This document shows, piece after piece, positions 1 through 64,000 of a stretch of DNA of 64,000 bases. Source of the stretch: Natronococcus sp. A-GB1 (GTDB taxonomy: Archaea > Halobacteriota > Halobacteria > Halobacteriales > Natrialbaceae). The notes beneath the pieces are model-generated. The model saw nothing but the letters and a program-made list of their open reading frames with translations. It did no database searches and had not been told where the DNA came from. The number at the start of each line of letters is the position of its first letter. The stretch's first letter is position 1. The stretch spans positions 124,001 to 188,000 of the forward strand of contig NZ_JARUKW010000004.1 of NCBI RefSeq assembly GCF_029688845.1, written 5' to 3'. The position numbers and the translations under genes are program-made.

Positions 1-1554
1 GAGGCCCGCGTACTCGGCAGTGAGGTACCGACAGAGCGACTCCCACTCCCCGGCGCCGTACTCCCGGTAGGGGTACGCACGTCGGAGGATCGCTGTCACC
101 TCGCTCTCGGGACGGATCTCGGCGATAGCCATCCCGTAGACCTGCTGGGCGGCGACGTCCTGGGCGTTCGTCGGGATCGACACCGAGTCGACGAACCCGT
201 CCTCGGCCTTCTTCAACATGACCGCACACTCGAGCAGTTCGTCCCGGTCGAGCGCGATCACCCGCCCCGTGACGGTCTGGCCGACGCGGTGGCCCGCCCG
301 CCCGACACGCTGGAGCAGCGCGGCGACCGACTTCGGGGAGCCGACCTGCACCACAAGGTCGACGTGGGGCATGTCGATCCCCAGCTCCAGCGAGGTCGAG
401 GACGTCACCACCTCGAGGTCGCCCGCTTTCAGACGGCCCTCGACGTCCTGGCGGACCTCCTTCGAGAGGCTGCCGTGGTGACAGCCCGAGTTCTCCTCGT
501 CGTAGTCGTCGAAGCGCTCCCGGAGGTTGTGCAGAACTCGCTCGGCGCCCGATCGCGTGTTCGTAAAGACGAGCGTGTTCGTGTGGTTCTGCACGTGCTC
601 GTGGAGCGATTCGTAGAAACGATCCTGGACGACCTCGCGGGGGTTGTGGATGAGGTCGTCGGTCGGCGACTCGAGTTCGATGTCGAACTCGCGGGCGAAG
701 CGCGCGTCGACGATCTCGTACTCCCGGGGAGCGCCCCTCGGCTCTTCCTGTCCGACCAGAAACTCCGCGACCTGCGAGAGCGGGTCGATCGTCGCCGAGC
801 AGCCGATTCGCGTGATCTCGCCTGCGGCCATCGCTTCGAGTCGCTCGAGGCTCACCGAGAGGTGGGTTCCGCGTTTCCCACCCGCCAGCGAGTGTATCTC
901 GTCGACGATGACGTACTCGACCGTGCGAAGCTTCTCGCGAAACTTCGGCGAGTTCAACAAGATTGCGAGGGTTTCGGGCGTGGTGTTCAGGATGTGGGGC
1001 GTCTCCTCGAGCATCTTCTGGCGCTCGCTCGAGGGGGTGTCGCCGTGGCGGATGGCGTGGCGGATCTCGCCCGTATCCTCGCTGCTACTCGCGGCTTCAC
1101 CGCTCGGGTTCCCCGCGGCGCCACGCGCCGCGATCGATTCGATCCCCTCGAGGGGCACCTCGAGGTTGCGGTGGATGTCGTTTGCCAGCGACTTCAGCGG
1201 CGAAACGTAGAGGCAGTAGACGGAGTTCTCGAGGCCGTCCTCGTGTTCCCGACTCCGACGGTAGAGTTCGTTGATGATCGCGGTAAACGACGCCATCGTT
1301 TTTCCCGAACCTGTCGGAGCACAGACAAGCGTGTTCGTCCCTGCGTCGATTTTCGGGAGCGCTCCCTTCTGGGGTGGCGTGAAGAAGCCGTCGTTCTCGG
1401 GAACGAACTCGCCGAACTCCTCGAGCCACCACTCCTGGACGGCGGGCTCGAGCAGCTCGAAGATGTCGCGGTCCTCGATCGTGACGGCGTTCGGGTCGAA
1501 GGGCAGCTCCTCGTCGGCGATCGGCAACTCGAGCCCGTCGGTCCCGTCCATCAT
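1..1554 (-). CDS. lhr: Lhr-type ATP-dependent DNA helicase, 3' part cut by the window edge
   Basis: Superfamily 2 helicase of the Lhr family, which translocates on single-stranded DNA and is linked to DNA repair. Only the first 518 codons are present; the frame is open to base 1. Seen: Walker A APTGSGKT at about residues 79-86, a DEIH box near residue 219, the SAT motif near residue 250, and a QRVGRAGH-type motif VI near residue 416. The order and spacing match an Lhr core with both RecA-like domains; the winged-helix and C-terminal domains would lie outside. Two adjacent ATG codons (1552-1554 and 1549-1551) are possible starts; the first is used here. The gene is transcribed away from its right-hand neighbour. 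Family assignment is firm; the in-vivo role is inferred from the family. Confidence 0.93.
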   Translation of the reverse strand, partial: MMDGTDGLELPIADEELPFDPNAVTIEDRDIFELLEPAVQEWWLEEFGEFVPENDGFFTPPQKGALPKIDAGTNTLVCAPTGSGKTMASFTAIINELYRRSREHEDGLENSVYCLYVSPLKSLANDIHRNLEVPLEGIESIAARGAAGNPSGEAASSSEDTGEIRHAIRHGDTPSSERQKMLEETPHILNTTPETLAILLNSPKFREKLRTVEYVIVDEIHSLAGGKRGTHLSVSLERLEAMAAGEITRIGCSATIDPLSQVAEFLVGQEEPRGAPREYEIVDARFAREFDIELESPTDDLIHNPREVVQDRFYESLHEHVQNHTNTLVFTNTRSGAERVLHNLRERFDDYDEENSGCHHGSLSKEVRQDVEGRLKAGDLEVVTSSTSLELGIDMPHVDLVVQVGSPKSVAALLQRVGRAGHRVGQTVTGRVIALDRDELLECAVMLKKAEDGFVDSVSIPTNAQDVAAQQVYGMAIAEIRPESEVTAILRRAYPYREYGAGEWESLCRYLTAEYAGL

Positions 1555-1663
1555 CCCGACCTGGGGGGCCGCGGTGTAAGAGGGTTTGGCCAGCGGGGCG
1601 AAAGTGAAACGACCGTTCGCACGGTCGGCAACCGGGATAGCTGCCTTCACACGCAAGTCGTAC

Positions 1664-1671
1664 GTATATAC
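1664..1671 (+). promoter_or_regulatory. TATA-like box upstream of the exported papain-like gene
   Basis: A cgtatata sequence stands out from the GC-rich intergenic DNA. It lies too far from the preferred ATG at 1822 for a leaderless transcript, but 10-17 bases before an in-frame ATG at 1681. The transcript probably begins near 1690 and has a leader of about 130 bases. Confidence 0.4.
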
Positions 1672-1821
1672 TCCTGTTCGATGGGAGGAAGAGACGACCC
1701 GCGTCGCGTGGCGGCACAGAACGTGCCTCCGACTCGGGGTCCAAGCCCCTCAGGGTTCCGCTCGCGACCGCACGCCGCAGCCGAACTCGAGGGATCGACG
1801 GCTCGAGTCTCTTTCACAAGC

Positions 1822-2727
1822 ATGACACGAATCACCCGTCGCACCCTGCTCTGTGGTCTCTCGCTGTCGGCCGGCGTCGGCGCGCTGTCGGCAGTATCAC
1901 TGAAACGGTCGCGGTCGACGTCGGACGGTGGCTCGACCGACGGACAGGAGTTCGATCCCCGCATCGACGGGTTCGGCTTCGAGAACTACGCGACGCCGCC
2001 GGTCCCGCCGGAGCCGACGGAGTTCGTCTCGAGGCGCGAGCTCCGCGAGGAGCTAACGGGCCGGCTCGAGACTCCGCTGGGGACGCGAGCGACCGCCGCC
2101 GTGCAGGTCGGTTCGGGACCGCGGCTCGGGACGGTCGTCGACGAACTCTACGCGAACGCCAACCGACTGTTCGGCACGAGGGGGTACTGCTACGGGATGG
2201 TCACGGCCGCGCAGTGGTACTCCGAGGAGCCGGCCGCCGTCCCGCTCGAGCGCGACTCCGCCAGCGAGATCGGCCACGTGAACGAACCGCTCGAGGACGA
2301 CGCGGCCGCGCCGGTTCGGGACGACATCGAGCGCTTCCACCGCCAGCAGTTCCTCGACGCCGAGTCGTGGCTCCGGCGGTGGGCGCTTCTCAGTCCCGAC
2401 TGGATCGACTACGAAACGCAGGCGCGCGAGCTTCGGGCCGCGATCGACGAGTTCGGATCCGCCGGGATAACGATCTCCGGCGAGGACGTCCTCAACGGTC
2501 ACTACGTGTTGCTGTACGACTACGACGTGGCCGACGCCGACGTCGTCTTCGCCGTCTACGATCCCAACGACCCGGCCGACCGGTACGTCGCTGACGACCC
2601 ACCCGTCATCGGGATTCGGACGGACGATCACGAACCGCTGCTCGGATCGTACGTGGGGACGTACGACCGGTTCCTGTTCATCCCGGCCGACAGGGCGATC
2701 AGCGCCCGCGGCAGGGTCGATCGGTAG
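1822..2727 (+). CDS. Tat-exported papain-like (C39-like) protein, uncharacterised
   Basis: Predicted 301-residue protein with an N-terminal TRRTLL twin-arginine-like segment and a hydrophobic stretch to about residue 27, so probably exported or membrane-tethered. The mature part has the layout of papain-like folds: a GYCYGM segment with Cys123 at a helix start, GHYVLL with His227, and VYDPND with Asp247. This Cys-His-Asp order and the YDPN motif recall C39-like proteins of unknown substrate. There is no lipobox Cys after the hydrophobic stretch. The ATG at 1822 is chosen because the signal follows directly; an in-frame ATG at 1681 would add 47 residues without signal character. Proteolytic activity is an inference, not shown. 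Confidence 0.75.
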   Translation: MTRITRRTLLCGLSLSAGVGALSAVSLKRSRSTSDGGSTDGQEFDPRIDGFGFENYATPPVPPEPTEFVSRRELREELTGRLETPLGTRATAAVQVGSGPRLGTVVDELYANANRLFGTRGYCYGMVTAAQWYSEEPAAVPLERDSASEIGHVNEPLEDDAAAPVRDDIERFHRQQFLDAESWLRRWALLSPDWIDYETQARELRAAIDEFGSAGITISGEDVLNGHYVLLYDYDVADADVVFAVYDPNDPADRYVADDPPVIGIRTDDHEPLLGSYVGTYDRFLFIPADRAISARGRVDR

Positions 2728-2740
2728 TACTGCGGATCCC

Positions 2741-3802
2741 CTAGAAGTCGGTGACGACCTCCACGCCGCGCGTCTCGTACTCGGACATCGCCGCCAGTCG
2801 ATCGGAGACGTCCTCGAGCCCGACCTCCCTCGTGATCAGCGTCGCCGGCTCGAGCCGGCCCGACGCGATCAGCCGAAGCAGTTCGTCGTACCGCGAGGGC
2901 GGCATCCCCCGCGAGCCGACGACCGTGACGTCCCAGCGGGTGATCTCGTCCATCGGCAGGGCGACCTCACCGCGCTCGGCGTCGGTGGTGAGCCCGACCT
3001 GGACGTGGGTACCACGGGTGCGGAGACAGTCGACGCTGTTCCGACAGGTCTCGGCGCGGCCGAGCGCGTCGACGGAGACGTGGGCGCCCCCGTCCGTCGC
3101 GGACTCGATCTCGGCCGGGACGTCGACGCCGTCGCCCGCGGTCACCGTCATGTCGGCGCCCAGCTCGGTCGCCAGCTCGAGGGGGTCCTCGCGGATGTCG
3201 ACCGCCGCGACGTTGGCCCCGAGCGCGCCCGCGATCTGGACGGCTGCGAGGCCGAGCCCGCCGCAGCCGTGGACGGCGACCCAGTCGCCGGCCGCGAGAT
3301 CGGCGCGGTGGGCCAGCGCGTGGAAGGCCGTGACGTACCGACAGCCGAGCGCGGCCGCCTCGACCGTCGAGACGCTGTCGGGAAGCGCCACGGCGTTGAA
3401 GTCGGCGTGGGGAACGCCGACCTGCTCGGCGAACGCGCCGGGGACCGTCTCCTCGAACCCCAGGGCATAGCCGTCCTCGCAGACGTTGCCGTGGCCGTTT
3501 CGACACTGGGGGCAGGAGCCCTCGCCGAGGTTGAAGGGGATCGCGACGCGGTCGCCGGGCTCGAATCGACTCACGCGGTCGCCGACGCGGGCGACGGTTC
3601 CGGCGGGTTCGTGGCCCAGTATCTGTCCGACCGGTACCTGGTCGTCGGCCCACTCGCCGTGGCCCTGCCAGGCGTGCCAGTCGCTCCGGCAGATTCCGCA
3701 GGCCTCGACGTCGACGACGACGCCGTGGGGTTCGAGCTCCGGATCCTCGACCGACTCGATCGACAGGGGCTCGCCGTAGGCCTCGAGTACTGCAGCGCGC
3801 AT
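2741..3802 (-). CDS. Zinc-dependent alcohol dehydrogenase (MDR superfamily)
   Basis: 353-residue medium-chain dehydrogenase oxidising an alcohol with a nicotinamide cofactor. Seen: catalytic zinc ligands Cys35 (ACGICRSDWH) and His64-Glu65 (LGHEP), and a Rossmann motif GCGGLGL near residue 175 followed by VDI, whose Asp favours NAD over NADP. The structural-zinc loop holds only three cysteines (97, 100, 108); the expected first Cys is Glu94. Substrate cannot be read from sequence. The ATG at 3800-3802 lies 27 bases from a tgattact element (3826-3833), consistent with a leaderless transcript. It converges on the exported papain-like gene, with 13 bases between the stops. Confidence 0.9.
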   Translation of the reverse strand: MRAAVLEAYGEPLSIESVEDPELEPHGVVVDVEACGICRSDWHAWQGHGEWADDQVPVGQILGHEPAGTVARVGDRVSRFEPGDRVAIPFNLGEGSCPQCRNGHGNVCEDGYALGFEETVPGAFAEQVGVPHADFNAVALPDSVSTVEAAALGCRYVTAFHALAHRADLAAGDWVAVHGCGGLGLAAVQIAGALGANVAAVDIREDPLELATELGADMTVTAGDGVDVPAEIESATDGGAHVSVDALGRAETCRNSVDCLRTRGTHVQVGLTTDAERGEVALPMDEITRWDVTVVGSRGMPPSRYDELLRLIASGRLEPATLITREVGLEDVSDRLAAMSEYETRGVEVVTDF

Positions 3803-3859
3803 ACCGGGGCGTCCGCGAGCGGACGAGTAATCACTGACGGATGCGGCGACCGAGAGCCA

Positions 3860-3868
3860 GCCTTATCG
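3860..3868 (+). promoter_or_regulatory. TATA-like box of the MBL-fold hydrolase gene
   Basis: ccttatcgg is centred about 28 bases before the ATG at 3892, the spacing expected of a leaderless haloarchaeal transcript. It also supports choosing 3892 over the upstream in-frame ATG at 3841. Confidence 0.5.
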
Positions 3869-3891
3869 GGTGTGCGGTCCCAGAGTCGGAC

Positions 3892-4626
3892 ATGCGCGTC
3901 ACCTTTCTCGGCACGGGCAGCGCGATGCCCGCCGGCGAACGCTTCCAGACCGGGATCCTCGTTCAGGACGAGGGCCGAACGCTGCTGGTCGACTGCGGCT
4001 CCGGTATCCTCCACCGGCTCCAGCAGTCCGGCGTCGGCTACGAGGCCATCTCGACGGTCCTGTTGACTCACCACCACCTCGACCACGTCGCCGACCTACT
4101 GCCGCTGATGAAGGCCCGCTGGCTCGCCGGCGAGGAACACCTTGAGGTCGTCGGTCCGCAGGGCACCAAGTCGCTCGTCGACGGTCTGCTCGAGGTCCAC
4201 GAGTACATGCAGGACAAACTCGAGTTGCAGATCCGAGAGGTCCACCCCGGCGAGTTTTCGGTCGCGGGGTTCGACGTCTCCGCCTACGAGACGCGTCACT
4301 CGCTGCCGTGTCTGGCCTACCGGTTCGACGACCGCTTTACGTTCAGCGGCGACAGCGAGGCGTTCGCGGGGCTGGCGAACTTCGCGGAGGGATCCGCGAT
4401 TCTGGCCCACGACTGTTCGTTTCCCGACGACGTCGACGTCTCGAACCACCCGACGCCCGAAACGCTCGGGCGCGAACTGGCCGGCCGGGAGATCGGTCGG
4501 GTCTATCTGACCCACCTCTATCCCCACACGGAGGGCCGACACGAGGAGATGCTCGAGTCGATCGGCGCCCACTACGACGGCGACGTTCGCTTCGCCGAGG
4601 ACCTGACGACCGTCTCGATCGAGTAG
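3892..4626 (+). CDS. MBL-fold metallo-hydrolase, RNase Z-like
   Basis: 244-residue metallo-beta-lactamase-fold hydrolase. Seen: an N-terminal GTGSAMP segment typical of the RNase Z branch, the metal motif THHHLDH at residues 59-65, a downstream metal-ligand His in YETRHS, Asp in FSGDSE and AHDCSF, and a late His in LTHLYPH. The protein is shorter than typical tRNA 3'-processing RNase Z and shows no obvious exosite arm, so a general phosphodiesterase or related hydrolase is more likely. The start is fixed by the promoter spacing. It is divergent from the alcohol dehydrogenase gene; no functional link is evident. Confidence 0.88.
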   Translation: MRVTFLGTGSAMPAGERFQTGILVQDEGRTLLVDCGSGILHRLQQSGVGYEAISTVLLTHHHLDHVADLLPLMKARWLAGEEHLEVVGPQGTKSLVDGLLEVHEYMQDKLELQIREVHPGEFSVAGFDVSAYETRHSLPCLAYRFDDRFTFSGDSEAFAGLANFAEGSAILAHDCSFPDDVDVSNHPTPETLGRELAGREIGRVYLTHLYPHTEGRHEEMLESIGAHYDGDVRFAEDLTTVSIE

Positions 4627-4710
4627 CTCTCGGCGCAGACTCCGTTCTCTCAGCCCCTCGATTCGACTAGCAACGGCGATACCGCCCGCGGGTTAGGAGA
4701 TGCGAACAAG

Positions 4711-4716
4711 TATATG
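4711..4716 (+). promoter_or_regulatory. TATA box for the RND/TrmB transcript
   Basis: tatatg in an AT-richer pocket. A start about 27 bases downstream (near 4740) would put the 15-codon leader ORF at 4746 almost at the 5' end and give the large gene a leader of about 50 bases. Confidence 0.5.
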
Positions 4717-4745
4717 CGGCGAGTTTGTAGGATCGTAACAACAGA

Positions 4746-4793
4746 ATGTCCCTCCCAATCCGATCCACCCGTACGCCCGAGGTGAGCGGATGA
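4746..4793 (+). CDS. 15-codon leader ORF overlapping the RND gene start
   Basis: ATG at 4746-4748, 15 sense codons, and a TGA at 4791-4793 that overlaps the ATG of the RND gene (ATGA). It is the first ATG after the expected transcription start. A gaggtga Shine-Dalgarno-like element (4779-4785) lies inside it, 4 bases before the main ATG. Both peptides begin MSLP. This layout would permit translational coupling by reinitiation. Coding status is unproven. Confidence 0.35.
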   Translation: MSLPIRSTRTPEVSG

Positions 4794-7700
4794 GCCTTCC
4801 GTATCGGCTCTCGGAACTGATCACGTCGTACTCCAAGATCGTCATCGTCGCGTTACTGTTGACTACGGCGCTCGTCGGCGCAGGAATGCCGATGGTCGAC
4901 GACGACTCCTCGCTCGACCAGTTCGAGGGCGAGTCCGAGGAAGCCGAAGCCCTCGAGGAGATGGACGACAACTTCGCCGCGGAAGGCGATGAGAACACGA
5001 CCTCGGTCCAGCTGATACACAGAGACGAGGGCGGGAACGTCCTCACGCAGGAATCGCTGATCACCTCGCTCGAGTTCCAACAGGAGATCCGCGATAACGA
5101 ATCGATCAACGCGACGCTGGCCGACGACGATCCAATCACCGGCGTCGAGAACATCCTCGCGATGACCGCGATCACGAACGAGGAGATCGACGAACTCGAG
5201 GAGCGCGGCGACGAACTCGCCGACCGCGAGGCCGAACTCGAGAACCGCAGCAACGTCCTCGAGGAGGGTATCGATGACGTCACCGAGCTCCAGCGCGAGT
5301 ACGAGGAGGCGTCGGCCGACGGAGACGAGGCCGCGGCCGACGAGATCGACGCCGAGATCGAGGCGGCGATCGACGGGGCGGTCGACGAGGCCGAACTCGA
5401 CGCCGACCAGGCCGACGAGTACGAGGAGTTCGCCGAGGACGCCCGCGAGGTCGAAACCAACCGCTGGATGCTCGAGCGACAGGCCGAGCTGCCGCCCGAG
5501 GAGCTTCCCGAATACCAGGAACTGAACGAGGCCCTCGAGGAGGTCTACACCGGCGCGACGGTGGGCGTACTCGCCGAGGAGTTCGAACAGCTCGAAGAAG
5601 ACGCCGCCGAACTCGAGGAAGAGCAACAGGAACTCGAGAGCCAGGCCGAAGCGCTCGAACAGCAAGAAGCCGAACTCGAGGCCCAAACTGAGACGCTCCA
5701 GTCGGGGCTCGAGGAGGTAATCGAACTCGAGTACCAGTACGAGCTAGCGAGCGCGGCCGGCGACGACGACGAGGCGGCCGCCGCCGAGGCCGAAATCGAG
5801 ACGGTAACTCAGGAGACGATCGCCGAGGCCGACCTCGACGACGAACAGGCCGCCGAGTACGAGGCCGCCGTCGAGTCGGCCCGCGAGGAGATCACCGTCT
5901 CCGAGGAAGACCTCGCCGAACTCGCCGGCGGCGACGCCGCCGAGCTCGAGGCCCAGCAGGCGGAACTCGAGAGTCAGGCCGAAGCGCTCGAACAGCAGGA
6001 AGCCGAACTCGAGGCCCAAACTGAGACGCTCCAGTCGGGCCTCGAGGAGGTAATCGAACTCGAGTACCAGTACGAACTGGCGAGTGTGGCCGGCGACGAG
6101 GCGGCTGCCGCCGACGCCGAGGCCGAGATCGAGGCGACGATCGACGAGACGGTCGCCGAGGCCGACCTCGACGACGAACAGGCCGCCGAGTACGAGGCCG
6201 CCGTCGAGACGGCCTGGGAGGAGATCGACGCGGACGAGATGGACGCGGGAGCCGACGAGCTACAGACGAACGGCGCCGAGCTCGAGGCCCAGCAGGCGGA
6301 ACTTGAGGAGCGCGGCGACGAACTCGCCGATCGCGAGGCCAAGCTCGAGGAACGTGTCGAGACCCTCGAGGACGGACTCCTCGAGATCGCCGAACTCCGC
6401 GCCGAGCTGGCGGCGACCGACGACGAGGCCGCGGCCGAAACGATCGAAGACGAGATCGAGGCGACGATCGCCGAAACGATCGCTGACGCCGACCTGAACG
6501 GCCAGCAGGTCGCCGAGTTCGAGGCGCTCGCCGAGACCGATCCCGACGAACTCGAATCCGCCGAGGACGACCTCGAGGCGGACGACGGACTCGAAACGCT
6601 CGCCGTCGCAGCCGCGGGCGTCCTCGATGCGGAGTTCGACCAGCTCGAAGACGACGCAGCCGAGCTCGAGGACGATCAGGAGGCCCTCGAGGCCGAGGCC
6701 GCCGAGTTTGAGGACGCGGCCGGCGACGACGTCGAGGAACAGCTCGATCCCGCCGACGCGGGGCTCGAACCCGACGAAGACGAACTCGAGGCGGTCTTCA
6801 CTGCCGCGACGGCAGGCGTTCTCGAGGAGGAGTTCGCCGCGCTCGAGGCCCAGGCCACCGAACTCGAGGAGCAACAGGAGGCCCTCGAGGCCGAGGCCGC
6901 CGGGCTCGAGGACGCAGCCGACGCCGACCCCGACGAGTTCGATCCCGCCGAAGCCGGGATCGGACCGGACGAAGACGAGCTCGAGGGGGTCTTCACCGCC
7001 GCGACGGCGGGCGTCCTCGACGACGAGATCGCCGAACTCGAGGCCGAGGCCGCTGAACTCGAGGATGGCGGACAGGAACTCGAGGAGGACGGACAGGAAC
7101 TCGAACAGCGGGAGTCCGCGCTCGACGACCGTGCGACGACGCTTGAGCAAGGTCTCGACGAAGTGCTCGAGCTCCAGCGCGAGTACGAGGAGGCGTCCGA
7201 GGCTGGCGACGACGAAACCGCGGCCGAGATCGAAGCCGAGATCGAGGCGACCATCGAGGAAACGGCGACCGAAGCCGAACTCGACGCCGAGCAGACCGAC
7301 CAGTACACGGAGCTTGCCGAGCAGGCCCGCGAAATCGAGTCCAACCGCTTCGCGATCGAGGAGATGCCGGACGATCCCGAGGAGAGTCCCGAGTACCAGG
7401 AGCTCGAGGAGGCCCTCGAGGGGATCTACGCCGGCGCGACGATGGGCGTCCTCGAGGACGAGTACGAGCAGCTCGGCGACGACGCCGAGGCGCTCGAGGA
7501 GGCCTGGGACGAGTTCGAGGAGGACGACGAGACGCCGTCGCTCGACGAGCAGATCGAGGCGCTCGAGGACTTAGACGACGAGGAGTTCGAGGACCTCATC
7601 GGAGACGTACTGGACGAGGACGACGACGGCAACGAGGGCGCGGCGCTCGGCTTCATGCCCTCGGACTACGAGCCCGGCTCGACCGAGGCCGACGCCCGGA

Positions 7701-9787
7701 TGACGATGGTCACCCAGGAGACCGTCGGCGGCGACATGGAGATGGGCGGCGAGATGGACGCGACCCTCGAGACCCAGCTTGATCTCCGCGAACTCGCGAA
7801 CCAGCACGAACAGGAGTACGTCATCTTCGGCGCCGGGATCATCACCGACGAGATCGAGAACTCGATGGACGACAGCCTCGCGATCGTCGGTCCGCTGGCG
7901 CTACTGTTCGTCGTCGCCGCGCTGGCGGTCGCCTACCGCGACCCCCTCGACATCGCTCTGGGAGTCGTCGGGATCGGCGGCGTACTGATCTGGACGTTCG
8001 GCTTCATGGGCTGGGTGGGGATCGCGTTCAACCAGATGATGATCGCCGTTCCCGTGTTGTTGATCGGGCTCTCGATCGACTATGCGATCCACGTCTTCAT
8101 GCGCCATCGGGAGCAACGCGAGGCGGAAGGGAAGACGAGCACCGTCCGCGGGTCGATGGCGATCGCGCTGGCCGGCGTCGGCGTCGCGCTCGTCTGGGTG
8201 ACGGCGACGACGGCGATCGGCTTCCTCGCGAATCTCGTGAGTCCGATCGCTCCGATCCAGGAGTTCGGAATCGTCAGTGCGTTCGGAATTGTCGCCGCGC
8301 TGATCATATTCGGCGGCCTGATCCCGGCACTGAAAGTCGAGATCGACTCGCTGCTTGAATCCCGTGGCTGGAGCCGGCGCAAGCGCGCGTTCGGGACCCG
8401 CGAGGGCGGGTTCACGAGCGCGCTGACGCTCGGCTCGAGCGCGGCCCGGAAGATCCCGGTGATCGTCCTGATCGCGGCCCTTCTGCTCACGGCTGGCGGC
8501 GTCTACGGCGCGACCCAGGTCGACACCAGCTTCGAGGAGGAGGACTTCCTCGCGGAGAGTCCGCCCGGCTGGACCGAACACCTGCCGGGGTCGATGGCGC
8601 CCGGTGAGTACCAGGCCGCCGACGACCTCGAGTACATCAACGACAACTTCCAGCGCGAGGACACGGAGGCACAGATACTCGTCGAGGGCGGAATAACCGA
8701 CGACGGGACCTTACAGCAGCTCAACGAGACCCAGGACGAGGCGTCCCAGAGCGACGTCGTCTACACGCTGCCGAACGGCGAGGCGGACGTCCAGGGGCCG
8801 CTGTCCGTGATGGAAGACACTGCAGCCGAGAACGAGTCGTTCAACGAGTCGTTCCAGGCTGCCGATACGACCGGTGACGGCGTCCCCGACCGGGACGTCG
8901 AGGCGCTGTACGACGAGCTGTTCGAGGTCAACGAGGACGAAGCGAGCACGGTCATCCACCGGACCGCCGACGGTGAGTACGAGTCGGTTCGGCTGATCGT
9001 CGCGACCGACGGCGGCGCGAACGTCGGCGACGTCACCACCGAGCTGCGATCGATCGCCGGCGACCTCGACGCCGCCAGCACGGGCGACGAGCGCAACCTC
9101 GACGCAGGCGAGGGCGAACTCAACGCCTTCGCCACCGGCGACCCGATCGTCAACTACATCGTCGAACAGGACCTGCTCGAGACGGTCCTGCAAAGTCTGC
9201 TGATCACGCTCGTGGCCGTCTTCGCGTTCCTGACGGTCGCGTACAAGCTCACCGGCAACAGCGCGACCCTCGGGGCGGTGACCCTGCTTCCGGTCGCGTT
9301 CGCGGTCAGCTGGATCCTGGGGACGATGTACCTGTTCGGGATGCCGTTCAACGTGCTGACGGGGATGATCACCAGCCTCACGATCGGGCTCGGCGTGGCC
9401 TACAGCATCCACGTCAGCGCCCGGTACACGCTCGAGTTACAGCGCCAGGGCAACGTCTGGTCGGCGATGCACACAACAGTGACCGGAACCGGGGGCGCGT
9501 TGCTGGGCAGCGCCGCGACGACCGTCGGCGGCTTCGGCACCCTCGCCTTCGCGATCCTCCCGGCGCTTCGGCAGTTCGGAATCATCACGGGGATGACGAT
9601 CATCTACTCGTTCCTCGCGAGCGTGATCGTCCTGCCGACGCTGCTCGTGCTGTGGACGCGGTACTTCGGCCCGGACGTCTCGTTCGACCGCTCGAGGGCG
9701 GGAGCCGCGACGCCGGCCGCGAGCGACGGCGGGACCGAGATGGAAACGGACACCGTCTCTGAGAACGCAGGGGAGGACGAACCGTGA
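4790..9787 (+). CDS. RND/MMPL-type membrane protein with a giant acidic coiled-coil insertion
   Basis: 1665 residues. Seen: a first membrane helix at about residues 12-32; a roughly 800-residue Glu/Asp/Ala-rich heptad region (about 130-940) on the outer side; five membrane helices at about 1028-1184; another near 1219-1240; a second outer domain; and a final group of membrane helices at about 1462-1625. That is the two-times-six helix plan of RND/MMPL proteins, with sterol-sensing-type blocks such as GLSIDYAIHV and GLGVAYSIHV. Ordinary family members have short outer domains, so the insertion is exceptional; it holds repeats that include a 333-bp tandem unit. Family members move lipids or small molecules, or organise envelopes; the substrate here is unknown. 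It is preceded by a leader ORF with a Shine-Dalgarno element and shares GTGA with the next gene. Confidence 0.9.
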   Translation: MSLPYRLSELITSYSKIVIVALLLTTALVGAGMPMVDDDSSLDQFEGESEEAEALEEMDDNFAAEGDENTTSVQLIHRDEGGNVLTQESLITSLEFQQEIRDNESINATLADDDPITGVENILAMTAITNEEIDELEERGDELADREAELENRSNVLEEGIDDVTELQREYEEASADGDEAAADEIDAEIEAAIDGAVDEAELDADQADEYEEFAEDAREVETNRWMLERQAELPPEELPEYQELNEALEEVYTGATVGVLAEEFEQLEEDAAELEEEQQELESQAEALEQQEAELEAQTETLQSGLEEVIELEYQYELASAAGDDDEAAAAEAEIETVTQETIAEADLDDEQAAEYEAAVESAREEITVSEEDLAELAGGDAAELEAQQAELESQAEALEQQEAELEAQTETLQSGLEEVIELEYQYELASVAGDEAAAADAEAEIEATIDETVAEADLDDEQAAEYEAAVETAWEEIDADEMDAGADELQTNGAELEAQQAELEERGDELADREAKLEERVETLEDGLLEIAELRAELAATDDEAAAETIEDEIEATIAETIADADLNGQQVAEFEALAETDPDELESAEDDLEADDGLETLAVAAAGVLDAEFDQLEDDAAELEDDQEALEAEAAEFEDAAGDDVEEQLDPADAGLEPDEDELEAVFTAATAGVLEEEFAALEAQATELEEQQEALEAEAAGLEDAADADPDEFDPAEAGIGPDEDELEGVFTAATAGVLDDEIAELEAEAAELEDGGQELEEDGQELEQRESALDDRATTLEQGLDEVLELQREYEEASEAGDDETAAEIEAEIEATIEETATEAELDAEQTDQYTELAEQAREIESNRFAIEEMPDDPEESPEYQELEEALEGIYAGATMGVLEDEYEQLGDDAEALEEAWDEFEEDDETPSLDEQIEALEDLDDEEFEDLIGDVLDEDDDGNEGAALGFMPSDYEPGSTEADARMTMVTQETVGGDMEMGGEMDATLETQLDLRELANQHEQEYVIFGAGIITDEIENSMDDSLAIVGPLALLFVVAALAVAYRDPLDIALGVVGIGGVLIWTFGFMGWVGIAFNQMMIAVPVLLIGLSIDYAIHVFMRHREQREAEGKTSTVRGSMAIALAGVGVALVWVTATTAIGFLANLVSPIAPIQEFGIVSAFGIVAALIIFGGLIPALKVEIDSLLESRGWSRRKRAFGTREGGFTSALTLGSSAARKIPVIVLIAALLLTAGGVYGATQVDTSFEEEDFLAESPPGWTEHLPGSMAPGEYQAADDLEYINDNFQREDTEAQILVEGGITDDGTLQQLNETQDEASQSDVVYTLPNGEADVQGPLSVMEDTAAENESFNESFQAADTTGDGVPDRDVEALYDELFEVNEDEASTVIHRTADGEYESVRLIVATDGGANVGDVTTELRSIAGDLDAASTGDERNLDAGEGELNAFATGDPIVNYIVEQDLLETVLQSLLITLVAVFAFLTVAYKLTGNSATLGAVTLLPVAFAVSWILGTMYLFGMPFNVLTGMITSLTIGLGVAYSIHVSARYTLELQRQGNVWSAMHTTVTGTGGALLGSAATTVGGFGTLAFAILPALRQFGIITGMTIIYSFLASVIVLPTLLVLWTRYFGPDVSFDRSRAGAATPAASDGGTEMETDTVSENAGEDEP
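5630..6295 (+). repeat. 333-bp tandem repeat inside the RND coiled coil
   Basis: Two consecutive units (5630-5962 and 5963 to about 6295) match closely at DNA level. The first 120 or so bases differ at only a few positions, and a second near-identical block falls at 5821 and 6154, again 333 bases apart. It encodes an 111-residue acidic heptad unit. More diverged copies of the same protein pattern flank it at about 5185-5640, 6300-6700 and 7080-7540. Confidence 0.85.
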
Positions 9788-10548
9788 CCGACGACGAGAG
9801 CGAGGCCATCGACGCGTTCGAGCGACTCGGCCTCACGAGCTACGAGGCCAAGGTCTTCATCGCACTTCACCGGCTGGGGTCGGGAACCGCCCGCGACGTC
9901 GCGAGCGTCACCGACGTCCCTCGATCGCAGGTGTACAGCGTCGCCGAGAGTCTCGAGGATCGGGGGCTACTCGAGGTCCAGCAGTCGAGCCCGATTCGGT
10001 ATCGACCGGTCAGCATCGACGAGGCCGAAGAGACGCTTCGAAACCGCTTCGAGCGGGAACGCGATCGAGCCTTCGAGTTCGTCGACTCGGTCAAACAGGA
10101 GTCGACGACGGAGGAAACCCAGGAGGACATCTGGACGGTACGGAGCCGCGACCGAGTCGACGACCGCGTCGTCGACCTCCTGTCGCAGGCTGACGAGGAG
10201 ATCGTCTTCGGGACCCGCCTGACGGAACTCGTTACGTCCGAGATCGAACGGACCCTCGAGGAGCAAGCGACCAACGGCGTCTCGGTCACCGTCATTAGCA
10301 GAAACGAGACCGTCCGGGACCGCCTGGGTGCGATCGACGGCATTGTGACAGCCATTCCGCCGGCACACCGCGACGACGATCAGCGTTCGGGCCGAATCGT
10401 GATCGCCGATGAGGACAGTATCCTGTTGAGCGTCGTCGACGATGACAGGAGCGAGACGGCGATCTGGAGCGCGGGTTCGCTGTTCGCCTCCGTTCTTATT
10501 CAGCTCATCGAGGCGAGCACGGCGACGCCCGAGTCCGAAACGGCATAG
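9784..10548 (+). CDS. TrmB-family transcriptional regulator
   Basis: 254 residues starting at GTG, with the GTGA overlap onto the RND stop codon, so very likely co-translated with it. Seen: an N-terminal winged helix of TrmB type (GLTSYEAKVFIAL, then DVPRSQVYSVAESLEDRGLL) at residues 10-70, a short coiled segment, and a C-terminal alpha/beta domain from about residue 110 resembling the phospholipase-D-like effector domain of short TrmB proteins. Full-length sugar-binding TrmB proteins are longer; this one lacks the maltose-binding module. The obvious target is its own operon, by inference from position only. Confidence 0.88.
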   Translation: MTDDESEAIDAFERLGLTSYEAKVFIALHRLGSGTARDVASVTDVPRSQVYSVAESLEDRGLLEVQQSSPIRYRPVSIDEAEETLRNRFERERDRAFEFVDSVKQESTTEETQEDIWTVRSRDRVDDRVVDLLSQADEEIVFGTRLTELVTSEIERTLEEQATNGVSVTVISRNETVRDRLGAIDGIVTAIPPAHRDDDQRSGRIVIADEDSILLSVVDDDRSETAIWSAGSLFASVLIQLIEASTATPESETA

Positions 10549-10570
10549 CCGTCGCCGCGCCGCGCTCGAG

Positions 10571-11944
10571 TCAGTGTCCTTCGCGGCGCATCCGCCAGAG
10601 ATCGTCGAAATCGACGACCTCGATACCGTCCTCGCTATTGATGTGTTCCAGGAGATCCTCGTAGTCGGCTTCGCCCATCGTGTTCTCCAGATCGAAGGCG
10701 TGGAAGTTCAGGATCGTACACTGGCGGTGTTCGGCGGCGAGATCGACACACCGCATCGCAATCTCGAGGTCGTGGCCGATCGTTCGCGGAAGCACCAGCG
10801 GATCGAAGCCGTAGACGCCGGTGAGGTTGACGTCGCCGGCCTGGTTGAACCCGCCGGCGTAGTAGTAGTCCGACGCGACGTCAAGGACCGTCTGGTCGAA
10901 GCTGTTGTGCGGGTACGTGATGTAGTGGCCGCCCTGCAGGTCGTTGTCGACGGCCCACTGCTTGTCGCCCTGGAGGGACTCCCTGAGCTGGTCCTCCTCG
11001 AGGTCCTCGAGGAAGACGTGGCTCCCGTGGGCGATGATCTGATCGCCGGCCTCCTGGCGTTCCTGTAGCTGCTCGAGAGTCATGACGTCGTCCCGGGACC
11101 CCTGGGTCCACTGCCGAACCGCCGACTGGACCGCGTTGACGCCGTACTCGTCGTGGAGCGGACTCGCAGCATCGTAGAAGTCGGGCGTCCCGTCGTCCCA
11201 GCAGAGCACGACGTACCCGGTCTCGGGCCTGTCGTGAACCCGGAGATCGTCGACCCACACCTCGGCCTCGTCGGTGTTGTAGACGAGCAGCTGGATCCGT
11301 TCGACGGCGTCGCGCTCGAGCGGCGCCGATCCGTCCTCGAAGACGCCCGGGTTCGTCCGGAACCAGCCGACGTCGTCGGCGCCGTAGGAGACCGAACGGA
11401 GCTGGTGGTGGGTCGACCCGCCGGAAGCGTCCACGAGCCGGATATCGATCGCCACGTTCTCGGGGGTGGTCGTCCGCACGGCCAGTGAGAGATCGCGGTC
11501 GGTGAGGTCCGTCGATTCGATCTCCCGTTCGACGATGACGTCCTCGCCGTCCTCGGCGGAGAGTCGGAGGCTCTGTGACCCCTCGAACGCGACCTCCTCG
11601 TCGGGCTCGGCGGAGCCACGAACGACTTCCCACTCCTCGGCGTCCTCGAAGTCGTCGAACCCCTCCCCGGGCTGGCCGAACTCCTCGCGGCTGTCGTACT
11701 CGGTCTCGAGTGCGAGTTCGGGGGACTCGACCTCGTCTTCGTCCTCCTCCTCGGCTTCGGATTTGTCGTCGTCCTCGTCTTCAGTGTCGTCCTCCGGTGG
11801 ATCGTCGTCACCGTTCGTCGTCTCGTTCGTCCCATTGCCGTCGTCCTCGGACGTGTCGGAGTCGGAACAGCCGGCCAGGCCGGTGGCCATCGTCGCTCCG
11901 GACAGCGCGAGGAATCGTCGTCGAGTGTTCGGTCGGTCCACCAT
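10571..11944 (-). CDS. Polysaccharide-deacetylase-like lipoprotein
   Basis: 457 residues. Seen: a Tat signal (NTRRRFLALSG) with lipobox GLAGC at residues 21-25, an Asp/Glu-rich linker to about residue 75, a beta-sandwich-like central region (about 90-240), and a C-terminal NodB-type domain beginning at VVLCWDDG. NodB motifs are altered: the metal site would use the DD pair plus AHGSH, and the usual RxPxG segment reads YPHNSFD. It therefore may bind or cleave an acetylated cell-surface glycan, but catalysis is uncertain. The ATG at 11944 lies 33 bases from a strong TATA box; an in-frame ATG at 11968 would precede the predicted transcription start. Confidence 0.83.
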   Translation of the reverse strand: MVDRPNTRRRFLALSGATMATGLAGCSDSDTSEDDGNGTNETTNGDDDPPEDDTEDEDDDKSEAEEEDEDEVESPELALETEYDSREEFGQPGEGFDDFEDAEEWEVVRGSAEPDEEVAFEGSQSLRLSAEDGEDVIVEREIESTDLTDRDLSLAVRTTTPENVAIDIRLVDASGGSTHHQLRSVSYGADDVGWFRTNPGVFEDGSAPLERDAVERIQLLVYNTDEAEVWVDDLRVHDRPETGYVVLCWDDGTPDFYDAASPLHDEYGVNAVQSAVRQWTQGSRDDVMTLEQLQERQEAGDQIIAHGSHVFLEDLEEDQLRESLQGDKQWAVDNDLQGGHYITYPHNSFDQTVLDVASDYYYAGGFNQAGDVNLTGVYGFDPLVLPRTIGHDLEIAMRCVDLAAEHRQCTILNFHAFDLENTMGEADYEDLLEHINSEDGIEVVDFDDLWRMRREGH

Positions 11945-11972
11945 AATATAATTTGAATTGAACATCAACTAT

Positions 11973-11981
11973 CTTTATACT
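11973..11981 (-). promoter_or_regulatory. TATA box of the deacetylase lipoprotein gene
   Basis: On the minus strand this reads agtataaag, a near-consensus archaeal TATA box in an AT-rich pocket. Its distance to the ATG at 11944 fits a leaderless or nearly leaderless transcript. Confidence 0.65.
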
Positions 11982-12114
11982 TCTGTCTGACTTGCTGACG
12001 AATCCCTCCGACGAAGCGGTTCGGAGCCCATGGCCGGCTCGAGCCAGGGTCTCGATTCGCCCCTCCACACGAAAGCCCCGACCTCTTCCCGCCGCCGACG
12101 CTACGACAAGCGCT

Positions 12115-12507
12115 ATGATTGGCGCATTCACCGTCGGGAAGAAGGCCGTCACGTTCGGGTACAAACGCTTCGGCATCCCGGGAGCCGTCGCCTCCGGAGG
12201 GGTTGCCCTGGCGGGATACGTCGCCGTCCGTCGGGCGCTACAGTCGGCATCGGAGTCGGGCGACGTCGATTCGGCCATCGACGCGACGACGATCGAATCC
12301 GCCGTCGAGGACGACGGGATGGGCGCGGTTACCGATTCCGAGGTCCTCGAGGATGCGATCGACCGGGACGAACTCGAGTCGGACGTCGAGATGGACGACG
12401 TCCAGTCGTCGGTCGAGGACGAGGCCGACGCCGCCGAGGACGAACTCGACGACGTCGACGGCGAGGACGACACTGACGCAGCGGACGAAACGGACGAGAC
12501 CAGCTGA
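12115..12507 (+). CDS. Small protein with N-terminal membrane segment and acidic tail
   Basis: 130 residues, no family recognised. Seen: a basic N-terminus (GKKAVTFGYKRFG), one hydrophobic segment (AVASGGVALAGYVAV, about residues 24-40), then a strongly acidic Asp/Glu tail of about 85 residues. It is probably a single-pass membrane protein with the acidic region on one face. An upstream in-frame ATG-like start at 11992 would add 41 residues of low plausibility. It is convergent with the MaoC gene, with 6 bases between the stops. Confidence 0.7.
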   Translation: MIGAFTVGKKAVTFGYKRFGIPGAVASGGVALAGYVAVRRALQSASESGDVDSAIDATTIESAVEDDGMGAVTDSEVLEDAIDRDELESDVEMDDVQSSVEDEADAAEDELDDVDGEDDTDAADETDETS

Positions 12508-12513
12508 AACCCG

Positions 12514-12972
12514 CTACTTTACGAGCGTCAGCAACTCACAAGAGAGCGCGACCGCCCCGTCGTCGGTCACGAGGCGCGTCTCGTAGCGGGCGAGGCCGTT
12601 GCCCACGGGGTGGTCGCGGGGCTCTTTCTCGATCAGTTCGGACTCCGCGTGAACCGTCGTTCCCATCGTCACGGGCTCGGTAAACCGCAGCGAGTCGACG
12701 CCGTAGAACGCGACCGTCTCGGGTCGCTCGTGACGGTGTTGCCAGAGCAGCCCCGTCGTCACGGCAAACAGCAGGGCACCGTGAGCGATCGGCTCGCCGA
12801 ACGGCAGGTCGGCCGTGTAGCTCTCGCTCAGGTGCAGCGGGTTGAAGTCACCGCTGACCCCCGCGAACTCGCGCACGTCGGCCTCGGTGAGCGTCCGCGA
12901 GTGGGTGATCGTCTCGTCGCCGACCTCGAGATCCACGAACCTGACGGCCCCGTCGTCGTTCGCGTCGCCCAT
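12514..12972 (-). CDS. MaoC-like (R)-specific enoyl-CoA hydratase
   Basis: 152-residue hot-dog-fold hydratase. Seen: the hydratase-2 motif SGDFNPLH with catalytic Asp42 and His47, followed by the PIAHG turn. Such enzymes add water to trans-2-enoyl-CoA to give the (R)-3-hydroxyacyl-CoA. Its ATG follows directly after the stop codon of the upstream dehydrogenase/hydratase fusion (no spacing), which indicates one transcript and coupled translation. Pairing with an (S)-type fusion enzyme could allow epimerisation of 3-hydroxyacyl-CoA; that is inference. Confidence 0.9.
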   Translation of the reverse strand: MGDANDDGAVRFVDLEVGDETITHSRTLTEADVREFAGVSGDFNPLHLSESYTADLPFGEPIAHGALLFAVTTGLLWQHRHERPETVAFYGVDSLRFTEPVTMGTTVHAESELIEKEPRDHPVGNGLARYETRLVTDDGAVALSCELLTLVK

Positions 12973-14934
12973 CTACCGGCCCTCGAACTCCGGCTCGCGG
13001 TCCTCGGCGAACGCCGCGGTCCCCTCGCGGACGTCGTCGGTGCCGATGAGCAGGCCGAAACCCTGGCTTTCCATCGCCAGCGCCGCCTCGAGGCTGGCGT
13101 CCTCGCCTCGGTTCATCACCTTCTTCGCCACCTCGAGGCCAAGCGGCGGCCCCTCGCGCAGGTCGTCGACGAACGCCTCGACCGTCTCGTCGAACTCGTC
13201 GCGGTCGACCGCGCGGTTGGCGAGCCCCCAGTCGGCGGCTCGCTCGGCATCGATGTGGTTGCCCCGGAAGACCAGTTCCTTCGCGCGCGTCTCGCCGAGG
13301 ACGCGCATGAGTCGCTGTGTACCGCCACCGCCCGGAATGAGTCCAAGGCCGATCTCCGGTGCGCCGAACGACGACCGCTTCGTCGCGATCCGAAGGTCAC
13401 AGGCCAGCGCGAGCTCGAGGCCGGCGCCAAGGCAGTAGCCGTCGATCTTCGCCAGCACGGGCCGCGGAAACTCGTTGACCGTCTCGAAGGCGGGCGTCAC
13501 GTCCATCGCGTCGGTGGGCTCGAGTGATCCGAAGCCGCCGATGTCGGCACCTGCGCTGAAGGCCCGATCGCCGGTGCCCTCGATCGTCGCACACCGGAGC
13601 TCGTCGGTGTCGACCGTCGAGAAGAGGTCGTCGATCTCGCCCAGCAGATCCGCCGAGAGAGCGTTCATCCGCTCGGGACGATCGAGCTCCACCTGCAGGA
13701 CGCCGTCATCGATCCCGGCGTTCAGGTAGCGGTAGGAGTCGAGGTTGCTCGCGCCGCCGTCGCCGTACTCGTAAAAGCCCGCGCCGGCGTCCTCGCCGGT
13801 CTTCCCCGCCGCGACGAGCTCGCGCAGGTACGGGTGGGGTTCGAACCGATCGTCGCCGGTTTCCTCGTACTTCGCTTCGAGTTTCTCGAGCACCCTATCG
13901 AGACCGATCTTGTCCGCGCGACGGCAGATCCCCTCGGGGAAACCGAGGCCGAGGCGGACGCCGATGTCGATCGCCTCGGGGGTCGCGACGTCCTCGCCGA
14001 CGAGGTACGCCGCGCGGTTGATCATTCGGGCCTCGACCTGCAGCGTGTCGAACCCCTCCCCCTGGCCGGGTTCGTAGTCGGGACCGTCATCCGTCTCGTA
14101 GTCGTAGAACCCCTTTCCGGTCTTCTTCCCCAGCTCTTCGGCCTCGACCTTCTCGGCCATGATCGAGGGGACATCGTCGCCAGCCTCCTTGCGGACGTGG
14201 TAGCCGACGTCGATCCCCGTCAGGTCGGCGAGTTCGAACGGCCCCATCGGGTAGCCGCGCTCGTGGACCATCGTTGCGTCGGCCTGGCGAACGTCGGCGT
14301 CGCCCTCCGAAACCATCCAGGCGGCCTCGCCGATAAACGGGCCGACGATGGTGTTGACGACGAAGCCCCGCACGTCCTTGCGGACGTAGATCGGCGTCTT
14401 GTCGATCGACTCGACCCAGTCGTGGCCGGCCTCGGCCGCCTCGTCGCTCGTCTCCCGACCGTAGATGACCTCGACGAGGTCCATCTTCACCGGCGGGTTG
14501 AAGAAGTGCAGGCCGAGGACGCGCTCGGGGGTGTCGACCGCCTCTGCGAGGTCCGTGATCGGTAGACTCGAGGTGTTCGTCGCCAGCAGGGCGTCCTCGT
14601 CCGTGTAGCGCTCGAGGTCGGCGAAGATATCCTGTTTCAGCTCGAAGTTCTCCGGCGCGGCCTCGATCACGAGATCCGCGTCGGCGACAGCTGCCTCGAG
14701 GTCGGTCGTGATCTCGATTCGCGCGAGGATCGCGTCGGCGGGCTCGTCGAGGCGATCCTTCTCCTCGAGTTTCTCGAGGCTCCAGCGAATCGACTCGTAA
14801 CCGTCCTCGGCGTACTCGGGCTCGATATCCCGGAGGACGACGTCGTAGCCCGCCATCGCAGTTACCTCGGCGATTCCGTGGCCCATGTTCCCCGCGCCGA
14901 GGACCGCAACGCGGTCGATGGTGTCGTCTGACAT
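12973..14934 (-). CDS. 3-hydroxyacyl-CoA dehydrogenase / enoyl-CoA hydratase fusion
   Basis: 653-residue bifunctional fatty-acid oxidation enzyme. Seen: an N-terminal Rossmann motif GAGNMGHG at residues 14-21, the dehydrogenase catalytic His in LHFFNPP, two dehydrogenase C-terminal domains (about 185-385), then a crotonase domain from about residue 397 with Glu residues in GAGLELALACD and APEIGLGLIPGGGG. Both glutamates needed for hydration are present. Domain order (dehydrogenase first) is opposite to bacterial FadB/FadJ and is common in haloarchaea. The ATG at 14934 lies 28 bases from a gttaagc element at about 14959-14965, so the transcript is probably leaderless; an upstream in-frame ATG is disfavoured. 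Confidence 0.95.
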   Translation of the reverse strand: MSDDTIDRVAVLGAGNMGHGIAEVTAMAGYDVVLRDIEPEYAEDGYESIRWSLEKLEEKDRLDEPADAILARIEITTDLEAAVADADLVIEAAPENFELKQDIFADLERYTDEDALLATNTSSLPITDLAEAVDTPERVLGLHFFNPPVKMDLVEVIYGRETSDEAAEAGHDWVESIDKTPIYVRKDVRGFVVNTIVGPFIGEAAWMVSEGDADVRQADATMVHERGYPMGPFELADLTGIDVGYHVRKEAGDDVPSIMAEKVEAEELGKKTGKGFYDYETDDGPDYEPGQGEGFDTLQVEARMINRAAYLVGEDVATPEAIDIGVRLGLGFPEGICRRADKIGLDRVLEKLEAKYEETGDDRFEPHPYLRELVAAGKTGEDAGAGFYEYGDGGASNLDSYRYLNAGIDDGVLQVELDRPERMNALSADLLGEIDDLFSTVDTDELRCATIEGTGDRAFSAGADIGGFGSLEPTDAMDVTPAFETVNEFPRPVLAKIDGYCLGAGLELALACDLRIATKRSSFGAPEIGLGLIPGGGGTQRLMRVLGETRAKELVFRGNHIDAERAADWGLANRAVDRDEFDETVEAFVDDLREGPPLGLEVAKKVMNRGEDASLEAALAMESQGFGLLIGTDDVREGTAAFAEDREPEFEGR

Positions 14935-15051
14935 GGTTGTGTGGTCGGCCGGGACGGGCTTAACTCCACCGAACGAAGCTACCAATGTTAGCTATAGTGT
15001 GGTTTTGGTGTACGCCCAGTGCGAAAAGCTCCCGGATGCGTACAGTGGTAA

Positions 15052-15504
15052 CTACTCGGCGTCTCGTCGCCGATAGATCGTGTCCGCGACCCAGCTCATC
15101 ACCAGCTCGTCGTCCTCGTTGTACGTCTCGAGCCGGCTCGTCACGTACCCCCGATCCTCACGGCTCTCGGAGGGACGCTTCTCGAGCACCTCGGTTCGCA
15201 CCGAGAGCGTGTCGCCGGGTTTGACGGGCTGGTGCCAGCGCAGCTCCTCGACGCCTGGCGATCCCATCGCCGCCCGCTCCTCCTCGCCCTCGGGACCGTC
15301 GACGAGCAGCCGCATCGACATCGCGGCGGTGTGCCAGCCCGAGGCGACCAGCTCGCCGAACATGCTGTCGGCTGCGGCCTCCCTGTCGACGTGGAACGGC
15401 TGGGGATCGTACTGCTCGGCGAACTCGACGACCTCCTCCTCGGTCACCTCGTACTCGCCGAACTCGTGGGTCTCGCCGACCTCGACGTCTTCGAAGTACC
15501 GCAT
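15052..15504 (-). CDS. MaoC-family dehydratase
   Basis: 150-residue hot-dog-fold protein of the MaoC family. Seen: YDPQPFHVD (residues 32-40), which replaces the DxNPxH hydratase motif with DPQPFH as in many MaoC dehydratases of acyl-CoA metabolism, and a later ELRWHQPVKPGD segment typical of the family. Its start shares one base with the stop of the upstream kinase gene (TGATG). It therefore probably serves the same pathway as the kinase. The exact acyl-CoA substrate is unknown. Confidence 0.88.
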   Translation of the reverse strand: MRYFEDVEVGETHEFGEYEVTEEEVVEFAEQYDPQPFHVDREAAADSMFGELVASGWHTAAMSMRLLVDGPEGEEERAAMGSPGVEELRWHQPVKPGDTLSVRTEVLEKRPSESREDRGYVTSRLETYNEDDELVMSWVADTIYRRRDAE

Positions 15505-16613
15505 CAGAGCGGTTCCTCCCCCTCGATGATCCGCACCGCGCGCGCGGCCAGCGCGGGCACCCGTTCCTCCATCTTCGGGTACATCGGATCGTCACTGTTG
15601 CCCTCGAGGTAGCGCCGGAAGAACATCTCCCCGAGCGCCGCCAGCTTGTACACCGCAAGCGTGCGGTAGAACCGCTCGTGTGCGAACTCGAACCCGGTCC
15701 TCGACTCCCAGCGCTCGACCAGCTCGAGCCGGCTCGGGTACCCCTCCCGCTCCATGAACGTCGCCGTCAGCTCCGGCACGGCCGGCTCGGGGTCCTTGGG
15801 GTCGCGCCAGTACGACAGCATCCACCCCAGGTCGGCCCGGGGGTCGCCCAGCGTGGCCATCTCCCAGTCGAAGACCCCGACGAGCTCCGGCGTCGCCGGC
15901 TCGCGGACGTCGTCCGCTCGCTCGTCCCGGGACGCGTCGCGTCCCGCTGGCCCATACATCACGTTATCCAGCTTGTAGTCACCGTGAACCAACGTGTGCG
16001 GATGCTCCTCCGGAACGTTCTCCTGGAGCCACGAGCCGACCTCGTAGAGGTCCGGGACCTCCCGCTCTTCGACCGTGGTCTCGAACGCCCACATCAGCTG
16101 CTGGCCCCAGCGTTCGACCTGGCGCTCGGTGTAGCCCGGCGGATAGCCAAACTCCTCGAGCCCGACCGCCTCGTAGTCGACCTCGTGGATCGCCGCCAGC
16201 GTGTCGACCAGCTCCTCGCCGATCCGCTCGCGCGAGCCGGGATCGGCGAAGCGGTCGGGTTCGTCGTCCCGGAGGACATCGCCCGCGAGTCGCTCCATCA
16301 CGTAGAAGTCGCTGCCGATGACGTCGTGGTCCTCGCAGGCGAGCACCGGCTCGGGGATAGGGACGTCGGTGTCGATCAACGCCTTCGTCACCCGGTACTC
16401 CCGGAGCACGTCGTGGGCGGTGTCGGCCGTCTCGCCCGGCGGCGGTCGCCTGATCACCAGATCGCGGTCGCCCCAGGTGAGAAGCAGCGTCTCGTTGGAG
16501 TGGCCCTCCCGGTGACGCTCGATCTCGTAGGTCTCGACGGCGCCCAGCTGTTCCTCGAGGTAGGCCGCCAGGGCGTCCTCATCGACCAGCCGCTCGTAGT
16601 AGGTGTCGGTCAT
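15504..16613 (-). CDS. Aminoglycoside-phosphotransferase-fold kinase, ACAD10/11-kinase-like
   Basis: 369 residues. Seen: an N-terminal lobe with IRRPPPGE and the ATP-site Lys/Glu region, the catalytic loop LVHGDYKLDN near residue 208 and the metal-binding FDWEMATLGDP near residue 240. This set is characteristic of the APH-fold kinases fused to acyl-CoA dehydrogenases in eukaryotic ACAD10/11, which phosphorylate 4-hydroxyacyl substrates. Here the acyl-CoA dehydrogenase is a separate divergent gene. Antibiotic resistance is unlikely given the acyl-CoA context. A 27-codon ORF (16610-16693) ends on its start codon. A tandem MaoC gene follows. Confidence 0.85.
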   Translation of the reverse strand: MTDTYYERLVDEDALAAYLEEQLGAVETYEIERHREGHSNETLLLTWGDRDLVIRRPPPGETADTAHDVLREYRVTKALIDTDVPIPEPVLACEDHDVIGSDFYVMERLAGDVLRDDEPDRFADPGSRERIGEELVDTLAAIHEVDYEAVGLEEFGYPPGYTERQVERWGQQLMWAFETTVEEREVPDLYEVGSWLQENVPEEHPHTLVHGDYKLDNVMYGPAGRDASRDERADDVREPATPELVGVFDWEMATLGDPRADLGWMLSYWRDPKDPEPAVPELTATFMEREGYPSRLELVERWESRTGFEFAHERFYRTLAVYKLAALGEMFFRRYLEGNSDDPMYPKMEERVPALAARAVRIIEGEEPL

Positions 16614-16693
16614 GGCTCGAGGGGATCGGCCCGCTGGTCCGTCGAGGCGTCCCGATTCGTCGACTGCGTCGAGTGGGTGGGTGCATGCGGCAT
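16610..16693 (-). CDS. 27-codon ORF ending on the kinase start codon
   Basis: ATG at 16691-16693, 27 sense codons, TGA at 16610-16612 overlapping the kinase ATG (ATGA). A gttaatc element lies about 21 bases upstream of its ATG. No Shine-Dalgarno sequence precedes the kinase start. It could be a leader peptide or a chance open frame in GC-rich DNA. Confidence 0.3.
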   Translation of the reverse strand: MPHAPTHSTQSTNRDASTDQRADPLEP

Positions 16694-16737
16694 GGTACTA
16701 CCCGCGGTCCGATTAACGAAAATAGTTACGCCCGAAA

Positions 16738-16746
16738 CCTTATCTT
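16738..16746 (+). promoter_or_regulatory. TATA-like box of the acyl-CoA dehydrogenase gene
   Basis: ccttatctt is centred 27 bases before the ATG at 16769. This spacing is right for a leaderless transcript and rules out use of the short ATG-TTC-GTG-TAG frame at 16750. Confidence 0.55.
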
Positions 16747-16768
16747 ACAATGTTCGTGTAGCTAGGGT

Positions 16769-17983
16769 ATGGAGTACCACGACAGCGATCGGGCGCGCGA
16801 GCTGGCCGCTGACGTTCGCGAGTTCGTCGACGAGGACGTGATCCCCGCTGAGCGGGAGGTCCTCGGCGAGGGTCCCGTCTCGGAGGAGACAGTCGAAGAG
16901 CTACGCGAGGCGGCCCGCGAGCGCGGGCTGTACGCCCCGCAGGTCAGCGAGGAGTACGGCGGACTCGGCCTCGCGTTCCGCGACGTCCTGCCGGCGTTCG
17001 AGGAGGCGGGCCGCAGCCTGCTCGGCCCGCTAGCGCTGCGGGTCGACGCGCCCGACGAGGGGAACATGCACACCTTAGAGATGGCGGGCACCGACGAACA
17101 GAAAGAACGGTGGCTCGAGCCGCTGGTCGAGGCCGAGATCCACTCGGGGTTCTCGATGACCGAGCCGATGCAGGGCGGGGGATCGGATCCGAAGATGATT
17201 CGGACCGAAGCCCGAAAGGAGGGCGACGAGTGGGTCCTCGACGGCCACAAGTGGTGGACGACTCAGGGCAGCGAGGCCGACGTCCTGTTGGTGATGGCCC
17301 GCACCGATCAGGACGCCCATCCCTACGAGGGGTGTTCGATCTTCCTCGTGCCGAGCGACGCAGACGGCGTCGAGTACCAGCGCGACATCCCCCACGTCGG
17401 CGGCGAGGTGACGGGAACAAGCCACGCCGAGATCGTCTACGACGGCGTGCGGATCCCCGAGGAGAACCTGCTGGGCGAAGAAAACGCCGGCTTCGCCATC
17501 GCCCAGAAACGGCTCGGCCCCGCGCGGCTCACCCACTGCATGCGCTTTTCCGGGATGGCCCAGCGCTCGCTCGAGGTCGCGAAGGCCTACACGAGCGAGC
17601 GCGAGGGCTTTGGCAGCGCGCTCTCGGAGAAACAGAGCCTGCGCTACGGGATCGCCGACGCCGAGACGCGGCTCCACGCTGCCAGGACGATGGTCCGCCA
17701 CGCCGCCCGCGAGATCGGCGAGGGACGGGAGGCCCGCGTCCCGGTCTCGATGGCGAAGGTCTTCACCGCCGACGTCGTCCAGGACGCCGTCGATCTCTCG
17801 ATCCAGTGCTGTGGCGCCAACGGGATCGGCAAGGACCTGCCGCTGGCGGACTTCTACGAGAACGTCCGCGCGTTCCGGCTCGTCGACGGCGCCGACGAGG
17901 TTCACAAGCGCGTGATCGCTCGCGACGCCTTCGAGGACGTCGACGAGAGCGAGCTCGACCCCGTAACGCGGTTCCGCGGCTGA
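16769..17983 (+). CDS. Acyl-CoA dehydrogenase, ACAD10/11-like
   Basis: 404-residue flavin dehydrogenase forming a 2-enoyl-CoA and passing electrons to ETF. Seen: GFSMTEP flavin-contact segment near residue 129, the KWWTTQG segment near residue 162, and a C-terminal FRLVDGADEVHKRVI stretch near residue 371, where Asp/Glu in DGADEVH occupies the base region as in ACAD10/11-type enzymes rather than the YEGTNEI of common short-chain forms. The LGPARLTHCMR segment also fits that branch. It is divergent from the kinase gene across 155 bases, so co-regulation is likely. Chain-length preference cannot be read. Confidence 0.9.
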   Translation: MEYHDSDRARELAADVREFVDEDVIPAEREVLGEGPVSEETVEELREAARERGLYAPQVSEEYGGLGLAFRDVLPAFEEAGRSLLGPLALRVDAPDEGNMHTLEMAGTDEQKERWLEPLVEAEIHSGFSMTEPMQGGGSDPKMIRTEARKEGDEWVLDGHKWWTTQGSEADVLLVMARTDQDAHPYEGCSIFLVPSDADGVEYQRDIPHVGGEVTGTSHAEIVYDGVRIPEENLLGEENAGFAIAQKRLGPARLTHCMRFSGMAQRSLEVAKAYTSEREGFGSALSEKQSLRYGIADAETRLHAARTMVRHAAREIGEGREARVPVSMAKVFTADVVQDAVDLSIQCCGANGIGKDLPLADFYENVRAFRLVDGADEVHKRVIARDAFEDVDESELDPVTRFRG

Positions 17984-17998
17984 GGACCGCGGGTCCGC

Positions 17999-19120
17999 TC
18001 AGGTCGTGTCGAGATCGAGCCGCGATAACGTCCAGTCGTCGATGGAGCTGTTTTCGACCGCGGCGCTGGCGTCGAGATCCCGCGCGAGCAGTGTCCGTGA
18101 CGACGGCCGAACCACCGTCGAGAGGGGTGGCCGCGTATCGGGAAAGAACCGGTACCGAATCGGTCTCGGCAGCGTCTCGCCGAATGCCGTGACGAACTCC
18201 CGGCGCTCGCGGTCGGCGAGCGCGGCGACGAGAAGTCGTTCGAGCGCCCCCCGTTCGGCCTCGAGCGCTCGCGGGACCGTCTCGACGATCCGGACGCGGT
18301 CGTCGACGTCCGCGGTGACGAGCGCGGCCACCGGCTCGTCGTCGCGTCTCGCGACGTACGTCGTGTACGCGTGTTCGGGGTTGGCGAGCCGCCAGCGGAA
18401 GAACGTCGCCGTTCGGTTCGTATGCATCGCCTCGGGAATCGATCGTCGGTAGGCCGTCGCGAGCGCCTCGGCGGGCGACGATTCGTGGCGCTCGAGGGCG
18501 ATCTCCGCGTCGGGCGCCAGGAGCCGATCCCCCGTTCGATGGGCACCCTCAACGAGCCGGCTCGCAAACGATTTCGCGACCGCGGTCGCAGCGCGTCCGT
18601 CGGCTCGCACCGGCGCTTTGGCTCCCGTTCCGTCGGTCCACCGCTCGAGGGCGCCGACGGGATCCCGAACTCGGTAGTACAGCGGGACGGTGCCGATCTC
18701 CCGCCAGCCGTGGTTGAGATTTCCTCGCTTCGAGGCCTCGTTCGGGAAATTGAAGAAGAAGGCGGGGCCGCTTTCGGCGTACCGCTCGAGGGTCCGTTCG
18801 TTCATTCGGTCGAACAGCCCGCGCCTGCGGTAGTCGGCGTGAACCATCGTATCGCAGGGCTGGAACGCCGTTCTGACCGTGCCGTGGCCGCGCATCTCCT
18901 GGGCGAACAGCGAGCGACAGCCGACGAGTCTGCCGTCGTCCTCGGCGACGACGATCGGAACGTGGTCGACGTAGGGGTTGTCCTCGTACTTCCAGCGGAA
19001 CCAGGCGGACGATCGCCCGCGACCGAACACCTGCTCGTACAGCGAGAGGAACGCCTCTCGGTCGCCGGGCTGGAACTGCCGGATCGTAACCCGCGACGTC
19101 CGTCGACTGGCCGTTTTCAT
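17999..19120 (-). CDS. GNAT-family N-acetyltransferase
   Basis: 373 residues from the ATG at 19120. Seen: an N-terminal GNAT domain (VTIRQFQPGDREAFLSLY), a central acetyl-CoA-site-like segment HADYRRRGLFDRM, and a NFPNEAS stretch characteristic of the Eis/FemX-like GNAT proteins; the C-terminal half is a second, less conserved GNAT-like region. Substrate is unknown. An in-frame GTG at 19165 would add 15 residues and lies 31 bases from an aactatctac element, so it is a real alternative start. A 9-codon ORF (19144-19146 start) ends on the ATG at 19120. The gene is convergent with the acyl-CoA dehydrogenase gene. Confidence 0.78.
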   Translation of the reverse strand: MKTASRRTSRVTIRQFQPGDREAFLSLYEQVFGRGRSSAWFRWKYEDNPYVDHVPIVVAEDDGRLVGCRSLFAQEMRGHGTVRTAFQPCDTMVHADYRRRGLFDRMNERTLERYAESGPAFFFNFPNEASKRGNLNHGWREIGTVPLYYRVRDPVGALERWTDGTGAKAPVRADGRAATAVAKSFASRLVEGAHRTGDRLLAPDAEIALERHESSPAEALATAYRRSIPEAMHTNRTATFFRWRLANPEHAYTTYVARRDDEPVAALVTADVDDRVRIVETVPRALEAERGALERLLVAALADRERREFVTAFGETLPRPIRYRFFPDTRPPLSTVVRPSSRTLLARDLDASAAVENSSIDDWTLSRLDLDTT

Positions 19121-19305
19121 GGTGTGGAGGTTGTACCGCGGTTCATCCGGGATCGAGCGCGCCACCGATCACGTTCGTTCTCCACCGGACTTGTAGATAG
19201 TTCTTGAGCCTGAATACGCCGGAATTTACGGGATAGAGAACTTCTCGAGTCGATCGACGTCATATACGCGTACACGTTTTCGAGCGGGATCGCCTCCCTG
19301 ATCCG

Positions 19306-20040
19306 TCAGGCATCTCGCTCTCCGTCGACGATCTCGAGGATCTCGAGCGGTGACTCGATTCGGTAGGCAACGGCGGGACCGTCCTCGGCGCCGAAGGCGA
19401 CTCCGTGCAGTCCCGCCTCGTCGGCCCCGCGGACGTCGTGGTCGTACCGGTCGCCGATCATCAGCGATCGTTCGGCCGGGACGCCCGCCTTCTCGAGGGC
19501 CGTCTCGAACATCGCGGGATCGGGCTTCGTTCGGCCGACCTCCTCGGAGGTCGTGATCGAGTCGAACCGCTCGCGGACGCCGAAGCGCTCGAGCATCCAC
19601 TTCCCTTCGTCGTCGTCGACGTCGCTGACGACGCCGACGTGAAGCTCCCGGTCGGTCAGCCGCTCGATCGTCTCCACGGCGCCGGGAACGGGTTCGATCG
19701 ACTCCCCGGCAGCCGCCCGAAACGCCGGCTCCCATTCCTCGCGAGGAACCGGGTCGCCGACGACCGCCTCGACGCCCTTCCGGTAGCCGTCGCGGGCGGC
19801 CCGGAACTCCGTCCCCTCGCGCCCGCGGAAGTGGTCGCCGACCGCAGAGCGCCAGGTCGCGAGCGCCTCCTCGATCGTCGCGTCGACCGCGCGGCGCTCG
19901 AGGAGCTCCGCGACGAACGCGGTGTGGGCGGTCCGGACCGACTCGAGGTCGAGGATGACGCCGCCGATATCCCAGAAGACGGCCTCCCACTCCTCGACTG
20001 CGTCCGGATCGCCGGCGCCGTCGTGTGAACCCCGACTCAT
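19306..20040 (-). CDS. HAD-superfamily hydrolase
   Basis: 244 residues. Seen: motif I FWDIGGVI with the nucleophile Asp but Gly instead of the second Asp (DxGG type, as in several phosphatases), motif II VVSDVDD, Lys in GRTKPDP, and motif IV IGDRYDHDVRGA. An alpha-helical cap occupies about residues 30-105. It is probably a small-metabolite phosphatase or dehalogenase-like enzyme. Its ATG overlaps the TGA of the upstream flavoenzyme gene (ATGA), so the two are one operon; no known pathway joins them directly. Confidence 0.88.
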   Translation of the reverse strand: MSRGSHDGAGDPDAVEEWEAVFWDIGGVILDLESVRTAHTAFVAELLERRAVDATIEEALATWRSAVGDHFRGREGTEFRAARDGYRKGVEAVVGDPVPREEWEPAFRAAAGESIEPVPGAVETIERLTDRELHVGVVSDVDDDEGKWMLERFGVRERFDSITTSEEVGRTKPDPAMFETALEKAGVPAERSLMIGDRYDHDVRGADEAGLHGVAFGAEDGPAVAYRIESPLEILEIVDGERDA

Positions 20041-21221
20041 CGTTCGGCCCGTCGGATCGTCGATCTGTCGAGTTCGTCGACGCTCGCCCGGCCCGAGAGC
20101 CCGACGGTGAGGTCGAGATCGGCGAGGAAGTTTCGCAGCACGGCCTCGACGCCGTCGGCGCCGCCGATGCCGAGCCCGTAGGCGTACGGTCGCCCGAGCA
20201 GGACGGCGTCGGCACCGAGCGCGATCGCCCGGATGGCGTCGCTGCCCCGGCGAATTCCGCTGTCGAACAGCACGGGGACGTCGTCGCCGACGGCCTCGGC
20301 GATCTCGGGAAGGGCCTCGAGCGCTGGGATCGCGCCGTCGACCTGACGACCGCCGTGGTTCGAGACGATCAGGCCGTCGACGCCGTGCTCGACGGCGCGG
20401 CTGGCGTCGTCGGGGTGGAGCACGCCTTTGAGGACGATCGGCAGATCCGTATGCTCGCGCAGGAACGAGAGGTCGTCCCAGGTGAGCGAGGCGTCGCCGA
20501 AGCAGTCGGTAAACGACTCGAGGGAGGCCTCGGGGTCGGCCCACGGATCGTCGGTCTCGAGGCGGTCGCAGAAGGCGTCGTCCTCGAAGTAGTTCCTGAT
20601 CCCCTGGCCCTCGAGGAAGGGGAGGTAGGCGAGTTCGATGTCGCGTTCGCGCCAGCCCATCTTCGGCGTGTCGAGGGTGACGACGATCGCCTCGAACCCC
20701 GCATCTTCGGCGCGCTCGAGAAAGCTCGCGGCCACGTCGCGGTCGGCGCTCCAGTAGAGCTGGAACCAGCCGGTCGTCTCGAGTTGGTCGGCGATCTCCT
20801 CCATCGTGTACGACGAGACGGAGCTCGAGATCATCGGCACCCCGACGACGTTCGCCGCGCGGGCGACCGCGAGTTCGGCCTCGTCGTGGAGGATCCCCTG
20901 GACGCCGATCGGCGCGAGCAGGACGGGTGCGGAGAGCTCGCTGCCGAACAGTTCGACCGAGAGGTCGCGATCGGAGACGTCCTGCAGGATCCGCGGGACG
21001 ATCTGCCAGGCGTCGAAGGCGCGGTCGTTCGCCTCGACGGTCGACTCGGAACCCGCGCCGCCGGCGACGTAGGCGAACGCCTTCTCGTCGAGTTCCTCGC
21101 GGGCGCGCTCCTCGAGGCCCTCGTAAGCCACCGGGAACTCGGGCGGCTCGCCCTCGAGCATTCCCTGTCGGTACACTGTCTCCTGTCGATCCGGCCCGTA
21201 GTTGGTGTCTTCGCCTGTCAT
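20037..21221 (-). CDS. FMN-dependent alpha-hydroxy-acid oxidase, lactate 2-monooxygenase-like
   Basis: 394-residue flavoenzyme oxidising a 2-hydroxy acid. Seen: PVLLAPIGVQ near the FMN site, VVTLDTP, KGVLHPDDA with the FMN-contact Lys, catalytic SNHGGRQVDG (His and Arg), and DSGIRRGSD plus LLGRPYAYGL for phosphate binding. A long insertion with WRERDIELAYLPF and GIRNYFEDDAF resembles that of lactate 2-monooxygenase. The product could be pyruvate with H2O2, or acetate with CO2. The ATG at 21221 is preferred over an upstream in-frame start at 21362 that would add 47 unmatched residues. It forms an operon with the HAD gene. Confidence 0.9.
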   Translation of the reverse strand: MTGEDTNYGPDRQETVYRQGMLEGEPPEFPVAYEGLEERAREELDEKAFAYVAGGAGSESTVEANDRAFDAWQIVPRILQDVSDRDLSVELFGSELSAPVLLAPIGVQGILHDEAELAVARAANVVGVPMISSSVSSYTMEEIADQLETTGWFQLYWSADRDVAASFLERAEDAGFEAIVVTLDTPKMGWRERDIELAYLPFLEGQGIRNYFEDDAFCDRLETDDPWADPEASLESFTDCFGDASLTWDDLSFLREHTDLPIVLKGVLHPDDASRAVEHGVDGLIVSNHGGRQVDGAIPALEALPEIAEAVGDDVPVLFDSGIRRGSDAIRAIALGADAVLLGRPYAYGLGIGGADGVEAVLRNFLADLDLTVGLSGRASVDELDRSTIRRAER

Positions 21222-21327
21222 AGTAGTGTGGAAACGACGAGCGTCGCTCGGGTGTGCGTACTGGTGACGATTCTCCTCGACACCCTTAACGATGCGGGGG
21301 TTGTACCCATCTTTATTAACAGCGTCT

Positions 21328-21335
21328 TCATATAG
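21328..21335 (+). promoter_or_regulatory. TATA-like box upstream of the SDR-LLM operon
   Basis: tcatatag, in the AT-richest part of the 162-bp gap between divergent operons. Transcription would start near 21358, close to the 11-codon ORF at 21352. Confidence 0.45.
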
Positions 21336-21351
21336 CCTACTGGATCTAACA

Positions 21352-21387
21352 ATGGTAATCACACTCGCAGCGGGTGACTTCCGATGA
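21352..21387 (+). CDS. 11-codon leader ORF overlapping the SDR start
   Basis: ATG at 21352-21354, 11 sense codons, TGA at 21385-21387 overlapping the SDR ATG (ATGA). A gggtga element (21373-21378) ends 5 bases before the SDR ATG and could act as Shine-Dalgarno. Same arrangement as at 4746. It is too short to judge by codon use. Confidence 0.3.
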   Translation: MVITLAAGDFR

Positions 21388-22160
21388 GCACCGATCAGTT
21401 CGGCGTCGACGGCGACGTCGCGATCGTCACCGGCGCCTCGAGCGGCATCGGCGCGGCGATCGCGAAGGGGTTCGCCGACGACGGGGTCGACGTGGTGATC
21501 TGCTCGCGCGAGCAGGAGAACGTCGATCCCGTGGCCGAGGAGATCGAGGAGAGCGACCGCCCCGGATCAGCCCTGCCCGTCGAGTGCGACGTTACCGATC
21601 GAGATGCCGTCGACGCGCTGGTCGAGGCGACCGTCGAGGAGTTCGGCGGACTTGACGTTCTCGTCAACAACGCGGGCGCCTCGTTCATGGCGAGCTTCGA
21701 CGACATCTCCGAAAACGGCTGGAAGACGATCGTCGACATCAACGTCCACGGCACCTACCACTGCACCCAGGCCGCCGCCGAACAGCTCAAAGACGGCGGC
21801 GGGATCGTGATCAACCTCGCCAGCGTCGCGGGCCAGCTGGGCTCGCCGTACATGAGCCACTACGGCGCCGCGAAGGCCGCGGTCGTGAACCTGACGACGA
21901 CGCTGTCCTACGAGTGGGCCTCTGAGGGAGTGCGGGTCAACTGCATCGCGCCAGGCTTCGTCGCGACGAAGGGCGTCGAAAATCAGATGGGGATCTCGGC
22001 CGACGAGGTCGACCGAACGGAGGTAAAACGGCGGATGGGCACCGTCGACGAGATCGCCGACCTCGCGCAGTTCCTCGCGAGCCCCGCCTCCTCCTATATC
22101 GTCGGCGAGACGATCACCGCACAGGGGGTTCCGCGCGTCGAGGAGTCCCCCGAGATATGA
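21384..22160 (+). CDS. Short-chain dehydrogenase/reductase (SDR)
   Basis: 258 residues, classical SDR. Seen: cofactor motif TGASSGIG at residues 16-23, structural NNAG near 95, the catalytic YxxxK as YGAAK near 160 with a Ser about 14 residues before, and PGFVAT near 190. ICSREQ after the second strand suggests NADP use by the Arg, although this is weak. The next gene, an LLM flavin/F420-type enzyme, overlaps its stop (ATGA), so both belong to one oxidoreductase operon of unknown substrate. A leader ORF precedes it. Confidence 0.9.
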   Translation: MSTDQFGVDGDVAIVTGASSGIGAAIAKGFADDGVDVVICSREQENVDPVAEEIEESDRPGSALPVECDVTDRDAVDALVEATVEEFGGLDVLVNNAGASFMASFDDISENGWKTIVDINVHGTYHCTQAAAEQLKDGGGIVINLASVAGQLGSPYMSHYGAAKAAVVNLTTTLSYEWASEGVRVNCIAPGFVATKGVENQMGISADEVDRTEVKRRMGTVDEIADLAQFLASPASSYIVGETITAQGVPRVEESPEI

Positions 22161-23164
22161 CCGACCGGGACGTCCACCTGCCCGTCGCGGCCCAGCCGAG
22201 CGTCGACTCGCTGGCCGACTACGCCGGACGGGCCGAGGACGGCGGCTACGACTGCGTCTGGCTGCCCGAAACCTGGGGCCGGGACGCGGTGACGGTGCTT
22301 TCGACGATCGCCGAGCGAACCGACGAGGTCGACCTCGGCACCAGCATCGTCAACGCCTACTCCCGGTCGCCCGCCCTGCTGGGCCAGACCGCCGCGACGC
22401 TCCAGGAGGCCAGTAACGGTCGGTTCCGGCTCGGGATCGGCCCCAGCGGCCCCGTCGTGATCGAGAACTGGCACGGCCTCGAGTACGGGAACCCACTCAA
22501 GCGGACCCGCGAGACCGTCGAGATCGTCCGGCAGGTGCTGTCGGGTGAGCCCGTCGACTACGACGGCGACGAGTTCTCGCTGTCGGGCTTTCGGCTCCGC
22601 TGTGGAGCGCCCGATCCCGCCCCGCCCGTCGAGGTAACCGGGATGGGACCGAAGGCGGTCGAACTCGCGGGCCGGTTCGCCGACGGCTGGCACGGGATCA
22701 TGCTCACTCCCGACGGCGTTCGGGATCGGCTCGCGGATCTCGAGCGCGGCGCCGGCCTCGGTGATCGAGATCCAGCGGACGTCGCGGTCACCGTTGGGGT
22801 CACCTGCTGTGCGCTCGAGGACGAAGAACGCGCCCGGGAACTCGCCCGCCAGCACGTCGCGTTCTACGTCGGCGGGATGGGAACGTTCTACCGCGACGCC
22901 CTCGAGCGCCAGGGGTACGACGAGGCCGAGACGATCCACGACGCCTGGCAGGAGGGCGACCGGGAACGGGCACTCGAGGGGGTCTCCGACGAGTTGCTCG
23001 ACGACCTCTGTGCCGTCGGTGATTCCGAGACGGCTCGAGAGCGACTCGAGCGGTTCGAGACCGCCGACGGGATCGACGCCGTCGCGGTCAGCTTCCCGCG
23101 GGGTGCCGAAGAGAGCGAGATCGAGGCGACGATGGACGCGGTGGCTCCCGCCTCGGAGAGCTGA
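22157..23164 (+). CDS. LLM-class, probably F420-dependent, oxidoreductase
   Basis: 335-residue TIM-barrel protein of the bacterial-luciferase-like family. Seen: AGRAEDGGYDCVWLPE near residue 25, LGTSIVNAYSRSP with the cis-peptide region, GRFRLGIGPSG, EYGNPLKRTRE and the GFADGWH-like ADGWHGIM segment. This combination matches haloarchaeal F420-dependent members related to methylenetetrahydromethanopterin reductase, which use F420 as hydride donor or acceptor. It is translationally coupled to the SDR gene. The substrate is unknown; the F420 rather than FMN call rests on family resemblance. Confidence 0.85.
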   Translation: MTDRDVHLPVAAQPSVDSLADYAGRAEDGGYDCVWLPETWGRDAVTVLSTIAERTDEVDLGTSIVNAYSRSPALLGQTAATLQEASNGRFRLGIGPSGPVVIENWHGLEYGNPLKRTRETVEIVRQVLSGEPVDYDGDEFSLSGFRLRCGAPDPAPPVEVTGMGPKAVELAGRFADGWHGIMLTPDGVRDRLADLERGAGLGDRDPADVAVTVGVTCCALEDEERARELARQHVAFYVGGMGTFYRDALERQGYDEAETIHDAWQEGDRERALEGVSDELLDDLCAVGDSETARERLERFETADGIDAVAVSFPRGAEESEIEATMDAVAPASES

Positions 23165-23212
23165 CCGGTCCGGAGACGGACGACGAACGGGCGAATCCGC
23201 GTGTCACGGTTT

Positions 23213-24205
23213 TCAGTTTCTCTCGAGAATCGACGATTCGATCGGCCACCAGTCCCGATCTTCGATCCCCGTGTGGATCTGTGCGATCAGCCCCAATAGC
23301 GGGAGCTCGAGCAGCGGCCCGATAACCAGCGCCAGCGGGATCAGCGGCTCGTGGGGGAAGGCGACGACGGCGATCGCCAGCGCCGTCGGCGAGTTCCGCG
23401 AGAGGATCGTGTTGTTGAAACAGACCATCTCGCCGTAGGAGAACGAGAGGACGCGGCCGATGCCGAACCCGATGGCGAGGTTGAGCGCGTAGAAGGCGAC
23501 CACCGGAACCGCAAGCAGCGCGAGCAGTCCGGGGTTCTCGAGGACCGCCTGACCCTGCGAGGCGAACATCGCTCCGATGGCGAGGCTGAGGAAGACGATC
23601 TGTACGGGACCGAGTTTCGGCAGGAATGCCCGCCTGAACCACTGATCGCCCCGCCAGCGGATCAGCCCCTTCCGGGCGATACCGGCGAGGACGAGCGGGA
23701 CGACCAACACGAGAACAACGCTCTCGAGCAGCAACTCGAGCGGCAGCTCGACGAGCTCGCCCGCGAAGACGTAGAGGTAGACGGGCAGCAAGACGAGCTG
23801 CAACACGAGGTTGTAGGGCAGGATCGACGTCGCCAGCGGGACGTCGCCGTCGGCGATGTCGGTGAAGATCAGGTACCAGTCGGTACACGGCGTTACCATG
23901 AGCATGATCAGTCCCACCCACAGCGCGGGGTGATCACGGAGGAAGATCGCGCCAAGCCCGACCGCGAACAGCGGGTTCCAGACGAAGTTCACGAGCAGGC
24001 TCGAGCCGGCGACCCGCCGGTTGCCGAAGGCAGATTTGAGTTTCGACAGCGGCATCCCGGCGAACGCGCCGAACAGCATCACCATCAGGAAGGGGAGGAT
24101 GAGCGCGTCGGCGACGGCGGGAACGCCCTCGAGCTGGCCGAGCGCGAGCCCGACGACGATCGCCGCGAGGACCACGGCGGTCTGATACTTCTCGAGGGCG
24201 TTCAC
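23213..24205 (-). CDS. arsB: ACR3-type arsenite efflux permease
   Basis: 330 residues with about ten membrane helices, of the bile-acid/arsenite (BART) superfamily. Seen: LVNFVWNPLFA and the ACR3 signature VTPCTDWY, whose Cys takes part in arsenite transport, and FNNTILSRNSPTAL late in the protein. It exports arsenite using the proton or ion gradient. The start is a GTG at 24203-24205. It is divergent from an arsenate-reductase-like gene 95 bases away, which supports the arsenic role. ACR3-type is clear; arsB is used only as the common symbol. Confidence 0.88.
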   Translation of the reverse strand: MNALEKYQTAVVLAAIVVGLALGQLEGVPAVADALILPFLMVMLFGAFAGMPLSKLKSAFGNRRVAGSSLLVNFVWNPLFAVGLGAIFLRDHPALWVGLIMLMVTPCTDWYLIFTDIADGDVPLATSILPYNLVLQLVLLPVYLYVFAGELVELPLELLLESVVLVLVVPLVLAGIARKGLIRWRGDQWFRRAFLPKLGPVQIVFLSLAIGAMFASQGQAVLENPGLLALLAVPVVAFYALNLAIGFGIGRVLSFSYGEMVCFNNTILSRNSPTALAIAVVAFPHEPLIPLALVIGPLLELPLLGLIAQIHTGIEDRDWWPIESSILERN

Positions 24206-24300
24206 GGTGATCGGTTTAGCGGGAGAGGCGGAATGGGTTGGGATTCCGACTCGGGCTCGCCGGGCAAATACTGGTAAGGGTCGCGGGTGTAGGACGGTCG

Positions 24301-24711
24301 ATGACGAAAATCGCGTTCGCCTGCGTCGGAAACGCGGGCCGTAGTCAGATGGCGACCGCCTACGCCGAACGGGAGCGGGATCGACGCGGACTCGACGTCG
24401 AACTCGTCACCGGCGGCACCGATCCCAAGGTGTCGATCAGCGAGGACGCCCTCGAGGCCCTCGAGGAGGACGGCCTCGACGTCGGCGGCCGGACGCCGCG
24501 ACGGATCGAGTCGGACGACGTGGCCGACGCCGACACCGTCGTGACGATGGGCTGTTCGGCCGCGGAGTTCGTCCCCGAGGACTGGGACGGCGAAGTCCGG
24601 ATCTGGTCGCTCGAGTCACACGGCGACGGGATCGAGGACACCCGCGAGCAGCGTGACGAGATCGAGCGCCGCGTAACGGCGCTGTTCGACGACCTCGAGC
24701 GAGCGGCCTGA
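24301..24711 (+). CDS. arsC: Arsenate reductase / low-molecular-weight protein-tyrosine-phosphatase family
   Basis: 136 residues. Seen: the CX5R phosphate loop CVGNAGRS at residues 8-15 and MGCSAAEF near residue 84, a Cys position used in thioredoxin-linked arsenate reductases. The typical DPxG acid loop reads EDWDGE. Together with the divergent ACR3 permease this supports conversion of arsenate to arsenite for export; a pure phosphotyrosine phosphatase is the alternative. An upstream in-frame start at 24238 is rejected because a stop-free but unmatched leader would be added. No adjacent ArsR regulator is seen. Confidence 0.85.
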   Translation: MTKIAFACVGNAGRSQMATAYAERERDRRGLDVELVTGGTDPKVSISEDALEALEEDGLDVGGRTPRRIESDDVADADTVVTMGCSAAEFVPEDWDGEVRIWSLESHGDGIEDTREQRDEIERRVTALFDDLERAA

Positions 24712-24790
24712 CTCGCGCCTCGAAACGGTGCCGGAGAACGGACCGATCGCTGCCGACAGCTACAAACCGCCGATCCGCCCAGTTCGTGGT

Positions 24791-25801
24791 ATGCCCGGAA
24801 AGGTACCGCCGGCGGAACTGCTCGAGCACGTGTTCGGTCGCACGGGGACCGCGAGCGACGACGAGTCCGTGATCCAGGGTCCCGCCGACGGCGAGGACGC
24901 CGCGGCGATCGCCTGGCCCGAGGGCGAGAGCACGCTCGTTGTCAGCTCCGATCCGATCTCGCTCGCGGCCTCCCAGGTCGGCCGTCTCGGCGTCCACGTC
25001 GCCTGTAACGACGTCGCCGCATCCGGCGCCGACCCGCGCTGGCTCACAACCGTCATCCTGCTGCCCGACGAGGCGTCGCCCCTCGAGGAGATCACGGCCG
25101 ATATCGACGCCGCGGCCCGCGAGGTCGGCGCGTCGATCGTCGGCGGCCACTCGGAGTACGTCGACCAGCTCGAGCGCCCGCTGGTCTCGCTGACCGCGAT
25201 GGGATCGACCGACGCCTTCGTCCCGACCGGGGGCGCCGAGCCCGGCGACCGGATCGTCATCACGAAGGCCGCGGGGATCGAGGGTACGGCCATTCTGGCG
25301 GCTGACTTCGGCGACGAACTGGGGGTCGACGCCGCCGTCCGTGAGCGCGCAGTCGACTTCCTCGAGGAGATCAGCGTCGTTCCCGACGGTCGCGTCCTGC
25401 GGGAGTACGCGACCGCGATGCACGACCCCACGGAGGGCGGCGTCGCGGCGGGGCTGCTCGAGGTTGCCCGCGCCTCCGGGGTTCGACTCGCAGTCGACCG
25501 CGACGCGGTTCCGATCCGGCCGGAAACCGAGACACTGTGTACGGCAGCGGACGTCGACCCGTTCCGGATCTTCGGCTCCGGCGCCCTGCTCGCGACCGTT
25601 CCCGCCGACGCGCTCGACGACTGTCTCGCGGAACTCGAGTCCGCCGGGCTCGAGGCCGCAGCGATCGGAACGGTCGAGGAGGCGGGGCTGAGCGACGACG
25701 AGGGCGACGAGTTCGCCCTCGAGCTCGGCTCCGAGACGATCACCGAGCCGATCGAGGACGATCTCTACCCGCTGTGGGAGGCCGCCGACGCCGACGACTG
25801 A
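24791..25801 (+). CDS. AIR-synthase/HypE-like protein
   Basis: 336 residues of the PurM/ThiL/HypE/SelD superfamily of ATP-binding enzymes. Seen: an N-terminal domain with SSDPIS and ACNDVAASGADP (metal and ATP site), GGHSEYV near residue 119, and the C-terminal DPTEGGVAAGLLE motif that is typical of HypE and SelD-type proteins. No hydrogenase maturation partners lie nearby and the N-terminal Cys of SelD is absent, so the reaction is unknown. The ATG at 24791 is chosen over 24728 because the conserved fold begins there. Its last 37 bases overlap the 3' end of the opposite-strand channel gene. Confidence 0.85.
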   Translation: MPGKVPPAELLEHVFGRTGTASDDESVIQGPADGEDAAAIAWPEGESTLVVSSDPISLAASQVGRLGVHVACNDVAASGADPRWLTTVILLPDEASPLEEITADIDAAAREVGASIVGGHSEYVDQLERPLVSLTAMGSTDAFVPTGGAEPGDRIVITKAAGIEGTAILAADFGDELGVDAAVRERAVDFLEEISVVPDGRVLREYATAMHDPTEGGVAAGLLEVARASGVRLAVDRDAVPIRPETETLCTAADVDPFRIFGSGALLATVPADALDDCLAELESAGLEAAAIGTVEEAGLSDDEGDEFALELGSETITEPIEDDLYPLWEAADADD

Positions 25802-26904
25802 GCCGCGGCGTCGGACTCGCCGAGCGTCGCAGCCGTCGTCGCGTCGGCCGCGACCGCTAGCGGATCGATCACGGCGTCGGCTCGACCCTCGAGGTCCGGA
25901 GCTGTCGACCCGCCTGCGATCGCGATCACGCGAGCGTCCGTCGTGGCCCGTGCGACGGACGCGAGCGCCGGCTCTTCGCTCGCGGCGAGCACCACCGCAT
26001 CGCACGCGCCGAGGTCGACCCGCTCGAGCGTCTCGTCGGCCGTCGGCTCGCCGACAACTCCCTCGACCGAGTCAGGGAGCCCCTGCAGACGCTTCTCGTC
26101 GCTCGCCGCGACCGTTACGGTTACCGCAGTCCGATCGGCGAGCCGTTCGACCGCGGCGACGGTTATCTCGTCGAGTCCGAGGACGGCGACGCGGTCGGTG
26201 TCGGAGGGATGATGGTTCGTCACTCGACGACCGGTCCTGGCGAGTCGCGTTTCGATGGCCGGGCCGAACAGGCTGCCGACGGCGACCGCGACCGTCGTCG
26301 GCCCGAGCAGGAGCAGCGAGACGGCGAACAGCCGCGCCGCCTCCGTCGTCGGGTGGATGTCACCGTAGCCGACCGTACTCGCCGTGGCGAGCGTGAAGTA
26401 GACGGCGTCGACGACGGTCTCGAGTTCGGCGAACCCGTTCCGGAGCGTGTACGCGCCCGCGACGCCGTAACAGAAGACGCCGACGATGGCGACGAACGAC
26501 CCGAACTGGGTCGGCGAGAGGTCGAGCCGACTCGAGCGCGTAAACCGGGTACTGGTCAGCGCCAGAACCGCGAGCCCGCCGATCGAGAGCACGATCAGGG
26601 GCACCGACAGGAGGCGAAGCTGGACGACCCCGTGAGCGGCCGCGAGCAGGACGAGCGCCCCGGCCGTGAGGTAGGCGATGCGGTAGCCCCGACGCATACC
26701 CCAGGCGGCGACGAGCAGCGCGAACCCGACGACGGTCCCGCTGAACTCGGCCGTGGCCTGGAGATCCGCGAGCGGCCCCGCTGCCTCGAGGGTGGGATCC
26801 GTGAGGATCGAGAGGATCCCGGTCGCGACGGAGACGAGCGCGATCGCGGCAACGATCCGAACGGCGACGCGACCGGTCGGTCGGTAGCTAAGAGGGTCGA
26901 ACAT
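25765..26904 (-). CDS. Potassium channel with degenerate RCK-like domain
   Basis: 379 residues. Seen: five to six membrane helices in the first 215 residues, a pore loop with the potassium filter TVGYGD at 177-182, and a cytoplasmic alpha/beta domain from about 235 that starts VAVLGLDE instead of the GxGxxG of a nucleotide-binding RCK/TrkA-N domain. It therefore probably conducts potassium but may not bind NAD in the usual way. The final 12 residues (Ala/Ser-rich) are encoded in the antisense of the neighbouring gene, so the end of the protein may be unconserved. Confidence 0.88.
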   Translation of the reverse strand: MFDPLSYRPTGRVAVRIVAAIALVSVATGILSILTDPTLEAAGPLADLQATAEFSGTVVGFALLVAAWGMRRGYRIAYLTAGALVLLAAAHGVVQLRLLSVPLIVLSIGGLAVLALTSTRFTRSSRLDLSPTQFGSFVAIVGVFCYGVAGAYTLRNGFAELETVVDAVYFTLATASTVGYGDIHPTTEAARLFAVSLLLLGPTTVAVAVGSLFGPAIETRLARTGRRVTNHHPSDTDRVAVLGLDEITVAAVERLADRTAVTVTVAASDEKRLQGLPDSVEGVVGEPTADETLERVDLGACDAVVLAASEEPALASVARATTDARVIAIAGGSTAPDLEGRADAVIDPLAVAADATTAATLGESDAAAQSSASAASHSG

Positions 26905-26970
26905 ACCGCTCGCACCACCTCGAGCGGGGTAAAGCTAGATCCGCGTTCGCAGGCCGCCGTCGGCTCGAGA

Positions 26971-28230
26971 TCAAGCGACGAGCAGCGTGTTCAGGGCGTC
27001 GGGAACGACGAGGACGTCGCTTCCGGGCTCGACGGCGTCGCACACGTCGGGTTCGGCGCGCATCAGACACTCCTCGACGACGTCGGGCGCCTCGCTGTTC
27101 GTCACGACGATCTCGTGTTCGCACAGGACGCGAGCGACGACGAACGCCCGCTGGGCGCCAGGGTCGTACCCCTCGCGCAGCTCTCCGTACAACGACTCGG
27201 CGTCGTCGGCCTCGCGCAGCCGACGGGAGAACCGTCGCTCGCCGGTCCCCTCTCCTGCGCCCTCCGGAAGCGCCGCGGGAACGACCAGCCTGCCGCCCTC
27301 CCGCAGCGGGTTTCGGTCCCCGAGAGCGACGTAGGTCGCGCTGCGAGTCGCCTGGTAGAGGTTCGCGTCCTTCGGCGCGCCGACCCCGCAGACGACGGCG
27401 TCGTACTCGCGTTCGACCGGGACCGACCGGGCGTCTCGAGCCACCGTCGCCAGCTCCCGGACGATCCGCCTGCCGTCGCCGGCCCGGACGCCGAGGACCC
27501 CGGTCGGACCGTGGGTCAGGTTGAGCGAGAGGTCGATCCCGACGAGATCGCCCGCCTCGTCGAGCAGTTCGCGAAACGGGTTCCCCTCGAGCCGTCCGAG
27601 GCGAACGCCCTCGCGGGCGAGCGTCTCCGGGCCGTGCGTGTGGCGGATCAGCGACTCGCCACCTGCGCCGATAACGACCGTCTTCGCGCCGCCGCTGAAG
27701 CCGGCGTACTGGTGGGGTTCGACGACGCCCGTCGAGAGGACCGCGTCTGCGTTCGCGACCGGGAGTCCGATTTCGACGGGGACGCCGTCGCTCGCGTTGC
27801 CCGAAGCACCGTACACTTCGCTCCCGCCGACCGTTCCGACCTCGACGACCGACTCCGGATTGTGGTTCACAGCCAGGTCGGCGTGCGGGCCGAGCATCGA
27901 CTCGAGCTCCGCGTCGGTCATCGGACGGTGGAGGCCGAGTCCGACGACGACGGTCACCTGTTCGCGGGCAACGCCGAGGTCGGCGAGGCGCTCGAGGAGG
28001 ACCTCGAGCAGAACGTCGTCGGGCGCCTCCCGCGTCATGTCGGTGACGACGATCGCGACGTCGTCGCTCGCGTCGATCCGCTCGGCGAGCGGTGCTCCGA
28101 GCGGCTCCTCGAGCGCTCGCCGGGCGGCCGATCTGACGTCGACACTCTCGCCGCCCGGCGGTTCGGCGACCGTCACGTCGCAGTCGGGGAGGGAGACGTC
28201 GATCGACCCGCCTCCGAGTGGAACGTTCAC
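26971..28230 (-). CDS. larA: LarA-like nickel-pincer-nucleotide-dependent racemase family
   Basis: 419 residues of the DUF2088/LarA family. Seen: VVGLGLHRPMT near residue 97 and PHQYAGFSGGAKTVVIG near 175, which includes the SGGxK Lys that covalently holds the pincer cofactor in lactate racemase, plus His residues around the metal. No larB, larC or larE cofactor genes occur in the window, so the cofactor would have to come from elsewhere. Substrates of the wider family include lactate and other 2-hydroxy acids. The start is a GTG. A 2-hydroxy-acid oxidase lies 7 kb away, not in the same operon. Confidence 0.83.
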   Translation of the reverse strand: MNVPLGGGSIDVSLPDCDVTVAEPPGGESVDVRSAARRALEEPLGAPLAERIDASDDVAIVVTDMTREAPDDVLLEVLLERLADLGVAREQVTVVVGLGLHRPMTDAELESMLGPHADLAVNHNPESVVEVGTVGGSEVYGASGNASDGVPVEIGLPVANADAVLSTGVVEPHQYAGFSGGAKTVVIGAGGESLIRHTHGPETLAREGVRLGRLEGNPFRELLDEAGDLVGIDLSLNLTHGPTGVLGVRAGDGRRIVRELATVARDARSVPVEREYDAVVCGVGAPKDANLYQATRSATYVALGDRNPLREGGRLVVPAALPEGAGEGTGERRFSRRLREADDAESLYGELREGYDPGAQRAFVVARVLCEHEIVVTNSEAPDVVEECLMRAEPDVCDAVEPGSDVLVVPDALNTLLVA

Positions 28231-28308
28231 GAACCACGTTCGAAGCGGAGCGACAAAAATTCACCTCGGTCAGCCACTCCGCCGATCGGCCGAAGGCGAC
28301 GGTCGTGG

Positions 28309-28536
28309 CTACCCCGACGATCCGTCGTCGCGGTAGTCGTCGATGAACAGTCGGACGCCCATCACCGGAATGAAGAGCAGGAACGCCATCAGGACCGTTC
28401 CCGCCAGCACCGAGACCGCGAAGTCGAACGCGAGCGCGGGCGGCAGGGTCCAGGCCGCGAGCAGGAATCCGCCGAGTATCGAGACGACGATGAGGACCAG
28501 GATATCGTTCGTGTGTACCGGAACCTCCTCTGACAT
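28309..28536 (-). CDS. Small two-helix membrane protein
   Basis: 75 residues, no family recognised. Seen: two hydrophobic segments, ILVLIVVSILGGFLLAAW (about 12-29) and FAVSVLAGTVLMAFLLFI (about 38-56), and a short charged C-terminus. The ATG at 28536 lies about 24 bases from a gttatgta-like element near 28557-28564, which fits leaderless transcription. A longer in-frame start at 28677 would run through the end of the neighbouring Dna2-like gene and is rejected. Confidence 0.65.
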   Translation of the reverse strand: MSEEVPVHTNDILVLIVVSILGGFLLAAWTLPPALAFDFAVSVLAGTVLMAFLLFIPVMGVRLFIDDYRDDGSSG

Positions 28537-28612
28537 ACCCGAACTTGCGGACGGGGATACATAACGCTGCGCGGTTTCGATCGACGGCCGCCGCGCGATT
28601 CCGAGCGACGAC

Positions 28613-31414
28613 TCAACGGCGCGCCCACTCGAGCATCCGTCCGTACACCGGATCGGACGACAGCGCCGCTGGGTCACCCACGAGAACGAGCGCGCGCTTC
28701 GGACGGGTGAGCGCGACGTTGATCCGCCGGTAGTCCTCGAAGATCGGCCCCTCGAGCGTTCCCGTCGCGGTAAAGGAGACGATGATCACCTCCTTGCTCG
28801 AGCCCTGGAAGCGGTCGACGGTGTCGACGGCGACGCCCTCGGGGACGTGCCTCGAGATCTCCGAGACCTGAGCGCGGAAAGGGGCGATGACGCCGACGTC
28901 GGCCGGGTCGACGCCTGCGGCCTCGTAGGCCGCGATCAGCTCGGCGATGCGAGCGGCCTCGCGGCTGTCGGTGTACCGTTCATCGTCGCCCTCCACGTCG
29001 ACGAACGCGACGGGGTCCCGGAACTCGGCAGGGAGGTCGTCGCGTGAGACCCCTTCGAGGTCGTCGAGCGTCCGCCCGGCGACTGCGGGCTCGGCGGGCC
29101 GGAGCTTCCCGTCGTAGAACTCCCGGGAGGCGAAGGCCTGGATGCGCTGGTTCATCCGGTACTGGCGATCGAGCATCACGCCCGCCTCGGGGTGAAGCCC
29201 GACGAGCCGTTCGAACAGCGACTCGGTGAGTTCGTTTTCGGCGCGCACGACGGGCGGCAGCTGCTCGTGGTCGCCCACGAGGACGAACCGCTCGGCGAGG
29301 TTGATCGCCGCGAACGTTCCGGGCTCGGTGAGTTGGGCCGCCTCGTCGACCAGGGCGGCGTCGAACGACTGCTCCTTCATGATCCGGGAGCCGCAGGTCG
29401 CCGTCGTCGCGGCGACGACCTGCGCGTTCTCGAGCTCCGCGAGTCGCTCCTCGGGGTCGCCGGCGCGCTCGAGGCGGTACGGCGCCATGTCCTCGCGGAC
29501 GCCGCTCTCGGAGCCGACTCGGACGATCCGATCCTCCTCGATCACGCCTTCCAGCTGCTCGAGCAGCGCCTCGAGGGCGTTGTCGACCGCTCGATTGGTA
29601 AACGCCGACAGCAGGACGCGCTCGCCGCGTTCGACCATCGCGCGGATGGCTCGGGCGATGGTGTACGTCTTGCCCGTTCCGGGCGGTCCGTGGATCAGCG
29701 CACAGTCCCGGGCGCCGACGGCCTTCCGGACGGCCTCGTCCTGTGCCGCGTTGTTCCCGATGAACGTCTCCTCGATCTCGTCGAACTCGGGTTCGGCGCG
29801 ACCGAACAGCACGTCCTTGCGTCGCTCACTGCCCTTCAGGAGCGTGTCGTGGAGCGCGACGAGCAGTCGGTCGGTCGTCAGCTCCGAGGGGTAGACGTCG
29901 AGCCGGGTGACCTCGACGGGCTCGTCTGCCGTCAGGATCACCTCGTCCTCGTCTAACCGCTCGATCCGCGCGAGTTCGGACTGGCCCCGAACCGGGTGGC
30001 CGTCGCTCGCGAGCACCAGGTCGCCCTCGCGAATCTTGGAGTTCGCCCCGCTCGTCCGACGGGCCCGGAGTTCCCAGCGGCCCTCCTCGAGCGGGCGTTT
30101 CTCCGCGAACTCGAGGTCGATCAGCGCGCGGTCGTCGTCGGCCCGCTCTTTTGCACTCTGTTCCCAGAGCTTGGCGTACTCGCGGTGGACCTCGCGTCGC
30201 TCCTCCTCGATCGCGTGCGAGAAGCGCTCGAAGAACTCGCGCTCCTCGGCGGGCAGGGGCTGGCCGATCTGGCCCGCCTTCGACTCCTGGTCGAGCCGGC
30301 CAGAGACGACCATGCAGGTGTCCTGCTCGAAGCAGTACTCGCACTTGGCGTTGCCCTCGTAGCCCGTCGGCACGTCGCCCGCGACCTCGGCCGCCGCAAT
30401 CTCGTTGCGCAGCCGGACGACGTACTTCAGGAGCCCCGCGCCCATCGAGAACTCCTTGGCGGGGGTGAGGTCACCGGTCTCCTCGTTGCGGTCCAGCGCC
30501 GAGTTCTTCGTATAGAGCAGCGTCCCGATGTCGACGCTTCCGCCGTGTTCCTCGAGCAGGAGTGCATAACAGGCGGCCTGGACCTTGTCCTTGAACCGGG
30601 GCTCCTTCTTCAGGTTCTTCCCCGTCTTGAGTTCGACAGGCGCCCCCCGCCGGATGGCGTCGGCCCGCCCGCGGATACCGAACGTCTCGCTGATCAGCAG
30701 CTGCTCGGAGCGCCAGCTGCTCTTCGCGGGCGAGAACGCCCGCTCCGAGTTATCGGCGGCAGTAGCCGCCCTATCCTCTTCGGTCAGGCGACCCTGCTCG
30801 AGCCAACCCTCGATCGCCGACGCGTTCTGTCTGACGTCCTCGGCGACCGACTCCGGGTCCTCGCCGAGCAGGCCTAGCTGGAGACCGCGCTCCTCGACGC
30901 GGGCATCGATCGCCTCCTCGAGTTCCCGGCCTCGAAGGAGATCGCCGAACACCTCGTGGACCAGCGTCCCCTTCACGACGGGGTAGTTCAGCGGCACGCC
31001 CGACAGTTTGTTCAGGTAGTACAGTCGAGGGCACTCGGTCCAGTTCCGGATCGCCGTCACGTTCACCAGGAAGCTCGGCTCGACCACGACGTACGAGTCG
31101 CTCGTCGTCTTGTACCGCGTTTCCCCCTGGTACTCGTCGATTTCCGCGTCGGTAACGAGCAGTTCCATTCCGGGCTCGAGCAACTCGGCCGACTCGGTCC
31201 ACTTGTTCCACAGCGTCACCGTGATCGGTTCGTGGGCCTCGACCGGGCGGTCGTCCTCGCCCGTCGGGCCATCGTCAGTTACCAGCCGGACCTCGGCGAG
31301 GTCGCTCTCGCCGTAGCTGGTCGATACCGAGCGAACCTCGACGTCGTCCGCGACGGTTCCGCGTACGTCCACGCCTGTCGTCAGGCGCGAGGCGTCAAAA
31401 ACGCTATCGGTCAC
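28613..31414 (-). CDS. Dna2-like nuclease-helicase
   Basis: 933 residues from the preferred GTG. Seen: an N-terminal RecB/Cas4-like nuclease with TECPRLYYL (about 124), VELKTGK for the PD-(D/E)XK core, and KCEYCFEQDTC near 357, giving the four cysteines of an iron-sulfur cluster; then an SF1B helicase with Walker A GPPGTGKT at about 574-581, DEAAQ box, GDHEQLPP, QYRM and RINVALTRPK. It probably processes flaps and broken ends in replication and recombination. An ATG at 31537 adds 41 residues, but that start codon overlaps the start of the divergent gene; GTG 31414 is inferred to be the true start. The helicase/nuclease assignment is firm. Confidence 0.88.
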   Translation of the reverse strand: MTDSVFDASRLTTGVDVRGTVADDVEVRSVSTSYGESDLAEVRLVTDDGPTGEDDRPVEAHEPITVTLWNKWTESAELLEPGMELLVTDAEIDEYQGETRYKTTSDSYVVVEPSFLVNVTAIRNWTECPRLYYLNKLSGVPLNYPVVKGTLVHEVFGDLLRGRELEEAIDARVEERGLQLGLLGEDPESVAEDVRQNASAIEGWLEQGRLTEEDRAATAADNSERAFSPAKSSWRSEQLLISETFGIRGRADAIRRGAPVELKTGKNLKKEPRFKDKVQAACYALLLEEHGGSVDIGTLLYTKNSALDRNEETGDLTPAKEFSMGAGLLKYVVRLRNEIAAAEVAGDVPTGYEGNAKCEYCFEQDTCMVVSGRLDQESKAGQIGQPLPAEEREFFERFSHAIEEERREVHREYAKLWEQSAKERADDDRALIDLEFAEKRPLEEGRWELRARRTSGANSKIREGDLVLASDGHPVRGQSELARIERLDEDEVILTADEPVEVTRLDVYPSELTTDRLLVALHDTLLKGSERRKDVLFGRAEPEFDEIEETFIGNNAAQDEAVRKAVGARDCALIHGPPGTGKTYTIARAIRAMVERGERVLLSAFTNRAVDNALEALLEQLEGVIEEDRIVRVGSESGVREDMAPYRLERAGDPEERLAELENAQVVAATTATCGSRIMKEQSFDAALVDEAAQLTEPGTFAAINLAERFVLVGDHEQLPPVVRAENELTESLFERLVGLHPEAGVMLDRQYRMNQRIQAFASREFYDGKLRPAEPAVAGRTLDDLEGVSRDDLPAEFRDPVAFVDVEGDDERYTDSREAARIAELIAAYEAAGVDPADVGVIAPFRAQVSEISRHVPEGVAVDTVDRFQGSSKEVIIVSFTATGTLEGPIFEDYRRINVALTRPKRALVLVGDPAALSSDPVYGRMLEWARR

Positions 31415-31535
31415 GACTCGAGGAGCGCTCGTTTCCTCCGCCCCGACGTAACCTCGGATTACCTCGGGGACGGCCCGTTCGCACAGCGTAACGGTCGCGG
31501 CCCTTTTGCAACTCCGCGGCGAACCGTTGGCCGCC

Positions 31536-32057
31536 ATGAACGACTCCGGCAGTGACGACGCTCGAGACGATTCCCCGGCGGATCACACGCCCACCGAGAC
31601 CGATTCGGGAACCGGCGCCGGCGACCGAGACGACCGCGGACGTGACCCGCGGGACGACTCGACCCAGATCGCGAACGAGGAGCGACGACGCCACACCCCC
31701 TTCATCAGCGCGATCGTCGCCGCGATCGGCGCCTGGGTCGCGCTCTCGGTACTCATCTACGACGTCGGCGCGGCCGGCCTCTGGAACAACGTCCTCGTCG
31801 GCGGCGCCGTCTTCGTCGCGGGTGCGTACAACTACTACCGGCTGGTCAACGACGTCCCGCTGAGCATCGGCGTCGGCTCGCTGGTCGCGATCCTGGGGAT
31901 CTGGCTGATCGTCGCACCGGCCCTGTTCGGGATGGTAAGCGGGTTCTGGAGCACGCTCGTCTCCGGCCTGCTCATCGCGGGGCTGGCGAGCTACAACGCC
32001 TACGAGGCTCGAGAGGCGCGCACGGTCGCGACGGAACCCGACGCCGGCGCGCCGTAG
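31536..32057 (+). CDS. SPW-repeat membrane protein
   Basis: 173 residues. Seen: an acidic, disordered N-terminus of about 55 residues, then four membrane helices forming two copies of an SPW-like unit, with LWNNVLVGGAVFVAGAYNYY and WLIVAPALFG plus FWSTLVSGLLIAGLASYNAYE. The family is widespread and of unknown function. It has no Cys and no signal peptide. Its ATG falls on the same bases as a possible start of the divergent Dna2-like gene, which argues that the other gene starts elsewhere. Confidence 0.8.
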   Translation: MNDSGSDDARDDSPADHTPTETDSGTGAGDRDDRGRDPRDDSTQIANEERRRHTPFISAIVAAIGAWVALSVLIYDVGAAGLWNNVLVGGAVFVAGAYNYYRLVNDVPLSIGVGSLVAILGIWLIVAPALFGMVSGFWSTLVSGLLIAGLASYNAYEAREARTVATEPDAGAP

Positions 32058-32124
32058 CCGACGCGAACCGACCGACGATCGTCAGCTCCCCCTCGAGGTA
32101 CGTCCGAACGGTTGGCAGTGTCGG

Positions 32125-32889
32125 TCAGTAGATCAACTCGCCGTCGATGAACTTCCGCGTCCGTTCGTCGTCCGGATCGTCGAAAACGTCCTCGGTACGG
32201 CCGACCTCGATGATGTCGTTCTCGAGAAACACCGCGACCCGATCCGCGATGCGCTCGGCCTGGTGCATGTCGTGTGTCGCGACGACGACGCCGATGTCCC
32301 GATCGCGGGCCTCGAGAACGGCGTCCTCGATGAGCGCGGTGTTTCGCGGATCGAGGTCCGACGTCGGTTCGTCGAGCAGGAGGATCTCCGGGTCGTAGGC
32401 GAGCGCGCGAGCGAACGCGACACGCTGAGCCTCGCCGCCGGAGAGCGACGAGACGTCCTGCTCGACCTTCTCGCCCAGCCCGACCGTCTCGAGCGCCTCG
32501 ATCTCGGCGCCGGTTCCGTTGGTCCGTCCGACCAGACTGGCGACCTCGTGGCGGAGCCGATCCGTCCAGGGTTGGCGGACGCGCAGGCCGTACTCGGCGT
32601 TGCGACGGACGCTCGCGTCGAACAGGCTCGCCTCCTGAAAGACCATTCCGATCCGTCGTCGGAACTCGAGCCGTCGTTGTTCCGAGACGTCCCACACGTC
32701 GGTGTCGCCGTACTCGATCGTTCCCCGATTAGGGGAGTCGAACAGCGCGAGCAGCCGAAGGAGCGTCGACTTCCCGACGCCGGACGGGCCGATGATCGCG
32801 ACGACTTCGCCCGGCGTCACCGACAGGGAGACCGATTCGAAAACCGTCTCGGCACCGTAGCCGTGGTGGATGTTTCGTGCGTCGAGCAT
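32125..32889 (-). CDS. tupC: Tungstate-type ABC transporter, ATP-binding protein
   Basis: 254 residues. Seen: Walker A GPSGVGKS near residue 34, Q-loop FQEASLF, signature LSGGEAQR and Walker B ILLLDEPTSDLDP. It powers uptake of the oxyanion delivered by the upstream binding protein. The start shares one base with the stop of the permease gene (TAATG). Phosphate-type PstB proteins are the nearest alternative, but the binding protein and permease are of the tungstate/molybdate type, so tungstate is preferred. Confidence 0.85.
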   Translation of the reverse strand: MLDARNIHHGYGAETVFESVSLSVTPGEVVAIIGPSGVGKSTLLRLLALFDSPNRGTIEYGDTDVWDVSEQRRLEFRRRIGMVFQEASLFDASVRRNAEYGLRVRQPWTDRLRHEVASLVGRTNGTGAEIEALETVGLGEKVEQDVSSLSGGEAQRVAFARALAYDPEILLLDEPTSDLDPRNTALIEDAVLEARDRDIGVVVATHDMHQAERIADRVAVFLENDIIEVGRTEDVFDDPDDERTRKFIDGELIY

Positions 32890-33605
32890 TATCGATAGCC
32901 TCCGTTACCGCTACCCAGCCGAACCACGATCGCGTTGACGAGGAGCACGAGCACGACGAGGATCGCTCCGAGGATCATCGCGGTCTCGAACCGACCCTGC
33001 CGCGCCTCGAGCTGGATCGCGGTCGTGAGCGTCCGCGTGTACGATTCGCCGTCCGCGCCGGCGATGTTCCCGCCGACGATGAGCACGGAGCCGACCTCGC
33101 TGATCGCCCGGCCGAAGCCGGCGAGCAGCGCCGTCGCGATTCCGTAGCGGGCCTCCTTGATCGTCACGAGGGCGACGTCGAATCGCGTTCCACCCATCGC
33201 GTACGCCGCGTCGCGGACGTTTTGCTCGACGCTGCTGACCGCTGCGAGGCTCACGCCCGTAATCACCGGCGTCGCGAGGACGAACTGTGACAAGATCATC
33301 GCCTCCGGGGTGAAGACGAGATCCAGCGACCCGAGCGGACCCTGGCCCGAGACCGCAAACAGCACGATCAGTCCGACGACGACGCTGGGAAACCCCATCC
33401 CGGTGTTGATGATCGACGTGAGCAGCGTCTTCCCCCGGAACTCCTTGAACCCGATGAGGAGTGCGATCGGCAGGCTGAACAGGGTACTCAGCGCCACCGC
33501 GACGAGGCTCACGTACAGCGAGACGCGGACGATGCTTCGGATGTAGTTCCACTCGAAGGGGAACTCGGCAAACAACGGGGAGACGGTCGCTAACTCGAGT
33601 GGCAT
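32889..33605 (-). CDS. tupB: Tungstate-type ABC transporter, permease
   Basis: 238 residues with five to six membrane helices. Seen: the cytoplasmic coupling loop [18 protein letters not shown], corresponding to the EAA motif, near residues 145-162, and [15 protein letters not shown], a segment typical of TupB/WtpB-like permeases. It lies 9 bases after the binding-protein stop and overlaps the ATPase gene by one base, so the three form one operon. Tungsten is needed for aldehyde oxidoreductases in archaea. Confidence 0.87.
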
Positions 33606-33614
33606 CGGTTTGGT

Positions 33615-34544
33615 TCAGTCGTCGGCCTCCGAGGGAGCCCAGTCTTCGGGGACGTACTGCTGGAAGTTCGGTTCCTCCGAGATCGCTTCCGGGAAGAACA
33701 GCTGCTCGCCCTCGAGGGTGTACTCCTCGATGATCTCCCGGCCTTCGGGACCCGTCAGATAGCCGATGTAGGCCATTGACAGGTCGTACTCGACGCCGTC
33801 GTGAACCGCGGGGTTGACCGCGACGATCCCGTACGGGTTCGCGAGCAGTTCGGGCCCGCCCTCGATCGGACCCTCGACGTGGATATCGAGGTCGATCTCC
33901 GACTGCATCGAGAGGAAGCTTCCGCGGTCGGCGAGCGTGTAGTCGCCGGTCTGTCCGACCTGCATTATCACCTCACTCATCCCCTGACCGGCCTCCCGGT
34001 ACCACTCGCCGAACTCGCCGACGCCGGCCGCGTCCCAGAGCTCGAGTTCCTTCGCGTGGGTCCCGGAGTCGTCGCCACGCGAAACGAACGTCGCGCCTTT
34101 CTCGGCAATTGTGGTAAGCGCCGCTTCGACGTCGTTTCCACCCGTGATCCCGGCCGGATCGTCAGATGTCCCGACGACGACGAAGTCGTTGAACATAACG
34201 TCGCGGCGGTTCACACCGTAGCCGTCCTCGATGAACTCGTCCTCGAGCGATCGGGCATGGACCATGACGACGTCCGAGTCACCGCTCCGCCCGGTCTCGA
34301 GGGCGGCGCCCGTTCCCTGCGAGACGGTGTCGACGGTGACGCCGTACCGATCCTCGAACGGCGCGTTGAGCTCGTCGATGAGGCCCGTATCGTACGTGCT
34401 CGTCGTCGTAGTGAGCGTAATCGTCTCGCCGCTGATCTCCGGCTCGTCGTCGTCACCGCCGTCGGAACTACTGGTACAGCCAGCGAGGCCGATCGTCGCG
34501 CCCCCGCCGATCCCCGCAAGCATCTCGCGGCGATGTATCGGCAT
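33615..34544 (-). CDS. tupA: Tungstate-binding lipoprotein of an ABC transporter
   Basis: 309 residues. Seen: a short N-terminus with lipobox GLAGC around residue 20 and an acidic linker, then [11 protein letters not shown] at the ligand-binding start and [11 protein letters not shown], whose Ser/Thr/Arg residues bind tungstate in TupA, and [10 protein letters not shown]. The ATG at 34544 is 26 bases from a strong TATA box, which favours it over an in-frame ATG at 34649. The Tat-like [11 protein letters not shown] start suggests export by the Tat route. Molybdate cannot be excluded. Confidence 0.88.
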
Positions 34545-34564
34545 GGATACTTCGTCGAACGCAC

Positions 34565-34573
34565 AGTATAAAT
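34565..34573 (-). promoter_or_regulatory. TATA box of the tungstate transporter operon
   Basis: Read on the minus strand as atttatact, near-consensus. It is centred 26 bases before the binding-protein ATG, fitting a leaderless transcript. Confidence 0.65.
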
Positions 34574-34629
34574 GGGTTTCGAAGATTGGTTTACTTGACG
34601 TCGATATTCGCGAAAGATACACCTTTCTG

Positions 34630-34645
34630 TAACCGTGTGTGGTTA
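34630..34645. promoter_or_regulatory. Inverted repeat upstream of the tungstate operon
   Basis: TAACC-gtgtgt-GGTTA, perfect 5-base arms with a 6-base spacer, lying about 60 bases beyond the TATA box of the tungstate operon. It could be an operator, for example for a ModE-like or other metal-responsive factor. No such regulator is encoded in the window. Confidence 0.3.
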
Positions 34646-34773
34646 ACAATGGGTGGATACTGTACAGGAGTCCCTCGAGAGTCGAACTCTACCGATCCGT
34701 CCGGAACGACCGATCACGGAACGCTGCCCGTCGAGGTCACGAACCGGGGAGGCACACACGTCGAGGACGAACC

Positions 34774-35079
34774 CTACAGCCAGGGAAACAGCGCGCGCCG
34801 CATCCGGCGAAGCAGCGACGGCCCCTCGTGTCGGACCTCGAGAACGGTTCCGTCCGCGTCGAAAACGACCTCGTCGGCGGGGAGCTGCTCACCGTCGGGC
34901 AGCGCGATCCGGCGGTCGGCTTCCGGAACCGTTCCGCCGCTGCTGGCTCCGAACAGCGACGCCGATCGGAGAGACGGCTCCGGGACGGGTTCGTCGTACT
35001 CGATGACGTACACCGTCGTCCCGTCGTCGGTCGTCCGCTCCCAATCGACGATCTCTCGAGTCGGCCCCGTCCCGATCAT
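34774..35079 (-). CDS. Conserved-looking small protein, unknown function
   Basis: 101 residues; no family recognised. Seen: an acidic N-terminal half with a beta-rich TTVYVIEYDEP segment and a basic C-terminus (LLRRMRRALFPWL). Coding on the minus strand is favoured by halophile-type acidic composition and high third-position GC, whereas the overlapping plus-strand frames are Arg/Ser-rich. It is transcribed towards the tungstate operon promoter, so it does not belong to that operon. Confidence 0.65.
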   Translation of the reverse strand: MIGTGPTREIVDWERTTDDGTTVYVIEYDEPVPEPSLRSASLFGASSGGTVPEADRRIALPDGEQLPADEVVFDADGTVLEVRHEGPSLLRRMRRALFPWL

Positions 35080-35126
35080 GTAGCAGCGAGATCCCGTCGC
35101 CTGGGAGGAATAGGTACCGGTCGGTC

Positions 35127-35372
35127 TCAGCGCTCCAGATCTGCCTCGAGCCGTCGCCGACGGTAGCGGGCGGCGTGGTGGTCCGTCGCGACGACCGCGA
35201 ACGCGATCATGACGAGGGCAAAGGAGAAGGTGATCGTCGGCGGGAGATCGTTGAGGTAGCCGTTCGCGAGCTGGCCGGCCGCGAGAACGAGCGGGCAGAC
35301 CGAAAGCAGGGCGCTGGTTACCGGTTCGGTACGGAACAGTTCGCGAAACGACGGGCGTCGGCGTGAGGCCAT
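35127..35372 (-). CDS. Small two-helix membrane protein
   Basis: 81 residues. Seen: a basic N-terminus, two hydrophobic segments (VTSALLSVCPLVLAAGQL, about 18-35, and ITFSFALVMIAFAVVA, about 47-62), then a His/Arg-rich C-terminal tail. No family is recognised. The start is the ATG at 35370-35372; the longer in-frame region upstream runs through a divergent gene. It lies 47 bases upstream of the small acidic protein gene and could be cotranscribed with it. Confidence 0.65.
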   Translation of the reverse strand: MASRRRPSFRELFRTEPVTSALLSVCPLVLAAGQLANGYLNDLPPTITFSFALVMIAFAVVATDHHAARYRRRRLEADLER

Positions 35373-35489
35373 GGGAGGTCGGCGGTTGCGTGTGCTGTCG
35401 GGAGCGCGATGGTATGCCTTTCGGTTCCCGCCGATCCGAGGTTCGAGATAACCGATACGTTCATTCTGCCCGCGCGACAAGCGTTCCCC

Positions 35490-36041
35490 ATGCGGATTCG
35501 CGACTGGCAGGACGTGCTCGAGGACGTCACCGAGCGCAGCGTCGACCCCGAGGACTGGCGGGCCGTCGCCGGCGACCGCGCGGGCGGCGTCGGCGAGGAC
35601 ATGTACCTCGCACATCCCCGGGCGGGAGTGTTCTTCCTCAAGACGTACGCGAAAAACCCCTTCGAGGTTCGCGGCGTCGGGACAAAGGTGGCCCGGAGCC
35701 TCGACGACGAGATCGGCTCGTTCATGCCGGAACGCGAGTCGGGCGGGCGATTCGCAGTCCAGTCGCCGCCGGAGGACGCAGACCACGCCGAGACGGTCTC
35801 GAAACGGCTCGAGACCGTCCTCGAGACCCACTCGGACGCGCCGACCCGACCGCAGGACCTGTTCGACGACGTGATGGACGCCCTCGAGAGCCCCGCGTTC
35901 GGACCGATGGCGTACGACCAGTACGACCGACCCGACGAACTCGAGGACCTCTCGGATCGGTTCGAGGAGGCCGACGAGCTGCTGAGCGCCGAGCTCGACG
36001 ACCTCATCGAAACCGACGAGGTCGACCGGGGCTTCATGTAG
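35490..36041 (+). CDS. Uncharacterised haloarchaeal protein
   Basis: 183 residues with no family I can name. Seen: an N-terminal region MRIRDWQDVLEDV, a central hydrophobic stretch AGVFFLKTYAKNPFEV near residue 45-60, and an acidic helical C-terminal half with repeated DDLIE-type segments. There is no signal peptide and no Cys. An in-frame ATG at 35409 would add 27 residues, but the start at 35490 fits the acidic domain better. It sits immediately upstream of an NTF2-like gene (62 bases apart). Confidence 0.65.
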   Translation: MRIRDWQDVLEDVTERSVDPEDWRAVAGDRAGGVGEDMYLAHPRAGVFFLKTYAKNPFEVRGVGTKVARSLDDEIGSFMPERESGGRFAVQSPPEDADHAETVSKRLETVLETHSDAPTRPQDLFDDVMDALESPAFGPMAYDQYDRPDELEDLSDRFEEADELLSAELDDLIETDEVDRGFM

Positions 36042-36103
36042 GATCGCGGCGCCTGCGATTGCGTCCGGTGAGCCTTTGACCACCGACTCCGACAGCCTAC
36101 GGT

Positions 36104-36529
36104 ATGAGCGACAAAGCTGCGGCCGTCGTCCGCGAGTACTACGAGGCCCTCCGACGAGGCACGCCCCTGGCGCCGTACTTCCTCGAGGACTCCTCGACGA
36201 CGAAGTTCGGGATCAGCGAGGCAGCCTTCGGGTACGACGCCGTCGCCAACGCCCTCGAGAGCCAGACCGAGACGACCGCCGACTGGAGCGTCGAGAGCCA
36301 CAGGCTCTCGATCAACGAGGACGGAGCGTACGCCACGTTCGTCGACGAGGTGACGATGGCCTGGACCGACACCGAAGCCGGAACCGATCGTCGATTCGAC
36401 ACTCGCTGGAGCGGAACGCTGGTTCGTCCCGAGGTCGTCGAGTCGGGATCCAAAGCCGTCGACGCGGGCGACGATGCTCCCCCGTGGCTGTTCCGGACGA
36501 TGCACGTCAGCACGGCCGACGAGCTATGA
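36104..36529 (+). CDS. SnoaL/NTF2-like fold protein
   Basis: 141 residues. Seen: AAAVVREYYEALRRGTP at the start, the long helix typical of SnoaL/NTF2-like cone folds, followed by EDSSTTKFG, FGYDAVANAL, and beta-strand segments ATFVDEVTMAW and RWSGTLVR. These proteins bind small hydrophobic ligands or act as ketosteroid-isomerase-like catalysts; no catalytic Asp can be assigned. The stop overlaps the next gene's start (ATGA). Confidence 0.75.
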   Translation: MSDKAAAVVREYYEALRRGTPLAPYFLEDSSTTKFGISEAAFGYDAVANALESQTETTADWSVESHRLSINEDGAYATFVDEVTMAWTDTEAGTDRRFDTRWSGTLVRPEVVESGSKAVDAGDDAPPWLFRTMHVSTADEL

Positions 36530-36747
36530 GTCGGCGGCGGGGCCCCGACCGCCGACCACCGCAGTCCAGCGTGGTGACGACTCCGTCGACTCGAGTGGGG
36601 ATCGCGTTCGTCCTGCTCGTGGGACTCTCCTGTGGATTGATCGCGATCCACGGCGAGGCGTCGCTTGCGGGAATCGGAACGGCGATCGGTGTCGGGTTAG
36701 TCGCCGGCAGCGGACTGCTCTGGTATCTCCACTGGATCCTGGCATAG
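36526..36747 (+). CDS. Small membrane protein coupled to the NTF2-like gene
   Basis: 73 residues. Seen: an Arg/Pro-rich N-terminus, then two hydrophobic stretches, VGIAFVLLVGLSCGLIAI (about 24-41) and GIGTAIGVGLVAGSGLLWYL (about 49-68). No family is recognised. Translation coupling by ATGA with the upstream gene is the main support. It is convergent with the zincin gene, with 18 bases between the stops. Confidence 0.65.
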   Translation: MSRRRGPDRRPPQSSVVTTPSTRVGIAFVLLVGLSCGLIAIHGEASLAGIGTAIGVGLVAGSGLLWYLHWILA

Positions 36748-36765
36748 AAGAGCTGATCGGAGGTG

Positions 36766-37722
36766 TCAGCGACCCATTCGCTGGATCCACAGCCCCGGCG
36801 AGTCGAGTTCGTCCTGGGTCGGGAGGTTCTCGGGTCTATCCCAGACCCGGCTCGCGGTCTCGACGTCCCGTACCGCGACGACGTGTTCGAAGAAGTTCTT
36901 CCCGCGCTCGTACTGGCGTTCCTTCAGGCCGAGTCCGAGCAGGCGTCGGAACAGCCGCTGCAGGGGGCTCCGTCCCTGCCGACGCTCGTCGAGTTTTCGA
37001 CGCAGGTCCTCGTACTCGTCGTCGAAGGCGTGGTCCATCAGCAACTCGGCGTAGCCCTCGACGACCGTCATCGCCGCGTCGAGATCCTTGAACGCCGCCT
37101 TGTTGAACGACCCCGTCGAGAGGTCCGCGATCCCGTCCTGCATCCGCTCCTCGAGGTGCTCCGAGAGCCACGGTGCCGCGCCGAACTCGGCGGCGTGGGT
37201 TACCTCGTGGAAGGCGATCCAGCGGCGGAACCGGTCGACGTCGACCTCGAGGGCGTCGGCGGCCTTGTGGATGTTCGGACGAACGAAGTACAGCGCGTGG
37301 TCCTCGGAGGGCGTGTCCGCGAGCAACAACGGGTCGTACTGGCCGAGTACGTTCCGGCCCAGAAACGCCAGCAACACGGTCATCGTTCCGGTGTTGACCG
37401 TCCGGGCAGCGCCCGGGAAGGCGCCCGTGGGCGTCTCGAGGGCGCCCATCACCCGTTCGAACGTCTCGACGTTGGCGTCGATCCAGTGGTGGCGGTTCTG
37501 GATCTCGACGGTGTCGGGGACGTCGAACTCCGCGCCCGAGACCGCGCGGACGGCTGTGCGGGCCTCGCGGACGTCGCGGGCGTAGGCCTCCCGCTCACCG
37601 GGCTCGAGTTCGAGCGATCCGGGGTCGGTCGCCGCCTTGGCACCCTCGGCGGCCGACTGCCAGTCGATCACGCTGTCGCCGGAGGCGCCGGCGACCGCGC
37701 GGGCACTACGATAGAGATTCAC
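36766..37722 (-). CDS. Zincin-like putative metallohydrolase
   Basis: 318 residues of the family often annotated as zinc-dependent metalloprotease or F420-biosynthesis-associated protein. Seen: HEVTHAAEF, a HExxH zinc-ligand motif near residue 175, followed by EGYAELLMDHAF, where the third ligand would be a Glu or His; a Rossmann-unlike alpha-helical remainder; and LERVMGALET near residue 92. The start is a GTG at 37720-37722; a cctttt box about 27 bases upstream (near 37746-37752) fits it. The protein could be a cytoplasmic protease, but no activity is shown for close relatives. Confidence 0.8.
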   Translation of the reverse strand: MNLYRSARAVAGASGDSVIDWQSAAEGAKAATDPGSLELEPGEREAYARDVREARTAVRAVSGAEFDVPDTVEIQNRHHWIDANVETFERVMGALETPTGAFPGAARTVNTGTMTVLLAFLGRNVLGQYDPLLLADTPSEDHALYFVRPNIHKAADALEVDVDRFRRWIAFHEVTHAAEFGAAPWLSEHLEERMQDGIADLSTGSFNKAAFKDLDAAMTVVEGYAELLMDHAFDDEYEDLRRKLDERRQGRSPLQRLFRRLLGLGLKERQYERGKNFFEHVVAVRDVETASRVWDRPENLPTQDELDSPGLWIQRMGR

Positions 37723-37849
37723 GGGGTGAGCTACGGGCAGCGAACGCAAAAGGGTTCGGCTCGCCCACTCGCGGTTCGAGAACGCGGCTTCGGTATTCAG
37801 AACTTCGTACGAAACTCATGTTCAGTAGAGATGAACTATGTATCACTCG

Positions 37850-37869
37850 TCGGACCGAGTTCGGTCCGA
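37850..37869. repeat. 20-base inverted repeat
   Basis: TCGGACCGA-gt-TCGGTCCGA, 9-base arms with a 2-base centre. On the plus strand it is followed by a T-rich segment (tctttctt). It could be a terminator, a regulator site or a repeat end. Confidence 0.7.
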
Positions 37870-38041
37870 TCTTTCTTCCTGCGGTGGCGTGCGCTGTCGA
37901 TCGACCGAGCGCAAGTGAGGGCGGTCGACGATGCTGCGCGAGGGATGAGCGAGCGACAGTGGAGCGAGCGAATTGGCTGGGGAGGGCGTGGCGATCCCCT
38001 GTGTTCGTGTGAGCAGAACCTGCTTCTATCGGTAGCACCGC

Positions 38042-38138
38042 GAAAGCCCTTGGCGTTCTCGGGTGCTCCTTGAGTCGCGTGCTTACGTCGTCAGAACGCC
38101 CGAGAACGCCAGCCCCTTTCAGTCCCACCCAGCGGTGG
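38042..38138. repeat. Two adjacent hairpins, candidate structured element
   Basis: A 13-base perfect stem (38051-38063 with 38099-38111) is extended by an outer 5-base stem (38042-38046 with 38116-38120) across a bulge, with a 35-base loop. It is followed by CCACC-cagc-GGTGG (38125-38138). The right part contains ctttcagtccc, a string I associate with repeated haloarchaeal intergenic DNA, from memory only. Confidence 0.7.
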
Positions 38139-38292
38139 ATAGTTAGGGCTGCAGACTCGAGGCCGGACGATCCATACGCACTCGCTATGTAACGACTCGA
38201 GCAGTTCACAGTCACCACTCAAACTGAAGCAATCGCACTCCGAACTACTGGACGGGTCTTCCGATCGCGTCAGAAAAGCTGCGTTGTACCGA

Positions 38293-38595
38293 CTACGTGA
38301 CGACGACGTCGGGCTGTTCGTCCTCGGGGAACTCCTCGGCCTCGTCGTCCTCGGTGTACTTCTTCGCCGCGACGCCGAGCGCGACGAGGACGACCAGCGC
38401 GATCAGGGCGCCGATCGCTCCCTTTCCGCCGCCCTCTTCCTCGGCTTCCGCTTCGCCCTCGAGCTCCTCCTCGGCCTCGAGGTCGGCTTCCTCCCGCTTC
38501 TCGCCGAACGGAAGCGCGTCGTCGATCGCTCGCGGCCCGAACTGGTGGTCGCCCTGGAGGTTCAGCTCGATGAGGGTAAACTTCTTCTCTCCCAT
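38293..38595 (-). CDS. Single-pass acidic membrane protein
   Basis: 100 residues. Seen: a 36-residue N-terminal domain (KKFTLIELNL and FGPRAIDD), a Glu-rich linker (EEELEGEAEAEEEGGGKG), one hydrophobic segment (AIGALIALVVLVALGVAA, about 60-77) and an acidic C-terminus. No enzyme motif is present. The composition is clearly halophile-like and coding. It faces the LSm gene divergently across 124 bases. Confidence 0.72.
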   Translation of the reverse strand: MGEKKFTLIELNLQGDHQFGPRAIDDALPFGEKREEADLEAEEELEGEAEAEEEGGGKGAIGALIALVVLVALGVAAKKYTEDDEAEEFPEDEQPDVVVT

Positions 38596-38689
38596 GTCGG
38601 GGGAGTCGGCGAGCGGTCACTTAGCCGTTTGGCTTGTTCGAGCGCGTCGACGGCCGTCGACTCGAGGATTCGGAGTCTCGATCGGTACG

Positions 38690-38696
38690 ATTAAGT
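38690..38696 (+). promoter_or_regulatory. TATA-like box of the LSm-L37e operon
   Basis: attaagt is centred 27 bases before the LSm ATG at 38720, consistent with a leaderless transcript. Confidence 0.5.
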
Positions 38697-38719
38697 GCGC
38701 GTCACTGGCGGTGTGTTGT

Positions 38720-38947
38720 ATGAGTGGACGACCGCTTGACGTCCTTGAGGCGTCGCTCGGCGAACGCGTTACCGTGCGGCTCAAGAGCGGCGACGAGTAC
38801 GTCGGCGATCTCACGGGCTACGACCAGCACATGAACCTCGTGCTCGAGGACGTCTCGAGGGCGGGCGACCGGGAAGTGGACGACGAGGCCCCGGTCGAAG
38901 ACACAACGATTATACGCGGCGATAACGTCGTTTCGATCACTCCATGA
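38720..38947 (+). CDS. LSm (Sm-like archaeal) RNA-binding protein
   Basis: 75 residues forming a typical short archaeal Sm fold. Seen: Sm1 motif [29 protein letters not shown] in the sequence's first half (abbreviated here: [14 protein letters not shown]) and Sm2 motif [11 protein letters not shown] at the C-terminus. It assembles into a ring that binds U-rich RNA. Its stop overlaps the start of the L37e gene (ATGA), which is the usual archaeal arrangement and reflects coexpression with the ribosome. Confidence 0.95.
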
Positions 38948-39120
38948 CTGGCGCAGGAACCCCGAGCCAAGGAAAGAAGAACAAGACGACCCACACGAAG
39001 TGCCGTCGCTGCGGAGAGAAGTCCTACCACACGAGAAAGAAGGTCTGCTCGTCGTGCGGCTTCGGCAAGTCCGCCAAGCGCCGCGACTACGAGTGGCAGT
39101 CCAAGACGGGCGACAACTGA
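38944..39120 (+). CDS. rpl37e: 50S ribosomal protein L37e
   Basis: 58 residues, full length for the family. Seen: a zinc ribbon with CRRCG (Cys20, Cys23) and CSSCGFGKS (Cys35, Cys38), and a basic DYEWQSKTG tail. It binds 23S rRNA in the large subunit. The ATG overlaps the LSm stop (ATGA), so it depends on the same promoter and probably on translational coupling. It is too short for simple length filters but unmistakable. Confidence 0.97.
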
Positions 39121-39368
39121 ACTTCTACCTCTTCGACTCGCTGCCCTCGAGCGACGCGTCTCTTCGTTCGGAGTCGCTCGAGTCGCGTCCTCGAGGTGTT
39201 GAGGCCGATAGCTCTTCGAGGAGTCCGATAGCCGGTAGCGCCATCGCGGGACTCTCGAGCCGATCTCCGGCGCTCGAGCCGAGCGTCGACGATCGCTTGA
39301 TATAGCTGCCGCGCGTATAGCTCTCGATCGACCGCGAGCGACTGCAGTCGCCCGCGGACGAGGAAATC

Positions 39369-40067
39369 ATGCTATCGGAATCACTCACCTACCTGAAAGA
39401 CAGCGACGACGCGCTGAAGACGAGCATCATCGGCGGGCTCTGCCTGCTGTTTGGCTTCCTGCTGATTCCGCTCTTTCTCGTCTGGGGGTACGTCGTTCGC
39501 GTGCTGGCTCGGACCAGCCGCGACGACGACGAGGCCCCCGGCTTCGAGGACTGGGGCGACCTGACAATCGACGGCGCGAAGGCGTTCGCGATCCTGCTCG
39601 CGTACTCGCTCGTTCCCGTGGCCGCCGGCGCCGTCCTGTTCGGGGGCGTCTGGCTCGCCACCGGCGGCACGCCGGGGACGATCGGCGCGATCGGGTTCCT
39701 CCTCGCCGGGATGGTCACGCTCGCGGCGTTCGTCGTGGCCGCGTACGTCTCGCCCGCGGCGATCGCGAACTTCGCGAGCGAGCGACGCCTCGGCGCGGGG
39801 TTCGACGTCGACGAACTCCGCTCGGTCCTCGCGACGGGAACGTACGCGACGGGGTGGCTGCTGGCGTTCGGGATCGTTATCGCCGGCTCGTTCGTCTCGG
39901 GAGTACTCAACGCCGTCCCGCTCGTCGGAACCGTGCTAGGTGCGATCGTCGCGTTCTACGCGCTCGTCGCAGCCTACTACGTCATCGGACACACCTGGGG
40001 CGACCTCCACCCCGTCTCGCTCGAGACGTCCGACGACGGCCCCTCGAGCGAACGTCCCGCGGTCTGA
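39369..40067 (+). CDS. DUF4013-like membrane protein
   Basis: 232 residues. Seen: five or six hydrophobic segments, including IIGGLCLLFGFLLIPLFLVWGYVVRVL near the N-terminus (residues about 20-45, abbreviated) and a conserved-looking FEDWGDLTIDGAKAF segment after the first helix pair, which is the hallmark of DUF4013 proteins. The function is unknown; it is a polytopic membrane protein without transporter motifs. Two tata-like sequences (39300-39305, 39315-39320) lie upstream, giving a leader of 25-40 bases. Confidence 0.82.
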   Translation: MLSESLTYLKDSDDALKTSIIGGLCLLFGFLLIPLFLVWGYVVRVLARTSRDDDEAPGFEDWGDLTIDGAKAFAILLAYSLVPVAAGAVLFGGVWLATGGTPGTIGAIGFLLAGMVTLAAFVVAAYVSPAAIANFASERRLGAGFDVDELRSVLATGTYATGWLLAFGIVIAGSFVSGVLNAVPLVGTVLGAIVAFYALVAAYYVIGHTWGDLHPVSLETSDDGPSSERPAV

Positions 40068-40137
40068 TCGCCGAACCGGAACCTCGCTCTCGAGTCCGAT
40101 GAACAGCCATTAGTCTCGCGCCGCGAACACACCTACT

Positions 40138-41331
40138 ATGGAGACGACAGCCGCCTTCGAGGGCCTCGAGTGCGTCGACTGCGAGTCGACGGTCGACGCC
40201 GATGCGGAGACTCACCGGTGTCCGGACTGCGGTGGAATCCTTGACCCGAGCTACGACTACGACGCGGTGGATCTGGATCGAGAGACGCTCGCCGAGCGCC
40301 CGTTCGACTCGCTGTGGCGCTACGAGGAACTGCTCCCGTTCCCCCGCGAGGACGCCGTGACGATGGACGAGGGCGCGACGCCGCTGGTCGAGTGTCCGAC
40401 CCTGGCGGACGAACTGGGCGTCGGTCGGCTGCTGATCAAGGACGAGGGGCGGAACCCAACGGGGACGTTCAAGGACCGGGGACAGACCGTCGCCGTGACG
40501 GCCGCCGATGGGCACGACGCGGGTGAGGTGGCGCTGGCGTCGGCCGGCAACGCGGGTCAGGCGGCCGCAGCGTACGCGGGACGGGCGGGGATGGAGTCGC
40601 ACGTCTACGTTCCCTCGCGTTCTGGCTTTACGAACAAGGCGATGATCAACGTCCACGGCGGCGACATGAACGTCGTCGGCGGACGGTTCGGCGAAGCCGT
40701 CGCGGCCTTCGAGGAGGGGCTCGCGGAACACGACGACTGGTACTCCCTCCAAACGTTCGCCACGCCGTACCGCCACGAGGGGAAGAAGACGATGTTCTAC
40801 GAGATCGCCGAACAGCTCGAGTGGGAGACCCCCGACGTGATCTCGTACCCGACCGGTGGTGGGGTCGGCCTCGTCGGAATGTACAAAGCGGCTCGAGAAC
40901 TCGAGACGCTCGGCCTGACCGACGCGGTTCCGTCCTTCTACGCCGCCCAGGCGTCGGGCTGTGCGCCGATCGTCGAGGCGTTCGAGGAGGGACGGGACGC
41001 CCACGAACCGGTCGAACACCCCGACACGATCTGCGGCGGTATCGAGATCCCCGACCCCGGCGCGAGCCCGTGGATCCTCGAGGCGATCCGCGAGAGCGAG
41101 GGGGGCGCCGTCGCGACCGACGACCCCGAAATCCTCGACGCCGCGATCGCGGTCGCAAAGCGAGAGGGCCTCGAGATGGCGCCGACCTGCGCCGCGGCGG
41201 TCAGTGGTCTCCTCGAGCTGGCCGATCGGGGCGCCTTCGACGGTGACGAGACGGTCGTCGCGGTCAACACCGGGACGGGGAACAAGGAAGCCGACGTGTT
41301 GCGCAGCCACCTGATGAGCAAGGGGGTTTGA
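40138..41331 (+). CDS. thrC: Threonine synthase
   Basis: 397 residues, PLP fold type II. Seen: an N-terminal zinc-ribbon-like region with Cys12, Cys15, Cys28 and Cys31, the PLP-binding Lys112 in NPTGTFKDRG, SAGNAGQAAAAYA for phosphate binding of the substrate, and the PLP phosphate loop TGGGVGLVG. It converts O-phosphohomoserine to threonine. The full length and all motifs are present. It ends in front of a strong intrinsic-type terminator, so is probably monocistronic. Confidence 0.95.
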   Translation: METTAAFEGLECVDCESTVDADAETHRCPDCGGILDPSYDYDAVDLDRETLAERPFDSLWRYEELLPFPREDAVTMDEGATPLVECPTLADELGVGRLLIKDEGRNPTGTFKDRGQTVAVTAADGHDAGEVALASAGNAGQAAAAYAGRAGMESHVYVPSRSGFTNKAMINVHGGDMNVVGGRFGEAVAAFEEGLAEHDDWYSLQTFATPYRHEGKKTMFYEIAEQLEWETPDVISYPTGGGVGLVGMYKAARELETLGLTDAVPSFYAAQASGCAPIVEAFEEGRDAHEPVEHPDTICGGIEIPDPGASPWILEAIRESEGGAVATDDPEILDAAIAVAKREGLEMAPTCAAAVSGLLELADRGAFDGDETVVAVNTGTGNKEADVLRSHLMSKGV

Positions 41332-41399
41332 CTGGAGCAGTCGTTGGTAGTGCGGTTCTTCGTTTAGTCTGGGCAACGAATCTAAACCGTCCGATTCGT

Positions 41400-41428
41400 T
41401 ACGTGGAGCGTGCCCACGTACCTTTTTT
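41400..41428 (+). terminator. Intrinsic-type terminator after threonine synthase
   Basis: A 7-base stem TACGTGG (41400-41406) with CCACGTA (41414-41420) and a 7-base loop is followed by six T (41423-41428). A second hairpin (41375-41382 with 41393-41400) sits just before it. Both a stem and a T-run are present, which is unusually clear for an archaeal terminator. Confidence 0.75.
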
Positions 41429-41592
41429 CCGCCTCGGGATTCCTCACTACGTTCGGAACCGCTCTCTGCTCACGAGAACGTAACGCGGTCTCTTTCATCA
41501 ATTAATAGAGGTGTTGAGAGAGTCGTGCTGAATACAGCGCGCGAATCAGCAACGCGGTGCCGACATCGGTGAGGGATTCATGCACGCACGGA
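41429..41592. other. Intergenic DNA with left inverted sequence of an AT-richer patch
   Basis: Contains TGCTGAATACAG (41527-41538), an imperfect inverse of CTATATTCAGCA at 41991. No coding frame of halophile-like composition is seen. A Ser/Cys-rich minus-strand frame at 41502-41744 is probably spurious. Confidence 0.5.
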
Positions 41593-41874
41593 TCACAACA
41601 GCAGGAGTTGTGCAAGGAAAATGACCGTGAGGAACACCGAGAGTACAGCCATCCCATACGCCATAAATCCGTACTCAGTAGGCTTCTGCTCTTCTTTGGG
41701 CTTCCACAGTCTAACAAGACCGCCGGCGAAAATCGAAAGTCCAACGCCGAGTTGAGCGAGTGCCCCTAATTCGGTCGAAACGCCGGTCGAAGCGCTGTAG
41801 ACCGTAATAAATTGCGCAATGAAAATCAAACCGCTGTATAGGAAACAGAGCGTTACGAATCGAGCCGCTCGCAT
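41593..41874 (-). CDS. Small membrane protein of foreign-looking composition
   Basis: 93 residues from the ATG at 41874. Seen: three hydrophobic segments (FVTLCFLYSGLIFIAQFI, about 5-22; LGALAQLGVGLSIFAGGL, about 34-52; YGMAVLSVFLTVIFLAQL, about 70-88) and a polar LWKPKEEQKPTEYG loop. The DNA is much richer in A and T than the neighbours, and the protein is less acidic, suggesting transfer. A ccattatcc element (about 41897-41905) is 26 bases before the ATG; a TTG at 41895 is an alternative start. Function unknown. Confidence 0.6.
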   Translation of the reverse strand: MRAARFVTLCFLYSGLIFIAQFITVYSASTGVSTELGALAQLGVGLSIFAGGLVRLWKPKEEQKPTEYGFMAYGMAVLSVFLTVIFLAQLLLL

Positions 41875-42182
41875 AGGAGAACTACCACATTTCAACGGAT
41901 AATGGTATCGGTCAGTCCGAAGACTCCTCTCACGACAGATTCACCGCAAGCCGGGTAGGACAAAGGATGTCGGTCTGCTGCACTCACCCTCTATATTCAG
42001 CAGGCGTCTCTTGACAGCCATCGGAGAGATTGATTGCTGCGTCGTTACCTACTTGACCTGTACGTAACGCGAGGTTCACACGGATCTTGAGTAAAGAAAT
42101 TGTGTTACTTCCTACTTTGACGATAACTAAAGAAATTGGCACTTATCGTCCAACCGTCGTCCGATCGAGTGCGCACCGATTT
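41875..42182. other. Intergenic DNA with right inverted sequence, no gene seen
   Basis: AT-richer than the window average. It holds CTATATTCAGCA at 41991-42002, the imperfect inverse of a 12-base sequence at 41527. Toward 42100-42150 there are paired taaagaaatt repeats (42092-42101 and 42129-42138). No reading frame with halophile composition is seen. Confidence 0.5.
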
Positions 42183-44873
42183 TCAGCGGCTACCGTACGC
42201 CTCGTCGGCCGCCGGAAGCGTAAACGAGAACGTCGAGCCCTCTCCGGGCTCCGAGTCGACCCAGATCTCGCCGCTGTGGCGCTCGACGATCCGCCGACAG
42301 AGCGCGAGCCCGATCCCCGAGCCCGCGTACTCGTCGTGGGTGTGCAGCCGGTGGAACACCTCGAAGATGCGTTCGGTCTCGTCGGGGTGGATGCCGATCC
42401 CCTCGTCGCGGACCGAGATCCGCCACATCGACCCCTGTCGTTCGGTCGAAACGGTGATCCGTGGCTCGCTCTCCCGCGAGTACGTGAGCGCGTTCGAGAG
42501 GAGGTTCCGGAGGAGCTGGCGGAGCTGCTTCGGGTCGCCCTCGACCCGTGGGAGCGCCTCGGCGCCGATCTCGGCGTTCGACTCCTCGATACGACCGCCC
42601 AGCCTCCCGAGAACGTCGTCGAACACGTCCTCGAGCTCGACGGACTCGAGCGGTTCGCCCGCGGTATCGATCCGGGAGTAGGCGAGCAGGCCGTCGATCA
42701 TCTCTCGCATCCGGTCTGCGCCGTCGACGGCGAACGCGAGGAACTCCTCGGCGTCGCCGTCGAGTCGGTCGCCGTAGCGATCCTCGAGCAGGCGGAGGTA
42801 GCTCGAGACCATCCGCAGGGGCTCCTGGAGGTCGTGGGAGGCGGCGTAGGCGAAGCGCTCGAGGCGCTGGTTCGACGTTTCGAGCTTCTCGATCGTCTCC
42901 TCGAGCCGGCGCTGGTACTCCCGACGTTCGGTAACGTCGGTCTGGGTGATCACGCCGCGACGAACCTCGCCGTGATCGTCGCGCACGGGCATCCCGTGTG
43001 TCATGACGATCCGACGGTCGCCCTCGACGGTCTCGATCTCGTGGACGTCGGGTTCCGTGACCTCCTCGCCCTCGAGGACGCGCGTCATCGTCCACTCTTC
43101 GGGTTCGATCGGGTCGTCGGTGTCGACCCACCAGCCGTCGTAGCGGTCGTAGTCGCCGATCGCTTCGGCGTCGAAGACGTCGCCGCCCCACAGCTCCCGA
43201 GCCGTTTCGTTGGCCTCGATGAGCCGTCCGTCGGCGTCGGCGACGATCACCGCGACGGGCAACACCTCGAACAGCGTCTCGAGCTGGCGCTTGTGGGTCT
43301 GGAGCTTCCGCTCGGCGCGCTTTCGTTCGGTGATGTCGGCGACCGCGCCGGGGAACGTACGCGGGGTTCCGTCCTCGTCGCATTCGACGTGGCCGCGGAC
43401 GACGATCCAGCGGAGGTCGCCGTCGGCATTGCGGACGCGGTACTCCTCCTCGTACTCGCCGCAGCGCTCGAGGGCGTCCTCGATGCTTCGCTCGACCCGG
43501 TCGCGGTCGGTCGGGTGGATCGACGAGACGAAACGCTCGAGGGAGACCCCCTCCCGAGCCTCGTCGGGGTCGACCCCGAACGTCTTGGCGAAGGCCGCCC
43601 CGGCGATAAACTGGTCCTCCTGGACGCGCCACTCCCAGGTGCCGACGGCGCCGGCTTCCGTGGCGGCCTCGAGCTGTGCTTTCGCGTCCTGCAGGAAGCG
43701 CTCGCGTTCCTTCTGTTCGGTAACGTCCTGGGCCATCGTCAGCCCGGCGACGACGTTCCCGCCGTCGTCGGTAACCGGAACCACGTGGACGAGCCACGCC
43801 CGGCCGTCCTGCTCGAGTTCGATCCGCTGTTCCTCACCCTCGAGAGCGCGCTGGTAGGCCGGACCGACCGTCGCCGCGACCGATTCGTCCCAGACCTCCC
43901 GAAAGTGTTTCCCCTCGAGGTCGGCTGGGTCGGCGTCGAGCCGATCGAAGCCGCGACCCGCCGCCAGCGTGTACTCCCCGTCGAGATCGAAGAGGGCGAC
44001 GATCCCGTTCGGGAACTGCTCGGCGAGGGTTCGGTACCGGCGCTCCGACACCGCTAATCGATGTTCGCGTTCGACCTGTTCGGTCACGTCCCGGAAGTAC
44101 ACCGAGATCCCGACCTCGGTCGGATAGACGTCCATCTGAACCCAGCTGTCGAGGGGTTCGACGTGTCGCTCGAACGAGAGGGGCTTTTTCGTCGCCATCA
44201 CGGTCCGGAGTCGCTCCTCGAGGTGGGTGCTGACGAGCGACGGCAGCGCCTCCCAGACGTTCGCCCCGTGCAGGTCCTCGGCCGGCCGGCCGAGCAGCTC
44301 CGCGGCTCGGTCGTTGACGTAGGTGACCCGCCAGCCGTCGTCGAGGGCACAGAAGGCGTCGGAGATGTGGTCAAACACCGCATCGAGCTCCGACGAGAGC
44401 TGCTCGACACTACGCTCGAGCCGCCGGGTCCGTGGATCCGGGTCGTCGCTTCCCCTACCCGCCCGCGGTGGCGCTCCCGAATGCCTGACGATGCAGACGG
44501 TACCGCGTTCCTCACCCTCCTCGATGAGCCGCTCGAGACGGACCGTACAGTCGACGGTTCGGCCGTCCGCGGTCTCGATCACCGTCTCGAGGTCCCGTCT
44601 GTGACCCGGGTCGTCCTCACTCTCGTCCTCATCCTCGCGCTCGAGGACGTCGGCGTCGAACAGCGCCGAGACGTATGCGTCTACCAGTTGCTCCCGAGCG
44701 TAGCCCGTGATCTCGAGCAGGTCGTCGGTGACCGTAACGATCCGTCCGTCGGCGTCGAGTTGAAGCACGCCGCCGTCGAGGGCGTCGGCGATCGCCCGAA
44801 ACCGCTGTCGTTCGACGGCCGGGCTGCCGGTCGACCACCGCAGTTCCTCGGTCGATTCCGCCCGATCGCTCAT
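42183..44873 (-). CDS. Multi-PAS sensor histidine kinase
   Basis: 896 residues, cytoplasmic (no membrane helix). Seen: five PAS-type domains starting near residues 20, 155, 275, 400 and 525, several closed by DVTEQ-type DIT motifs; a dimerisation/phospho-acceptor helix [10 protein letters not shown] near residue 677; and a HATPase domain with N-box NLLSNAL, DEGIGI and GSGIGLALC. It should autophosphorylate on the H-box His and signal to a partner; no response regulator is adjacent. The ATG lies 28 bases from a ctttatttt TATA box. PAS ligands (light, redox, gases) cannot be told. Confidence 0.92.
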
Positions 44874-44896
44874 ACGGTGACCACTCTCGGCGGTGG

Positions 44897-44905
44897 AAAA
44901 ATAAA
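44897..44905 (-). promoter_or_regulatory. TATA-like box of the histidine kinase gene
   Basis: Reads ctttatttt on the minus strand, centred 28 bases before the ATG at 44873; fits a leaderless transcript. Confidence 0.6.
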
Positions 44906-45025
44906 GCCGACGTTCGTCGGCCCGCTCCTCGATGCCACGGGCGGTCGCCGTCGTCGGCTACTGTCGGAGCGCCGTCTTGGGGCCGTTTCGTAGCGCTTTT
45001 CCCGGTTGTCGGGAAACGGAGCGGT

Positions 45026-45724
45026 ATGACTGCCCCCTGGACCGACTGGAACCATATCCTCAAACTCGACCCCGACAAGGAGCTTCCCGACGGCGTCACC
45101 TTCGGTGATCTCTGTGCGACCGGCACCGACGCGATCGAGATCGGGGGGACGATGGGGATGACCGAGGAGAACATGACCGCGGTGATCGACGCCTGCGCCG
45201 AACACGACGTGCCGCTCTACCAGGAGCCCGCGAACCCGAGCGTCGTCGTCCGGAACGACGCCCTCGAGGGCTACTTCATCCCGACGGTGTTCAACGCCGG
45301 CTCGCCGTTCTGGATCACCGAGGCTCACAAGGAGTGGGTCCGGATCGACACCGTCGACTGGGAACGAACGACCACCGAGGCCTACATCGTAATGAACCCC
45401 GAGGCCGACGTCGCGACCCTGACGGAGGCCGACTGCGACCTCGGGGCCGACGACGTCGAGGCCTACGCGAAGGTCGCCGAACGGATGTTCGGCCAGGAGA
45501 TCGTCTACCTCGAGTACTCGGGGATGCTCGGCGACGAGGAGATCGTCGAAGCCGCCAGCCGGGGTGTCGACGAGTCGACACTGTTCTACGGCGGGGGTAT
45601 CCACGACTACGACTCGGCGTACGGAATGGCCCAGTACGCCGACGTGATCGTCGTCGGCGACCTCGCCCACGACGAGGGGGTCGACGCCCTGCGGGAGACG
45701 GTCGAGGCCGCGAACGACGCCTGA
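45026..45724 (+). CDS. Geranylgeranylglyceryl phosphate synthase (haloarchaeal type)
   Basis: 232-residue TIM-barrel prenyltransferase that forms the first ether bond of archaeal membrane lipids from geranylgeranyl diphosphate and sn-glycerol-1-phosphate. Seen: [10 protein letters not shown] at the first strand, [21 protein letters not shown] and [12 protein letters not shown], which bind the phosphate groups. The gene is essential in archaea and confirms the domain of the organism. It has its own short upstream region with a weak cttttc box; the DUF4336-like gene is convergent. Confidence 0.93.
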
Positions 45725-45756
45725 TCGGACCGCGCTCGCTCGGGTCACCGTCGAGC

Positions 45757-46437
45757 TCAGAGAACCCAGTCGAATCCATCCGCGACGGCCTGTTTTCCAC
45801 CCGTTTCGACGATCTCGCCGTGACCCGGAATCAGCCGGTCGAACTCCCAGGCGAGGACGTCTCTGATCGACCGTCGAAACGTGTCCTCGTTGGCGATCGT
45901 CAGCCGGAACTCGATCGGCGGAGAGACCCGCCGATAGATCCGCAACAGCCGCGCGACGAGGCGGGTCTTCAGGGGGCTCGAGGGCCCGACGTGAAAGCCG
46001 ACGTCGCCGAGGATCACGGTTCCGCTCTGTCGGTGGTAGTACGCGATCTCGGTGAGCCAGCGGTGGCCGTCGACCGCGACCTGATCGATGTCGGCGCTCC
46101 AGCGCGGGTCGGGAGTGTCGCCCAGCAGTCCATCGAACTGCAGATCGGGTCGCCGAGCAGCCAGTCCCGGCGCGGCCAGCAGTTCGACGCCCGGAAACGC
46201 GGCCCGGTACTGCTCCATGTAGAGGTGGCCGTGAAGTTTGCTCGCGGGCGCGACGAAGCGGACGTCGCCGAGTTCCTCGAGCGCACGCTGTAGATCGGGC
46301 GTCAGCTCGGCGGGCGACTGGACGAACAGCCCCCCGCTCGAGAGTTCGACGACGGTCATGATCCGCCCGAGTTCGACACTGAAGAACTGAAGCGGTTCCT
46401 CGTAGGTCCACAGCCGATCGGCCCGTTCGGTGAGCAT
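45757..46437 (-). CDS. DUF4336-type (MBL-like) protein
   Basis: 226 residues. Seen: VVELSSGGLFVQSPAELTP, then FVAPASKLHGHLYMEQY, AAPGLAARRPD and a late ELIPGHGEIVETGG, the scaffold of DUF4336, which belongs to the metallo-beta-lactamase superfamily but lacks the HxHxDH motif. The late HGE could be a remaining metal ligand. Function is unknown. It converges on the GGGP synthase gene with 32 bases between stops. Confidence 0.75.
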   Translation of the reverse strand: MLTERADRLWTYEEPLQFFSVELGRIMTVVELSSGGLFVQSPAELTPDLQRALEELGDVRFVAPASKLHGHLYMEQYRAAFPGVELLAAPGLAARRPDLQFDGLLGDTPDPRWSADIDQVAVDGHRWLTEIAYYHRQSGTVILGDVGFHVGPSSPLKTRLVARLLRIYRRVSPPIEFRLTIANEDTFRRSIRDVLAWEFDRLIPGHGEIVETGGKQAVADGFDWVL

Positions 46438-46645
46438 TCCGTTATCCTACGCTTTCAGACGGTATCAAAACACTCGACGGTTCGCCGGGGTCGGCTCGAG
46501 TGCTCGTCACAGCGCGCGCGGATCGCGTAACTGGTCGCCTCTCAGATGGGTTTCTGTACGTTAGTTCCGAAACGACCACGAATCGTCCTACGGCCACTCC
46601 GGGAACTCGATACAGCAGATCGTATCAGCAACGACTGTTCAGAAA

Positions 46646-46654
46646 GGATATGCC
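46646..46654 (+). promoter_or_regulatory. TATA-like box of the 146-residue lipoprotein gene
   Basis: ggatatgcc is centred 27 bases before the ATG at 46677, supporting that start over the ATG at 46650. Confidence 0.5.
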
Positions 46655-46676
46655 GATACGTCGTACTCCACCTGGC

Positions 46677-47117
46677 ATGCCTTCCGTCTCTCGTCGAAAA
46701 ATCCTCCTGGCGGCGAGCTGCGTTTGTAGTGCGGGTATCGCCGGCTGTACCGGCTCGTTTCGGTCCCCCGAGCGGGAAGCTCGGCTGCTCGAAGTCGAGT
46801 TGCGGAACCACACTGCGGACTACCAGTCGGTGCTGGTCATCGTCGAGGACGACGGCGAACAGGTGTTTGACGGGATTACGTCGCTTCCGCCCGCGGACGA
46901 AGGGTCCCCCACAACTCGGACCGTCGAAAACCTACCTGAAGAGCCCGGCGTCTACAACGTTTACTTCAATCTCGCTCGGCGACCGGATGACGTCGAGGGG
47001 GAGTTCTGGGCCAGGGCAGCCAATACGAACGCCGACTGTCGGGCGTATCGGATCGACGTCGAATCGGACGACGTCGGCGAGCCACTGTTCGGAATCTACC
47101 GAGCGGACGGCTGTTGA
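46677..47117 (+). CDS. Tat-exported lipoprotein, unknown function
   Basis: 146 residues. Seen: VSRRKILLAA twin-arginine-type signal, lipobox AGIAGC around residue 22, and a beta-rich domain of about 115 residues that begins LLEVELRNHTADYQSVLVIVEDDG and resembles an immunoglobulin-like fold; two Cys late in the protein (DCRAY and ADGC). The acidic mature domain would stand on the outer surface. No enzyme motif is seen. Start chosen by promoter spacing and signal. Confidence 0.78.
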   Translation: MPSVSRRKILLAASCVCSAGIAGCTGSFRSPEREARLLEVELRNHTADYQSVLVIVEDDGEQVFDGITSLPPADEGSPTTRTVENLPEEPGVYNVYFNLARRPDDVEGEFWARAANTNADCRAYRIDVESDDVGEPLFGIYRADGC

Positions 47118-47123
47118 GGCCGG

Positions 47124-48191
47124 TCACTCGAGCCGGTAGCGCAACAGCGCCGCGATCCCGCCGAGGTTCGAAAGCTGCTCGCCGGGCGGGAACTCGCTCG
47201 AGAACACCGTTACCTCGCCGCCTTTCTGCTCGGCCGTGCGAACGACGTCGTCGACGTCGAGGGTCCACTCGCCGTCGGGCCCCCGTTCCCGCCGGAGTCG
47301 GTCGTCGACGATCAGCAGGCGTTCGATCGCGCCGTACTCGGCGGCCTGCTTGACCTCGTCAGGGCCGTAGGCGGCCTTCGCGCCCTGAGCGATGCGCTGT
47401 GTGAGTTCGTCGATGTACTCGGCCTCGCTCTCGATTCGAGTCTCCTGTTGAACGTCCGCGACGGCGCCCCGTTTGAGCACCTCGTGGACCCCGCGGTCGC
47501 CGACGGCCGCGGTGTCGACCATCGTGATCTTCTCGGCGATCTCGGGTGCGTTCTGCTCGATGTACTTGTAGGCGTCCTGCTTCGTAAAGCCGGGCCCCGC
47601 GAGGATGACCGCGTCAGCGTCCTGGCGCTCGAGCACCGTCGCCAGTTCCGCGAACAGCTCCGAGCGCTCGCGGGCGAAGTCGCCCTTGCCCGTGGGTCCG
47701 GTGATCGCCGCCCGTTCTTCGGTGCCGTACTGGGCGACGGTGTGGACGTGGGCCTGTCCCTCCTCGACGGTCGCAATGGCGACATCGGGGTTCTCGGTCG
47801 CCTCCTCGGCCTCCTCGAGACGGGCCTCCTGGTCGGGTTTGAACCGCTTCTCGATCGACAGCTCCTCGCGCTCCTCGACGTTCAGGGTGTGGTGGAAGCC
47901 GAGCTGGTCCTCCCGCGAGCAGGCGACGATCTCGCCGCCGACCCGAAGCCGGTTGGCGAACTTGTGGAACTCGATATCGTCGACGGCGATGGCGACCCAC
48001 ATGTGCTCGCGCTCGCCGCCCGTGTCCCGCATCTGGTCGTCGTTGCGCTGGATCCGCCGGGTCGTGTCGCCCGCAACGCGATCGCCGGGCTCGAGGACGT
48101 ACTGGAGGTGCCAGAGGTCGTCCACGCTCTCGGGGACGACGGTGAGCCGCTCGCGACCTCCGTCGAGTCGCTCCCGGTCTTTGATCTGCAT
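47124..48191 (-). CDS. pelA: Pelota, ribosome rescue and mRNA surveillance factor
   Basis: 355 residues with the three-domain plan of archaeal pelota. Seen: an N-terminal Sm-like domain with [14 protein letters not shown], central eRF1 domain 2-like region with [10 protein letters not shown], and a C-terminal L7Ae-like fold with [12 protein letters not shown] and AAEYGAI. It splits stalled ribosomes together with an ABCE1 protein; the GGQ of release factors is absent, as expected. The ATG at 48191 begins the conserved domain. It is transcribed independently of its neighbours. Confidence 0.93.
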
Positions 48192-48480
48192 GGCCGTGAG
48201 TTCGCAGGGCGGTGGTAAGTGGGCTGCGATCCGGTAGCTGGGGCAGCGACCCGGCGCTCGAGCGGGTTCGTCGAGGCTCTCTCTGTCCACACGACGGCGG
48301 CTCTCCGCAGCCCCGCGAACGGGCATCTCACCTATACCGGCAACATGAACCGCTAGCCGAGACGCGGGTTTCGAGATATACCCGATCACGTCCTGCGATT
48401 TCCGCTCGAGGATGCGTCACGGGATCGGTAAGCATTGCCCGGGGCGACGAACGGAGAGCCCTCGGGTTCGAATCGGGAGT

Positions 48481-48807
48481 ATGGCGATTGCACTGCGAAC
48501 GCTCGACGACGGGGCGTGGATCAGCGTCGACGACAGCCGCCGGGTGAGCGTCAGCGACGTCTGGACGCTCTCTCGAGGCGTCTTCTGCGAGTGCGAACCG
48601 GCGTACGTCCTGCTCGAGGGCTTCTTCGGAACCGGGGTCGAAGGCTCGGTCGTCGTCGCCGACACGGTCGGCCAGTGTCTCGAGTGTGGCACCCGCGACT
48701 CGATCGATCGACTCCCCGTCGGCCGCATCGTCGACGGCGAGTTCAAGGCCTACAGTCCCGAAGCCGTCCAGTCGACCCTCGAGTCCGACGCCGGGCGGCA
48801 AGCGTAA
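48481..48807 (+). CDS. Small Cys-containing protein, unknown
   Basis: 108 residues, no family recognised. Seen: VFCECEPAYV and VGQCLECGTRD, four cysteines that could bind a metal, embedded in an acidic, beta-rich sequence starting with ALRTLDDGAWISVDDS. The start at 48481 is preferred over 48412. It lies just upstream (76 bases) of the nitrite/sulfite reductase gene on the same strand, so a metal-linked function near that enzyme is possible but not shown. Confidence 0.65.
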   Translation: MAIALRTLDDGAWISVDDSRRVSVSDVWTLSRGVFCECEPAYVLLEGFFGTGVEGSVVVADTVGQCLECGTRDSIDRLPVGRIVDGEFKAYSPEAVQSTLESDAGRQA

Positions 48808-48852
48808 CCGGAATCCCCGAGAGGCGGGGAGAACTGACGTCACGCAGGGGGG

Positions 48853-48859
48853 CTTATAG
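48853..48859 (+). promoter_or_regulatory. TATA-like box of the nitrite/sulfite reductase gene
   Basis: cttatag is centred 28 bases before the ATG at 48884 and fits a leaderless transcript; it argues against a GTG at 48875. Confidence 0.55.
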
Positions 48860-48883
48860 GCGGAGTTCATAGCGGTGATATCA

Positions 48884-50662
48884 ATGCCGAGTGACGTCGA
48901 GCAGTGGAAAGACGAACTCTACGGTACCGACATCCGCGCCGAGATCGAGCGCTTCGCGGAGGAGGGGTGGGACGCGATCCCCGACGACGAGCACGACGCG
49001 TGGTTCGAGCGCTTCAAGTGGTACGGCCTGTACCACCAGCGCGCCGGCCAGGAGTCGTACTTCATGATGCGGATCGGTCCACCGGGCGGCGTCCTCGAGC
49101 CCGGCCAGTTCCGGGAGATCGTCGAGATCGCCGACGACTTCTCCCGCGGCCCCGCCGAGAATCCGGTGTTCGGTAACGGCTGGATCGACGTGACGACCCG
49201 ACAGGCGATCCAGCTCCACTGGATCCGCCTCGAGGACGTCCCCGAGATCTTCGACCGCCTCGAGTCGGTCGGCCTTTCGACGGTCCAGGCCTGTGGCGAC
49301 TCCTGGCGCAACATCGTCGGCTGCCCGGTCGCCGGCAAGGACAAACACGAACACGTCGACGCCGACGCGCTCGCGACCGACCTTCACGACACGTTCAAGC
49401 GAAACGAGGCTCACTCGAACCTGCCCCGGAAGTGGAAGGTGTCGGTCACGGGCTGTGACGAGGGCTGTGGTCAGGGCGACATCAACGACCTCGCGTTCGA
49501 GCCCGCCGAGAAGGAGATAGACGGCGAGACCGTCACGGGCTACAACATCCGCGTCGGTGGCGGCCTCTCGCGCAACGAGCCCCGCTTCGCCCGGGACATC
49601 GACGTCTTCGCGACGCCCGAGCAGGCCGTCGACGTCGCCGGCGGCATCTCGGCGCTGTTCCGGGACAACGGCGACCGCGAGAACCGCTACAACGCCCGAA
49701 TCAAGTTCCTCATGGACGAGTGGGGTCCCGAGAAGTTCCGCGAAACCCTCCAGGAGGAGTTCGTCGACTTCGAACTCCACACGGCGGGCGAGGACCTCCG
49801 GGAGTCGTACTCCTACAACGCGGGCGAGGCCGACGGCAAACACGACCACGTCGGCGTCCACGGGCAGCCTGACGGCAACTACTACGTCGGGCTGAACGTC
49901 CTCGTCGGTCGCATCGGCGTCGACGAGGCGTACGACCTCGCGGACGCAGCCGACGAGTACGGTTCGGGCGAGGTTCGGCTCACCCAGCGCCAGAACATCG
50001 TCTTCACGGACGTCCCCGAGGAGAACGTCGACAACCTGCGCTCCGAGGACGTTCTCGAGCACTACAGCCCCGATCCGCACCCCTTCCAGCGCGGGTCGAT
50101 CGCCTGTACCGGAACCGAGTTCTGTTCGCTCTCGATCGTCGAGACGAAGAACCGCCAGGTCCGCTACGCCCGCTGGCTCGTCGACAACGTCGAGCTGCCC
50201 GACGGCGTCGAGAACTTCCACGTCCACCTGTCGGGCTGTACCGCCTCCTGTGCCCAGCCCCAGATCGCCGACGTCTCCCTGCGCGGGATGAAGACGCGCA
50301 AGGACGGCGAACCCGTCGAGGCGCTGGACATCGGCCTCGGCGGCGGCCTCGGCGAGGACCCGCAGTTCGCCGCCTGGATCGCCGAGCGCGTGCCCGCCGA
50401 CGAGGTGCCCGGTGCGATCGCGAACCTGCTCGAGAACTTCGAGGAAGCGCGCGACAGCGAAACTCAGAGCTTCCGGGAGTTTGTCGCCGAGCGCGACGAC
50501 GAGGAGCTCGCCGACCTGATCGAGCCCGAGGAGACCGACTACGACGATCCCTTCATGCACAACACGAAGCGGACGTGGTACCCCTACGCCGAGGAGGACG
50601 ACCTGGACGAGAGCCCCGCTCCTGCGAGGTCTGACGGGACGCCGATTCCGTCGGACGACTGA
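48884..50662 (+). CDS. nirA: Ferredoxin-dependent nitrite/sulfite reductase
   Basis: 592 residues, a siroheme and [4Fe-4S] enzyme. Seen: two ferrite-like halves with GNGWIDVTTRQ and GSGEVRLTQRQN siroheme-contact strands, and four cluster cysteines as CTGTEFC (CX5C) and GCTASC (CX3C) near residues 410 and 450. It reduces nitrite to ammonium or sulfite to sulfide with six electrons. The sulfite versus nitrite choice cannot be made with certainty: haloarchaeal homologues near nitrate assimilation genes are nitrite reductases, but no nasA is visible here. The following small gene may be cotranscribed. Confidence 0.9.
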   Translation: MPSDVEQWKDELYGTDIRAEIERFAEEGWDAIPDDEHDAWFERFKWYGLYHQRAGQESYFMMRIGPPGGVLEPGQFREIVEIADDFSRGPAENPVFGNGWIDVTTRQAIQLHWIRLEDVPEIFDRLESVGLSTVQACGDSWRNIVGCPVAGKDKHEHVDADALATDLHDTFKRNEAHSNLPRKWKVSVTGCDEGCGQGDINDLAFEPAEKEIDGETVTGYNIRVGGGLSRNEPRFARDIDVFATPEQAVDVAGGISALFRDNGDRENRYNARIKFLMDEWGPEKFRETLQEEFVDFELHTAGEDLRESYSYNAGEADGKHDHVGVHGQPDGNYYVGLNVLVGRIGVDEAYDLADAADEYGSGEVRLTQRQNIVFTDVPEENVDNLRSEDVLEHYSPDPHPFQRGSIACTGTEFCSLSIVETKNRQVRYARWLVDNVELPDGVENFHVHLSGCTASCAQPQIADVSLRGMKTRKDGEPVEALDIGLGGGLGEDPQFAAWIAERVPADEVPGAIANLLENFEEARDSETQSFREFVAERDDEELADLIEPEETDYDDPFMHNTKRTWYPYAEEDDLDESPAPARSDGTPIPSDD

Positions 50663-50799
50663 CAGCGATCGCCGCTCGGCGCTGTGCTCTCGGCCGCCGC
50701 CTTGCGACGGTTCCCGGAGCCGCTGCGTTCGATTCAGCGAAACCCGTTTTTCGAGCCGCTGTCGGGCCGCCTAAGTGCGTTCGGCCGCTCTCGAGTACC

Positions 50800-51084
50800 A
50801 TGGCAGACCGCCTGATGAAAGTCAACGCCTACACGACGCTCGACCTCGTCGACGCCGTCGCGAAGGGCCACGAGTTCGAGACGGAATCGTTCGCCGTCGT
50901 GAACGCCACGGCCGACAGGGAAGCGCCCGACTGCGTCCGGCTGCAGCTCGAGCTTGACAACATGACCGAGGAACACCTCCCGGCCCACATGGAAGAGATT
51001 CAGCTGACGCCCGACCAGGCTCGAACGATCGCAGCCGACCTCGAGAAACACGCGGATCGGGTCGAGGACGCAACCGACGAGTAG
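50800..51084 (+). CDS. Small conserved haloarchaeal protein, unknown
   Basis: 94 residues. Seen: LMKVNAYTTLDLVDAVAKGHEFE, ESFAVVNATADREAPDCVRLQLEL and HMEEIQLTPDQARTIAADLEKHADR; one Cys; acidic alpha/beta composition. No enzymatic motif. It is 137 bases downstream of the nitrite/sulfite reductase on the same strand, and converges on the next gene with only one base between the stop codons. Confidence 0.7.
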   Translation: MADRLMKVNAYTTLDLVDAVAKGHEFETESFAVVNATADREAPDCVRLQLELDNMTEEHLPAHMEEIQLTPDQARTIAADLEKHADRVEDATDE

Positions 51085-51085
51085 C

Positions 51086-51346
51086 CTACTTGAGCTCCTC
51101 GAGGGTGTCCTTGGCCTTGTCGACCGCGGTGTCGAACGTGCTCTCGAGCTCCTCGACCGAACGTTCGACGTGGTAGACCCGCTCGCTCGGAACCCGCCGA
51201 ACCATGTCGTTGCCGTCGTCGTCGGTCCCGTAGGCGAACAGCCAGTGGTCCTGGAAGTAGGCGATGTGATCGTTGTCGACGGTGACTTCCTCGATCTCGT
51301 CGCTCGCGTTCTTGTAGGTGATCGTCGCGGTGCCGAGTTCTGCCAT
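51086..51346 (-). CDS. Small haloarchaeal protein, unknown
   Basis: 86 residues. Seen: a beta-rich half (TATITYKNASDEIEEVTVDNDHIAYF), a WLFAYGTDDDG turn, and a C-terminal acidic helix (VEELESTFDTAVDKAKDTLEEL). No family is named. The acidic composition supports coding. The stop codons of this gene and the plus-strand neighbour are separated by one base, so a shared terminator is impossible between them. Confidence 0.7.
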   Translation of the reverse strand: MAELGTATITYKNASDEIEEVTVDNDHIAYFQDHWLFAYGTDDDGNDMVRRVPSERVYHVERSVEELESTFDTAVDKAKDTLEELK

Positions 51347-51463
51347 ACGTCCATTACCGATCCCGGACGGGAAGCCGCTGGCCCGGCAGCTGCAACGGTC
51401 GTGTGTAAATACCTATCATGGTTAGGGCGTACTGGCTTTCGCTACGGAAACCTATAATACGGT

Positions 51464-51997
51464 ATGAAAACGACTCAGCTGAACCGGCTGGCCGACTTCG
51501 GTACCCGATCGATCATTACCCACGCGATCATGGCGCTCTCGCTCGTCAGCGCGATCACCGCCGGACTGTTCGTCGGCGGCGAGCTGGGACTGGTTTCGTT
51601 CGTCGCGCTGTTGAACTTCACGGCCGGACTGTGGATCGCCCAGTCGATCCACTCGCTGGGTCACGCACGAGACGGCGGCGAGTACAGCGGTATCGTCGAC
51701 GAGCTGATCGAGCGCACCGAAACGCAGTCGGGCGCCGAGCGCGGTCTCGACACCGGGCGGCTGGCGCGGCTGGGTACCCTGATCGCGTTCGTGACGGCGG
51801 TCTCGCTGCTGACCTCGGCACAGGTTCTCGCCGGCCAGCTGTTCTCGATCGCGGTTGTCGCGATCGGCAGTATCGCACTCGTCACCGCCATCACCGGTTT
51901 CCTTATCTCGCTGGGGACGGCCTACGACGAGTCGACCGAGCGGTGGGACGCGGCGGCCGACCGACGGCGCCGCGAGCTGGCCGACAACCGGGAGTAA
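51464..51997 (+). CDS. Polytopic membrane protein, unknown
   Basis: 177 residues. Seen: four hydrophobic segments: HAIMALSLVSAITAGLFV, LGLVSFVALLNFTAGLWI, LGTLIAFVTAVSLLTSAQV and FSIAVVAIGSIALVTAITGF; polar loops with RDGGEYSG and a basic C-terminal tail. No motif of a known transporter. A tata element cctataatac (51451-51460) is too close to the ATG for a leaderless transcript, but taaatac at 51406-51412 is a better candidate and gives a short leader. Confidence 0.7.
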   Translation: MKTTQLNRLADFGTRSIITHAIMALSLVSAITAGLFVGGELGLVSFVALLNFTAGLWIAQSIHSLGHARDGGEYSGIVDELIERTETQSGAERGLDTGRLARLGTLIAFVTAVSLLTSAQVLAGQLFSIAVVAIGSIALVTAITGFLISLGTAYDESTERWDAAADRRRRELADNRE

Positions 51998-51998
51998 G

Positions 51999-52100
51999 CT
52001 GTCGAACAGAAGTCAGTGCAAAGTCGATCGTGAAGTCGCGACCGATCTCCAAATAGTTCTGTCCGACAGTATGAGCCGCCGAGTCGACACCCGTCGGCGG
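51999..52100. repeat. Palindrome pair and hairpin in the asparagine-synthetase-like promoter region
   Basis: CTGTCGAACAGA (51999-52010) and TCTGTCCGACAG (52058-52069) are inverted copies with one mismatch. Each also holds a short palindrome. A further stem CCGCCGA (52076-52082) with TCGGCGG (52094-52100) follows. They lie in the 133-base gap ahead of the ATG at 52131 and could be operator sites or a structured leader. Confidence 0.45.
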
Positions 52101-52130
52101 ACCTAAGTACGCCTCGACGAACGAACGAGT

Positions 52131-53876
52131 ATGCAGACGGTGCTTCGTCACGACGGCTGGACTCGAACCGACGGCGTCGCGGTTCGGGGTCGCGCGTTTG
52201 AGGGCGGGCAGCTCCTCGAGGGACCGTCCCTCGCCGCCCGCTTTGCGGACGCCGAGGGGACGGACGCCGAACTCGAGGGCGTCGCTGATCTCGCGGCCGA
52301 CCTCGAGGGGTTCTTCGCCGCTGTTCTCGAGGACGGCAACGCCACTTACCTCGTCGCCGACGGCGCCCGGTCGATTCCGCTGTACTACGGTGCCGAGGGA
52401 TCCATTTCGGATCGCGGGCGCGTGGTTCGCGAGGCGCTCGAGGCGCCGACGGATCCAGTCCTCGAGAGCGAGTTTCTCCTGACGCGGTACGTCACCGGTC
52501 CGGAGACGATCTGGTCGGGCGTGTACGCGACCCAGCCCGGTGAGGTAGTTCGGCTCGATGACAGCGAAATCACACGGCGAACCTACCGCGAATACTGGCC
52601 CGCGGGTTCCGAAGACGAACGCACGAACGCGAACACTCGAGCGAGCCTCGAGTCGGCCCTCGAGACCGCGCTCGATCGGCTCGAGCGCGTCGCCGGCGAC
52701 CGACCCGTCGTCGTCCCGTTGTCGGGCGGCTACGACTCGCGGCTGCTCGCGTCGGCGCTCGTCGAGCGCGACCGGGAGGTGATCGGGTTCACCTTCGGAC
52801 GTTCGGGCCACCCGGACGTCGAACTGAGCAGGGAGATCGCGGCTCGACTCGGGATTCCCTGGGAGTTCTGTGACTACGACGAGTCGACGTGGCGCGAGTG
52901 GTACCGCGGTCCGCCGGGGCGACGGTACGAGCGCGAGGCGTTCGGCGGCGACGCGCTCCCCTTTCTCGCGGAGTGGCCCGCCGTCCGCGAGCTGGTCGCC
53001 GAGGGGCGGCTGCCGACCGACGCGCTGTACTGCCCGGGTCACACCGTCGCGACGCCCAGCGAGCGGCTGCCGCGGTTCGTCGGCGAGCGCGAACGGGGCG
53101 AGGACTCGAGCGTCGGCTGCGGGCCGGCCGTCGACGCTGATGACGACGCGCTCGACCGGGGGCTGATCGATCCCGCTATCGAGGATCTCGTCGACTACGT
53201 CCTCGAGCACCACTACGTGCTGTGGGAGTGGGACGACGAGCGGTTCGAGGACGCTGCGCGCGAGCGGATCCGTCGCGGGCTGTGCGGCGAGCGCAATTCG
53301 GGCGCCGTCGCGGACCCCACGAGTGCGGCCGCGGCCTACGAGCGCTGGGAGTGGCGCGGTCGGATGGCGACGTTCACCAACGGGGACCTTCGGGTCTACG
53401 AGGACGCGAATCTCGACTGGTGGCTGCCGCTGTGGGACCCCGCCTACGTTCGTGCGTGGGAACGAGTTCCACTCAAGGCGCGACGGGGCAAGGGACTGCA
53501 CGCCGGCCTCGCACGCGAACAGTATCGACGCGTGGCCGACGTCCCCGAGGAGCGAGCGGCGTTGACGGATCGAACGCTCTCGCCCGTGGATCGCCACCTC
53601 GCGCTGGTTCGACACGCGCCGGCCCGCCAGTTCACCGAGCGCGACGGCGACTGGGAGCCGCCGTTTCTCGCGCCGCGGTCGGCCTGGAGCGAGCCCGGCT
53701 CCCATCCCCTGGCGTGGTACGGCATCGTCGACGACGGCGTCCTCGAGGCGCTCCCGACGTTCCGGAACCTCTACGCGCTGCGAACGCTGGCCGCGAGGGG
53801 TCGGCTCGATCTCGAGGGCGCGACGGGATCGATTCCCGACGGACCGACACTTCGGCTGCCGACCGCGGGCGAGTAG
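52131..53876 (+). CDS. Asparagine-synthetase-like protein without glutaminase Cys
   Basis: 581 residues. Seen: an N-terminal domain that resembles Ntn glutaminase but begins MQTVLRHDG, with no Cys2 nucleophile; a C-terminal ATP-pyrophosphatase domain with PLSGGYDSRLLA (SGGxDS) near residues 199-210 and EFLLTRYVTG, LTDRTLSP segments of the synthetase family. It can activate a carboxyl group with ATP but cannot take ammonia from glutamine by the usual route. Plausible roles are amide or lactam formation, or peptide or glycan modification; no partner gene is evident. It could start a surface-polymer pathway, but this is speculation. Confidence 0.85.
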   Translation: MQTVLRHDGWTRTDGVAVRGRAFEGGQLLEGPSLAARFADAEGTDAELEGVADLAADLEGFFAAVLEDGNATYLVADGARSIPLYYGAEGSISDRGRVVREALEAPTDPVLESEFLLTRYVTGPETIWSGVYATQPGEVVRLDDSEITRRTYREYWPAGSEDERTNANTRASLESALETALDRLERVAGDRPVVVPLSGGYDSRLLASALVERDREVIGFTFGRSGHPDVELSREIAARLGIPWEFCDYDESTWREWYRGPPGRRYEREAFGGDALPFLAEWPAVRELVAEGRLPTDALYCPGHTVATPSERLPRFVGERERGEDSSVGCGPAVDADDDALDRGLIDPAIEDLVDYVLEHHYVLWEWDDERFEDAARERIRRGLCGERNSGAVADPTSAAAAYERWEWRGRMATFTNGDLRVYEDANLDWWLPLWDPAYVRAWERVPLKARRGKGLHAGLAREQYRRVADVPEERAALTDRTLSPVDRHLALVRHAPARQFTERDGDWEPPFLAPRSAWSEPGSHPLAWYGIVDDGVLEALPTFRNLYALRTLAARGRLDLEGATGSIPDGPTLRLPTAGE

Positions 53877-53894
53877 TGCGGATCGAAAGCGCGA

Positions 53895-53904
53895 CCCTTA
53901 CGTA
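53895..53904 (+). promoter_or_regulatory. Weak TATA-like box of the thiamine-binding protein gene
   Basis: cccttacgta is about 28 bases before the ATG at 53928, so the transcript is probably leaderless. This leaves no room for a thiamine-pyrophosphate riboswitch. Two direct CACCGG repeats (53906 and 53919) lie between box and ATG. Confidence 0.4.
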
Positions 53905-53927
53905 CCACCGGCTGTGATCACCGGGTA

Positions 53928-55013
53928 ATGAGACGACGGACGTTTCTCGCGAGCGGGGGGACAGTCGCCGGACTCGGGCTGGCCGGCTGCATCTCACAGG
54001 AAGGCGACAACGGCGGGACGACCGGAAACGGCGACGACGAGGACGTACTCCGGGTCGCGGCGAACACCGCGTTCGTCGACGCGCCGAGTGACAGCCCCGG
54101 CGAGTGGATCGCCGACGAGTTCGCCGACCGGTACGACGTCGAGTTCGAGTGGCAGACGCCCGAACAGGAGCTGAACTACTACATCGAGCGCCACAACGAG
54201 GGCGTCGAGATCGAGCCCGAACTCTACCTGGGGCTGAACCCCCACGAAGTCGTCCGCGCCGACGACAACACCGACGACGAGCTGTTCGTCGAGACCGACG
54301 AGGACGCCCTCGAGCACCTCGAGAACGTCGACGAGGAACACTACTTCGACCCACACGGGCGGGTTATCCCGACCTATCGAAGTTTCTGTGCGATGGTCTA
54401 CGACGGCCGGAACGTCGACACTCCCGAAACGTTCGACGACCTGCTCGATCCGAAGTACGAGGGCCAGATCGCGGTTCCAAACCCCCAGCGCGGGACGACC
54501 GGACTGCTCTTTTTGCTGTGGACGATCGACCACTTCGGCGAGGACGAGTACCTCGAGTACTGGGAGGACTTACTCGACAACGACACGCGCGTTCTCGACT
54601 CCTGGAGTGAGGTGTACGCGCAGTTCGAGGAGGGCGAGGTGCCGGTCGTCGCCTCCTACGCGAACGACCGCGTCTACGCCAAACGCGCCGACAACGACCT
54701 CGAGAAACACCAGGTCTCGCTGCTGCACGACCAGGCGTACGCCAACATCGCCGGGATGGCCCGCTTCGCCGACGGGACGAACGACGACCTCGCCCACGAG
54801 TTCATGGACTTCATCCTCGATCCCGAGGTCCAGGCGGTGATCGCCGAACGCAACGTCACCGGTCCGGTCAACGAGGAAACCGAGCTACCGGAGGTGTACG
54901 AGGAGTACGCCAAACAGCCCGACGAAACGCCGTTTTTCGACTACGACGCCCTCGAGGCGAACCTCGACGGCTGGCTCGACGAGTGGGAACAGGTCGCCGC
55001 CGGCGACTACTGA
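53928..55013 (+). CDS. thiB: Thiamine-type ABC transporter substrate-binding lipoprotein
   Basis: 361 residues. Seen: RRRTFLASGG twin-arginine signal, lipobox LAGC around residue 24, an acidic linker, and a type II periplasmic-binding domain of the iron/thiamine group with EWIADEFADRYDVEFEW, FCAMVYDG, NPQRGTTGLLFLLW and SYANDRVYA. It captures the ligand outside the cell for the downstream permease and ATPase. Thiamine is preferred because of the ThiP-like permease and the neighbouring MTH1187-type thiamine-binding protein; iron or putrescine are alternatives. Confidence 0.82.
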   Translation: MRRRTFLASGGTVAGLGLAGCISQEGDNGGTTGNGDDEDVLRVAANTAFVDAPSDSPGEWIADEFADRYDVEFEWQTPEQELNYYIERHNEGVEIEPELYLGLNPHEVVRADDNTDDELFVETDEDALEHLENVDEEHYFDPHGRVIPTYRSFCAMVYDGRNVDTPETFDDLLDPKYEGQIAVPNPQRGTTGLLFLLWTIDHFGEDEYLEYWEDLLDNDTRVLDSWSEVYAQFEEGEVPVVASYANDRVYAKRADNDLEKHQVSLLHDQAYANIAGMARFADGTNDDLAHEFMDFILDPEVQAVIAERNVTGPVNEETELPEVYEEYAKQPDETPFFDYDALEANLDGWLDEWEQVAAGDY

Positions 55014-55088
55014 GCGAGCCGTGGCCTCGAGCGCTCCGGACGAGCCGACCGCAGGCGTCGCAAATCGGCGAACGCCGCGAGCGACGCC

Positions 55089-55403
55089 TCAGTCGCCATC
55101 GCTCCGAGCATCGCGTCCGAGCTCCGACTCGACGGCGTCGACCTTGTCGCTCGCCGTCATCGACTTCTCGCGTCTGTCGTCGACCTGCACTAGCGTCTGG
55201 ACCTCGCTGCCCTCGACCGCCTGGTGGGCAGCCCCGCAGGCCGCAAACAGCTCCTCGACGTCCTCGGCCTCGAGGGTGGTCGCTAGCGGCGTCGTCTCGT
55301 ACTCGACGTCGTACTCCTCGAGGGCGTCGATCGCGGCCGCGACGTTCTCGGTCGCGTCGTCGTCGGTGATCGGCGTTACGCGAAGCAGTGCGAAAACTGT
55401 CAT
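55089..55403 (-). CDS. MTH1187/YkoF-like thiamine-binding protein
   Basis: 104 residues of the thiamine-binding (DUF77) family. Seen: TVFALLRVTPI strand, ALEEYDVEYETTPLATTLEAEDVEELF, in which TTPLATTLEA matches the conserved P-T-x-EG region, and LVQVDDRREKSMT, the family's closing V-DDRRDK segment. These small ferredoxin-like proteins form tetramers that bind thiamine. It sits on the opposite strand between the substrate-binding and permease genes of the transporter, in a strikingly fitting place. Whether it buffers thiamine or senses it is unknown. Confidence 0.83.
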   Translation of the reverse strand: MTVFALLRVTPITDDDATENVAAAIDALEEYDVEYETTPLATTLEAEDVEELFAACGAAHQAVEGSEVQTLVQVDDRREKSMTASDKVDAVESELGRDARSDGD

Positions 55404-55514
55404 CGGCGACCGTTCTCGCGGTCGTCACGTAGTGGTTTCGGTCACGAGTACCACCCGGTGGTCGGTGCGGTCGGCGGATCGAAACGCGGCGAGCGGACGC
55501 GCGGAGGTGGCCGC

Positions 55515-57407
55515 GTGAACGATCGCTCGGATCCGAAAGCCGACGGCGGGGCGACCGCGCCCGTCGACGTTCCCGCTTCGGGTTCCGACCCCGAGGATCC
55601 CCGCTCGGAAGGCGAACCGGCGGGACGACGGAACGCGAGGGGGATCCGAAACCGCCTCGAGCGACGAGCCATCGCGCTGTTCGGCCTCGGAACGATCCTC
55701 CTGCTGCTCGTGCTGTTTTACTACCCCGTCGCGACGGTGTTCGTCGAGGCCATCGTCGTCGAGGGTGCCGTGACGCTCGCGGTCTTCCTCGAGCTCCTGC
55801 GAGACCCGTTCTACTTTGGGGACGTCGCCCGGCTGTTCGCCGGCGAGTCCCCGCTCGCGGTCGCGAGCGACCTGCTCTCGAGTGACCGCCGAATCGGCAT
55901 CGTCGGCTTCACGGCCTACCAGGCGTTCCTCTCGACCCTGCTTAGCGTCGTACTCGGCGTTCCGGCGGCCTACGTCCTCGCACGTTACGAGTTCCGCGGC
56001 CGGCGGACGCTGCGCTCGCTGACGGTGCTCCCGTTCGTGCTGCCCTCGATCATGGTCGCCGTCGGCTTCGTCGCGACGTTCGGCGAGAACGGGACGCTCA
56101 ATCGCGCCCTCGGCCTCGTCGGACTCGGTCCGATCGAGCTGATGTTCACGCTCGAAGCGATCCTGATCGCCCACGCCTTCTACAACGCGCCGCTGGTGGC
56201 GCGAGTGACGACCGCGGCCTGGGAGTCCGTCGACGCGAGCGCGATCGAAACGGCCCGCAGCCTCGGCGCGAGCCCGTTTCGGGCGTTTCGAGACGTCGTT
56301 GCACCCCAGCTGTATCCGGCCGTATTAATGGGGGCCGCGCTGACGTTCGTGTTCACGTTCGGCACCTTCCCGATCGTGCTGGCGCTGGGCGGGTTCGAGC
56401 TGGCGACCGTCGAGGTGTTCGTCTACCGGCTGATTCAGGACCTGAACTACGCCGAGGCGGCCGCGCTGGCGATCGTCGAACTCGTCATCACGCTGGGGAT
56501 CCTCTACGGCTACCTGCGCTACGAGGCGAACCACGTCGTCCGCTCGCGAGGCGTGCGCCCGCTCCCGCGTCGACCGCTCTCGCCGCCCACTCTGTCCGTC
56601 CGCGAACTCGTTCCGCGGGCCGGGATCGCCGTCTACGCCGCGGTCGCGCTGGTCGTCTTCGTCTCGCCGATCGTCAGCATGCTCTACGCCAGCGTCGCGG
56701 GCCCGAACGGGCTCACGCTGGATCACTACCGATTCCTGATAGACCGCCAGCAGACCGCCGCGGCGTTCCAGGTCCGACCCTGGCCCGCGATCCGCAACTC
56801 CCTGCTCTTTGCCGCCGGCGCGCTCGCGCTCGCTCTGCCGATGGGGGTCGTCGTCTCGGTGCTGACGACCAGACGATACCGGGGCCGAAAGCTCGTCGAC
56901 GCCGTGGCGATGGCCCCGCTCGCCATCTCGGGGATCATCGTCGGGATCGGCCTCCTGCGAGGGCCCGTCTTCGGCATTGAGCTCGCGGGCTGGCAGATCA
57001 CGATGGGCGGCGCCGCGGCGATCGTCGCCGCCCACGCCGTCTCCTGCTATCCGTTCGTCGTCCGCACCGTCGCGCCGGGGCTCGAGTCGGTCGACCGCTC
57101 GTTCGTCGAGTCGGCCCGCGCGCTCGGGGCCTCGCGCGCTCGAGCCCTGTACGACGTCGAGCTTCCGCTGGTCTGGCCGGGTGTCGTTGCGGGCGCCGCC
57201 TTCGTCGTCGCCATCTCGATGGGCGAGTTCTCCTCGACGGTCATCCTGGCGACCGGGACGGATCAGTACACGATGCCGGTCGCGATCGAACGGTTCATCG
57301 GCCGTCGGCTCGGACCCGCAACCGCAATGGGCGTCGTCCTGCTGGTCGTCACGAGCATCAGTTTCGTGATCATCGACCGCCTCGGGGGTGAGAGCTTTGG
57401 CATCTGA
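55515..57407 (+). CDS. thiP: ThiP-like double permease of the thiamine-type ABC transporter
   Basis: 630 residues, two fused permease halves. Seen: a Pro/Ser/Asp-rich cytoplasmic N-terminus of about 50 residues, then about 12 membrane helices with two EAA loops, ETARSLGASPFRAFRDV and ESARALGASRARALYDV, one per half. This two-in-one plan is typical of ThiP and FbpB-type permeases. The GTG at 55515 has a GGAGGT Shine-Dalgarno sequence (55503-55508) six bases upstream, which decides it over GTG 55458. Its stop lies inside the start of the ATPase gene. Confidence 0.85.
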   Translation: MNDRSDPKADGGATAPVDVPASGSDPEDPRSEGEPAGRRNARGIRNRLERRAIALFGLGTILLLLVLFYYPVATVFVEAIVVEGAVTLAVFLELLRDPFYFGDVARLFAGESPLAVASDLLSSDRRIGIVGFTAYQAFLSTLLSVVLGVPAAYVLARYEFRGRRTLRSLTVLPFVLPSIMVAVGFVATFGENGTLNRALGLVGLGPIELMFTLEAILIAHAFYNAPLVARVTTAAWESVDASAIETARSLGASPFRAFRDVVAPQLYPAVLMGAALTFVFTFGTFPIVLALGGFELATVEVFVYRLIQDLNYAEAAALAIVELVITLGILYGYLRYEANHVVRSRGVRPLPRRPLSPPTLSVRELVPRAGIAVYAAVALVVFVSPIVSMLYASVAGPNGLTLDHYRFLIDRQQTAAAFQVRPWPAIRNSLLFAAGALALALPMGVVVSVLTTRRYRGRKLVDAVAMAPLAISGIIVGIGLLRGPVFGIELAGWQITMGGAAAIVAAHAVSCYPFVVRTVAPGLESVDRSFVESARALGASRARALYDVELPLVWPGVVAGAAFVVAISMGEFSSTVILATGTDQYTMPVAIERFIGRRLGPATAMGVVLLVVTSISFVIIDRLGGESFGI

Positions 57408-58560
57408 AGAGTCCGATCGATCGCTCGAGTCGCTCGAGTCCCGATCCACGTCCTCGAGCCCGGAGTCCCCGACTGAGGATCGACCGATCGCCGTCGACCT
57501 CGCCGACGTCACGAAACGCTACGCCGAGACGACGGCCGTTGACGACGTCTCCCTGTCGGTCCGCGAGGGCGAGTTCTTCACGCTGGTCGGCCCCTCGGGC
57601 TGTGGAAAGACGACGACGCTGCGACTGATCGCCGGCTTCGAGTCCCCAACCGACGGCACGGTTCGGTTCCACGGCGAGGACGTCACGGGGGTCCCACCCG
57701 AGGAACGCGACGTCGGCGTCGTCTTCCAGAACTACGCGCTGTTTCCCCACATGAGCGTCGGCGAAAACGTCGCCTACGGGCTCAACTTCGCCGACCCGCC
57801 AGGGGGCGTCTCGGACGACGAGCGGGTCCGGGAGCTACTCGAGCTGGTCGACCTCGAGGGGATGCAGGACAGAGAGCCCGATCGACTCTCCGGCGGGCAA
57901 CAACAGCGGGTCGCGATCGCTCGCGCACTGGCACCCGGCCCTGACGTCCTCTTGCTCGACGAGCCGATGAGCGCACTCGACGCCCAGTTGCGTGAGCGGC
58001 TCCGCGTTCAGGTTAGAGGGATCCAGAAGGAACTCGGAATCACGACGATCTACGTCACCCACGACCAGGAGGAGGCGCTGGCCATCTCGGATCGCGTCGC
58101 GGTAATGCGGGCCGGAGCGCCGGAGCAGGTGGCGACCCCGCAGGATATCTACCGCCGGCCGGGGACGCGGTTCGTCGCGGAGTTCGTCGGTGACAACAAC
58201 GTATTCGACGGAACGATTCGGTCGCTCGGAGGAGGCGGACTCGCATCTGTCGACGTCGGCCCGGAGACGTTCGCCGTCGTCCCCGGAGAACGCGACGTCG
58301 CCGTCGCCGACGGCCTCGCGTTCTGCGTTAGACCGGAGAACCTGGTCGTCGCGGCCGATCCGAGCGACGGCCTCGAGACGGAAAACGCGACGCGGGCGAC
58401 CGTCCGGAGCGCGGAGTTTCTCGGCGAGACGACCCGGGTCCACCTCGAGTGGCAGGGACAGGAACTGCTCGTGCGAACGCGGAATCCGCTCTCCGGCAAG
58501 GTCCTCGTGGGGTTCGATCCCGGCGACGCACACGTCGTTTCGGTCGATCGCACCGCCTGA
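57388..58560 (+). CDS. Thiamine-type ABC transporter ATP-binding protein
   Basis: 390 residues. Seen: Walker A GPSGCGKT near 69, Q-loop FQNYALF, signature LSGGQQQR near 167, Walker B LLLDEPMSALD, and a C-terminal TOBE-like domain (about 290-390), as in spermidine/iron/thiamine ATPases. The GTG start overlaps the permease gene by 20 bases. A TTG at 57397 with a GGGGGTGA Shine-Dalgarno-like element five bases upstream is a serious alternative. It is the energy-supplying partner of thiB-thiP. Confidence 0.85.
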   Translation: MRALASEESDRSLESLESRSTSSSPESPTEDRPIAVDLADVTKRYAETTAVDDVSLSVREGEFFTLVGPSGCGKTTTLRLIAGFESPTDGTVRFHGEDVTGVPPEERDVGVVFQNYALFPHMSVGENVAYGLNFADPPGGVSDDERVRELLELVDLEGMQDREPDRLSGGQQQRVAIARALAPGPDVLLLDEPMSALDAQLRERLRVQVRGIQKELGITTIYVTHDQEEALAISDRVAVMRAGAPEQVATPQDIYRRPGTRFVAEFVGDNNVFDGTIRSLGGGGLASVDVGPETFAVVPGERDVAVADGLAFCVRPENLVVAADPSDGLETENATRATVRSAEFLGETTRVHLEWQGQELLVRTRNPLSGKVLVGFDPGDAHVVSVDRTA

Positions 58561-58642
58561 GCGACCTCGCGGGCCCCTCCCGACGGACGAGACGTCTCAC
58601 GACGCGGGAACGTGTCCGTAGTCCCCGACCGTCTCCGAAGGA

Positions 58643-58650
58643 GATACGTT
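58643..58650 (+). promoter_or_regulatory. TATA-like box of the CPBP gene
   Basis: agatacgt is about 26 bases before the GTG at 58672, which supports that start over the GTG at 58612. Confidence 0.4.
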
Positions 58651-58671
58651 GCTAACCGAGAGACGGAGGGT

Positions 58672-59448
58672 GTGTCTCGACTGAAACTGCGGCTCGGGCA
58701 GTTCGCCGTCCTCGTCGGTGCCGGCTCGCTGGGCGTACTGGCGCTCGTCTTCGACGGGGTCGTCGACCCGTCCCAGTACGAAGCGGTGGCCGCAGAAGCA
58801 GGGCTCTCGGTGGAGACGGTCCTGCTCGCGTCGGCCCTCCAGGTGCTCGTGCTCCTCGCGGCGGCGGTCGCGGCGGGGCTCTACGCGGCGCCGCGAGTTG
58901 GGTTCGATTCGCACCTGGCGAACCGCGTCGCCGACGGAACGCCCGTCGCGTCCGGGATCCCGCCCGAGCTCCGGCCGTCGCTCGGCGCGGGCGCCGCCGT
59001 CGGAGCGATGTTGCTCGCGATCGAACTCGTTGCCCCCGAGATTCCGAACGGCGAGGCCTGGGAGATGACCGTCCCGGCTCTCCTGCAGTCGCTCCCGCTC
59101 CGGCTCCTCTACGGTGGCATTACCGAAGAACTACTGCTCCGCTTGGGCGTGATGGCCGTCCTCGCCCTCGTTCTCTGGACGGTGACCGGACGACGTGGTG
59201 CGGAGCCGTCGGCCGGGATCGCGTGGGCGGCGATCGCGATCGCCGCCGTGCTCCACCTGCCGATGGCGGCGACCATCTACGGCGCACTCTCACCCGCGGT
59301 CGTCGCGTTCATCGTGGGCGCCAACGCCGTCGGCGGCGTCGCGTTCGGGTGGCTGTTCTGGCGGTACAGCCTCGAGGTCGCGATGGTCGCCCACGCCTTC
59401 GCGCACGTCGTCGCCGTCGCGGGCTGGCTCGTCGCGCTCCTCGTCTGA
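58672..59448 (+). CDS. CPBP-family intramembrane metalloprotease-like protein
   Basis: 258 residues with about eight membrane helices. Seen: GGITEELLLRLG, carrying the EExxxR motif, and later ALSPAVVAFIVGAN with AHAFAHV, giving the histidines of an intramembrane metal site. Close relatives are CAAX-protease/bacteriocin-immunity type proteins. The usual FxxxH is present as VLHLP-type. The target is unknown. The GTG start at 58672 is inferred from promoter spacing. Confidence 0.75.
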   Translation: MSRLKLRLGQFAVLVGAGSLGVLALVFDGVVDPSQYEAVAAEAGLSVETVLLASALQVLVLLAAAVAAGLYAAPRVGFDSHLANRVADGTPVASGIPPELRPSLGAGAAVGAMLLAIELVAPEIPNGEAWEMTVPALLQSLPLRLLYGGITEELLLRLGVMAVLALVLWTVTGRRGAEPSAGIAWAAIAIAAVLHLPMAATIYGALSPAVVAFIVGANAVGGVAFGWLFWRYSLEVAMVAHAFAHVVAVAGWLVALLV

Positions 59449-59479
59449 GAACGATCGCACGTCGAACTCGGACGCGAAG

Positions 59480-61636
59480 CTACTCCTCGGCGATCCGGCT
59501 CCCGCCCGGCGGCATGAAGTGCTGGATGCGGTCCGGGCTGGCGATCTTCCGGACGAACGACTCGTCGGTGAACTCCTCGCGGAACCGTCGGTACATCCGT
59601 TTTGCCGCGTCGGCCTGAGCGTACCGGCCGGGCTCGAGTTCGATCGTCGTCTCGGCCTGCCCCTCGATGGCCGACGGCGGGCCGCCGATGACGCGGGTGT
59701 AGGGCTCACACTGGATGCCGACCGCCACGCCGACGGGCGTATCCCGGTAGTAGGTTCGATCCCCGCGGATCGCGAAGCCGCCCTTCTCGAGGTACTCGCC
59801 GCTCTCGGGGGTCTTGGTGACCTGATCCGAGTCGACCGCGTAGACGTCGCCCGCGTAGCGGCCGTCCTTCCAGACCGACGAGTAGGTGACGGCGAACTGG
59901 GCGGCCTCCTCGATGCTCGACTCCGGCAGCTCGATGTCCGACGAGGACGCCTCGCTGGGATCGGTCGCTTTCAACACCGTGACGGGACCGCCGTGGGCCT
60001 GGGTGTGAAGCACCTTATCGCCCGGCTCGAGGTACTTCTTGACGAGTTCCTCGTTCTGGTCGGCGCTTCGCCCGCCGATTACGAGGTAGCCGTCGCTGGT
60101 GTGGAACCAGCGGAATCGATCGTACCAGGGTTCGTTCTCCCGGATCGGGACCGACGCCAGCTCGAGCCAGTTCGTCTCCTCCTGCGCTTCGTCCTCGTCG
60201 TCGCCGTCGGCCGTCTCGTCGGTCGCCTCCCACTCGTCGCGGCGTCGCTTGGCGTCCTCGAGGTCCTCGCGGGTGTCCTCGATGGCCGCCAGCGCGCCCT
60301 CCTTTTTTTCTGCGATGCGCTTGGCCTCGGTGTAGAGCCGATCGGCGTTCTGCTCGACGCCCTGCCGGGCGAGGAGGTCGATCTCCTCCCCGTCGAGTTC
60401 GACGGTGACGATCCCCTCCGTGCCGTCGACGCCGACGACGGCCTCGGCGGCCTCGATTCCGCGCTCTTTGCCCTCCTCGAATCGTTCCTCGATCTCGTCC
60501 CAGGGACGGTCCTGCGCGCGGGCCTCCTGGACCGTCGAGAGGATGTCGTCGACGACCCCGTACTCGGCGTACAGCAACTCGGCGTTCTCCCGCTGGGACT
60601 GAGCCTGCTGTTCGAACCCTTCGATCGCGCCCTCCTGTTGTTCGATGATCCGCTCGTGTTTGGCGATCTCCTCCTCGAAGTCGGGGCGCTGTTCGGTCGG
60701 ATCGGGCTCCTCCTCGTCTTCCAGCTCGAGTTCGAAGAAGTAGTCGTCGAGCGCCTCGAGGAAGCTGTCGGCGCTCTCGGCAGCCAGGCCGGCCTCCTCG
60801 TGTTCCTCGAGGGGGAACGGCGTGGCGTCGACGACCGGGCCGTCGTCGGGCGACTCCGACTCCTCGTTCTCGCCGTCGTCCTCGACCGGCTTCCGGTACA
60901 GCCGCGGGTCGAAGTTCGCGTTGCGGACGTCCAGTGCGAGCCGTTCGATGGCCTCGTAGACGCGGCGGTAGTCGTCATCGGTGGCGTCCTCGATGTCCAT
61001 CGCCTTCTCGACACCCGCGCGGGTGCAGACTTCCTCGGCGTACAGCCCGCCCATGTTGAGCTGTGTGGCGAGCGTCCGGACGACGTCGGTGTCCGAATCG
61101 TCCATCTCGCGGTCGAACGCCTCCCGCGAAACCGACAGCGGGTTCGTCCGCGAGTCGGGAAACTCGTAGCGCGAGCCGGGAACGACCGTTCTGGATTTGA
61201 GGCGAACGGTCTCGAGGCAGTCGATAACCTCGTACTCGCCGTCGGTGACCGCAACGTTCCCCTGCCCGAACAGCTCGACGATGATACGGGTCGTGCCGTC
61301 GTCGCGGTCGAAGACGAACTCGAGGATGCGGTCGAACTCGAACTGTTCGACGCCGACGAAGTCGGCCCCCGACAGCCGGTTGCGAAGCATCATCGCGAAC
61401 TGGGGCGGCCGCCCGGGGGCGTCGGGCACTCGCTCGGGGGCAACCGTGTGAGCGCGTTTGACCTCGCCGACCTCGATCAACAACTCGACGCGACCACGAT
61501 CGAAATCGCGCATCTTGAGCCGCAGAAGGTCGTCGCCGTAGAGGTAGGCCTTGTCGACCTTTGCGCCCTCGTAGGTGCCGAACTCCCCGACGAGGGCCGC
61601 GAGATCGACGCTCGTAAGCTCCCGCTTTGGATCCAT
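59480..61636 (-). CDS. rqcH: RqcH/NEMF-type ribosome quality-control protein
   Basis: 718 residues. Seen: an NFACT-N domain with the conserved DR pair (Asp102-Arg103 in FEFDRILEF), a middle coiled-coil region (about 320-500) and an NFACT-R domain with WYDRFRWFHTSDGYLVIGG and HTQAHGGPV near residues 510-560. These proteins bind the large ribosomal subunit with a jammed peptidyl-tRNA and, in bacteria, add alanine tails. The acidic insert near residues 255-320 is halophile-like. The downstream end is convergent with the CPBP gene. Confidence 0.93.
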   Translation of the reverse strand: MDPKRELTSVDLAALVGEFGTYEGAKVDKAYLYGDDLLRLKMRDFDRGRVELLIEVGEVKRAHTVAPERVPDAPGRPPQFAMMLRNRLSGADFVGVEQFEFDRILEFVFDRDDGTTRIIVELFGQGNVAVTDGEYEVIDCLETVRLKSRTVVPGSRYEFPDSRTNPLSVSREAFDREMDDSDTDVVRTLATQLNMGGLYAEEVCTRAGVEKAMDIEDATDDDYRRVYEAIERLALDVRNANFDPRLYRKPVEDDGENEESESPDDGPVVDATPFPLEEHEEAGLAAESADSFLEALDDYFFELELEDEEEPDPTEQRPDFEEEIAKHERIIEQQEGAIEGFEQQAQSQRENAELLYAEYGVVDDILSTVQEARAQDRPWDEIEERFEEGKERGIEAAEAVVGVDGTEGIVTVELDGEEIDLLARQGVEQNADRLYTEAKRIAEKKEGALAAIEDTREDLEDAKRRRDEWEATDETADGDDEDEAQEETNWLELASVPIRENEPWYDRFRWFHTSDGYLVIGGRSADQNEELVKKYLEPGDKVLHTQAHGGPVTVLKATDPSEASSSDIELPESSIEEAAQFAVTYSSVWKDGRYAGDVYAVDSDQVTKTPESGEYLEKGGFAIRGDRTYYRDTPVGVAVGIQCEPYTRVIGGPPSAIEGQAETTIELEPGRYAQADAAKRMYRRFREEFTDESFVRKIASPDRIQHFMPPGGSRIAEE

Positions 61637-61757
61637 ACCTCTACCTGCCCGGTCCGGTCAAAAAGGCGTGTCGCTCCGGCTCGAGCGAGTGTCTCGCGGT
61701 GGCGCGCTCGCTCCGAGTCAGAAAGGCTCATCGGCGACGAGCCCGTCTCACACAAGT

Positions 61758-61844
61758 ATGGACACGGCCGGCTCGCTCGCGAGCGGAACGGACGGGACGA
61801 CTACGGACGAACGTCGAGCGCACGGCGACGGAGGCGGCCAATGA
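61758..61844 (+). CDS. 28-codon ORF overlapping the next start
   Basis: ATG at 61758-61760, 28 sense codons rich in Asp and Gly with halophile-like third positions, TGA at 61842-61844 overlapping the following ATG (ATGA). A GGAGG element (61831-61835) inside it serves as Shine-Dalgarno for the next gene. It may encode a short leader peptide. Confidence 0.4.
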   Translation: MDTAGSLASGTDGTTTDERRAHGDGGGQ

Positions 61845-62485
61845 GCGCACCCCAGCGCCCGGTCTGGGCGGAGGTCTCGCGACTCCCGTCGTTCCTCGAG
61901 CGCCTCGAGCAGACGGGCGGGCTCTCGGCCCGCGCGCTGATCGACGAACTCGAGGTCGAGATTCCGGTTGAGGGCGTCGCCTACCACGATCGGGGGATCC
62001 GGATTCCGGGGTACGACGCGACGTTCGTCCACGAGCCGAGCGGCTCTCGCGGCCGACCGGCGTTCAGCGTTCAGATCGACACGATCGGCCCGCGAAACGG
62101 CTGGGCGATCTTCGACAAGACGCTGTCGTGGGACGTCTACCTCCTCCGAGCGGAGGGAGCCGCCGCGATCGCCTGGCTCAGCGACGAGGAGTACCGGATC
62201 GAGGAGGCCGACGAGTTCGACTCGAAGCGTGACGCGGTCGCTGCCGGTCGCTTCTCGTTCGGCGTCTTCCTCTACGCCGGCGACGCCTGGGCGGAACAAC
62301 GGAAGCGGATCCGCAGCACGAACGCCCCGGCCTATCTCCTACGAGAGGACGGTCAGCCGATGATTCCGAGCACGCAGTCGGAGTTCTACGAGTTCGTCGA
62401 CTCGACGGTCACGGAGTTTCGAACCAGCGGTGCGGCCCCGGACTACCTCGGACTGCTCGAACTCGAGGCGACTATCGACGGCTGA
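61841..62485 (+). CDS. Uncharacterised protein with a GGAGG Shine-Dalgarno
   Basis: 214 residues with no family I can name. Seen: VWAEVSRLPSFLERLEQTGGLSARALIDELEVEIP, HEPSGSRGRPAFSVQIDTIGPRNGW, then a WDVYLLRAEGAAAIAWLSDEEYRIEEADEFDSKRD block and a C-terminal helix; no Cys. The start at 61841 has GGAGG six bases upstream; the longer frame from 59195 is antisense to RqcH and rejected. Composition is halophile-like. An opposite-strand RqcH gene shares its promoter region. Confidence 0.75.
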   Translation: MSAPQRPVWAEVSRLPSFLERLEQTGGLSARALIDELEVEIPVEGVAYHDRGIRIPGYDATFVHEPSGSRGRPAFSVQIDTIGPRNGWAIFDKTLSWDVYLLRAEGAAAIAWLSDEEYRIEEADEFDSKRDAVAAGRFSFGVFLYAGDAWAEQRKRIRSTNAPAYLLREDGQPMIPSTQSEFYEFVDSTVTEFRTSGAAPDYLGLLELEATIDG

Positions 62486-62834
62486 TCGACTGTTAGCAGG
62501 CGCATAAACGTTTCACGGAGTCGTCGAACCTCGTTTCGAACCGGTTCGATCGCGGAAAAGCGGGATCACGGAGGCGCGTCGTCGCAGTCCGCCCGAAGGG
62601 GGGGAAGTTCGAGCGGTGGGGGGTGGGGGGAGTGGCGACGACACGCCCCAATGAGTGACAGCGGGTGTGGCGCTGGTTTCTGAGGGGAGTGTGATCGATG
62701 CCGACGTTCGTCGGCACCTGATGCTTCAGGCCCCATTACTATAAAAATTTCGCACCTATTGGTGTGTTTTTAACGATCGAGACCCGTCGTTGTCAGGCGA
62801 TGTGTACGTGATGACCGGGCCTCGTACGAGGGAC
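62486..62834. other. Intergenic DNA with G-rich tract, hairpins and bidirectional T-runs
   Basis: About 350 bases with no gene. It contains runs of G (62598-62604, 62618-62623, 62625-62630), a GCCGACG-tt-CGTCGGC hairpin (62700-62715), CACC-tatt-GGTG followed by TTTTT (62753-62771) and, for the minus strand, AAAAA at 62743-62747. It separates convergent transcripts, so termination is the likely role. Confidence 0.6.
62753..62771 (+). terminator. Hairpin plus T-run between convergent genes
   Basis: CACC (62753-62756), loop TATT, GGTG (62761-62764), then TTTTT (62767-62771). It is 268 bases past the stop of the upstream plus-strand gene. The complementary minus-strand T-run at 62743-62747 may serve the opposite gene. 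Confidence 0.5.
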
Positions 62835-63560
62835 TCAATCCTCGTCGGCTGCGTCCGCCTCCCACCCCTCCGTGAAGACCCGATCGCCGTCGACGCCGGC
62901 GTCCTCGAGCAGTTTCTGGGTCTCGACGACCATTTCGGGGACGCCACAGACGTAGCAGTCGACGTTCGCGAGGTCGTCGAGGCCCTCGAACGACTCCTGG
63001 AGGTGGTCCTGAACGTGGCCGGTTCGTCCGTTCCAGGCCGCGTCGTCGTCGGCGTCCGAAAGGACGTACTCGACCGAGACGGCGTCGGTCCCCGCCCGAA
63101 GCTGATCGAGACTCTCCCGGAAGATCAGGTGCTCCTGGTCGCGCTCGCCGAAGACGAGCGTGGCCGTTCCCTGACCCTCGTTGGCGTACTGTCTGATCAT
63201 CGGATACAGCGGCGTGATCCCCGTTCCGGTGGCGACGAAGAGGGCGTCGCGCTCGGGATCGCGGAGGTGGAGGTTCCCCTCGATGGGATCGATCTCGATC
63301 GCGTCGCCCGGCGTTCGGTCGTGCATGTAGACCGAACCGGTGCCGTCGTCGTAGCGCTTGATCGTCAGCACGAGCTGGTTCGTTCCGGGGGCGTTGATCG
63401 CCGTGTAGGGACGTTCCTGTTCCTCGCCGTCGGCCTCGAAGTGGACCGACGTATGCTGGCCGGGATCGAACTCGAAGCGGTGATCGTCGGCGACGAGCCG
63501 AAACTGCTTGACGTCCGGCGTCATCCGGTGAACGTCGGCGACCGTAACGGACAGTGTCAT
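62835..63560 (-). CDS. FAD-binding ferredoxin/flavodoxin-NADP reductase-like protein
   Basis: 241 residues. Seen: an FAD-binding barrel with ERPYTAINAP, the RxYT flavin motif, then the NAD(P) domain with ATGTGITPLYPM and CYVCGVPEMV. It is a single-domain FNR-like protein without its own 2Fe-2S centre. It transfers electrons between NAD(P)H and a small carrier or oxygenase partner. The ATG at 63560 lies 27 bases from a gtttagtg box; the partner redox protein is not in the window. Confidence 0.88.
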   Translation of the reverse strand: MTLSVTVADVHRMTPDVKQFRLVADDHRFEFDPGQHTSVHFEADGEEQERPYTAINAPGTNQLVLTIKRYDDGTGSVYMHDRTPGDAIEIDPIEGNLHLRDPERDALFVATGTGITPLYPMIRQYANEGQGTATLVFGERDQEHLIFRESLDQLRAGTDAVSVEYVLSDADDDAAWNGRTGHVQDHLQESFEGLDDLANVDCYVCGVPEMVVETQKLLEDAGVDGDRVFTEGWEADAADED

Positions 63561-63582
63561 AGCCCGATCTGCGGTCAGAAGC

Positions 63583-63590
63583 CACTAAAC
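63583..63590 (-). promoter_or_regulatory. TATA-like box of the FNR-like gene
   Basis: Reads gtttagtg on the minus strand, centred 27 bases before the ATG at 63560, fitting a leaderless transcript. Confidence 0.5.
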
Positions 63591-63663
63591 CGTGCTGTCG
63601 GCACGTGCATCCTGATTCCGATCGAAAAAGTGAATGACCCAATCGACGACCGTCTCCGGTCCG

Positions 63664-64000
63664 TTACGTCTCCGTCTCGACGGCCGCCTCGATGGCCGCG
63701 TACAGTTTGTCGGTCTCCTCCGTCGGCGAGTAGACCGTATCGTCGACGCTGACGCGGGGAACGTCGTCGACGTCCATCTTCTCGACCTCCCCGATCGTCT
63801 CGTCGAGTTCGTCCTGGTACGCGTCGCCCGCGGCAGCGTCGTACACCGTCTCGGGGTCGGCGACGTCAGATTTCTCGGCGACGTGCTTGAGTCGCTTGGG
63901 CGTCGCCCACTCCTCCTCGAGGTCGATATTGATCGCGATACACTCGACGAACGTCCAGAACTGACCGGGGTCGTGGTCCCAGACGGCCAGTCCCGCTCGA
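63664..64000 (-). CDS. Thioredoxin-fold (DsbA-like) protein, 5' part outside the window
   Basis: The frame is open to the right edge; 112 codons of the 3' part are present. Seen: DPGQFWTFVECIAINIDLEEEW, a DsbA-type helical insertion, a linker of Asp/Glu residues, and DDVPRVSVDDTVYSPTEE with a cis-Pro-like VP, as in the C-terminal part of DsbA-family proteins, followed by an acidic helix. The catalytic CxxC would lie outside. The partner is unknown. Its stop lies 104 bases upstream of the FNR-like gene on the same strand. Confidence 0.65.
   Translation of the reverse strand, partial: RAGLAVWDHDPGQFWTFVECIAINIDLEEEWATPKRLKHVAEKSDVADPETVYDAAAGDAYQDELDETIGEVEKMDVDDVPRVSVDDTVYSPTEETDKLYAAIEAAVETET

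Follow-up and report, generated by a model that had tools for sequence, protein, structure and literature searches.

A predicted haloarchaeal module for 4-hydroxyacyl-CoA phosphorylation and phosphate elimination, related to the bacterial lva and animal ACAD10/11 routes

Described systems and the Natronococcus locus

The joint action of a kinase and a phosphate-eliminating acyl-CoA dehydrogenase (ACAD) is known from proteobacteria and was recognized in animals only recently (2024-2025). The lva route of Pseudomonas putida comprises the kinase LvaA, LvaB, the ACAD LvaC, the SDR LvaD and the ligase LvaE; in bacteria the lva genes are not fused (PMC11342911, PMC6692424). The levulinate cluster of Pseudomonas citronellolis contains lvaA, lvaC and lvaD homologues together with a histidine phosphatase, and has no lvaB (PMC6692424). 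For ACAD11, the phosphate-binding residues R626, H634 and R637 (the HCMR motif) are not found in conventional ACADs (PMC12440821). Archaea are not mentioned in either of two papers on ACAD10/11 that we compared.

We analysed a stretch of 64,000 nucleotides from Natronococcus sp. A-GB1 (the window), in which all genes named in an earlier note on this DNA were confirmed at their positions. An APH-fold kinase of 369 aa (15504-16613, minus strand; PF01636, 157.8 bits), predicted to be a 4-hydroxyacyl-CoA kinase, and an ACAD homologue of 404 aa (16769-17983, plus strand), predicted to be a 4-phosphoacyl-CoA phosphate-eliminating flavoenzyme, are encoded by a divergent gene pair. The 155-bp intergenic region between them (16614-16768) presumably contains both promoters. 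The coupling of the kinase to a MaoC gene, noticed earlier, was borne out by a one-base overlap (TGATG) between the kinase stop codon and the start of MaoC-like hydratase 1 (15052-15504, minus strand; PF01575), a presumed enoyl-CoA hydratase. Next door, also in line with the earlier description, is the gene for a 654-aa fusion of 3-hydroxyacyl-CoA dehydrogenase and enoyl-CoA hydratase (3HCDH/ECH; 12973-14937, minus strand; PF02737, PF00725, PF00378), followed with a gap of 0 by that for MaoC-like hydratase 2 (12514-12972, minus strand; PF01575), whose sequence contains an SGDxNPLH motif of the hydratase-2 type.

Beyond the region covered by the earlier note there are genes for a HAD-type phosphatase-like protein (19306-20013, minus strand; PF00702), with D-x-G instead of D-x-D in motif I, and an SDR oxidoreductase (21384-22160, plus strand; NCBIfam SDR models), a candidate 4-oxoacyl-CoA/4-hydroxyacyl-CoA reductase in the putative role of LvaD; both are also members of the module in relatives. 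An FMN-dependent 2-hydroxyacid dehydrogenase-like gene (20037-21227) lies between them. The SDR gene overlaps by 4 bases a gene for an LLM-class F420-dependent oxidoreductase (22157-23164, plus strand; TIGR04024, 561.7 bits), a frequent SDR neighbour. A transporter gene (23213-24205) was considered as an uptake component and discarded: its best score is to the arsenite efflux protein Acr3, and it adjoins an arsC-like gene.

The haloarchaeal locus shares with the lva route separate kinase and ACAD genes, the phosphate-binding residues and Asp base of the ACAD, and an SDR as a putative third component, this likeness to P. putida LvaA, LvaC and LvaD being based on their descriptions. It differs from the lva cluster in lacking a ligase and an LvaB-like DUF6285 protein, in forming a branch of its own, and in the additional presence of the HAD phosphatase, the 3HCDH/ECH fusion and the F420-linked LLM enzyme. 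The P. citronellolis cluster resembles it in having kinase, ACAD, SDR and phosphatase genes and no LvaB, although its phosphatase belongs to another fold family and its ligase and transporter are lacking in the archaeal cluster. The "split" arrangement emphasized earlier is real insofar as the genes are separate and divergent, but it is not special: bacteria normally have them as separate genes, and the split is therefore not new. The kinase and ACAD halves of animal ACAD10/ACAD11 are homologous to the haloarchaeal pair, which is encoded by two unfused, divergent genes and is therefore the same kind of enzyme pair, not a strict ACAD10/11 protein. The HAD domain of animal ACAD10 is paralleled by the HAD gene often found nearby in haloarchaea, with a kinship at superfamily level only.

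The kinase and the active site of the ACAD homologue

The catalytic residues of the kinase are Asp212 (of HGD), Asn217 and DWE 249-251, and D212, N217 and D249-E251 are invariant in the alignment. Its best matches among solved structures include 9o56 (for which a literature search found no publication), 3dxp (fold match with TM 0.76/0.85) and ACAD11 8v3u/8v3v (E 1e-44). The earlier note had pointed to a grouping with unrelated phosphotransferases as an argument against its proposal; in our trees (for both proteins quick searches, with SH-aLRT values as the only support), the kinase falls instead within a 69-row clade holding the ACAD11 kinase domain (support 99), and the genome's four further APH proteins lie outside this clade on long branches. 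From these data we infer a kinase of the LvaA/ACAD10-11 type, which would phosphorylate 4-hydroxyacyl-CoA.

The ACAD homologue contains all three ACAD domains (PF02771, PF02770, PF00441), and its proposed resemblance to ACAD10/11 extends beyond the family level. The first fold matches are 4hr3 and human ACAD11 2wbi, and the solved structures with the best matches include ACAD11 (8v3u/8v3v, 2wbi; E 4e-59). R248, R253, H256, R259 and D373 (the RRHRD set) pair with R626, R631, H634, R637 and D753 of mouse ACAD11, the register of D373 being set from the 8v3u/8v3v D753N pair and the alignment. The catalytic base is thus Asp and not Glu, and R248/H256/R259/Asp373, which represent every published active-site residue distinguishing ACAD10/11 and LvaC, are all present. 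In an alignment drawn from the twelve ACAD matches of the genome (L091 left out), none of the nine ordinary ACADs has the RRHRD set, and in eight the catalytic residue is the usual Glu. The cavity-opening Pro of human ACAD11 (P463) corresponds to P87; its loss in the Haloferax and Halocatena orthologues speaks against our main reading.

The RRHRD proteins and ACAD11 form a single 62-row clade apart from ordinary ACADs (SH-aLRT support 100, branch 1.18). Bacterial relatives, retrieved by motifs elsewhere in the protein, nearly all have the RRHRD set, in many cases with an adjoining kinase gene. Pfam and NCBIfam assign broad families only, as expected if the ACAD were an ordinary fatty acyl-CoA dehydrogenase with an unrelated APH-family phosphotransferase nearby by chance. 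This is extremely improbable in view of the RRHRD active site with its Asp base, the separate clade and the co-occurrence of the two genes in 83/83 genomes, unlinked copies included. The predicted reaction of the window ACAD is the conversion of 4-phosphoacyl-CoA to 2-enoyl-CoA, for which no electron acceptor would be needed.

The haloarchaeal ACADs constitute a separate branch of this superclade, distinct from ACAD11 and Deinococcus, and are not sisters of ACAD11, the deeper order there not being fixed by the tree; their substrate may therefore differ, which also counts against the main reading. The same chemistry could be directed at the hydroxyl of another acyl-CoA (a branched, isoprenoid-derived or side-chain acid) and not at simple 4-hydroxy acids. 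Consistent with this are the LLM F420 oxidoreductase, the HAD phosphatase and the 2-hydroxyacid dehydrogenase-like gene, which are undescribed for lva operons, and the distant APH-fold 25-hydroxysteroid kinase (PDB 9fsg), which phosphorylates an alcohol, as predicted for the haloarchaeal enzyme, in this case a tertiary steroid alcohol. However, the latter is ~20% identical to the window kinase in the fold match and resembles it weakly in sequence; the window kinase is far closer to ACAD11 and 3dxp (E 1e-44 versus 2e-7). Moreover, all residues contacting the 4-phosphate in ACAD11 are kept, and one haloarchaeon grows on levulinic acid (see below). We consider a substrate of this other type unlikely.

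Distribution of the module genes in haloarchaea

Of 145 haloarchaeal genomes, 83 contain both the kinase and the ACAD, and the other 62 contain neither. Their presence varies within six genera, always jointly, and at least 24 of the 83 genomes carry them far apart. A smaller sample of 41 genomes gave both genes present in 25/25 and both absent in 16/16. Conservation of only one of the two genes, named earlier as a possible objection, was thus not observed. The tree, the active-site residues and this strict co-occurrence therefore indicate a pair of the ACAD10/11-LvaA/LvaC kind.

Other genes follow the pair to varying degrees. An SDR was found in 25/25 kinase- and ACAD-positive genomes versus 2/16 others (Fisher p 3e-9, kinship ignored), this count referring to an SDR co-occurring with the pair. 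The HAD phosphatase is present in 17/25 versus 0/16 (p 9e-6), and close relatives of the 3HCDH/ECH fusion (HADECH) in 16 of the 41 genomes, all positive for kinase and ACAD (p 3e-5), again with kinship ignored. MaoC hydratase 1 adjoins the kinase in Natronococcus and Haladaptatus, and few relatives have MaoC genes in this position.

Genes for HAD and SDR adjoin the kinase in several genera in which the ACAD lies elsewhere. This could mean that the main partner of the kinase is the HAD phosphatase, in a phosphate cycle serving regulation or detoxification, with a secondary part for the ACAD. Such a cycle is highly improbable: the ACAD occurs in every kinase genome and the HAD is missing from 8/25, which makes the ACAD the more strictly associated of the two. 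A phosphatase as a general companion of the kinase was rejected, since with the probes used just 8/49 related loci had one at most 3 kb from the kinase, and its proximity is for this reason a minor observation. A distinct haloarchaeal variant of the phosphorylation and elimination route, in which the HAD phosphatase and the F420-dependent oxidoreductase take part and the native substrate is not a levulinate-type acid, appears rather doubtful.

The proposed route and its significance

Our main reading is based on the observed genes and their kinship, on the conserved pocket and on co-inheritance. Judged from the sequences, this is probably a haloarchaeal module for the phosphorylation of 4-hydroxyacyl-CoA and the elimination of the phosphate, the archaeal version of the bacterial lva/animal ACAD10/11 route. 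An acyl-CoA ligase encoded elsewhere would generate a 4-oxo- or 4-hydroxyacyl-CoA, and the SDR would reduce the former to the latter. The 4-hydroxyl would then be phosphorylated with ATP by the APH kinase, as its family, fold and catalytic residues suggest. In the FAD-dependent ACAD homologue, Asp373 would take the C2 proton while R248/H256/R259 hold and release the 4-phosphate, as predicted from residues whose role is known in ACAD11, yielding a 2-enoyl-CoA with no net oxidation. Hydration by MaoC or the ECH domain and oxidation by the 3HCDH domain would thus lead into beta-oxidation. Candidates for the natural substrate are levulinate and further 4-hydroxy or gamma-lactone acids.

The earlier suggestion of a complete route was not upheld. 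No CoA ligase (LvaE) was found among the window genes of 8-26 kb, and no thiolase or LvaB in the cluster, so the cluster alone does not show a complete route; the MaoC genes, moreover, adjoin the kinase in few relatives. The lack of ligase and thiolase genes in the cluster also weighs against the main reading. Halophilic archaeon DL31 and Natrinema do have a CoA ligase gene near their kinase/ACAD pair. DUF6285, the probable LvaB family, is absent from 41/41 genomes, which is a point against the main reading; this small protein is encoded beside Thermus-type kinases, and its equation with LvaB was inferred from size and position. LvaB is also lacking in animal ACAD10/11 and in the P. citronellolis cluster, which weakens the objection. 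The 4-hydroxybutyryl-CoA dehydratase family was considered as a competing route and dismissed for this genome, in which it gave no match above the cut-off.

For Haloferax mediterranei, a growth rate of 0.097 per hour on levulinic acid has been published (PMC12455835), and the replicon pHME132 of this species carries the kinase, ACAD, HADECH, HAD and SDR genes, with kinase and ACAD under the locus tags E6P09_RS18925 and E6P09_RS18920. This correlation between gene content and growth tends to support the 4-hydroxy acid reading. The species is used for producing polyesters from such acids, and offers a concrete and cheap test organism. The pair occurs in over half of the haloarchaea sampled, which would extend this chemistry to a third domain of life, and suggests that in archaea, too, 4-hydroxy acids may enter fat breakdown through phosphorylation and phosphate removal.

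Gene arrangement in the window

The five genes described in the earlier note were all found in the window sequence, which belongs to a haloarchaeal genome of 4.5 Mb. On the reverse strand, MaoC2 (12514-12972) abuts the 3HCDH/ECH fusion gene (12973-14937), while the start of MaoC1 (15052-15504) overlaps the stop of the APH kinase gene (15504-16613) in the motif TGATG. The acyl-CoA dehydrogenase (ACAD) gene (16769-17983, forward strand) is divergent from the kinase gene, with a gap of 155 bp, as read from the sequence of the junctions. A GNAT-type acetyltransferase gene (17999-19165) lies between the ACAD and HAD genes; its Natronococcus copies are 68-96% identical, and none was seen at the compared loci of other genera. 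Elsewhere, a 1665-aa membrane protein (4790-9787), RND/MMPL-like by eye and with very long acidic coiled-coil repeats, is followed by a TrmB-type regulator. The region 23213-25801, with an SBF-fold transporter (top score: arsenite efflux Acr3) neighboured by an arsC-like low-molecular-weight phosphatase and a HypE/ThiL-like protein, is likely an arsenic module unconnected with the kinase and ACAD.

Relationship of the two enzymes to ACAD11

In mouse ACAD11 the 4-phosphate is bound by R626, H634 and R637, R631 has a general role and D753 acts as the base; when the pocket residues are mutated, the ACAD step is blocked (PMC12440821). Alignment placed R248, R253, H256, R259 and D373 of the window ACAD at these pocket positions (the RRHRD set), the register being fixed because the structures 8v3u and 8v3v differ at D753N. 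Among eleven aligned ACADs of the source genome, only the window protein carries the full set; nine others lack it, eight of these with Glu as the base. The remaining one, a second ACAD10/11-type protein (contig C15, 30899-32104; loci L070 6900-8132 and L089), is 68% identical to the window ACAD. In it Pro replaces the phosphate-binding His (LTPCMR), and its phosphate-elimination function may be lost or altered. An SDR gene adjoins this copy, with no kinase nearby. The cavity proline described in PMC11342911 aligns with P87 and is kept in some, not all, haloarchaeal ACADs; the Natronococcus pandeyae ACAD is 89% identical.

The closest solved relatives of the window ACAD are M. abscessus 4hr3 and ACAD11, and a fold search with its predicted model (mean pLDDT 84.7, weak at about 351-375) ranked 4hr3 and human ACAD11 (2wbi) first. 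In a 69-row tree all RRHRD-type proteins, including ACAD11, form one group (support 100), within which the haloarchaeal ACADs are a single branch next to a Chloroflexi protein. Because ACAD11 sits on another branch, the window ACAD resembles it in kind without being its strict orthologue.

The kinase belongs to the APH family, with catalytic Asp212, Asn217 and the DWE motif invariant in the alignment. ACAD11 is among its six matches to solved structures (31% identity to the kinase domain across 320 columns); its model (pLDDT 88.3) matched 3dxp best, then 25-hydroxysteroid kinase. The phylogeny proposed in the earlier note placed it in a 69-row group with the ACAD11 kinase (support 99). This group excludes kinases of the Thermus and Pseudomonas peradeniyensis types as well as the source genome's remaining APH proteins.

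Co-inheritance and comparison with known systems

Kinase and ACAD occur in the same 25 of 41 genomes and are missing from the same 16. Conservation of only one of the two genes, which the earlier note named as a refutation, was not seen across the order: in a sample of 145 genomes, 83 have both and 62 have neither. Presence varies within at least six genera (g7, g8, g21, g23, g33, g42), always for both genes jointly. In at least 24 of the 83 genomes (tables read by eye) the two lie on separate contigs or are separated by over 50 kb; physical linkage is therefore not the explanation of their co-occurrence. Further associations, tested without correction for kinship, were seen for the SDR (21384-22160; 25/25 pair-bearing genomes, 2/16 others), the HAD gene (17/25, 0/16) and the fusion (16/25, 0/16). 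In other genera kinase, HAD and SDR cluster even with the ACAD located elsewhere, and of the loci read, just those of Natronococcus and Haladaptatus have MaoC1 beside the kinase.

The bacterial levulinate (lva) route has an LvaB-type partner, whereas no DUF6285 protein (probable LvaB type) was found in the 41 genomes searched. DUF6285, which may be the LvaB family, directly adjoins Thermus/Pseudomonas-type kinases (L031 8083-8430, L100, L101, L108, L109, L117, L121). An F420-type LLM enzyme adjoining the SDR and a frequent HAD phosphatase also set the haloarchaea apart. Motif I of this HAD protein, D-x-G, resembles at the motif level the ACAD10 HAD domain, reported with the first Asp only; D-x-G HAD proteins are common. 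Haloarchaeal kinases often neighbour the HAD phosphatase, and in Halocatena a 2-phosphosulfolactate phosphatase-like gene. A histidine phosphatase gene lies close to the kinase in the P. citronellolis levulinate cluster, as in a minority of bacterial loci (L031, Thermus; L037, Deinococcus; L038, Sulfitobacter; L100, L101, L104, L109).

Proposed route and its meaning

In a scheme drawn from published lva and ACAD10/11 work, the acid would be ligated to CoA, the SDR would reduce the 4-oxo form, and the kinase would make 4-phosphoacyl-CoA, from which the ACAD would eliminate phosphate to give 2-enoyl-CoA without an external acceptor; hydration, oxidation and thiolysis would follow. We infer the catalytic assignments of the window genes from kinship and residues. 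The suggestion of a complete route was not supported as it stood: the window has candidate genes for every step except ligation and thiolysis. Haloferax mediterranei, whose plasmid pHME132 encodes kinase, ACAD, fusion, HAD and SDR, uses levulinic acid for growth (maximum rate 0.097 per hour; PMC12455835), which agrees with the proposed role of the gene set without proving it.

The reading as a split ACAD10/11-type route was thus mostly correct in kind and its genes are real, but the split is no novelty: the bacterial pair genes are usually separate, and the haloarchaeal arrangement is the same. The window pair represents an already known type of enzyme pair in an archaeon and does not amount to a novel pathway type.
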